A DNA stretch of 33,676 nucleotides from Clostridia bacterium (lineage in GTDB: Bacteria; Bacillota; Clostridia; Oscillospirales; Acutalibacteraceae), in assembly GCA_017623235.1 (NCBI GenBank), contig JAGAPN010000041.1:1-33676 (forward strand), given 5' to 3'. Positions 1-33,676 of this stretch are shown in pieces. Within the stretch, counting starts at the first letter, position 1; every line of letters starts with the position of its first letter. The position numbers were made by a program, and so were the translations under genes. The notes under the pieces were generated by a model, which was not told the DNA's origin, searched no databases, and saw only the letters and a list, made by a program, of their open reading frames with translations.

Positions 1-8
1 AATTTCAA

Positions 9-27
9 TCAATAAATTACTTATTGA
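9..27 (-). other. AT-rich hairpin after the RyR-like gene
   Basis: TCAATAA (9-15) pairs with TTATTGA (21-27) around five bases, about 28 bases after the stop codon of the membrane protein gene. It is weak and has no clear U-tract within the window, so it is only a possible terminator. Confidence 0.25.
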
Positions 28-55
28 GGGGCTTTATACAGTTATATCTTGATTA

Positions 56-2245
56 TCAGTCCTTGAATTTCTCCAGAATGAAAAGCTCGTCCCAGGGCTT
101 GATATCCTGGTGGATGCGGCCACGGTCATTCTTTGCGCCTCCTCTTATATAGCCCTTGGACCGCATATAAGCGTTCCAGCGGTTATGCTCGGTAACACGG
201 CGGCGCAGACAGACCTCGCACATACAGATAAAGCTGTCGGTATGACCCGGGCAATCGGGAATAAACAGTCCTGCGGTTTTTTGCTTATGCAGAGCCCTGG
301 CTAAAGAGGCCTGCCTGTAGTATTCGAAGTTGGCGTAAAGTTCTACCTCGCCTAAAAGGGAGTCTATATCTATTATATCCTCATCGTCTATAAGATAGGT
401 GCTGCCCCAAGGAATTTCGGTCATATTAAGGGCGGCCATTTCGTCCTCTACCGTTTTTCTGAAGTCGGCATCCTCTCTGATATAGGTTTTAAGCCGTCTT
501 TCGGCGGCAACCCAGCTAAGGTGCTGACGGAAGGCCTCGGCCTCCCTTTCCTTTATTTTCTTTAAGGTTTCGCAGGAGTATTGGGTAGAAAGACCACCTA
601 CAAAATCTATAAAATAGGGCTGACCCTTATAGTTTTTGATAAATGCGCCCGAGGGTCTTCCCTTTTTATCAAAGGCACTGATATTCAGATTTTGAGCCTT
701 TCGGTCATCAAACACCACAGAATAAATCTGGGGAAAATCTACCGCGCCGAATTTAGGCACCTGGGCATTTGAACGCTTCACCTTACGGTCGAAAAGCTGG
801 CGCAGACGAATGGCAACGCTGATATTCGTATCGTCGTCACCCAGGGCCACAAGGGCAAGCTGGGTACGGGCAAGTCTTTCGGAATAGTCTGAGCCTTCAA
901 ACAGGTTGTCCAGTGACACGGTGTCGCAGTCCACGTCCGGAATGAATGCAATATCGTAGGCGGCGTCGCCCTCGGCGGTAGAGGGGTTGATTTTAACCAC
1001 CTCAGGAGCCTCGGCAGACAGTAAGGCAACCAGGTCGTTTTCGGAGTCGGAAACAATACCCTTATCTACCACGTTAATTTCTAATCTTATACCCTCCAGT
1101 TGGCAATACCACAGGGCGGTTTTAAGAAAAGCTTTGCCGATGCCGCCCATACCTGCGATAAGTATGGATATGTAGCCGTCCTGGCGAGCCAGGCCAAAAA
1201 TACCTGCCTTTTGCAGGATGTCCAGGGCCAGGTTTTCACTACTGCAGATTCTGCGAAGGGTAAAATTACCGTCAAGGGCGGTTTTGCCCACACCCTTCCA
1301 GAATTCTTCATTATCGCTGAGCATATCGTCCCGTGCGGCGGCGTTGGTTTTTATAAGCTCCTTAAACTCAGGATTTACCAGCAGATTTCCCTTTTCGGCC
1401 GAGTCAAGTATATGGCCGCTTTCCTCCGACTCGGCAAAAACGTTAACCGAAATACCCGGGCGGTTTTTATACTTCTCGGTAAGGCGGAGGGCCAGGGCCA
1501 CGTTTTTGGATTCATCAAGGCCGATAAGGAAGAAATTGACCTCCCTTTTAGAGCCGATACCTATATCACCGATCTCATTTGAAAGGCAGATAGCGCCCAG
1601 ATTATCGGTTTCATCCATACGCTCGTCCATACCTGCAAATACGATAACCGGCTTTACGGGTTTGGCGGAGAGATCACGTTTAAACAGGGGCTTTTCCTTA
1701 TATTTTTCCAAGGCTTTTTTATAGTCGTTGCTGATATTTTCCGCCAAAGCGAGGGAGTAATCGTTAACCTCCGACATAATATAGTGGGGTCTTCCCGAGC
1801 CAAAACGGAAAAGCACCTCGGCCACAAAGCTTTTAAAGAGGGTCAGTATAACACCTGCCGTCATAATGGGGGCGCAAAGGGTGACAAAGTACATATACAG
1901 AGTATAAATTTCCTTTACGTTTTCGCTGCAGTTCTGAATAATTCCACGGATATGCTCCAGCTCCAACGACATAAGGAACAGCTTGATTGTGTGATAAAAC
2001 AGCAGTACAAAGGCAGAAACGGTGCTTACGAAATCATCACTTTGGCTGAAAACCGCAGGCACAAAGGCCAGGGCCACCGCAATTACAATACCTACGGTAC
2101 AGGCCTGCCAACGGTTTAACAGGGGTATACCGTCTTTTTTACCCTTGGCACCTGCTACGGGGTGAAAGAGTGTGGAATAAATCACCGAGGCAATCGCCGT
2201 CACTACAGACAGCGAGCCGAAGATGATATACATTAGGTCATACAT
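56..2245 (-). CDS. Four-helix membrane protein with RCK/TrkA-N-like Rossmann domains and C-terminal RyR-like domain
   Basis: The 729-residue protein has four hydrophobic segments (about residues 5-27, 46-66, 72-94 and 113-140), so the N-terminus is a membrane module. The cytosolic part resembles RCK/TrkA-N regions of CASTOR/POLLUX-type channel proteins: a first Rossmann-like strand near 153-170, a second unit around 198-285, and a good dinucleotide-binding loop GMGGIG at 365-370, followed by VDKG at 393-396 and LVALGDDDTN at 465-474. The C-terminus carries EHNRWNAY at 686-693 and an HQDIKPWDEL stretch at 712-721, the signature I know from bacterial RyR domains. Three cysteines at 674, 676 and 679 could bind metal. 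The ATG has AAAGGAGA seven bases upstream. It lies 15 bases after the Card1-like gene and is surely co-transcribed. Family knowledge suggests ligand-gated ion flux or nucleotide sensing; a defence role is inference. The domain calls are by eye. Confidence 0.8.
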   Translation of the reverse strand: MYDLMYIIFGSLSVVTAIASVIYSTLFHPVAGAKGKKDGIPLLNRWQACTVGIVIAVALAFVPAVFSQSDDFVSTVSAFVLLFYHTIKLFLMSLELEHIRGIIQNCSENVKEIYTLYMYFVTLCAPIMTAGVILTLFKSFVAEVLFRFGSGRPHYIMSEVNDYSLALAENISNDYKKALEKYKEKPLFKRDLSAKPVKPVIVFAGMDERMDETDNLGAICLSNEIGDIGIGSKREVNFFLIGLDESKNVALALRLTEKYKNRPGISVNVFAESEESGHILDSAEKGNLLVNPEFKELIKTNAAARDDMLSDNEEFWKGVGKTALDGNFTLRRICSSENLALDILQKAGIFGLARQDGYISILIAGMGGIGKAFLKTALWYCQLEGIRLEINVVDKGIVSDSENDLVALLSAEAPEVVKINPSTAEGDAAYDIAFIPDVDCDTVSLDNLFEGSDYSERLARTQLALVALGDDDTNISVAIRLRQLFDRKVKRSNAQVPKFGAVDFPQIYSVVFDDRKAQNLNISAFDKKGRPSGAFIKNYKGQPYFIDFVGGLSTQYSCETLKKIKEREAEAFRQHLSWVAAERRLKTYIREDADFRKTVEDEMAALNMTEIPWGSTYLIDDEDIIDIDSLLGEVELYANFEYYRQASLARALHKQKTAGLFIPDCPGHTDSFICMCEVCLRRRVTEHNRWNAYMRSKGYIRGGAKNDRGRIHQDIKPWDELFILEKFKD

Positions 2246-2260
2246 CCGAAATTCTCCTTT

Positions 2261-3496
2261 TTAACTGCGGTAAAGTTTTTTAAGGTTCTTCTGAACCTCT
2301 TCTATGGGCATTTTACAAACGTTGTCTATAACGGTAACATCCATATCCTTTGCCCTGAGGAGTATGTATTTGCCGTGGTCGGTTTCACGGTCAAGCTCGG
2401 TCAGCACAAGAACCTTTCTGGCATAAATACCGCCGAACCTCTGGGCCACAGTGTGCAGCTTATAAAGCTCCTCCACGTTGACGGTGCCGTTTTTGCAGGA
2501 TATAAAGAAGGGCAGCATATCCTTCATAAGCATAACGTCGATTTCATTTTCCACGTCGGGGTTGTCCTCGCTGCGCTGACCGTCCCAATCTACGAAAACG
2601 CCGTTCATAACGTCGGTATAAAGAGGCTCTCCCTTATCAGTAATACCCATAGCCATAACGGTTATAAAAAGCTCCAGCACAGCACCTGCCTTGGTAAGCA
2701 GGCGTTTGATATCATGGTTTTTATAGGTGAATGAGATTTCGTTACCCCGAGTTCTAAAGTTGTTTATAAAGCCGTACCTTCTGAAACGGCTGAGCAGGTC
2801 GTCAACAAAGTCGGGTCTGATGTTACGGCTGATAAGCAGACTGCGAATGGCGGCCCGACTGAAGGTTACGTCAAGGTCCTCTGCAGTCGGCTCACCTACA
2901 GTATAGCTCTCCATATTGGTAAGCACTATATTCCAAGGGGTGTTTTCACTGCGACAGATATCCCAGATTTTTAAAACGTCGTCCTTAAACTCCTCTGTAA
3001 AGCTCCAACGGTAGGTGGTGTTAGGCTTTTCGTCCTCATAGATGATTCTTCCGCCGTAAATCTGCACGTTTTCCTCTATAGAAACACGGCTTGGCAGCCT
3101 GGCCACCAGCTTGCCGTCACCGTCACAGTCAATCATACGGCCGTTTATAACGTTATACCTGTGCAGGCTGACCTTATGACGGTATTTTTCATACACAATG
3201 CCCGTCGCCACCAGACAGAGGTCGTCACCACCTGTCAGGTCAAAAGCAAGGTCATCGTTGGCTTCGCATATATCGGAAAGCTTATCAATAATATTCTGAA
3301 GGTCATTTTTTATGACGCTTTCGCAGATTATCTCAGTTTCAATTTTTCTATCCTGCGCAACGGCTCTATAGGCCTCGGCGCATCTGTTCATTCTTTTTTT
3401 GTTATCACCGATAAGTATAATCTTCTGCGGAAAGCAGACCAGCATACTGACAACGTTTTCTACGAAATTTTCGTCAAAAAACTCTACAACCGTCAA
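2261..3496 (-). CDS. CARF-like/DUF1887 (Card1-type) putative nucleotide-activated nuclease
   Basis: The 411-residue protein starts with a Rossmann-like half (residues 1-130) containing FDLTGG at 85-90, the ligand-loop pattern of CARF-type domains in DUF1887 proteins. The middle (about 160-260) looks helical and winged. The C-terminal third has a PD-(D/E)xK-like arrangement: Glu275 in GAVLELF, Glu318 and Asp320 in NEIDV, and SCK at 333-335. This order is that of Card1/Can2, which are cyclic-oligoadenylate-activated DNA/RNA nucleases of type III CRISPR systems. Here no cas gene or array is visible, so the activating ligand is unknown. The start is TTG; AAAGGG lies nine bases upstream and no better start precedes it. 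The gene has its own promoter candidate and is followed after 15 bases by the RyR-like membrane protein. Alternative: a generic restriction-like nuclease fused to a Rossmann sensor. Confidence 0.8.
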   Translation of the reverse strand: MTVVEFFDENFVENVVSMLVCFPQKIILIGDNKKRMNRCAEAYRAVAQDRKIETEIICESVIKNDLQNIIDKLSDICEANDDLAFDLTGGDDLCLVATGIVYEKYRHKVSLHRYNVINGRMIDCDGDGKLVARLPSRVSIEENVQIYGGRIIYEDEKPNTTYRWSFTEEFKDDVLKIWDICRSENTPWNIVLTNMESYTVGEPTAEDLDVTFSRAAIRSLLISRNIRPDFVDDLLSRFRRYGFINNFRTRGNEISFTYKNHDIKRLLTKAGAVLELFITVMAMGITDKGEPLYTDVMNGVFVDWDGQRSEDNPDVENEIDVMLMKDMLPFFISCKNGTVNVEELYKLHTVAQRFGGIYARKVLVLTELDRETDHGKYILLRAKDMDVTVIDNVCKMPIEEVQKNLKKLYRS

Positions 3497-3512
3497 ATTT
3501 ATCGACCCTTTC

Positions 3513-3527
3513 TGTAAATATACTACA
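3513..3527. promoter_or_regulatory. Imperfect palindrome, possible operator
   Basis: The 15-base element TGTAAATATACTACA has inverted TGTA/TACA arms. It lies just downstream of the predicted start of transcription for the Card1-like gene and upstream of its ribosome binding site, where a repressor would act. I cannot assign a regulator, and AT-rich palindromes of this size also arise by chance. Confidence 0.25.
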
Positions 3528-3536
3528 TCATTTTAT

Positions 3537-3565
3537 ATAATAACATATTTTGTCTGAAAGAACAA
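3537..3565 (-). promoter_or_regulatory. Predicted sigma-70/SigA-type promoter for the Card1-like/RyR-like pair
   Basis: On the minus strand a -35 candidate TTGTTC (3565-3560) and a -10 candidate TATTAT (3542-3537, one mismatch to consensus) are separated by exactly 17 bases. The region is AT-rich and lies between the terminator of the transporter operon and the TTG start at 3496. The -35 box is weak, so the call rests mainly on the -10, the spacing and the position. Confidence 0.5.
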
Positions 3566-3566
3566 C

Positions 3567-3603
3567 AAAAAAGAAAAGTGACCCACTCTTTCAAGTGGGT
3601 CAC
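3567..3603 (-). terminator. Rho-independent terminator of the transporter operon
   Basis: A perfect 10-base-pair stem (3578-3587 with 3594-3603) and six-base loop are followed on the minus strand by TTTTCTTTTTT. It starts eight bases after the stop codon of the last permease gene, and is the only hairpin in the window with a proper U-tract on the coding strand. It marks the end of the polysaccharide operon. Confidence 0.9.
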
Positions 3604-3611
3604 GATAAAAC

Positions 3612-4529
3612 TTATTCGCCTGTGATACCTGCGGATTCAATTCCCTTAACAAACTGCTTTTGCATAAAGAGGTAGAAAATTACCAGGGGTGCGATAACAA
3701 GCAGGGTGGCCGAGAACTGATAACGCTCATTAAGACGGTTGGCCTCATCACCGAAGCTGGTGGGAAACTCGTTCTTAAACAGGCTATCAAAGGACTGTAG
3801 CTGCAGGGGCAGGGTGCCGAAATCACTACCGACCAGCATAGAGGTCTGTGCGGTTTCGTTCCAATACCCTACAAGCGAGAATATTACGCAGAGAACGATA
3901 ACGGGAACGGCCATCGGCAGAGCAATTTTTGCGAAAACACGAAGTCGGCCTGCACCGTCCAGCTGGGCCGCCTCGTCAAAAGACTTGGGGCAGGATGCAA
4001 AGGACTGCATAAATATAAGCACGAATATGGAACTCTTAAGGCCTTGACCCAAGGCGGCAGGTAATATCATAGCCAGGGGCGAGCCTATAAGATTATAGGA
4101 GTTAAACAGCACGTATCTGGGAATGGTTAAAACATCGGAGGGTATTATGAATACCACGATGAGCAACACCATCCAGAGGCGCTTTAAGGGCACGGGGAAG
4201 CGTGCCAGGGCATAGCCCATAAGGGCGCAGGAAATGGTTTGCAGGCCTGCGCAGATTACCGAAAAGACGATACTGATAACAAGGCTCTTCGGATACTCCA
4301 GCACCGACCACACCATTTCGAAGTTGGACAGGTCAAGCCTGGTAGGCACCCACATTATAGTGGGGTTAATAAGGTCCTCTGTGGTCATAAGTGACGTAAT
4401 TATCATATAAAGCAGAGGATAAAGGTATACAAAGCCTATGCTGATGAGCAGGAAGTAAAAAACTGCGTTTATAGCAATATTTTTACCGTGGGCTTTGCTC
4501 TTGGCCAAAAGCAGATTCTTACTTGCCAC
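3612..4529 (-). CDS. Carbohydrate ABC transporter permease, MalG type (second pair)
   Basis: This 305-residue integral membrane protein has six hydrophobic segments and the permease loop FDEAAQLDGAG at 184-194, followed by FAKIALPMAVPV, which is the EAA motif that docks the ATPase. Its length and C-terminal GYWNET-type loop fit MalG-type permeases of the CUT1 sugar importers. The start codon is GTG, supported by GAGAGGAGG seven bases upstream; this ribosome binding site and the first 11 bases lie inside the upstream permease gene, which indicates translational coupling. It is the last gene before the terminator. No ATPase gene is nearby, so a shared MsmX-like ATPase encoded elsewhere probably drives it. 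Confidence 0.9.
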   Translation of the reverse strand: MASKNLLLAKSKAHGKNIAINAVFYFLLISIGFVYLYPLLYMIITSLMTTEDLINPTIMWVPTRLDLSNFEMVWSVLEYPKSLVISIVFSVICAGLQTISCALMGYALARFPVPLKRLWMVLLIVVFIIPSDVLTIPRYVLFNSYNLIGSPLAMILPAALGQGLKSSIFVLIFMQSFASCPKSFDEAAQLDGAGRLRVFAKIALPMAVPVIVLCVIFSLVGYWNETAQTSMLVGSDFGTLPLQLQSFDSLFKNEFPTSFGDEANRLNERYQFSATLLVIAPLVIFYLFMQKQFVKGIESAGITGE

Positions 4530-5388
4530 GGCGAGGCCTCCTCTCCATAAGAATGAGGAACATTATTCCCAGCACGATAAGGACGGCCAGGGCATAAAGC
4601 CAGGACAGCGCCGAGGAGTAGGAATAAGGCTTAATGGTATTCATCATATTATTGACGATGTGGGTATGCATCTTGGTGGTGGTCATACCCGAAAGGTCAA
4701 CTATGGTGTAGGCGGCGGATACAAGTATCATGGGGCGAAGATAAGGAAGGGTTATCTTCCAGAACTTTTCCCAGGCGCCTGCGCCGTCTATGGATGCGGC
4801 CTCGTAAATAGGGTCACCTATCTTCTGAAGGCCTGCAAGAATAATAAGCATCTGAACGCCGGAATACCACAGAATCAACACGATGTTATCGAATATATAG
4901 AGCAGAGGGGTGGAAATCAGCTCGGGCAAACCCTCAAGCACCTGATATATTGCATACTGGTCGGGGTGAACTATGGTGGTAGCGTCGTTACCCATCAGCT
5001 TTGACATAACGGGACCGCTGATAATGATAACCGGGAAGAAATATAGCACACGGAAGAAGGCTCTTCCCCTCAGGGAGCGGTTAAGCAGAAGGGCAAGTAT
5101 AACGGCGGCTACAACAATCATAGGTGTGGAGAATATGATAGACTCCATAGTAGAGGTCATATTCTTGATAAAGTTTGCATCGGCGGTAAAGGCCTCGGCA
5201 TACCATTTGAAGCCTACAAAGGTGGTAGCGATACCGTTAGGGGTGAACTCTACCTGGCAAAGGCTGAGCCAGATGGAGTAGAAGAAGGGATACATAGTAA
5301 ATACCAGAAGGCCGATAAGCCAAGGCAGCATAAAGGCGCCGCCTGTCAATGCATCCTTAGTTTTAAGGGTCAGTTTTGACTTTTGCAT
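4519..5388 (-). CDS. Carbohydrate ABC transporter permease, MalF/UgpA type (second pair)
   Basis: The 289-residue protein begins with a short basic tail and a first membrane segment near 18-42 (MLPWLIGLLVF), has six membrane segments and carries the permease motif YEAASIDGAGAWEKFWKI around 195-212. This is the MalF-like partner of the following MalG-like gene, with which it overlaps by 11 bases. GGAGG lies eight bases before the ATG. It follows the DUF5696 lipoprotein gene by 17 bases. This is the second full permease pair in the operon, while only one solute-binding protein is seen; either the two pairs share it or the DUF5696 lipoprotein serves this pair. That assignment is inference. Confidence 0.9.
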   Translation of the reverse strand: MQKSKLTLKTKDALTGGAFMLPWLIGLLVFTMYPFFYSIWLSLCQVEFTPNGIATTFVGFKWYAEAFTADANFIKNMTSTMESIIFSTPMIVVAAVILALLLNRSLRGRAFFRVLYFFPVIIISGPVMSKLMGNDATTIVHPDQYAIYQVLEGLPELISTPLLYIFDNIVLILWYSGVQMLIILAGLQKIGDPIYEAASIDGAGAWEKFWKITLPYLRPMILVSAAYTIVDLSGMTTTKMHTHIVNNMMNTIKPYSYSSALSWLYALAVLIVLGIMFLILMERRPRRGK

Positions 5389-5405
5389 TCACTTTACCTC
5401 CTTCT

Positions 5406-7688
5406 TCACTGTGATACGAAAACGGCGCTTTCACCATCTACCGTAACAGTGCCTTCGGTAAAGGCCTCTTCACCGTAGTTTACATATATGGTTCCGTTTT
5501 CGTAGGTGATTTTAAATACCAACTGATTTAACCTCTTGTGGGAAAGCATTTCCTTGCCCTCCACCTTATCAAGCAGGTCGTTAATATAGGAATAGGTTGC
5601 CTCGATAGTAGCCTTCCAGTCGGTAAAGCGGGTAGAGCTTCGGTCGGCCAGGGTGGTCTTGCTGAGGTTGATGTTCTTCTCCTCGGTAAGAATAAAGGAG
5701 GGATGAACGTTGTACTCAATACACTTGAGCAGGTCTATTTTGGAATAGAAGCTCTCGTTAGCGTAGGGAGCCACCAGGGTCATATTGCCCGAAAGCACCA
5801 GCTGAAGGAAGGGCACAGAATCGGTTTCATAAAGCTCCTGATTACCTGAAACGGGGGCGTTACGGTAAACCGAGGTGTAGGAAAGCAGATATTCGTTGGG
5901 GTTATAAAGGGTCATACCCTTATCCCCTGCAATTCCCTTTACGGTGCTGCTGAGCATATCGAGAACCTCCTGACGAGAGGTAAAGTTGTCGATAATGTAC
6001 TCGCCGTAAAGCAGGTTTCCGCCGTCAAGAGAAACGCCCAAGCCCTGCTCTGCAATCAGCTCGGACTGACGGGTGAGGAATTCCATCGCAGGTTCTGCTT
6101 TGACGTACCAAAGGTCGCCCAGGAACTTCCTGTTATCCACGGCAGGCTTTGTAATGGTGCTTTGAGAAAGGGTTATTCCTGCATCTCTACGGCTGTTTAT
6201 CTGTACAGAGCGGGCACGGAGGGGGTCGGAATAAAGCAGTAAGCTACCCTGCTTATCCTTTAGCAGGCTTTGCAGAGAGGATAAAAGGTCGAAGCCGCCG
6301 TAAACGGTGGACTTATATATTTCCGATTTCTGATAGCCGTTAAGGCCGCCCTTCTGCCAGCCCTGGATCGCCAGCGAAATGTTGGCAATACCCTTGTCCT
6401 GCAAGACTTTTACCGACTCTTCGATATATTCAAGGCCTGTAACGTCGGTAGTGCGGTTGCTGAGCAGACCCTTCTCAATATCGGCCGCAATGAAATCAAG
6501 GGCGATGTTGGGGGCATCCTCCGACATATTGTTTTTAAGGGCACCCTCCTCCTTCAAAATGGAGGCGTAGGTCTTTGCCATACCGCTATAGTTGGCCTTT
6601 TCACCCGAGAGGAAATAGATATCCATAACAGGGTTTACGGTGTTGGCGTTCTTCTGTACTACGGGAACGCCGGCGCCGTTTTTAGAGGTAGGCTGTGAAT
6701 ATACCTGACGGTATACGAAATAAGCTGTAGTCCAGTTGTAATCGGTGGATATACCTGCAGGTGTAGCATTGATGTAAGCATAAGGTTTACCCTGCTTTAC
6801 ATATCCGAATACTGCCTGGTTATTTACACCGTGGGTAAGACCGAAAACAGGCATAGTAACGGTGTTTTCGGGCTTAAGAAAGTCGATGGGACGATTGGAA
6901 TCAAGGTCGTTGATTTCGCTAAGGCTATCTATAGCGTGGTCAATACCGAAGACGCGGGATGCGAAAGGCTTTAAGAACTTCGAGGGCCTGCGGTAGCGCA
7001 GTAATGCGCCGCTGCCGTCGGGTACGAAGAGGTAACCGTCGGCCTGGTCGCCCTGGGTGCTTCCGAAGAAGGGAACAAAGTAAACGGCAGAAACGAAATA
7101 TTCGCCGGTTTCTTCAATAGAGGAATCCTCTAAGGAGAAGCTGATTCTATCCTCATAAAGGGTAATCTTGGCCTCAAGCTTAATATCAATCTTACGGCCG
7201 AAATCTACCGAGCAGAGGATGCTGTCCTTCTTTATTTTATACTTACACTTTGCATCCTTATGACCTGCGCCAATCTGCTTTAAGGCGCCTGTTTGGTCGA
7301 TGTAGGAAATGCTGACTATAGACTGGGCAAAGGAGCCCCAGGTATTATTAAGATTCTCGGGGTCCTCGTTTTCCAGGGCGCCCCAAACATATCCCGTGGC
7401 CTTATTAAGCACGCGAATTGAGGCATATTCCTCATTAAGGTAGAGGGCCAGCGCATCGTTTTCGCAGGCCAGCTCGTATCCCTCTAAGGGATAGTTGGGC
7501 AAGGGTTTTGTTCCGTCCGGCTCAAGCTGGGTAAAGCGGTTGGAGGAGAGCTGTTCAATATCGATATCTCCCATAAGCGCCTCGGTAACCTCGTAGTTGT
7601 CTACATCACCCTGGGATGCGCATCCTACCGTGAACAGCATTAAGAAAGCCATAAGGAAGGTTGCTATTCTTTTAGGACAAGAAGACAC
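5406..7688 (-). CDS. DUF5696-type surface lipoprotein, possible cryptic glycoside hydrolase fold
   Basis: The 760-residue protein has a lipoprotein signal ending in FTVGC with Cys23 as the likely lipidated residue. I recognise the long body as the DUF5696 type that accompanies sugar permeases in Firmicutes; its function is not established. The N-terminal half (about 60-370) is strand-rich, with GYLFVPDGSG like the sandwich domains of large glycosidases. The C-terminal half (about 390-700) alternates helices and strands in a barrel-like rhythm, including LLLYSDP and VSLDGG with Asp555. This suggests a beta-sandwich plus TIM-barrel protein, possibly enzymatic or a glycan-binding relic; that is inference. 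The start is GTG with GAGGTGA six bases upstream, overlapping the end of the NHL/Yip1 gene by 17 bases, so the two are translationally coupled. Confidence 0.75.
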   Translation of the reverse strand: MSSCPKRIATFLMAFLMLFTVGCASQGDVDNYEVTEALMGDIDIEQLSSNRFTQLEPDGTKPLPNYPLEGYELACENDALALYLNEEYASIRVLNKATGYVWGALENEDPENLNNTWGSFAQSIVSISYIDQTGALKQIGAGHKDAKCKYKIKKDSILCSVDFGRKIDIKLEAKITLYEDRISFSLEDSSIEETGEYFVSAVYFVPFFGSTQGDQADGYLFVPDGSGALLRYRRPSKFLKPFASRVFGIDHAIDSLSEINDLDSNRPIDFLKPENTVTMPVFGLTHGVNNQAVFGYVKQGKPYAYINATPAGISTDYNWTTAYFVYRQVYSQPTSKNGAGVPVVQKNANTVNPVMDIYFLSGEKANYSGMAKTYASILKEEGALKNNMSEDAPNIALDFIAADIEKGLLSNRTTDVTGLEYIEESVKVLQDKGIANISLAIQGWQKGGLNGYQKSEIYKSTVYGGFDLLSSLQSLLKDKQGSLLLYSDPLRARSVQINSRRDAGITLSQSTITKPAVDNRKFLGDLWYVKAEPAMEFLTRQSELIAEQGLGVSLDGGNLLYGEYIIDNFTSRQEVLDMLSSTVKGIAGDKGMTLYNPNEYLLSYTSVYRNAPVSGNQELYETDSVPFLQLVLSGNMTLVAPYANESFYSKIDLLKCIEYNVHPSFILTEEKNINLSKTTLADRSSTRFTDWKATIEATYSYINDLLDKVEGKEMLSHKRLNQLVFKITYENGTIYVNYGEEAFTEGTVTVDGESAVFVSQ

Positions 7689-9702
7689 GATAATTCACCT
7701 CTTTTATAACCGAAATGACCATACTTACAAGCTGGTCGCAGAACATATAAACCAATGATACTGCCAATACCACCACTGCCATAAGGAAGACGGTAATAAG
7801 CAGATTTGCGATTGCGGGACCGGTTTCGAAGGCGTGAATTTCACGGGTGGCAATAAAGAGATATGCCACAACCCAGAAGAGCATAGCCGTAAGTGCCAGC
7901 TGAAGCAGGCGCAGCTCGTTACCGGTGATAATGTGAGAAATAAGAATGATAAAGGGCATTGTTACCGCAAAGGGTGACAGAACGTAGGGTGTTGCCACCA
8001 GAACGTCACGGAAGCGGGCCTCGCCCTCCCCTACCGAGCTTACCAGGTAGTTACTGCCTACAAACAGTGCAACAGGTACCCAGAAGAGCATTGAAAGGAG
8101 AAGAATTGAGGTTTCCTGGGCGGTATTGCCTATAAGGGCAAAGCCCGAAGCCATAAAGTAACCTATAAAGAGCAGATATTCAATCACGTAAAGCACAAGG
8201 GCCGTGGGAATATGGCCCTTACCCTCACGACGGATTGCATAAAAACCGTCGATGGGGTGACGAATCACCTTGAATATCAGCAGGAAGTCGTCCTTCCAGA
8301 TGGAGGGCTTCTTAGGTTTGTTAGAGGGCTTATGGAATTTCTTATAAAGTATGCGGGCAATTATAAGCAGTATAATACCGCCTATGGCGTAGGGCACCAG
8401 GATACCTATTTGGTCGTTACGAATCTGCCAATAGGCCTCTGAATAGCCTTCCTTATTACCTGCCAGCTTATAGTGTGCCACAGCCAGCTCATATTCCTGC
8501 TCCTCGAAGAGGCACTGGGCAAGGCTGTTTTCTACGTAGTAGCCTGCGCCACCCACGGCAGCAATATGACGCCAAAGCTGAGCGCTTTCCTCGTATTTAC
8601 CGAGGTTATAAAGGCTTATAGCCTCGTGATAGGTTTCGGCGTAGTCTGTGGGGCGCATAATATGCACAAGGCCTCTCTCGCCGTCCAGCACGTAAAGGCG
8701 GCCCTCGTCATCACAGGTGATGGCCGAAACGGTGGTAAACACGCCGTTTCTCTCGGCGGCTATAGCACGGCCGCCAAAGGTGAAGAGCAGCTCTCCGTTT
8801 ACGTCATACTCAAAGAGCAGACCTGTAGAGGTCGCAGCATATATACGGTTTTCGGGGCCAACGCAAACGTCGATGAAATCGGGCTCGTCAGCCATTGTAT
8901 TGGGAAGCAGGTTGTGACCTGCCACGTCGTGCTTTTTAAGGGCGTTACCCTCGGCCGACTGGGTTACGGTATACATCATACCCTTATTATCCATAGCAAC
9001 GCTTTTAAAGGAATAAGGTATACGATTGGTAAGCTGGGCCTTCATCTCTTCGGTGAAGAAGAAGTCAACCACGTAATCCCAAAGGGTAATGGGGTTATTG
9101 TTGTATCCGAAATAGCCCAGGAACTCACCCTGGTGGTCCAGCTGAACAATACCGTCGAAGGAACCCTCGGAAACTATGTAGATAGTGCCTGCGGCATTTA
9201 CTACCACCTTGGAGGGACGGTAGATAGCATCGCTACCAAAGGTAACGGTGGTAGGACGGCCGAGGCGCTTGGTAATATTTCCGTCAGCGTCAAAGATAAA
9301 CATTTCACCGGCTTCACTGTCGGCAACGTAAAGGCTGCCGTCTTCATTTACAAACAGGCCGGAGGGAGCCTTAAGCTCACCCTTTCCCCACTCTGTATAG
9401 GAGCCGTCCTCAAGATTATAGAGAATCACACGGCCGCCTCCTGTATCGGCCACGTAAAGGATACCGTCCTTAACGATAATATCCTGGGCCTGAGTGAGGG
9501 TAATCTCCTGCATAATTACGTTACTTACCTGGTAGGCGTCCTGAGTACGTATCCAGTCACCTGTTACCGAAGGAGTGTAGGTATAGGCAGAAGCGCTTTC
9601 GGCTGAAACGGGAGCCGCCAGGGATACCAGCAGCAGTACAGCCAGCACAGGCAATATCAGCTTGCGCACAAGCCTTGAGCGCATAATGCTGAAGTGTTTC
9701 AT
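7672..9702 (-). CDS. NHL-repeat/TPR-like extracellular sensor fused to a Yip1-family membrane domain
   Basis: The 676-residue protein has an N-terminal signal peptide (about 11-35, ending PVSAES). Residues 60-350 hold NHL/beta-propeller repeats with recurring xLYVADxxxG and GxIYxVS strands. Residues 355-425 form a short TPR-like helical stretch (YNLGKYEESAQLW, then QEYELAVAHYKLAG). A membrane segment follows at 432-453, then a basic linker, and a region at 470-676 with about five membrane helices that resembles Yip1 domains (DGFYAIRREGKG at the start). The propeller should face outward. Such proteins occur beside DUF5696 proteins and sugar permeases; the role, perhaps substrate presentation or transporter assembly, is unknown. 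AAAGGAGT lies six bases before the ATG. Confidence 0.8.
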   Translation of the reverse strand: MKHFSIMRSRLVRKLILPVLAVLLLVSLAAPVSAESASAYTYTPSVTGDWIRTQDAYQVSNVIMQEITLTQAQDIIVKDGILYVADTGGGRVILYNLEDGSYTEWGKGELKAPSGLFVNEDGSLYVADSEAGEMFIFDADGNITKRLGRPTTVTFGSDAIYRPSKVVVNAAGTIYIVSEGSFDGIVQLDHQGEFLGYFGYNNNPITLWDYVVDFFFTEEMKAQLTNRIPYSFKSVAMDNKGMMYTVTQSAEGNALKKHDVAGHNLLPNTMADEPDFIDVCVGPENRIYAATSTGLLFEYDVNGELLFTFGGRAIAAERNGVFTTVSAITCDDEGRLYVLDGERGLVHIMRPTDYAETYHEAISLYNLGKYEESAQLWRHIAAVGGAGYYVENSLAQCLFEEQEYELAVAHYKLAGNKEGYSEAYWQIRNDQIGILVPYAIGGIILLIIARILYKKFHKPSNKPKKPSIWKDDFLLIFKVIRHPIDGFYAIRREGKGHIPTALVLYVIEYLLFIGYFMASGFALIGNTAQETSILLLSMLFWVPVALFVGSNYLVSSVGEGEARFRDVLVATPYVLSPFAVTMPFIILISHIITGNELRLLQLALTAMLFWVVAYLFIATREIHAFETGPAIANLLITVFLMAVVVLAVSLVYMFCDQLVSMVISVIKEVNYRVFLS

Positions 9703-9720
9703 ACATTTACTCCTTTCGGT

Positions 9721-10593
9721 TTACTTAATTCCTGAATGGGCCATGGTACTCATAACCCTGGACTGCATTATAACAAAGAGAATAACATTAGGCATAAACA
9801 TAAGCAATGCCGCGGCCGCCGACATACCTACACCTGCAACGCCGTTACCCGAAACCGAAAGGCTGTTCATATAGAAGGCGAAGGTTTTAAGGGACTCGGT
9901 GCTGATAAACAGGTTGGAGGCCTCCATACTGTTCCAGGAATTCTGGAAAAGCAGGATAGCGGTGGTGGCAAGGGCCGATTTTACCAGAGGCATAATGATT
10001 TTAAAGAGAATCTGGTAATCGTTGGCGCCGTCTATGGTGGCCGACTCGATGAGGGCGTCGGGCAGCTGATCAACGAATTGCTTCAGCAGGAAGACTGTAA
10101 CCGGCACCGCCAGCATAGGAATTATGTTTGCAAAGAAGGAGTCAAGCAGACCAACCTCCTTAACGATGAGGTAACGGGGTATGCTGACCGCCGTAGCCAC
10201 AAACATCATAGAAAGATTGTTAAGCTTGAATATAAGATCACGGCCACGGAAGCGCTTCTTTGAAAGCACGTATGCCGAGGCAGTTGCAATAAACATACCA
10301 AGGAATACTACCGATACGGTGGAAACTATACTGTTGAAGAGGTACATCGACAGGGGGAACACCGTATTTTCCGAAGCCTCAAAAAGCTTACGGAAGTTGT
10401 CCCAGGTGGGGCGCTCGGTAATAAACTGCGGGGGGTATGCAAAAAGCTCACCTATAGGCTTGAAGGCGGTGAAAACGATATACATTATAGGTAATATCGC
10501 CAACGCCAGCATAGGCAGCAGCATTAAATAAACAGGAATCTGTCCGCGGTCGAAGCGAAGCTTTTTAACCCTGATTTTATGCTTCTTGGTCAA
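9721..10593 (-). CDS. Carbohydrate ABC transporter permease, MalG type (first pair)
   Basis: The 290-residue protein has six membrane segments and the ATPase-contact loop IESATIDGANDYQILFKI at about 182-199, with Ser-Ala replacing the usual Ala-Ala of the EAA motif. Size and order fit a MalG-like CUT1 permease. The start is TTG (LTKKHK read as Met), with AAGGTGA six bases upstream; no ATG fits better. It follows its MalF-like partner by about 33 bases and precedes the NHL/Yip1 gene by 18 bases. Together with the solute-binding protein gene upstream this forms a complete binding-protein-dependent importer apart from the ATPase. Confidence 0.88.
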   Translation of the reverse strand: MTKKHKIRVKKLRFDRGQIPVYLMLLPMLALAILPIMYIVFTAFKPIGELFAYPPQFITERPTWDNFRKLFEASENTVFPLSMYLFNSIVSTVSVVFLGMFIATASAYVLSKKRFRGRDLIFKLNNLSMMFVATAVSIPRYLIVKEVGLLDSFFANIIPMLAVPVTVFLLKQFVDQLPDALIESATIDGANDYQILFKIIMPLVKSALATTAILLFQNSWNSMEASNLFISTESLKTFAFYMNSLSVSGNGVAGVGMSAAAALLMFMPNVILFVIMQSRVMSTMAHSGIK

Positions 10594-10626
10594 AGGAAAT
10601 CACCTTACTTTTCTTGAATTTGAATT

Positions 10627-11547
10627 TTAATCGTCGCCGAACATCTTATAGGCCAGCTGGCTTGCACCGTAAATAATTACGAGAAGCACAACCGACAATG
10701 CGGCGGCATAACCCATTTCATAGCGGATAAAGCCAAAGTCATCAACGTGGTTAACTATCAGGGAGCCTGCATAGTTAGGCGTGGGGTTGGAGCCCGAAAG
10801 CTGTACACCCAGACCTGCCGAGTTGAAGGTGTTAACAATGGCCATACCCGCACCGAAAAGCATCTGCGGACGAATGGAAGGTACTGTTACGTAAATTGCC
10901 TCCTGTACGCGGTTTTTTACACCGTCGAGGCGGGCGGCCTCATAAAGCTCGGGGTTAACGTTAAGAATACCCGAAAGCATAGAAAGGAAGCCGATACCAA
11001 GGCTTGACCAGAGAGCAACGAGAATCATAATAGGCATAAGTGTGTCGGCGTTCTGGAGCCAGGTAATGGGTGTCTGGATAAGACCCAGACGAAGAAGAAT
11101 ACTGTTAAGATAGCCTGTACGGTCACCCGAGAAAAGCACCGCCCACACGGTGGATACCGTAACACCCGCCGTCATAGAGGGGATGTAAAGGGTAACCGCC
11201 AGAATGGTACGGGGTACCTTGGAGAGCAGGGACAGAAGCCAGGCCATTGCGAAGGCCAGGATATATCCTCCGGGGCCTACAATAACGGCATAAAGCACGG
11301 TATTGGGCAGTATCTTCTGCATAAAAATGGAATCCTGGGAGAAGATTCGTATGTAGTTGTCGAAGAATACTATGCTGGGGGTTTCCACGGCGTTAAAGTC
11401 GGTAAAGGAAAGGCCAATAGCAAAGATTATCGGCAAAATTATAAACACTAAAAACAGCACAAGGAAAGGAGCAATGAGTACAATATGTGAGTACTTTATA
11501 AAAGGATTCTCAAACCTGCGCTTATTTAATGTATTAACGGCGCTCAT
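10627..11547 (-). CDS. Carbohydrate ABC transporter permease, MalF/UgpA type (first pair)
   Basis: The protein has six hydrophobic segments, starting with VLIAPFLVLFLVFIILPIIF, and the permease loop YEAARLDGVKNRVQEAIYVTVP near residues 202-223. It is the MalF-like partner of the next gene. Two in-frame ATGs are possible, at 11553 and 11547. I chose the second (MSAVNTL, 306 residues) because AAAGGAG then sits nine bases upstream, against only three bases for the first. It begins about 18 bases after the end of the solute-binding protein gene, so the two are cotranscribed. Confidence 0.88.
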   Translation of the reverse strand: MSAVNTLNKRRFENPFIKYSHIVLIAPFLVLFLVFIILPIIFAIGLSFTDFNAVETPSIVFFDNYIRIFSQDSIFMQKILPNTVLYAVIVGPGGYILAFAMAWLLSLLSKVPRTILAVTLYIPSMTAGVTVSTVWAVLFSGDRTGYLNSILLRLGLIQTPITWLQNADTLMPIMILVALWSSLGIGFLSMLSGILNVNPELYEAARLDGVKNRVQEAIYVTVPSIRPQMLFGAGMAIVNTFNSAGLGVQLSGSNPTPNYAGSLIVNHVDDFGFIRYEMGYAAALSVVLLVIIYGASQLAYKMFGDD

Positions 11548-11556
11548 AATCATTAT

Positions 11557-11563
11557 CTCCTTT
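11557..11563 (-). promoter_or_regulatory. Ribosome binding site deciding the permease start
   Basis: AAAGGAG on the minus strand lies nine bases before the ATG at 11547 but only three before the in-frame ATG at 11553. The spacing favours the shorter protein. Confidence 0.6.
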
Positions 11564-11565
11564 CT

Positions 11566-14475
11566 TTATTTTTTATCGGCAAGCAGTTCCTCAAGGGACT
11601 GCATATTATAGGACTTGACCTTATTAAACTTCTCGTCCATAAAGCCGAATTCACGAAGCTTGATATTAAGCTCAAGCTGAACGTCTACCGCCGCATCGTT
11701 AAGGGCGTTTCTGACAGGAACGTGCTCGTTAACCACGTCGTACCAGGCGTTACTGAGAGAACGCTCAAGCATATAGGTAGCGGGGGTATTTCTTACGTTC
11801 TGTGTGTTATTTCTCTGCTGAAGCACCGTATCACGGTGGTCAGAGGGAATAGCCAGGTTTTCAAAAGCGTTGTTGTTAGCGCTGTTCCAGACGAATTCAG
11901 AGCCGAACTTGGCCTGGAGGGTCTGCGAAAACTCAGTCTGGGCATCATCCGACATCCACCACTTAATGAAATCCCAGGCGGCTTCCTTCTTGGTGCTGCT
12001 GCTGAGAATAATGGCAGAACGGTCGGTGGTATTCATCTGATTATAAACGGTGCCATCCTCTCCCTCAAAGCCGGGAACTGCGGCAATAGACCACTGGTCG
12101 GCTATTTCGGGGGCGGCATAAAGCATCTGAACGTAGTTTTCAAAGCTACCGATACCCAAGGGGGTAACACCGTAGCGGAAATTGTTATAGAAGCTGGGTA
12201 TGTTGTTCTGCAGGCCGTAAAGCAGGTAAAGGTCGGTAAGGCTCTGGAAAGAGGAAATACCTATTTCGCTGTTGAAGTTAATGCTCATACCGTCCTCGCT
12301 CCAGAGGGCGTAAAGAGGATTCTTTCCTGCGGCAGAGCAGGCCTGATAGAAGAAGGGTGACATATTACCCAGGGTTTTGGTACCGGTCTGCGCCGAGAGC
12401 GGCAGATAGAAGTTCATACCGTTACGGCGGAGGGTAGGCATAAGCTCGGCCACGTCGTCCCAGGTGCGGGGTAGCTCAATTCCCAGGCGGTCGAGAATAT
12501 CCTTACGGTACATAAGGGTATAAACCTGCTGGGTTTCGGGAATGGCGTATACCTTGCCGTCGTAAATATAAGCCTCAAAGGCGTTGGAATCAAATTTATC
12601 GGTTATAAATTCCTCAAAATCAGCAAAATCGGAAAGGGGTGTTGCCGCACTTCGAAGACCCAGCTGATAGGGTCGGTCGCCCGTAACGCTGAGGGCTACG
12701 TCGGGACAGGTGTTGGAGGCGTTGGCCAGCAGCAGCTTGCCCTCATCAGGCATAATTGAGAAATTAACCGTCCAGGTATGACCGTTTGCATCGGTATAAC
12801 CGGGATAACGGGAGTCGGCCAGCATCTGAATGGTTTCAACGTAGGGCACCGAACGGTTTACCCATACGTTAATGGCGTCATCCCTTACGTCCGATGCGCT
12901 GTAGTTGGCATTACGGGAAACAAGGGAGAAGAAGAAACGCTTAACCGAGTTTGCAATATTAAGGAAGAAATTACCGTTGGCGTTGGGCAGCTTGGCATCA
13001 TCTGCGGTAAGGTAGATGTTGTCAAGGTTAAGACCCTGGGCCTTCCAGCCGTTAATAAGCTCGGCCAGTAGGTTGGTGGCAGAGCCTGAGCCTATATGAA
13101 TTTCCTCGGTACGGGTAGGAAGCTTTTCGGGCTTCTTAAGAATTTCCTTAATCATACTGGAGGCCAGCTGGAGATTAAGGCTGGAGGCAGGAACCTCACC
13201 GTAGGCCTCTTCAAGCTCATCATAAAGCTCATCAAGGCGGGAATAAATGGATTCCAGAGTTTTGGTAACACCGGGGAGATAGGTTTCGATTTCCCAGCTA
13301 CGAGTCTGGTCGGCATCGGAGCCTGCTATCTGCTGGAGGCTGAGACCTATATCCTGCAGGGTTTCCATAAGACCCTGAACCTCGTTAATGAAGGTGGCCA
13401 TTTTGGGCACCTCAACGTACATACCTAAGGTGTGCTGACCCTTTGTAAGGTAAACCTTGCCGTCCACCTGCTTGTAAGCGTATCTGTTACCGGTATAGGC
13501 AAAGGGAACGCTGCGAAGCTCTTCATAAGGGATAACACCGTCTATTTCAATACTGCGGCAGGAATCCTGGCCTTCCTTGGAGGCCTGGGAATAGTGGAAG
13601 GTTAGATTATACCAGCCATCCTCGGGTACGGTGAAATTCCACACAACACGCTGGCCTATGGAGTTCCAGGCGTTGCCGTCAACGGTGGCAAGCCACTTAT
13701 AGTAGGGATTATAGGGGGTAACCGAAGCATTAGCGCCGGCCTTATTACGGATAAATGAGTCGGACTTTACAGCGTAATCCTCACCCTCGATTATAATGGT
13801 ATCGCCCTCATAATCGCTGCCGGAATGGGCCGCCTTATACTCCTCAAAGGGTAGGAGGTCGTCATATTTTACGACCTTGACCCCTTTAAGGGTTACACCA
13901 ATATCGTTGCTGAGCAGCTTCAGTCTCTGCTGACCGCCTGCAAACTTAAATATAACGGGGGCCGCATCTACCGAGGTGAAATCACGGACGTAGTCGGTAA
14001 TATCAACGTCCAGCACGGTCTGGGAGGGTGTAACCTCGTTGCCGTAGCGGTCAAGATTATACTCCTTGCTGACATCCTGCCAAATGCTGTAAACGCTGGT
14101 TCTGGCTTCCTGGTCTTCCTCGCCGAAAAGGGTTACGGTAACGGTACTGTCCAGCATAACCTTCTCGGTGGGACGGTAGGTAAGAACAATTGCATATTCC
14201 CCTTTAGAAGGAACATCCACGGTAAGTTCTATGCTTTCTTCAGGCATCAGCGTAGTGTTTTCGGGCACTAACGCTTCAGCCACAACATTACTTTCGGGTA
14301 TGGTAAGCCACCCCTTAAAGGAGGTGTCGGCATCGGCCCTGACAGGACGCTCAACATCCAGCTCGGCAGGAGAAGCGGCCATAGCAGGAGTAATACCTAC
14401 GACAAGCAGCATCACAAAGGCTACCGTTACCGCAACCAGCCTCCTTAATGCCCAAATTTTGGTTTTAGGTTTCAT
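11566..14475 (-). CDS. Giant solute-binding protein fused to CBM-like domains
   Basis: The 969-residue protein has a signal peptide ending AMAAS near 34 and no lipobox cysteine. Residues 40-205 form a strand-rich domain. Residues 228-356 look like a CBM6/35-type domain: IEGEDYAVKSD, VPEDGWYNLTFHY and LTKGQHTLGMYV. Residues 360-450 are helical, possibly coiled. Residues about 535-930 resemble family 1 extracellular solute-binding proteins, with INVWVNR, IPETQQVYTLMYRKDILD and later KEAAWDFIKWWMS. Normal family members are about 400-550 residues. It lies directly upstream of a MalF/MalG permease pair, so it most likely captures an oligosaccharide for import. How it stays on the cell without a lipid anchor is unclear: an uncleaved signal helix, binding to a partner, or release are all possible. 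AAGGAGA lies seven bases before the ATG. Confidence 0.85.
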   Translation of the reverse strand: MKPKTKIWALRRLVAVTVAFVMLLVVGITPAMAASPAELDVERPVRADADTSFKGWLTIPESNVVAEALVPENTTLMPEESIELTVDVPSKGEYAIVLTYRPTEKVMLDSTVTVTLFGEEDQEARTSVYSIWQDVSKEYNLDRYGNEVTPSQTVLDVDITDYVRDFTSVDAAPVIFKFAGGQQRLKLLSNDIGVTLKGVKVVKYDDLLPFEEYKAAHSGSDYEGDTIIIEGEDYAVKSDSFIRNKAGANASVTPYNPYYKWLATVDGNAWNSIGQRVVWNFTVPEDGWYNLTFHYSQASKEGQDSCRSIEIDGVIPYEELRSVPFAYTGNRYAYKQVDGKVYLTKGQHTLGMYVEVPKMATFINEVQGLMETLQDIGLSLQQIAGSDADQTRSWEIETYLPGVTKTLESIYSRLDELYDELEEAYGEVPASSLNLQLASSMIKEILKKPEKLPTRTEEIHIGSGSATNLLAELINGWKAQGLNLDNIYLTADDAKLPNANGNFFLNIANSVKRFFFSLVSRNANYSASDVRDDAINVWVNRSVPYVETIQMLADSRYPGYTDANGHTWTVNFSIMPDEGKLLLANASNTCPDVALSVTGDRPYQLGLRSAATPLSDFADFEEFITDKFDSNAFEAYIYDGKVYAIPETQQVYTLMYRKDILDRLGIELPRTWDDVAELMPTLRRNGMNFYLPLSAQTGTKTLGNMSPFFYQACSAAGKNPLYALWSEDGMSINFNSEIGISSFQSLTDLYLLYGLQNNIPSFYNNFRYGVTPLGIGSFENYVQMLYAAPEIADQWSIAAVPGFEGEDGTVYNQMNTTDRSAIILSSSTKKEAAWDFIKWWMSDDAQTEFSQTLQAKFGSEFVWNSANNNAFENLAIPSDHRDTVLQQRNNTQNVRNTPATYMLERSLSNAWYDVVNEHVPVRNALNDAAVDVQLELNIKLREFGFMDEKFNKVKSYNMQSLEELLADKK

Positions 14476-14500
14476 TTAAAACTCTCCTTCAGGATTTATG

Positions 14501-15385
14501 TCAGGTCATTTTTACAGGGTCTATACGGTCGTTGAAGACGGCAAGCTTATCAATACAAAGCTCACGGTCATGTCCTATTCCCCTATCGGACTGCTTCCTG
14601 TGATAGACAATCAAATATTCATCGCTATCGGGAACTTGAATAAAGCCGTTATGTCCTGGAGATACGGCCACCTCGGGGTCAGACTCCAGAATTTTGCCGC
14701 AATTTTTAAAGGGGCCCTCGGGACTGTCGGCAATACCGTAATTTACGTGGTAATCATTACGGATCCAGTTGCCTGCAGACCACATAAAGAAATACTTATC
14801 CCCTCTTTTAAGCATACAGGGGCCTTCAACGTAGTCGTCGGGGGTAATTTCACGGCGAAGCTCACCGTTTGCCAGGGGAGCAATACCCGTCATATCGTCG
14901 TTCATAAGGGTTAAGATGCAGTGTCCCCAGCCGCCGTAATAGAGGTAAATTTTACCGTCATCATCCCGAAAAAGATGAGCGTCAATAGGCTGTGCGCCTC
15001 TAAAGATATCGGGCACGAGGGGTCTGCCAAGATAGCCCTTAAAGGGGCCGGCAGGGTTATCTGCCACGGCAATTTCAAGTCCGCCGGGTTCGGTATCCTT
15101 ATGTATATCGTTAGAGGCAAATATAAGATAATATTTACCGTTTTTTTCAATTATAGTAGGTGCCCATACAGCACCCCAAATCCAAGGAAAATCAGACATA
15201 TCTATAATATTTTCGTGTTTTTCCCAGTTTATAAGGTCGACGGAGGAAAAGGCGGTAAGGTTATGCTGATCCTCAAAGGGCTTTGAATGGGTAACGTATA
15301 CCCAATATTTACCCTCGTAAAATCTTGCTTCGGGGTCAGCGTAGTATCCGTCAGTTATAGGATTTTTTCCTAACTTTAAAGACAT
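14501..15385 (-). CDS. Cytosolic GH43-like glycosidase
   Basis: The 294-residue protein has no signal peptide and shows the five-bladed propeller motifs of family GH43: ADPE with Asp17 (general base position), PIDAHLF with Asp135 (pKa modulator position) and VEGPCML with Glu187 (general acid position). The length matches a single catalytic domain without a C-terminal sandwich. GH43 and related enzymes act as arabinofuranosidases, beta-xylosidases, arabinanases or beta-1,3-galactosidases; the exact activity cannot be read here. Its intracellular position between the surface proteins and the importer suggests that it trims imported oligosaccharides. AAAGGA lies 11 bases before the ATG. The upstream gap holds a hairpin. 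Confidence 0.88.
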   Translation of the reverse strand: MSLKLGKNPITDGYYADPEARFYEGKYWVYVTHSKPFEDQHNLTAFSSVDLINWEKHENIIDMSDFPWIWGAVWAPTIIEKNGKYYLIFASNDIHKDTEPGGLEIAVADNPAGPFKGYLGRPLVPDIFRGAQPIDAHLFRDDDGKIYLYYGGWGHCILTLMNDDMTGIAPLANGELRREITPDDYVEGPCMLKRGDKYFFMWSAGNWIRNDYHVNYGIADSPEGPFKNCGKILESDPEVAVSPGHNGFIQVPDSDEYLIVYHRKQSDRGIGHDRELCIDKLAVFNDRIDPVKMT

Positions 15386-15428
15386 AATTTATCAGGTCCT
15401 TTAAATTTTAGAGTGAATTTGCTGTGTT

Positions 15429-15450
15429 GGGAGGGCCAAATGACCCTCCC
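15429..15450 (-). repeat. Intercistronic hairpin after the anchored CBM-array gene
   Basis: GGGAGGG (15429-15435) pairs with CCCTCCC (15444-15450) around an eight-base loop. It lies nine bases after the stop codon of the 1687-residue protein gene. On the coding (minus) strand no U-run follows, so it is more likely an RNA-processing, stabilising or attenuating structure than a strong intrinsic terminator. Confidence 0.6.
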
Positions 15451-15458
15451 TTTATTAT

Positions 15459-18400
15459 TTACTGTTCCTTCTTTTTCTTCTTTGCAAGAAGTATAAAGAA
15501 GATAACGGCGGCAGCGCCAACTGCGGCAGCTGCAATACCGATAATCACCCAAATCATACCGGAAGAGCCTGCGTTTGTATCGGCATCGGTATCGGGCTCT
15601 ACCGCATCTCCGCTTGCAGAGGGAGTCTTAACTGTAAGCTGAGCCTGATTTACGTTGGAGGCATCAATGTTAAAGAGGTTTGTGTTGTCGGTTTCGGCAC
15701 CCGTAAGTCCTGCAGACAGTACGAGAGCATCATGGTCTATCCAATACAGACGGTAGGTTTCGTCCTTAATGCCGTTGCTTCTGTAGCAATCATAGTACTC
15801 GGCCAGAAGGGTTGTAAAGATAATGGTATTTTCACCCTTTTCAAGGTCTACCGAGATAACCCTTCCCAGGAAGTTGTCATTGGCAGAGGCTGCAAAGCTA
15901 ACCTTCTGCTTTGCGCCGTCGTTAACACGCATTGCAAAGGCGAAGTTGCCCAGTTTATCAATTTCCTCCTGAGTATAGGTATCGGTACCGCCGTGGAAGA
16001 GTACCGTAATATCATAAGTACCCTTAGCCTCGGCATATACGGTGTACTTAACATGGGCGGCCTCTCCCAGATTGTCCATATCAAGCTTTTCAAAGGTCAT
16101 ATCGTATCTGTCAAGAACGTTATAGGAAGCACTACCCAACATTCTGCCGCCCGATGCACTTCCGTTGTCGGCGATGTTGTAGCCTGCAAATTCGGAACGT
16201 TCAGCCTCAATAATGCCGCCGTTAGGCTTCATTGAAAGCTTGCCGACATATTTGCTGGGGATTTCGATGTAATCGAAGTTGGCCCATACGTAACCTGCAT
16301 CCAACGACTTTGCGGGTACGGTGCACATAATTACGTTCTGACCCTTCTTAAGGTCGGCCTTAACGGTAAGGAAGCTCTTGGAGGTGCTCTTAGCGGCAGT
16401 TCTCTCGAATATCTGGTTCTTGCCGTTGACGCTGACTACAAAGTTGGCCTGGGCAGAGGTTGCATCACTTCCGTAGATAGCATAACCTACGAAAATGCTG
16501 AACTCATAGGTGCCGGCCTCGGCAGCATTAATGGTAAACTTAGTCAGAGGTGTTCTTTCGGGAACGATACCGTCTTTCTTTATTTCGGCAAGGGTCTGAT
16601 TCTTATTGTAGCTACCGCCGCCGATATGCTTGCCGCCCGAATAGCCGTTTTCATCCCTGTACTTCATCCTGTTGGGCAGAGCGTAGTCCTCAGCCTCGTA
16701 AATAACTGGGTCAGAAGCCGTCCTGGGATTCTGCTGGGTGGCGGCAACGGTAATGCCGTCATAGAAGGTAACACGGTCGAAGTTCATCCACATATAGCCT
16801 TCACTTGTCGATTCCATAGGAATTGAGGTGGTAAAGGTCAGGACGTGAGTGCCCTTTGTGAGATAGGTGGAAATATCAGCGGTGTTCTGGTTAACGTTTT
16901 TAGCAACACGACCGTAATAAACGGGGGTAACAACGCCGTCTACCACCATAGCAAGGAAACCTGTAGTATTTACGTTATTAGCGTTGTAGTTAAGACGCAT
17001 ACTGTAGAAGTTATCCTCGGGAACGTCAACGGTTACCGAGAAATAAGGAGCGTAATAGAGGTCCTCTGCAGTAAAGCTCTTAAAGGTGAAGCCCTTGCCG
17101 CTAAGACCGCTGCGGTCATCCTTACCAAGAACCTTATCACCGGAGGCTGCCTCGCCCTTCTCTCCTGCCTGAACCTGGATTCTGTTGATAAACTTACTGT
17201 CTTCAGCTTCAAATACAACGGCAGTACGCTTTTCAGCGGTGAGGGCCTTATCAAGGTCAATAAAGTCGTGGTTAATATAGGTCTTTTCTATCTTATAGAA
17301 ATCCTGTTCGGCGGTGGTACCTGTAACTCTTATGTAGTTGCGGCCTTCCTTAAGCTCAACCTTAAGCTCTATAGCCTGAATGGTCATATAGTCTGCGGTA
17401 TACTGAGCCTTGTAGGTCTTATCGTTAACCATAACAAGAGCAAAGGGTTTGGTAACGCTTTTATCCTTCGGGGAGTCGGCCATATAGCCTACACGGATAC
17501 TGTACTCGCCGTCAGCGGGGGCGGTTACCATATACTCAATAAGGCCGATGTGCGCCATATCAAGACCGTTTTTCTCAATATCCTGCAGGGTCTGGGTGGT
17601 CATCCATCTGGCCACTCCGCCTACTACCTTGCCGCCCGAAGCGTTTGTATTGTTTTCGCCTGCGCCGTTATAGAGGTTATATACGGCGTAATCGTTATCC
17701 TCTGCCTCAACACGGTTGTGGAAGGGCAGGATAATATCTGCCTTGTCGGGAGCCTCCAAAGCGGTAAGGCCACGGCCAAGGATTATATTGTAATAGTCAA
17801 TAGCGGGATATGCATCTCTGGATGCGTCCTCGTTATTGATAGCGGTAGTCATTTTTTCAGCGTTATAAAGGTTAGGAGCAATATTCTTCAGCTCTTCCCT
17901 GCTTTCGGGCATAGGTACGGTGAAGACTATGATATGCTCACCCTTGGTAAGCTGAAGATTTGCATAGATAGCGGCATCGTTCTTTACTTTAAAGGGAACT
18001 GTTGCAGCCTTGCCGTCTATGAATACTGCGATAGTATCAACGGTGGTGGTGGCACGGAGCCAGCCGGCCTGCAGAATCATCTGGTAGTTACCGTCCTCTG
18101 CGGCAGAAACCTTGATTGCGGCATAGGCAGTACGATACAGATTATCGTAGGTGATTTTATCCAGGGTCATTCTGTCCCAGGAGCTGTTGCCAATCTCTGC
18201 GCCGCCGATATAATCGCCTTTGTCGGAATACTGATTAAGGGTAACCTTGTCGGTATCACCGACCTTAACCACCTGAGAGGTGGAAACGGGGGTAACGTTT
18301 ACAGGGATGTCTATATAGTCGTAGTTAATATAAACCCAGCCGCCCTTGGATTTCTCGAACTGGGCACAGGCCTGCTCGGTAGTAACGGCAATGGTGCGAA

Positions 18401-20522
18401 CGTAGTTAAGGCCTTCCTTCAGCTCAACGTCAATATTAACGTGACCAAAGTCGTACCAGCCACCGACGTGGGCAGCCTGGTATACCTTATCGTTAACCAT
18501 TACGGTAATATAAACGGGATCGGTACCTTGATTTTTAGAATCGGTGAGATAGCCCACGCCAAGTGTGTAGGTGCCCGCAGCGGGAGCCTCCAGCAGGTAC
18601 TGAACGTAGGGGGTAGCGTTGTGGTCAAGACCGTTCTTTATCTGGTCGGCGGTCTGTTTAAGGTTGCCAAAGGTGCAGCCACCTACGAATGAGTTACCCG
18701 ATGCGCCGTTTTTATTCTCGGGCTTATAGGTGCCTGCGGAGCCTGCATTATTATAGGCAGCGTAATCGCCGTCCTCGGCCTCAATGCGGGTGGGGATGAT
18801 TTCATCCATCTTGGGGGCAGCCTCCAGGGTGAGGCGACCGTCTACCGAGATGGTGTTGACGTCTATCCAGGACCAGCTCTTGGTGGTATCAACGGCGGTA
18901 CCGTTATAAATCACGTCGTTCTTGGTAGCGGGCATAGAAGAGGTGAAGGTAATTACGTGGCTACCCTTGGTAAGGTAGATAGATGCGTTGGGAGCCAGTT
19001 TTATTTTAAGGACAGATCTGTCAACGATGATGGCAGCGGTGGAAACACGGGCGGCATCAAAGCCGAAATTAGCCGAAATATCATAAAAGCCATCGGCAGG
19101 GGCAGTAACCTTTACCGATACGTAGGGAATGCGGGGCAGATTGCCCAGATTCAGGCGGTCGAGGGTGATTTGATCCCAACGGATGTCACCTGTGGATGCA
19201 CCCTTAAGGGAGGTAGAGGTAACGGTGTTAAAAAGATTGTGAGCAACCTTTGCAGAGTCACCGCCGTTAACGGTAGTAGCGGCAGGAACGGTAGCAAGGG
19301 CAACACCTGTAAGACGGCTGTCAAGGTCAATAAAGTCCTGATTGATCCAGCCGCCTGCAAGTGTTTTGGACTCCTGCTCGGCAGTATGGGTGGTAACACG
19401 GATAAGGTTTTCACCCTTCTTAAGGTCAACTACCACGTGGGTGTCGTTATAGGTCTTCCAGCCGTCGTCATACTGTGCCTTATAGGTCTTGCCGTTGGTT
19501 ATAACAACCGAGAAGGGCAGGTCCACGTCGGCCAGCACGGTGTCACTCTTTGAAGAGCCTATAAAGGCGCCAAGGCGCAGGTTATACTTACCGTCCTCGG
19601 GGGCAGTAACCTTATATTCAACGTAGGAAACGGTATTTTTATCCAGATATCCCCTGGCTGCGGCAACCTGAAGGTCGGCATAGGTGGCGGTAACGTTACC
19701 GTTTACAACACCGCCGATAAAGGCGCCCTTTGCCTGGTTGCCCCAATAACCGTGGTTAGAGGCACCGATCTGGCTGTATTCAATGTTTGCGGTCTTGTAA
19801 CCGTTATAAGTAGCGTAATGGGTAGTAGCGCTCTTATCGTTTTCGGCCTCAAGACGCTGGTTTACAGATGCCTTTATCTCGTTGTAGCTGGGTGCAGCCT
19901 TAAAGGTAAGGTCGTCGCCTATATTGATGGTGTTATAGTTCATCCAGCAGTAGGCAGAGGATCTTAAATCGTTATGTATCTTATCCTTTAATCCGTTGTC
20001 AACGTACACCTTTGCGGTGGGTATGGGAGAGGTAAAGATAAGAATATGGTCACCAGCGGGCAGATAAACCTGGGCAGAAACGTTCTGTGCGCCCCAAGAC
20101 TTCTGATACTTCATAACATGACCGATACCGTCCACATAAAGCACAAAGGTGTCGGTGATACCGTCGGCCTTAACGCTTACGTTAGCGGTGATGGTATAGG
20201 TGCCCTCGGTAGCAGCATTAACCTTATAGGCAATAAAAGGCCAACGGTCAATGTTACCCTTTTCGGAGTGAACACCGATATTGGAATTAACGGTAGGCCT
20301 GTCATAGGCAATTCCGTCATAATCCTGATTGGCGTTACTAAGTCCGCCCACAGTACCGTCGGTCTGAGCATCATATCTGTTCAGATAAACGTAGTCGGTG
20401 TTTCCGGCATCAATAGTGCCTGTGGCGGGGGTCACAGCAGCAAAGGTAAATACACCCAAGGGTATAGATACCAAAAGAATTGCAACTGCAACCACAAATG
20501 CGATAGCTTTTTTCATCGTCAT
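15459..20522 (-). CDS. Cell-surface protein of nine alternating CBM6/35-like modules with C-terminal membrane anchor
   Basis: The 1687-residue protein has a signal peptide (about 1-33). It then carries two kinds of beta-sandwich module in the order A-B-A-B-A-B-A-B-B, with boundaries near 34, 221, 415, 577, 750, 936, 1099, 1272 and 1436. Type B starts with an (R)xEAED motif and ends with LKxGxNxIR and a YIDI-like strand, as in CBM6/CBM35 domains. Type A has WDRxTLDxL, VTAPEDGxYxI and LTKGxHxIxFT motifs. An acidic Asp-rich linker leads to a membrane helix at about 1652-1674 and a KKKKKEQ tail, with no LPXTG. I see no catalytic domain, cohesin or dockerin. The likely role is glycan capture at the membrane. 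AAAGGA lies eight bases before the ATG. Confidence 0.85.
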   Translation of the reverse strand: MTMKKAIAFVVAVAILLVSIPLGVFTFAAVTPATGTIDAGNTDYVYLNRYDAQTDGTVGGLSNANQDYDGIAYDRPTVNSNIGVHSEKGNIDRWPFIAYKVNAATEGTYTITANVSVKADGITDTFVLYVDGIGHVMKYQKSWGAQNVSAQVYLPAGDHILIFTSPIPTAKVYVDNGLKDKIHNDLRSSAYCWMNYNTINIGDDLTFKAAPSYNEIKASVNQRLEAENDKSATTHYATYNGYKTANIEYSQIGASNHGYWGNQAKGAFIGGVVNGNVTATYADLQVAAARGYLDKNTVSYVEYKVTAPEDGKYNLRLGAFIGSSKSDTVLADVDLPFSVVITNGKTYKAQYDDGWKTYNDTHVVVDLKKGENLIRVTTHTAEQESKTLAGGWINQDFIDLDSRLTGVALATVPAATTVNGGDSAKVAHNLFNTVTSTSLKGASTGDIRWDQITLDRLNLGNLPRIPYVSVKVTAPADGFYDISANFGFDAARVSTAAIIVDRSVLKIKLAPNASIYLTKGSHVITFTSSMPATKNDVIYNGTAVDTTKSWSWIDVNTISVDGRLTLEAAPKMDEIIPTRIEAEDGDYAAYNNAGSAGTYKPENKNGASGNSFVGGCTFGNLKQTADQIKNGLDHNATPYVQYLLEAPAAGTYTLGVGYLTDSKNQGTDPVYITVMVNDKVYQAAHVGGWYDFGHVNIDVELKEGLNYVRTIAVTTEQACAQFEKSKGGWVYINYDYIDIPVNVTPVSTSQVVKVGDTDKVTLNQYSDKGDYIGGAEIGNSSWDRMTLDKITYDNLYRTAYAAIKVSAAEDGNYQMILQAGWLRATTTVDTIAVFIDGKAATVPFKVKNDAAIYANLQLTKGEHIIVFTVPMPESREELKNIAPNLYNAEKMTTAINNEDASRDAYPAIDYYNIILGRGLTALEAPDKADIILPFHNRVEAEDNDYAVYNLYNGAGENNTNASGGKVVGGVARWMTTQTLQDIEKNGLDMAHIGLIEYMVTAPADGEYSIRVGYMADSPKDKSVTKPFALVMVNDKTYKAQYTADYMTIQAIELKVELKEGRNYIRVTGTTAEQDFYKIEKTYINHDFIDLDKALTAEKRTAVVFEAEDSKFINRIQVQAGEKGEAASGDKVLGKDDRSGLSGKGFTFKSFTAEDLYYAPYFSVTVDVPEDNFYSMRLNYNANNVNTTGFLAMVVDGVVTPVYYGRVAKNVNQNTADISTYLTKGTHVLTFTTSIPMESTSEGYMWMNFDRVTFYDGITVAATQQNPRTASDPVIYEAEDYALPNRMKYRDENGYSGGKHIGGGSYNKNQTLAEIKKDGIVPERTPLTKFTINAAEAGTYEFSIFVGYAIYGSDATSAQANFVVSVNGKNQIFERTAAKSTSKSFLTVKADLKKGQNVIMCTVPAKSLDAGYVWANFDYIEIPSKYVGKLSMKPNGGIIEAERSEFAGYNIADNGSASGGRMLGSASYNVLDRYDMTFEKLDMDNLGEAAHVKYTVYAEAKGTYDITVLFHGGTDTYTQEEIDKLGNFAFAMRVNDGAKQKVSFAASANDNFLGRVISVDLEKGENTIIFTTLLAEYYDCYRSNGIKDETYRLYWIDHDALVLSAGLTGAETDNTNLFNIDASNVNQAQLTVKTPSASGDAVEPDTDADTNAGSSGMIWVIIGIAAAAVGAAAVIFFILLAKKKKKEQ

Positions 20523-20585
20523 AAAATCTGTCCTTTCTTTTATGATGAATGGATTGCTTAATTTGGTTTAACAACAACCAGCCAA

Positions 20586-20603
20586 TGCTTGCAAAAGCAA
20601 GCA
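20586..20603 (-). repeat. Intercistronic hairpin upstream of the anchored CBM-array gene
   Basis: TGCTTGC and GCAAGCA form a perfect seven-base-pair stem with a four-base loop. It sits in the leader of the 1687-residue protein gene, about 64 bases before its start, downstream of a stronger hairpin. No U-tract follows on the coding strand. Confidence 0.5.
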
Positions 20604-20630
20604 CTTGATGCTTATTGCTAAAAGCTTCCC

Positions 20631-20662
20631 AATATGGGTGGCGGCTCGCCGCCACCCATATT
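20631..20662 (-). repeat. Strong 14-bp intercistronic hairpin after the dockerin/beta-helix gene
   Basis: Arms 20631-20644 and 20649-20662 are perfectly complementary over 14 bases with a four-base CGAG loop on the coding strand. It begins about 20 bases after the stop codon. The coding strand continues with TTGGGAAGC instead of a U-run, so it does not look like a simple intrinsic terminator; the T-rich flank lies on the plus-strand side. Confidence 0.7.
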
Positions 20663-20682
20663 TAATTTATAGTGCTGGGGGA

Positions 20683-23600
20683 TTATTCAGCTGCTATAGA
20701 GGTGTTCTGAGCAATGGACCAAAGATCACTTACACCTACGTTTGCGAACTTTTCAGCTGCAGCAGCGTTGGCGTAAACGATAACTGCGTTCTCATTTGCA
20801 AAGGCTTCATGATAACGGCTGTTAGCAAAGATTGCATCGTTATCAAGCTCGGTAGAGCCGCCAAGGGTCAGGTCTTCACCCAGATTAAGGGTAACGTTAC
20901 CTGTTACGCTATGGCTGGAAAGCCAGCTGGGAAGAACGTCGCCCTCTGCTACGTCATAATTGTTGTAGCAGCCGCCGTAGATTCTGCGGGTAACGGTGCC
21001 GCCTGTAGCGTTAACTACAACATTGCCTGTCATAGAAGCGCCACTACATCCGCCGAAGATGCCCTCGGTAGTGCCGCCGCTGAAGTTAACGGTAGCGCCT
21101 GCAACCGAGCCGTTAAGGCCGCCGCCGAATACGTTGTTCACAACGGTGCCGCCGGTTACGTTAACAACGGTGGTACCTGTAGTGTTAGTGTTGTCACCGC
21201 CGCCGTAAACGAAGTTTGCCTTGGCGTTGCCGCCGAAGTTAACGGTAATGGTTCCTGTTACGTCGGAGTTGGCATCAACACCTGCGCCGAATACGTTGGC
21301 TACCTGAGAGTTGCCCTCCATAGTAACGGTGGTATTACCGTTTACTGTAGCAGAGTATTCGTCACCACCACGACCGCCGCCGTAGAGATAGCGAACGTTT
21401 GCATTATCCTTAAGGGTAATGGTTACGTTGCCGGTAACAACAGCTCTGTTTGCGCCGCCGTGGAGACACCAAATATAAGCGTCATCCTGAACGGTAATAT
21501 TAACGTCACCGTTTGTATTGGTCTGAGAGCCTTCGCCCCACCAGCTGCCTGCGCCGTAGGCGTTACCGTGTATCTTTGTCGTACCGCCGATAACTATATT
21601 AATGTCGCCTTCCAGCGCTCTGGAGCCCTGGTTTCTTCCGCCGTAAATATCGCTGTAGTCACCGGAGAGCAGGGTAACGTTAACGTCGTAATTGGTATGA
21701 AGGTTGCTATCGCCCTTGATTGCGCCGTGAATTCTGAGGCGATGATATTTAGCCTCGTCAGCCTCGGTTTCGGGATCGTCTGCAGTATGCATATACTGGG
21801 TGGTAAGTCCCTTGCCCATTACGAGGTTATGTCCGTTAGCATAGATAATACCTGTACCATCGGTCTTCCAGATGGTCATATCGTGGAAGGTAACGTCATC
21901 GTTAAGAACGAGGTTGGTAAGGGGGGTAAGGTCGAGAGTGCCGCCGGTAATATTAACCTGCTTGCCGTGAACGGCCCAACCAAAGTGAGCATCGGGAGTA
22001 ATGGTATCGGTAACAACGATAGTTCCGTTATCCTGTACCTTATCGAGAGCTACGTTAAGATTCTTAACAGGCATATCGGCAACGGCGCCTGTATTAGCAT
22101 TGTCACCGTTATCGGAAACGTAGATAACGTTGCCTGCAGCTTCCCACTTGGTGGAGGCTACCAGGTCGCAGATATCAACGTCCTTGTCGCCGTTAAGGTC
22201 AAGAGCCTTATCGGAGGCGGTGCCGTTAACAAGAAGGTCAAGAGTTGCAGCTGCAATGCCTGCATCAACCTTCTTATCGCCGTCAAGGTCAGCTACAATA
22301 GCTTCAATAGTTTCAACCTCGGCTCTTGTGGGAGCAGATTCTACGGTAAGATTGGTTACATAAATCTGATTGATGTTAAACCAGTTACCACAGTCAGATG
22401 CGTTATCTTCTGCATTAAGGGGCAGGGGTGCGGTAAAGGCGATAACATGTGTGCCCTTAGTAAGATATACATCTGTTTCAATATAAGTGTGACCGGTAAA
22501 GTCTGCAGAGGTGGCTCTGCTTGCAAAGGAAGCCTTGTAAACCTCGCCGTCAGCCAGAACTGCTATCTGCTGGTGGCCGGTTTTGCCCATAGAGGGAACG
22601 TGGATACCAACGTTGTATTTTCCATCCTCAGGTGCGGTAACCTTTACGGCAACATAGGGCATACGGTTAAGGTTATAGGAGGTAAGGGTAGCAAGATTTG
22701 CCTCGTTAGCCCAGTTCATATCACCTGTTACTGCGCCGCCCAACGTAGTAGCATTTTCTTGATAATAGTATCTGTCGTTAAATACAGCTTTGGTTGTATC
22801 TGCTGCAGTTATAGTAGTAGCTGCTACTGTTGTACAGCGATTATCAACAGCAAGATAATTCTGGTCAAACCAAACGCTGCCCGAGGTAACGTCTGCGTGC
22901 TTAATAGGTGCAGTTACCTTGATATAGTTTACGCCTGCCTTAAGCTCTGCGCTGAAATCAATAGTGTTGGCATAGTTAAACTTCTGCAGGGAGTCGCCTA
23001 CACCGATAACAATTTCAGGAACGTAATTATTTGTAATGGTAGCGTTGGTGCCGGCAGAGCCTACAATACGGAAATAATATGTGCCATCTTTAGGAGCCTT
23101 TACAGCATACTGAACGTAGCCGCTGCCCATAGACTCAATACCGGTTGCCTGAAGGTCTTCCCAGGTTTTGGTTGTATCGCTGGAATAAAGAACTCCACCT
23201 GCAGAGGTGCTGATATTGTCATACATATTATGTATGCCGTTTTCAGACTCATAACGGGGCATCTTATCGTATTTCTGTAAAAGCTTCATTCCGGATGAAC
23301 AGTTAATGGTCATCATATTCATCCAGTTGTATACGTAATTTCTGTATGTGTTGGCTGAGTAACCTTCAATAGCTGTAAATGATGCGTATTCAGCTGCATT
23401 TTCAGGTATAGGAGAAGTTACATATACGGTGTGCTTACCTTTTTCAAGATAGAAAGAAACGTATATTTTTGTCTTGTTTACAGTATTATTGAAGCGTCCA
23501 ACATACTTAACACCGTCAACAAAAACAGCAACGGTGGAAGACAGAGTTTGAGGATATACCACATCTCCAACGGTAAAGGTTTCCGGTGCTACCTGGGCAT

Positions 23601-25077
23601 CAATAACCATACTATAATAAACGTCTTCTTCGGTTACTGTAGTGAATGTAATGTGGGGAGCACGACCATTGGTAAGATATTTGAGGGTGATATTTTCAGC
23701 AGTAGGAGCAGCACCGAGAATGTTATCGCCGGTATAATGCCATTCATCCCAACGAATATCTCCTAATTGCGCACTACCGATGTAATCGCCTTTATCACCA
23801 TAATCACTCCAGCCTACATAGGCTTCATCACCAGCCTTTATTGAATCACCGTCTGCAACGGGAAGAGCGGTAAGATTGCTGTCAATTTCAAGATAGTCCT
23901 GATTCATATAAATCTTGTTGCCAAGATCAAGAGCTGCTATATCGTTAAAGAAATCTGCAGTAGGTCCGATAACACGGATGATATTGATACCCTTTTTAAG
24001 TGTAACAGCGAAATTAGCATTGTTATATGTATCCCAGGCACCCGAATAGGTGGAGGTATAGCAGGTATCGTTTGCATAGATTATAGCCTCGGGAAGAGGG
24101 GGGTTCTCAGCGGCAACCTGACTGTCACCGTAGGTGCCAATATAAGCGCCGACACGGACATTATAAACACCGTCTGCAGGGGCTGAAACAAAATACTCTA
24201 CCCAAGGAACGGCATGGCTACAATTAATGTTTGCTTTTACATCATCCGATGTTACACCACTGTTAGTTAAACCAGCTATGGATACACCACCAACGGTAGC
24301 ATCTTTAGACATTATCTCTGTATAATGTGCAGGAGCGGCCGCTCTATCATCATACTCGCCGTGAATATTGGTATAGTTTGCATCTTCAGCTTCAATACGA
24401 GCGGAGGCATTAATACTGGCGTCTACCTCGCTGAGAGAAGGAGCTGCTAAAAGGGAAATACCTTCAGCAAAGCCAATCTTGCGGAAATTAACCCAGGGGA
24501 AATTTCCGCTGTTTCCGCCTGCGTGAGCCCACGCTTCAGCTGCGGTAGAAGGACAGGCACCAAGGAAAATAACAATATGCTCGCCTGCACCTAATTTAAT
24601 GCTGAAGGTGGCTTCGGCAACCTGTGCCTGGCTAAGGTCGATAGCGCTTGTATAGGTGATACCGTCAACAATAATGGGAAGAGTCTTTGCGTACTCGGTC
24701 TTTTTTGCAAAGATATCGACAGTAATATCATAGGTGCCTGCTTCAGCTACGTTAATCTTTGTAGCAAAGAAGGGCCATCTTCTGTTAACACCTAAGTCAT
24801 CAATCTTTGTGATGCCGTACGTAGCGCTGTCGTAACGATACGAGCCATAAGGAAAATATCTCTCCCAAGCGATATCGCCAACATCGGACAGGTCCAGATA
24901 ATTAGAATCGTTTATCTTCATTTTGTTGATTGTGAAATAGTCGGTATACGTACCGTCGATTTCAACGGGACCTTCCAGGGTGGCAACATCCTCTGCTGAG
25001 GCCATGAAGGTCAGCGGCAAGGAAACTGCCAGGATTGCGATGGAAAGAATAATTGCTAAGAGTCTTTTCATTTTCAT
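20683..25077 (-). CDS. Secreted five-module CBM protein with internal dockerin-like segment and beta-helix repeats
   Basis: The protein (1464 residues from the chosen start) has a signal peptide, then A-B-A-B-A modules starting near residues 34, 224, 409, 606 and 759. A dockerin-like segment follows at about 925-976: a first loop DLDGDKKVD and a second loop DLNGDKDVDICDL. From about 984 to 1440 comes a beta-helix region with a ladder of YGGG/VFGGG turns roughly every 25 residues (VNVTGGTVVNNVFGGG is typical). I see no catalytic domain, so it is a binding or structural protein, perhaps docked to a scaffold elsewhere. I use the ATG at 25077, because AAAGGA lies 11 bases upstream of it and abuts the alternative ATG at 25089. 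Its upstream neighbour has the same layout plus GH30. Confidence 0.85.
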   Translation of the reverse strand: MKMKRLLAIILSIAILAVSLPLTFMASAEDVATLEGPVEIDGTYTDYFTINKMKINDSNYLDLSDVGDIAWERYFPYGSYRYDSATYGITKIDDLGVNRRWPFFATKINVAEAGTYDITVDIFAKKTEYAKTLPIIVDGITYTSAIDLSQAQVAEATFSIKLGAGEHIVIFLGACPSTAAEAWAHAGGNSGNFPWVNFRKIGFAEGISLLAAPSLSEVDASINASARIEAEDANYTNIHGEYDDRAAAPAHYTEIMSKDATVGGVSIAGLTNSGVTSDDVKANINCSHAVPWVEYFVSAPADGVYNVRVGAYIGTYGDSQVAAENPPLPEAIIYANDTCYTSTYSGAWDTYNNANFAVTLKKGINIIRVIGPTADFFNDIAALDLGNKIYMNQDYLEIDSNLTALPVADGDSIKAGDEAYVGWSDYGDKGDYIGSAQLGDIRWDEWHYTGDNILGAAPTAENITLKYLTNGRAPHITFTTVTEEDVYYSMVIDAQVAPETFTVGDVVYPQTLSSTVAVFVDGVKYVGRFNNTVNKTKIYVSFYLEKGKHTVYVTSPIPENAAEYASFTAIEGYSANTYRNYVYNWMNMMTINCSSGMKLLQKYDKMPRYESENGIHNMYDNISTSAGGVLYSSDTTKTWEDLQATGIESMGSGYVQYAVKAPKDGTYYFRIVGSAGTNATITNNYVPEIVIGVGDSLQKFNYANTIDFSAELKAGVNYIKVTAPIKHADVTSGSVWFDQNYLAVDNRCTTVAATTITAADTTKAVFNDRYYYQENATTLGGAVTGDMNWANEANLATLTSYNLNRMPYVAVKVTAPEDGKYNVGIHVPSMGKTGHQQIAVLADGEVYKASFASRATSADFTGHTYIETDVYLTKGTHVIAFTAPLPLNAEDNASDCGNWFNINQIYVTNLTVESAPTRAEVETIEAIVADLDGDKKVDAGIAAATLDLLVNGTASDKALDLNGDKDVDICDLVASTKWEAAGNVIYVSDNGDNANTGAVADMPVKNLNVALDKVQDNGTIVVTDTITPDAHFGWAVHGKQVNITGGTLDLTPLTNLVLNDDVTFHDMTIWKTDGTGIIYANGHNLVMGKGLTTQYMHTADDPETEADEAKYHRLRIHGAIKGDSNLHTNYDVNVTLLSGDYSDIYGGRNQGSRALEGDINIVIGGTTKIHGNAYGAGSWWGEGSQTNTNGDVNITVQDDAYIWCLHGGANRAVVTGNVTITLKDNANVRYLYGGGRGGDEYSATVNGNTTVTMEGNSQVANVFGAGVDANSDVTGTITVNFGGNAKANFVYGGGDNTNTTGTTVVNVTGGTVVNNVFGGGLNGSVAGATVNFSGGTTEGIFGGCSGASMTGNVVVNATGGTVTRRIYGGCYNNYDVAEGDVLPSWLSSHSVTGNVTLNLGEDLTLGGSTELDNDAIFANSRYHEAFANENAVIVYANAAAAEKFANVGVSDLWSIAQNTSIAAE

Positions 25078-25088
25078 ACAATAATTCA

Positions 25089-25094
25089 TCCTTT
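25089..25094 (-). promoter_or_regulatory. Ribosome binding site deciding the start of the dockerin/beta-helix protein
   Basis: AAAGGA on the minus strand overlaps the in-frame ATG at 25089, so that codon cannot use it. It is 11 bases from the ATG at 25077, which gives the signal peptide MKMKRLL, similar to the sister proteins. Confidence 0.6.
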
Positions 25095-25107
25095 CTTAAT
25101 ATTTTGT

Positions 25108-25129
25108 CAAGGTCTGGGTCAGGACCTTG
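25108..25129 (-). repeat. Intercistronic hairpin in the leader of the dockerin/beta-helix gene
   Basis: CAAGGTC (25108-25114) pairs with GACCTTG (25123-25129) around eight bases. It lies about 30 bases before the start codon. It is the third hairpin in this 137-base gap; A-rich sequence, not a U-tract, follows on the coding strand. Confidence 0.5.
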
Positions 25130-25144
25130 GCGGTTTTATTTTCT

Positions 25145-25169
25145 CCGTTGGTTGCAAGATTTCCAACGG
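25145..25169 (-). repeat. Intercistronic hairpin, second in the gap
   Basis: CCGTTGG (25145-25151) and CCAACGG (25163-25169) form a seven-base-pair stem with an 11-base loop between two other hairpins. No U-run is present. Confidence 0.45.
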
Positions 25170-25186
25170 TTATAACGGGGGTTGGG

Positions 25187-25208
25187 CCGTCGGGCCGAGG
25201 CCCGACGG
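25187..25208 (-). repeat. Strong GC-rich intercistronic hairpin after the GH30 multimodular gene
   Basis: CCGTCGGGC (25187-25195) and GCCCGACGG (25200-25208) pair perfectly around a CTCG tetraloop on the coding strand. It starts seven bases after the stop codon. GC-rich bases follow it on the coding strand, so it is probably not an intrinsic terminator. The tetraloop is the complement of that in the 20631-20662 hairpin. Confidence 0.7.
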
Positions 25209-25214
25209 ATTTAA

Positions 25215-28200
25215 TTAGTTTTTCCAGGTGATGGTGTAAACCGATTGGTTGGGAACTGTTACCTCAACTACCTTATCCCCTACCACCAGCTTACAGGCAG
25301 TAGAACCTACCGTTGTACTCTGATTGTTGGTAATAACTGCGGTATAGGAGCCATCAGGATTCTGAACAACCAGATTTACAAGGTCGTAATCGCTGTTTGC
25401 GCCTGTATCGGTAGAGGAAATCACCCTTGCGCCAACGTCGATATGCTTACTGTAGTGGCCCAGACCGTAATAGGTGTGGGTGTAATTTATCATATCAAGC
25501 TCATCGTTACACTCGATAAGGCCGATACAATGGCTGTTTACGCCGTTGTATGCGGGGCCGCCATCCTGGTTAAGGGCCAGGTTCCAGGCCACGAAGGCCG
25601 ATGCGCCGGAACGGATAGCACGGGCAATTTTTGTAGTGGTGGAGGCTATACTGCCGATATAAAGCAGGTCTTTAGTGTCGGTAGATTTGCCGGATGAGGC
25701 CTCGGTAACGTACATCATAATACCGGGATACTTGGCCGTAACGTTAAGCATCATTTCGGGAAGGCTGGGATTGTTCTCATCACTGTTATACCAATGCCAA
25801 GCCACGCCGTTTGTAATGCTGTTGGTCTTATCAAGGATGTTAAGAACGTTCTGATAATACCTGTAGTTATGGTCAAAGTTTAGTATCTTGGTCTTCAGTC
25901 CTGCCGAGGTAAGGGTGGGACGGAGGTTGTTTACGGTAAAGTTGGAAAGCTCTGTATCAGTCCAGATCATACCGGGCCAGCCTACGTAGGCCTTAGGCTC
26001 GTTCTGGGGGGTGATGATGGAAACGGGAACTCCGTTTTTCTCCCAGGCCTTAACGGCGTTTGTAAGGTAGGTCGCGTACTCATCGTAATACTGGGTTTGC
26101 AGCTTTGGCGAGCCGTTGCCCAGGTCCTTTGCCTGCCACTGGTTGACAGTCTTCATCCAAAGAGGTGCTGTCCAGGGGGAGAGGATAAGCTGGAAGCCGC
26201 CTGCACCCGTTGAGGCGTTAATTGAGTTCATAGCACGCTTGGTATAGGGCACTATGAGGGCTTCATCGTGAGAGAAATCAAATGCGCCGTTCTTGCTGTC
26301 CTGGTAGGTATAATATTCCTTCGCAAAGTCGGAAGCACCGATACAGTTACGAATAATATTGATACCTATACCCTTTTCCTTATCGAAAATCATAGTCCAG
26401 GCCTTATCCAGCTCGGAGGCGGGCATTTCTGCCATTGAGAGGGCGGCTGAATCGGTAATGGATGCGCCGAAGCCGTCGATAGAATGAAGCTTTTTAGAGG
26501 TATCTACAGTAATTACGGTACCCGTCGAGCTGTCAAGTGCCGATTTGCTGTAAACCTTTGCGGCTCCGTCCACCAGCAGCATATTGCTGGATTTATCCGA
26601 CATATAGACGGTGGGAACGGTGCTGATAGTGGGGTTCGCCCCTGCGGAGGATATTTTATAGAGGTTCTGGGTAGCGCCTACAGGGCTCATATCCTTATTG
26701 TAGTTGTTTACCCAGCCGCTTACCTTGCCTCCAAGATAGTTTACAACGGTATGTCCCGAATGGGTTGCATCGGTATCGGCGCCGCCGAATACGTTGTTAA
26801 CCTGTTTTGCATTGAAGGTTACGGTTGCGGTACCCGTAACGTCGGCACCCAGGCCTACGCCTCCGCCGAATACGTTGGCTGCGGCGGAATTTTCAAGGAA
26901 GATAACCGAGGTGTTGCCGTAAACCACGCTGTGACGGCCACCGCCGTAGGCATAGTTAACTATAGCGTTACCCGAAACCTTAAGGGAGGTATTTCCTGTA
27001 AGGTTAGAGGGTGTAACGGTAACTGTACCGTCCTCCTCGGTGGTGGTAAAGCCGTTACCGCCGCCGTGGGCCGCATAAACCGTTGCATTACCGTTTATGG
27101 TAATATCCACATCTCCCATTACCGTGGTGTTGTTACCACCGCCGCCGTAAAGATTGTTTACATTAGCGGTGCCGCCTACCTCCACGGTAACGTCACCTAC
27201 AAGTGAGCCTGCCTGGCGGCCACCGTACACGTGACTATAGCTACCCGAGAGAAGAGTTATATGGGTATCATATTCAGCGTACAGATTAGCCAGCTTAAGG
27301 GCGCCGTAGATGGTTTGGGAGCTGATGGTGACCTTTTCACCCATAGTAAGGTGATGGCCGTTTGCATAAATGGGATGTGTTCCCGTAATAGTGATATTAC
27401 TGAAGGTAACGTCGTCGTTTATATGCAGGTCAACTGCAGAGAGGGCTAACGTGCCGCCTGTGATATTGACCTTCTTACCCTGGTTGGCCCAACCGAAGTG
27501 AGCATCGGGGGTAAGTGTACCTATTATATATATAGTGCCGTTATCCCCTACCCTATCCAGGGCGGCGCCCAGGGTCTTTAAGGGGGCGTCGGGATGGGTA
27601 CCGGGGTTGGTATCAAGTCCACTGTCGGAAACGTATACCTTGTAGTCGTTTTTACGGAAATTGTCAAAGGCCACAAGGTCGCATATATCAACCGACTTAT
27701 CGGAATTAATATCGGCGGCATCGGCTACTGCGGTGCCCTTTAAGATTGCCTCGCGCTGGAGAGTGTCCAACTCGGCATCGGGCTTTTTATCGCCGTTTAT
27801 ATCTGCCAGGGTGATACGGGTAGGCTCCAGCTCGGCTCTTGCGGGGGCCGCCTCAAAGGTGAGGCCTGCCGCTGACACCGATACCAGGGTGATGTCCGTA
27901 TCGTTGGGGTAATTTGCCGTTTTATTATCAAGGGCGGTGGAAAATACGATGTTATGGGTTCCCTTGGTAAGATAGAGAGAGGTATCAATACCTGTGGTGC
28001 TGTCTGCCGCAGCGGGGCTGAAGCTTATGGTATGTACCACACCGTCAACCATAGCGGCGATATACCTGTGGGTAACCTCCTCGGGTACCTTGGCGTTAAG
28101 GGTAATATCGTAATATCCGTCCTCAGGGGCGGTAACCTTAACCGCCACGTAAGGCATACGGCTCAGGTTATATTTGGTGAGGTTAGAGGTGGTAACCTTA

Positions 28201-30662
28201 TCCCAGGAAGCGTCACCACGCTGACCGCCCGTAAGGGAGGTGCCGTCCTTTGTGAGATAGCGGTCATTATAGGTGACCTTATCACTTACGGCACTATTGG
28301 TGGTGTAGGCATTATCTGCCGAAACGCCCTCAAGACGCATATCAATATCCAGGTAATCCTGGTTGAAGCATATCCACTTTTCAGGCTCACCCGAATCCAT
28401 ACGGAGAGGTGCAGTCACTATAATAACGTTTCTGCCCTTATGAAGGTCGGCAGTGAACTCCATATAGTTCTGATTGTTAAACTGCGCTGTGGTATTAGTA
28501 ATATTAAGCTGAATGGGGGCCCCACCATTTACAATGGCTGCAAGATGCGGCTTGACACCGTTATCGGTGGTAGTGCCCATACCATAATAGCCCTTGATGC
28601 CAAAGAAATATTTACCGTCGGCGAGGGCATCTACCTGATAAAGCACGTAAGGTGCGGCATTTTTATGCTTATAGGTATCAGCCAAGTTCTTAATAGTGGC
28701 TGTAGTTTCACCGAAATAGGAGGCTCCGCCAACTACGGTGCCACTAACACCTGAAGGTGTTTCGTTATTATTATCGTAAAGATGCCATACGGAATTTTCT
28801 GCCTCAAGCTTTTGGAGCTTGGGTTTAAATTCAACGCCCTGGGAGAAGGTTATAGAGTCATAATCAAGAATCTGATAAGCCTTACTTGTGTCAGTATGTG
28901 TATGGCCGTCAACCGTATTGCCAAACTGGTCGGCGGGGACTAAGCTTTCAAGCTCGGCCACGTCCTTGGGCATCATAGTGGTTATTACAAACTCGTGAAT
29001 ACCCTTGGTAAGGTAGGTTGAAATATCCACAGTAGTGGCCTTAGTTGTACCGTCGTGATAGATATTGCGGGCGTAGCCTGCTTTATCAACAAATACGGCT
29101 ATCCAGTGGCCCGTAGCGTAGTCACGCTTCCAGCCGGTTTTAAGAGAGATATCGTAATAACCGTCGTTTTCCGCAATTACGTTAAATTTGAAATGAGGCA
29201 TTCTGGCTGAGGTAGCCTGCTCATAGGTAACGGTGGTTGCGGTTATTTTCTGACTCTTAGGAACAGAATCCCAACGGAGGTGACCTGTATCCTTAACCTG
29301 CAGGCCGTTTCCGTCATTATTGGTGGCTTTTACCGTACCCTGGCTTTCGTCTACATATATATATTCAGTATCCTCGGCCTCAAGCTTGAGCGTTGCCTCG
29401 GCCTTGACGGGGGTGAGGAAATGGTCAAACTCGATATAATCCATATTTATATAGGGTTTAAGAGTGGGATTTGCTATAAGGTAATCAGCGGTAAGGCCGA
29501 CGGCCTTTATAATATTTACACCCTTTTTAAGATTTACGGTATAGTAGGCGTTATTATAATCGCCCATACCGCCTATCCAGGAGGAGGTGTAAAGGGTATC
29601 GTTGGCAATAAGCACCGCATCGGGCATTGCCGTTCCGCTACCGCCTATGTAGGCGCCTACACGAAGGTTATATTTGCCGTCGGCAGGGGCTGTAATCATA
29701 TACTGTACGTAGGGTAAAGCGGAGTTTTTATTAAGGCCCTCACGGATTGCGGCAACAGTAAGATTACTGTTTTTGACAGCATCACGCTCGGCGCCTGTAA
29801 CACCGCCGATAAAGGACTTACCCGAAGCACCGCTTGGTACGGGATATTCTTCGGTAGCGGTTTCGGCGGTAGCGCCTGCATAGGCACCGTGGAGGGTGGC
29901 GTAGGCGCTGTCCTCTGCCTCAAGACGCTTGGCCGAGGTTACCGAATTCATCATTTCCTGCAGGGTGGGTGCGCCGTGAACGCTGACCCCTGCGGGAACC
30001 TCAATGGACGTGTAGTTGGTCCAGGAGGTTATATCGGTCTGGGTGTTCTCGGGATTTGCCATAACCACCGAGTGGTCGGTAACGGTAGGCATTGAGAAAG
30101 CAATATAGTGTGTGCCCGCCTCAAGGCTTAAGGTAATGGTAGCGGTAGACTGCTTGGTCATTGAGCCCTTACTGCCAAAGTTGGCGGTGTAGAGCAGACC
30201 GTCTACCAGCACCATGGCGTTAAACGCCTTGTTGCTGCCTGTGTTAAGCTTGGCAGTAAACTGATACTGTCCTGCCGCTGCAACCGATACCTTAAGGCCT
30301 ACGTAAGCCCAGCGAGTAGACGTACTGTCATACTTTGTGGCAAAGCCTCGAATGGTAGCCGATTTGTAATTATCCTTATCCCAGCCGCCAAGGGTGGTAT
30401 AGGATGAGGGTCTGTCCCAGCGGGTATCGGAGTAACCCTCCAGCGCCCACTTGTTAACACCCGACTCAACGCCCTCGGTAACACGGTTAAGGAAGACGTA
30501 TTCATCATAGGTTCCAACCGCATTGGCATCACCGTCGGGGGTAAGGGTCACGGGGCCCGCAAGGGGCTCAACCGTTTCGGCCAGGGTTGAAAAGGACAGC
30601 GGGATTATGGAGGCCACCATAAGCAGAGAAAGCGCTATGGAAATTATCCTCTTAATTTTCAT
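25215..30662 (-). CDS. Secreted multimodular GH30 glycosidase with CBM-like modules, dockerin-like segment and beta-helix
   Basis: The 1815-residue protein has a signal peptide (about 1-29) and A-B-A-B-A modules starting near 34, 243, 424, 616 and 787. A dockerin-like segment lies at about 950-995 (DINGDKKPD and DINSDKSVDICDL). Beta-helix repeats with YGGG/VFGGG turns span about 1007-1350. A C-terminal GH30 domain covers about 1360-1815. The GH30 shows DGFGASITD, SPWTAPLWMK, the acid/base Glu1555 in QNEPKAY and the nucleophile Glu1654 in VTEASSG. GH30 enzymes are retaining beta-glycosidases; this motif set is closer to the glucosylceramidase/beta-1,6-glucanase branch than to GH30 xylanases, by eye. 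It should act outside the cell. AAAGGTGA lies about eight bases before the ATG. Confidence 0.9.
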   Translation of the reverse strand: MKIKRIISIALSLLMVASIIPLSFSTLAETVEPLAGPVTLTPDGDANAVGTYDEYVFLNRVTEGVESGVNKWALEGYSDTRWDRPSSYTTLGGWDKDNYKSATIRGFATKYDSTSTRWAYVGLKVSVAAAGQYQFTAKLNTGSNKAFNAMVLVDGLLYTANFGSKGSMTKQSTATITLSLEAGTHYIAFSMPTVTDHSVVMANPENTQTDITSWTNYTSIEVPAGVSVHGAPTLQEMMNSVTSAKRLEAEDSAYATLHGAYAGATAETATEEYPVPSGASGKSFIGGVTGAERDAVKNSNLTVAAIREGLNKNSALPYVQYMITAPADGKYNLRVGAYIGGSGTAMPDAVLIANDTLYTSSWIGGMGDYNNAYYTVNLKKGVNIIKAVGLTADYLIANPTLKPYINMDYIEFDHFLTPVKAEATLKLEAEDTEYIYVDESQGTVKATNNDGNGLQVKDTGHLRWDSVPKSQKITATTVTYEQATSARMPHFKFNVIAENDGYYDISLKTGWKRDYATGHWIAVFVDKAGYARNIYHDGTTKATTVDISTYLTKGIHEFVITTMMPKDVAELESLVPADQFGNTVDGHTHTDTSKAYQILDYDSITFSQGVEFKPKLQKLEAENSVWHLYDNNNETPSGVSGTVVGGASYFGETTATIKNLADTYKHKNAAPYVLYQVDALADGKYFFGIKGYYGMGTTTDNGVKPHLAAIVNGGAPIQLNITNTTAQFNNQNYMEFTADLHKGRNVIIVTAPLRMDSGEPEKWICFNQDYLDIDMRLEGVSADNAYTTNSAVSDKVTYNDRYLTKDGTSLTGGQRGDASWDKVTTSNLTKYNLSRMPYVAVKVTAPEDGYYDITLNAKVPEEVTHRYIAAMVDGVVHTISFSPAAADSTTGIDTSLYLTKGTHNIVFSTALDNKTANYPNDTDITLVSVSAAGLTFEAAPARAELEPTRITLADINGDKKPDAELDTLQREAILKGTAVADAADINSDKSVDICDLVAFDNFRKNDYKVYVSDSGLDTNPGTHPDAPLKTLGAALDRVGDNGTIYIIGTLTPDAHFGWANQGKKVNITGGTLALSAVDLHINDDVTFSNITITGTHPIYANGHHLTMGEKVTISSQTIYGALKLANLYAEYDTHITLLSGSYSHVYGGRQAGSLVGDVTVEVGGTANVNNLYGGGGNNTTVMGDVDITINGNATVYAAHGGGNGFTTTEEDGTVTVTPSNLTGNTSLKVSGNAIVNYAYGGGRHSVVYGNTSVIFLENSAAANVFGGGVGLGADVTGTATVTFNAKQVNNVFGGADTDATHSGHTVVNYLGGKVSGWVNNYNKDMSPVGATQNLYKISSAGANPTISTVPTVYMSDKSSNMLLVDGAAKVYSKSALDSSTGTVITVDTSKKLHSIDGFGASITDSAALSMAEMPASELDKAWTMIFDKEKGIGINIIRNCIGASDFAKEYYTYQDSKNGAFDFSHDEALIVPYTKRAMNSINASTGAGGFQLILSPWTAPLWMKTVNQWQAKDLGNGSPKLQTQYYDEYATYLTNAVKAWEKNGVPVSIITPQNEPKAYVGWPGMIWTDTELSNFTVNNLRPTLTSAGLKTKILNFDHNYRYYQNVLNILDKTNSITNGVAWHWYNSDENNPSLPEMMLNVTAKYPGIMMYVTEASSGKSTDTKDLLYIGSIASTTTKIARAIRSGASAFVAWNLALNQDGGPAYNGVNSHCIGLIECNDELDMINYTHTYYGLGHYSKHIDVGARVISSTDTGANSDYDLVNLVVQNPDGSYTAVITNNQSTTVGSTACKLVVGDKVVEVTVPNQSVYTITWKN

Positions 30663-30680
30663 TCTTTTTAATCACCTTTC

Positions 30681-32060
30681 CTAAATTTCAGCTTTCCACT
30701 GAAGGGTTGCCACACTTGCGGCAGGAAGGGTAAGCTCGATAACCGAGTCGCCGCAGAGGACCTTGCAAAAGGCCTCTTCCTCGGCGTTACGGTTTACAAT
30801 AACCGTTGTTACGCTGCCGTCAGGATTAAGGAAGGCGGCGTTAACGAGTCTGAATTCAGCATCAGCCGTATCGGTAGAATGGATGCGCTTTGCGCCCTTC
30901 TTTACGTACTTGCTGAAGTGACCCAGAGAGTAGTAATCCATATTAAAGGATACCTTACCCGTTTCGGTATTACATACCAGCAGGCCCGAACAATGAACAT
31001 TAACGTTATTGTAGGTGGGGCCGCCGTTATGGTCGAGAGCCATATTCCAAAGAACGTAGGCACCTGCGCCCGAACGGAAGCTGCGGGCAATTTTGGAAGC
31101 GATGTTTGCCATACGCTGAATGGTGCAGGGGTTGGTACTGCTGGAGGCCTCGGTAACGTAGATAAGCTTATCGGGGAACAGGTCGTAGCTTGAGAGCATC
31201 TGCTCGGGCTGACCGTGGTACCAATGGTAAGCTATACCGTCGGAGGACTCCATAGTATTTTCCATTATGGAGTTGGCTTCATAGTGGAAATTAAAGTTAT
31301 GGTCAAGATTAAGAATCTTGGTTTTAAGTCCTGCTTCGTTTAAAGCGGGGCGCATATATTTATTTGTAAAATCAATAAGCACTTCCCTATCCCAATGCAT
31401 TCCCGGCCAGGGAACTAAGGCATAGGGCTCGTTCTGAACGGTGAGAATGTTTACAGGCAGGCCTGCCTCCTCGTAAGCCTGAATTGACTTTACAAGATAC
31501 TTGGCATAGACCTCGTAACATTCCTCTCTGAGCTCGGGGTTGGTTTTTGCCTGCCATATCCACTGGTCTTTCATCCAGAGAGGGGGTGACCAGGGGGAAA
31601 GGATAAGGGAGCAGTCCCCTGCCATTTCAAAGGCTCTCTTTGTAAGGGGGACTATCTGCTTTAAATCGTGGGAGAAATCAAAATGCTCAAGCTCCCAATC
31701 CTCTTCACCCTCGGGCATATCGTCGTAGGTGTAGTATTCGGGGGCAAAGTCGGAGCCTGCGATACAGTTGCGTATCATATTGATGCCGATACCCTCTTCC
31801 TTGTCGAAGAGAGAGGTCATAGCGCGGTCAAGCTCATCCTTGGGCATTGCCGACATTACAACTGCGGCGGTATCGGTAAAGGAGGCGCCGAAGCCGTCCA
31901 CGGTCTGAAAGGTCTTGTTGGGGTCAACCACAATTACATTACCCTTATGTGGGTCAAATTCACTTCTTTTATAAACCCTCGCCATATCATCGGCAGGCTT
32001 CATAAAGTCTTCATTAACAGAAAGAACTACTTTTGGGGAACCATTTACTGTGTATTTCAT
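30681..32060 (-). CDS. Cytosolic GH30 glycosidase
   Basis: The protein (459 residues from the chosen start) has no signal peptide and consists of a single GH30 domain: VDGFGASFTDTAA near 55, SPWSPPLWMK near 155, the acid/base Glu211 in VQNEPYA and the nucleophile Glu304 in VTEASSS. The final ~80 residues form the side beta-domain typical of the family. It is closely similar to the lipoprotein GH30 upstream and the GH30 end of the next gene. Being intracellular, it would cut imported oligosaccharides, probably of the same linkage as the surface enzymes. I take the ATG at 32060, because GGAGG is nine bases upstream, not the ATG at 32066, which is only three bases away. Confidence 0.9.
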   Translation of the reverse strand: MKYTVNGSPKVVLSVNEDFMKPADDMARVYKRSEFDPHKGNVIVVDPNKTFQTVDGFGASFTDTAAVVMSAMPKDELDRAMTSLFDKEEGIGINMIRNCIAGSDFAPEYYTYDDMPEGEEDWELEHFDFSHDLKQIVPLTKRAFEMAGDCSLILSPWSPPLWMKDQWIWQAKTNPELREECYEVYAKYLVKSIQAYEEAGLPVNILTVQNEPYALVPWPGMHWDREVLIDFTNKYMRPALNEAGLKTKILNLDHNFNFHYEANSIMENTMESSDGIAYHWYHGQPEQMLSSYDLFPDKLIYVTEASSSTNPCTIQRMANIASKIARSFRSGAGAYVLWNMALDHNGGPTYNNVNVHCSGLLVCNTETGKVSFNMDYYSLGHFSKYVKKGAKRIHSTDTADAEFRLVNAAFLNPDGSVTTVIVNRNAEEEAFCKVLCGDSVIELTLPAASVATLQWKAEI

Positions 32061-32069
32061 ATACATACG

Positions 32070-32074
32070 CCTCC
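32070..32074 (-). promoter_or_regulatory. Ribosome binding site deciding the cytosolic GH30 start
   Basis: GGAGG on the minus strand is nine bases before the ATG at 32060 and three before the in-frame ATG at 32066, so the later codon is the better start. Confidence 0.65.
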
Positions 32075-32101
32075 GTTAGCGCAAGAAGCTAAAATTACTT
32101 T

Positions 32102-33607
32102 TTATACGTTTGCATCCCAGGTTACGGTTACTACAGAGCGGGAAGGTGTAGCGAACTCAAGAACGGTATTTCCGACAACCAGCTTGCAAAGCTCTTTATC
32201 CTTAATGGTCTGATTGGTAATAACAGCTGTTATAGAGCCGTTGGGGTTTTTAGCAACTACGTTTACGTACTCATAAGCCTCTGCGGCGCCTGTATCGGTA
32301 GATTTCAGAACCTTTGCGCCTACGTGGATGTACTTACTGTAGTGAGCGAGAGCAAAGTAGTCATGGCCGTATTTAATTTTTCCTGTTTCGGTATTGCACT
32401 CAACAAGGCCGGAGCAATGCTCGTTAATATCGTTATAGGTGGGACCGCCGGTCTGGTCCAGAGCCATATTCCAGTCAACAAAGGCCGAAGCGCCGCTATA
32501 CAGCGAGCGAGCAATCTTGTTGGCTTTATTCAGAATACCGTTAAGGGTATGAGGACGGGATGAAGAAGCCTCGGTAACGTACATAAGAACGTCGGGGAAT
32601 ATTTTAGCCGCATCGGCAATAACCTCAGGATTGCCGGAATACCAGTGCCAGGCGATACCCTGGGTAGAGCCAAGTGTGGAAGCCATAATGTTTTCGGCCT
32701 CGTCCTGGTACTTAAAGTTATAGTCCACATTCAGAATGCGTGTATCCAGACCTGCATCGTCAAGAGCGGGACGAAGATTATCGTTGGCAAAGTTTGCCAA
32801 GGATTCCCACTCCCACCACATACCGGGCCAGTTTCCACCGAACCAGGGCTCATTTTGTGGGGTGATGATGGAAACGGGAATACCCTGTTCCTCCCAGGCC
32901 TGAATGGTTTTTACGAGATACTTGGCGTAGGTATTGTAGCAGTCACGACGAAGGATTGCTCTGTATTTTGCCTGCCATACGTACTCTGACTTCATCCAGA
33001 GAGGTGCCGTCCAAGGAGAAAGTATCATCTTATAGCGGTCCTCGCCTATCATTTCGTAGGCACGCTTGGTGTAGGGCACAATCTGCTTTAAATCGTGAGA
33101 GAAATCAAACTTTTCCAAAGCATAGTCATCCTGACCCTCGGGAATATCGTTATAGGTATAATATTCAAGAGCAAAGTCGGAAGAGCCGATGCAGTTACGG
33201 ATAATGTTAAGGCCGATACCCTCATTCTGGTCGAACAGACGGAGGTAAGCCTTATCAACCTCATCCTTGGGCATCTGAGAAAGAGCATAGCAGGCGGTAT
33301 CGGTAAAGGATGCGCCAAAGCCCTCTATCTCGTGTCTGGTTTCCTCGGGGTCAACATAAATTATCATACCCTTGGATTCGTCCAGCTCGGATTTGCTGTA
33401 TACCTTAACAGCATCCTCCCTCAAAACGAAGTTGTTTTTTGAGTCCGAGATAAATAACAGAGGATCTCCCGTCACGCTTAGGACTGCAGAAGCCGAATCG
33501 TCAGGCTTCGATGCGTCGCCGGAGGATGCAGCTCCGCCACCGCAGGCGGCGAGGCTTAAGAGCATTGTAAGCGCTAACAGGATGCAAATTGCTTTTCTTA
33601 TTCGCAT
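32102..33607 (-). CDS. Surface lipoprotein GH30 glycosidase
   Basis: The 501-residue protein has a lipoprotein signal with lipobox LAAC, Cys22 being the lipidated residue, followed by a Gly/Ser/Asp-rich linker to about residue 45. The GH30 domain shows IEGFGASFTD near 94-103, SPWTAPLWMK at 197-206, the acid/base Glu253 in PQNEPWF and the nucleophile Glu346 in VTEASSS. It should be tethered to the outer face of the membrane and cleave polysaccharide fragments near the transporter. AAGGAG lies eight bases before the ATG. It follows the partial upstream gene by 27 bases and precedes the cytosolic GH30 gene by about 41 bases, so it belongs to the same transcription unit. Confidence 0.92.
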   Translation of the reverse strand: MRIRKAICILLALTMLLSLAACGGGAASSGDASKPDDSASAVLSVTGDPLLFISDSKNNFVLREDAVKVYSKSELDESKGMIIYVDPEETRHEIEGFGASFTDTACYALSQMPKDEVDKAYLRLFDQNEGIGLNIIRNCIGSSDFALEYYTYNDIPEGQDDYALEKFDFSHDLKQIVPYTKRAYEMIGEDRYKMILSPWTAPLWMKSEYVWQAKYRAILRRDCYNTYAKYLVKTIQAWEEQGIPVSIITPQNEPWFGGNWPGMWWEWESLANFANDNLRPALDDAGLDTRILNVDYNFKYQDEAENIMASTLGSTQGIAWHWYSGNPEVIADAAKIFPDVLMYVTEASSSRPHTLNGILNKANKIARSLYSGASAFVDWNMALDQTGGPTYNDINEHCSGLVECNTETGKIKYGHDYFALAHYSKYIHVGAKVLKSTDTGAAEAYEYVNVVAKNPNGSITAVITNQTIKDKELCKLVVGNTVLEFATPSRSVVTVTWDANV

Positions 33608-33634
33608 TTGCTTTTCTCCTTCCTAAAAGGTAGT

Positions 33635-33676
33635 TTATTTCTTTTCGCCGGGATGGGAGGCATAGAACTCATCCAG
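33635..33676 (-). CDS. C-terminal end of an upstream gene, cut by the window edge
   Basis: An open frame enters from the right edge and ends at a TAA (33637-33635), encoding LDEFYASHPGEKK. The stop is 27 bases before the lipoprotein GH30 start, the spacing expected within an operon. Thirteen residues are too few to identify the product. Confidence 0.5.
   Translation of the reverse strand: MDEFYASHPGEKK

What the first reader, a model, noticed from the sequence alone, without database searches (positions are those of the whole stretch)
56..3496. Two-gene module: Card1-like CARF nuclease plus RCK/RyR membrane protein without CRISPR genes in view
The first gene has a CARF-type FDLTGG loop and a PD-(D/E)xK-like core (Glu275, Asp320, SCK 333-335) as in DUF1887/Card1 proteins, which are activated by cyclic oligoadenylates made by type III CRISPR. 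Its partner, 15 bases downstream, is a four-helix membrane protein with Rossmann units and a RyR-like domain. The pair has its own promoter candidate behind a strong terminator. A nuclease sensor coupled to a possible channel suggests an abortive-infection-like module responding to a nucleotide signal from another source.
Basis: partly seen in the sequence, partly recalled or inferred. Interest (0 to 1): 0.82.

Follow-up and report, generated by a model that had tools for sequence, protein, structure and literature searches.

The report
CRISPR-free CARF nuclease with RCK-RyR membrane partner
Two neighbouring genes of a gut bacterium encode a nuclease of a kind usually switched on by CRISPR alarm molecules and a membrane protein that joins a potassium-channel-type gating ring to a ryanodine-receptor-type nucleotide pocket; they recur together in draft genomes of relatives in which no type III CRISPR genes were found, so they may form an undescribed alarm-signal response system.

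The parts
2261..3496 (-). Card1/Can2-like CARF nuclease, 411 aa (CARF about 3092-3496, PD-(D/E)xK-type domain about 2297-2722)
56..2245 (-). RCK-RyR membrane protein, 729 aa
   Evidence: AF2 pLDDT 90.0, pTM 0.85 from 40 sequences; relatives
1802..2245 (-). N-terminal four-helix membrane part (residues 1-148)
   Evidence: helices 2-27, 45-66, 72-91, 108-148 in the model; hydrophobic windows at the same places; one GsuK row and the MthK rows align from residue 43-48 on
446..1792 (-). tandem RCK/TrkA-N gating-ring part (about residues 152-600)
59..367 (-). C-terminal RyR (R12-type) domain (about residues 627-729) with H687, W690, H712, D729
   Evidence: hhalign 97.5%, E 6.7e-12 against standalone RyR proteins; four residues invariant in 40 of 40 sequences, window included, with RyDEP spacing
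2246..2260 (-). 15-bp gap between the two genes
   Evidence: gaps of 14, 16, 23, 144 and 15 bp in L093, L096, L109, L118, L171
3578..3603 (-). intrinsic-terminator-like hairpin upstream of the pair
   Evidence: 11 pairs, T-rich tail; 1 found, 0.2 expected
3530..3558 (-). promoter-like site of the pair (weak)
   Evidence: TTCAGA-17-TAAAAT, 9 of 12

Best explanation
The two genes are the core of a CRISPR-independent nucleotide-signal response module of gut Clostridia. Shown by homology and modelling: a CARF-PD-(D/E)xK protein of Card1/Can2 type, and a membrane protein made of four helices, a tandem-RCK ring and an RyR R12-type domain with the ligand residues kept. Shown by comparison: the two occur together far above chance, with a Clp-like AAA plus FtsH (M41) fusion, a standalone RyR protein and a YbjN-like protein as recurrent companions. 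Inferred: a nucleotide alarm signal made under stress or infection binds the RyR domain (ADP-ribose/cADPR type) and the CARF dimer (a ligand other than classical cA4); the RCK ring passes binding to the membrane helices and changes ion permeability, while the CARF protein turns on its nuclease; the AAA protease remodels or removes targets. The result would be growth arrest or death, most simply as antiviral defence.
For: Folds. RyR residues H687/W690/H712/D729 have the spacing 0/3/25/42 of RyDEP H75/W78/H100/D117; one membrane-protein relative, in G007, passes the PF02026 cut-off. Co-occurrence: 12 of 394 genomes have both, 37 the nuclease, 27 the membrane protein, p 5.1e-7; by genus 10 of 169, p 2.8e-4. 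Linkage: 7 of 80 membrane-protein loci hold the nuclease or its fused domain (roughly 0.11 expected), 7 of 7 on the same strand; 7 of 28 nuclease loci lie within 2 kb of a module gene. On the nuclease tree the link needs 9 changes, at least 5 forced by supported branches, so it was gained or lost repeatedly. Fusion: a 1494-aa protein of G035 joins a kinase, a stretch similar to the Rossmann-RyR half of two membrane-protein relatives (L064, L065) and a Card1_endonuc domain, next to a standalone RyR gene. Companions: Clp-FtsH in 5 of 7 nuclease loci against 5 of 73 others, p 2e-4; YbjN-like in 6 of 7 against 4 of 73. TIR genes lie within 200 bp of the membrane gene in 11 of 80 loci.
Against: 20 of 28 nuclease loci read show neither module nor cas genes. 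The window setting is a xylan-use locus with no defence or mobile gene among its 15 main proteins. The ExK glutamate of the nuclease is Ser in 34 of 34 sequences, so nuclease activity may be altered or lost. No pore or selectivity motif was identified. No signal-making enzyme was found beside the pair; TIR is in 0 of 7 nuclease loci. The module label is not clustered on the nuclease tree (69 of 500 shuffles as low), so many members seem to live without the link. The G033 relative with the same pocket changes lies in a type III-B operon, so the pocket does not exclude some cyclic oligoadenylate; membrane-protein locus L136 has a Cas10-like gene 4.4 kb away.
Confidence: 0.5

Rival explanations
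1. The nuclease is an ordinary type III CRISPR accessory that answers in trans to a Cas10 elsewhere in the genome; the membrane gene is a coincidental or secondary neighbour.
For: The 41% identical relative in G033 closes a type III-B operon with Cas10 palm and GGDD. Membrane-protein locus L136 holds a Cas10-like gene, E 7.5e-49. The window genome is only 71% complete.
Against: No RAMP match in 8 of 8 genomes holding the pair or its fused form; the mCpol model, which also finds Cas10 palms, passes its cut-off in 1 of 15 genomes, G033, with one match under cut-off in G151. In 148 relatives the nuclease is not associated with RAMPs (2 of 20 against 7 of 128, p 0.35). Six cas proteins of G033 find no relative in the ORFs of 26 of 27 nuclease loci, the exception being G033 itself, and PADLOC finds no Cas family among 66 neighbours of 19 of them. 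Can2 contacts S19, K99 and Y118 are changed in most sequences.
Confidence: 0.12
2. A non-defence stress or homeostasis system: the RCK-RyR protein senses NAD/ADP-ribose or ion state and the CARF protein takes part in RNA or DNA turnover.
For: The window and many nuclease loci lie among metabolism or housekeeping genes (by eye). RCK rings bind NAD and ADP/ATP in GsuK and TrkA (structures with these ligands are among the rows).
Against: Patchy distribution (37 and 27 of 394 genomes), repeated gain or loss of the link, and TIR genes beside the membrane gene in other loci look more like conflict systems.
Confidence: 0.25
3. The CARF protein is a catalytically dead sensor or nuclease-fold scaffold and the membrane protein is the only effector.
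For: S333 replaces the ExK glutamate in 34 of 34 sequences.
Against: E318, D320 and K335, the counterparts of Can2 E276, D278 and the ExK lysine, are invariant in 34 of 34, as is E275; D303 is kept in 32 and D305 in 33 of 34. Such conservation is not expected of a dead site.
Confidence: 0.18
4. Chance adjacency of two unrelated genes at a contig edge.
For: In the 148 nearest genomes the two are adjacent only in the window's own.
Against: Tight same-strand adjacency in five further genomes and co-occurrence p 5e-7.
Confidence: 0.02

Closest known systems
Can2/Card1 (DUF1887, CARF4) type III CRISPR nucleases
   Same: Whole fold, CARF TGG loop, active-site pair E276/D278 (here E318/D320), ExK lysine
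   Different: cA4 contacts S19, K99, Y118 become D8, D92, R113; ExK glutamate becomes Ser; no type III genes found in the pair genomes; paired with a membrane protein
VC1899 of Vibrio cholerae, orphan CARF nuclease
   Different: No RCK-RyR partner is mentioned in the passages read; R96 there, D92 here; VC1899 keeps ECK
RCK-gated channels and gating rings (GsuK, DMI1/CASTOR, TrkA/KtrA)
   Same: Membrane helices leading into a tandem RCK ring
   Different: No GYG or GFG filter motif in the sequence; a C-terminal RyR domain is added
RyR R12-domain proteins, including phage RyDEP and animal ryanodine receptors
   Same: Ligand residues H/W/H/D at the same spacing
   Different: Here at the end of an RCK membrane protein; the window protein ends at the Asp, without the helix that follows in standalone RyR proteins; its single-sequence Pfam score fails
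Membrane and TIR effectors of type III CRISPR (Cam1, Csx23, Cat1)
   Same: Nucleotide sensing coupled to a membrane or NAD effect (abstract starts)
   Different: CRISPR-linked single-protein effectors (in part recalled); here two proteins and no CRISPR genes found

Membership tests
Card1/Can2 CARF nuclease | CARF plus PD-(D/E)xK fold over the whole length | tested here: met
Card1/Can2 CARF nuclease | active-site Glu/Asp pair (Can2 E276/D278) and Lys | tested here: met
   E318, D320, K335 in 34 of 34 sequences
Card1/Can2 CARF nuclease | ExK glutamate | tested here: not met
   S333 in 34 of 34 sequences
Card1/Can2 CARF nuclease | cA4-contact residues S19, T42, K99, Y118 | tested here: not met
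   window D8, D31, D92, R113 by HMM alignment; T42 lies at an insertion and is the least certain
Card1/Can2 CARF nuclease | nuclease activated by cA4 | not testable with these tools
   needs purified protein
type III CRISPR accessory | linked to or co-occurring with Cas10/RAMP genes | tested here: not met
   no RAMP in 8 of 8 pair genomes; type III genes at 1 of 28 card loci. Caveat: draft genomes, window genome 71% complete
RCK-gated channel | tandem RCK gating ring | tested here: met
RCK-gated channel | K+ selectivity filter | tested here: inconclusive
   no GYG or GFG in the sequence; one TVG that falls in helix 2 and is not followed by YG; some RCK channels are recalled to lack the motif; no pore assay
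RyR domain (PF02026) | score over the Pfam cut-off | tested here: not met
   no match for the window protein; weak in relatives L064, L062, L093; one relative, in G007, over cut-off at 27.6 bits against 27.4 with its neighbours
RyR domain (PF02026) | homology and ligand residues H, W, H, D | tested here: met
   hhalign 97.5%; invariant in 40 of 40 sequences
Thoeris | TIR (ThsB) next to the effector | tested here: not met
   none of the 15 main window proteins matches TIR; 0 of 7 card loci; TIR does occur elsewhere in 8 of 8 genomes
CBASS | CD-NTase (SMODS) gene | tested here: not met
   0 of 8 genomes

The most novel reading that the evidence does not exclude
A CRISPR-independent immune module in which a membrane receptor-channel with an RCK ring and a bacterial ryanodine-receptor domain reads TIR-type ADP-ribose signals, and a CARF nuclease with a re-wired pocket reads the same or a second signal: a bacterial counterpart of cADPR-gated RyR signalling, and a CARF effector freed from cyclic oligoadenylates.
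Probability: 0.22. Interest if true: 0.95.

Novelty: new variant of a known kind. Interest (0 to 1): 0.76.

Why it matters
CARF effectors are studied mainly as servants of type III CRISPR; what orphan Card1-like nucleases such as VC1899 answer to is open. This module gives such orphans a recurrent partner and a candidate chemistry (ADP-ribose-type ligands at the RyR site), and a membrane family that my Pfam, NCBIfam and PADLOC scans of the window protein and of some relatives did not name as a family. If the membrane protein is a ligand-gated channel, it would link the RyR nucleotide pocket to ion flux in bacteria, which bears on whether cADPR acts directly on animal ryanodine receptors.

Tried and rejected
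Plain sequence searches of the PDB with either window protein gave only one chance-level row each (E 0.8); the nuclease profile did find Can2 and VC1899. A genome-collection scan with the single nuclease sequence found no relatives, a viral scan with its alignment none. Pfam hits of the membrane protein to Fst toxin and CLC channel, and of L081 to Cas7, are far under cut-off and rejected. The idea that the nuclease replaces TIR at the locus was tested: 0 of 7 against 23 of 73, p 0.18, not significant. TIR presence in 8 of 8 pair genomes has no matched background and is not counted as evidence. A Clp-FtsH search of the window's own genome found separate FtsH- and Clp-like proteins but not the fusion; missing contigs make this weak. 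Phage RyR relatives were listed, 221 records, not followed. The Rfam scan and tRNA scan of the window were empty. The YbjN-like HMM was built from nuclease loci, so its enrichment is partly circular. L217 has a weak Clp-FtsH match beside the nuclease (E 3.8e-7) that did not pass and was counted as unlinked. The 28 nuclease loci are the window, 8 and 19 from the stronger rows; G341 and the weaker rows were not read, nor were the more distant ones counted. The membrane-protein scan kept the best 80 of 207 relatives. Structure libraries barely tested the RyR part of the model. PADLOC matches of neighbours in the 19 loci were to IetA, DolB, TRIP13 and the like (which one search also gives for a Clp-FtsH fusion) and to mads_2, mads_3 and mads_8 (1, 3 and 2 of 66 proteins), HTH_VI, AriA, RmrA and others; the call does not say which proteins, and I did not follow them.
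Full report
Observation. The window is the entire contig C63 of a 1.61-Mb, 84-contig draft genome, 71% complete. The two ORFs and their 15-bp gap are as described. Upstream of the pair lie an 11-pair terminator-like hairpin and a weak promoter-like site. The other main proteins of the window look like a xylan-use locus: ABC permeases, DUF5696, an NHL/Yip1 protein, a solute-binding protein, GH43, a GH115 C-terminal match and three GH30 proteins, one 1468-aa protein without a match at 1e-5. No cas family is among their matches, and no tRNA or Rfam family was found. Because the contig ends 55 bp past the membrane gene, the rest of the operon is unknown.

Are they partners? Among 148 nearest genomes the nuclease (E <= 0.001) is in 20 and the membrane protein in 8; adjacency is seen only in the window. 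A scan with the membrane-protein alignment over a collection of 84,980 species genomes gave 207 relatives, 80 kept, mostly from gut or rumen Clostridia by their titles. Seven of the 80 loci hold the nuclease or its fused domain: L093 (nuclease, two membrane genes, RyR), L094, L096 (Clp-FtsH, membrane gene, nuclease), L109, L118 (nuclease, membrane gene, Clp-FtsH, membrane-like gene, RyR), L171, and L122 with a kinase-nuclease fusion. In 7 of 7 they are on one strand; the gaps are 14, 16, 23, 144 and 15 bp in five, 1.1 and 4.7 kb in two. A rough Poisson estimate is 0.11 expected.

Searching from the nuclease side, 28 loci were read (window, L211-L229, L043-L049, L007). Seven have a module gene within 2 kb on the same strand: a membrane gene (window), an RyR gene 11 bp on (L211), RyR plus membrane genes (L213, L214) or the Clp-FtsH gene (L226, L046, L049). 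One is in a type III-B operon (L043). Twenty show neither (some contigs are short). Six cas proteins of G033 used as queries find no relative in the ORFs of the other 26 of 27 loci given, PADLOC finds no Cas family among 66 neighbours of 19 loci, and the RAMP family search covers the genomes of the 8 older loci. Even so, the two proteins co-occur in genomes: of 394 order-level genomes 37 have the nuclease and 27 the membrane protein (E <= 1e-30), 12 both; p 5.1e-7, 2.4e-6 without the window genome, 2.8e-4 by genus. In several of these (G105, G244, G287, G332, G466) the two lie on different contigs. The nuclease tree needs 9 changes of the module label, at least 5 forced by supported branches; the label is not more clustered than by chance (69 of 500 shuffles as low). 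So linkage was gained or lost repeatedly. In G035 one 1494-aa protein joins a protein kinase, a stretch like the Rossmann-RyR half of membrane-protein relatives L064 and L065 (it does not hit the window protein directly) and a Card1_endonuc domain, followed at once by a standalone RyR gene.

Companions. The Clp-FtsH protein has AAA_2, AAA and Peptidase_M41 domains. At E <= 1e-100 it is in 5 of 7 nuclease loci and 5 of 73 others (p 2e-4). A YbjN-like protein (PF10722 only at E 0.046 in one of four tested) is in 6 of 7 and 4 of 73, with an HMM built mostly from these loci. TIR is in 0 of 7 and 23 of 73 (p 0.18), and within 200 bp of the membrane gene in 11 of 80 loci. So the membrane protein may have two alternative settings, with TIR or with the nuclease plus Clp-FtsH; the TIR contrast alone is not significant.

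Where would a signal come from? The eight genomes with the pair or its fused form gave no match to RAMP or SMODS. An mCpol search, whose model also matches Cas10 palms, rang over cut-off in 1 of 15 genomes, G033, whose Cas10 has GGDD at residue 291; G151 (the genome of L109) had a match under cut-off. The eight have 5-10 TIR matches each, without a background count. RAMPs are not associated with the nuclease in 148 genomes (p 0.35), RyR is (6 of 20 against 10 of 128, p 0.01). Among the 80 membrane-protein loci one, L136, holds a Cas10-like gene (E 7.5e-49) and no nuclease; it was not followed.

Mechanism. The parts argue for two nucleotide sensors with different outputs: a CARF nuclease and an RCK-RyR membrane protein. 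Fold, residues, linkage and co-occurrence are shown computationally. That the RyR site binds an ADP-ribose-type signal is inferred from RyDEP; that the RCK ring gates a pore is inferred from fold; that the CARF ligand is not classical cA4 is inferred from the pocket, with the G033 relative as a caution; defence is inferred from family membership only, and the genomic setting does not support it directly.

Known or new. Card1-like orphans outside CRISPR are already recorded in print (passages). The pairing with an RCK-RyR membrane protein did not come up in my paper searches, which cover open-licence papers only; two relevant surveys asked for by DOI (recalled as Makarova 2020 and Burroughs 2015) were not held, so prior mention there cannot be excluded. 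Papers other than PMC13232231 were seen as passages (PMC7969007, PMC4012209, PMC11229360, PMC9503650) or search listings.

Noticed in passing
L082 (G035:C55) 6098-10582, L092 (G065:C12) 9458-13237, L122 4297-8808: Very large proteins carrying a Card1-like endonuclease domain at the C-terminus (under the Pfam cut-off in L122); in L082 and L122 fused to a protein kinase. The L082 and L092 domains read ECK where the window clade reads SCK.
   Followed up: partly
L060, L118, L171, L081 and others; e.g. L118:6551-10027: A roughly 1,100-aa fusion of a Clp-like AAA unfoldase with an FtsH-type AAA and M41 protease, recurrent beside the RCK-RyR genes; scores for both parents are far under the NCBIfam equivalog cut-offs.
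   Followed up: partly
L043:12133-15873; L063; L121, L130, L133, L139, L149, L162, L169: A Tubulin_2 protein 3.9 kb from the nuclease in G033, and relatives of it near the membrane gene in G007 (L063, in two frames) and in 7 of 80 loci.
   Followed up: no
L136:3881-5425: A Cas10-like gene (E 7.5e-49 to the G033 Cas10) 4.4 kb from an RCK-RyR gene, without a CARF nuclease in the stretch.
   Followed up: no
L122:15912-21116: Next to a kinase-CARF fusion and an RCK-RyR gene: two vWA-type proteins, a 702-aa protein and a protein kinase, recalling TerY-type vWA/phosphatase/kinase triads (recalled; one vWA and the kinase were confirmed by Pfam, the 702-aa protein had no real match).
   Followed up: no
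G000:C72:33893-34165 (L078:8888-9178): The window's genome has a standalone RyR protein on another contig, beside what look like ABC transporter genes.
   Followed up: no
phage records: 221 phage records hold an RyR-domain match; two human faecal phage contigs (MT837259, MT836850) are 66% and 64% identical to the Clostridial standalone RyR protein of L093.
   Followed up: no
window 15459-30662: Three very large proteins (1687, 1468, 1815 aa) in a xylan locus; the 1468-aa one has no Pfam match at 1e-5.
   Followed up: no
L219-L222 (G351, G424, G447, G394): In one group of four genomes of one genus the CARF nuclease sits in conserved synteny with no module gene.
   Followed up: no
neighbours of the nuclease in L211-L229: PADLOC mads_2, mads_3 and mads_8 profiles match 1, 3 and 2 of 66 neighbours; which ones is not told and they may be generic enzymes.
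   Followed up: no
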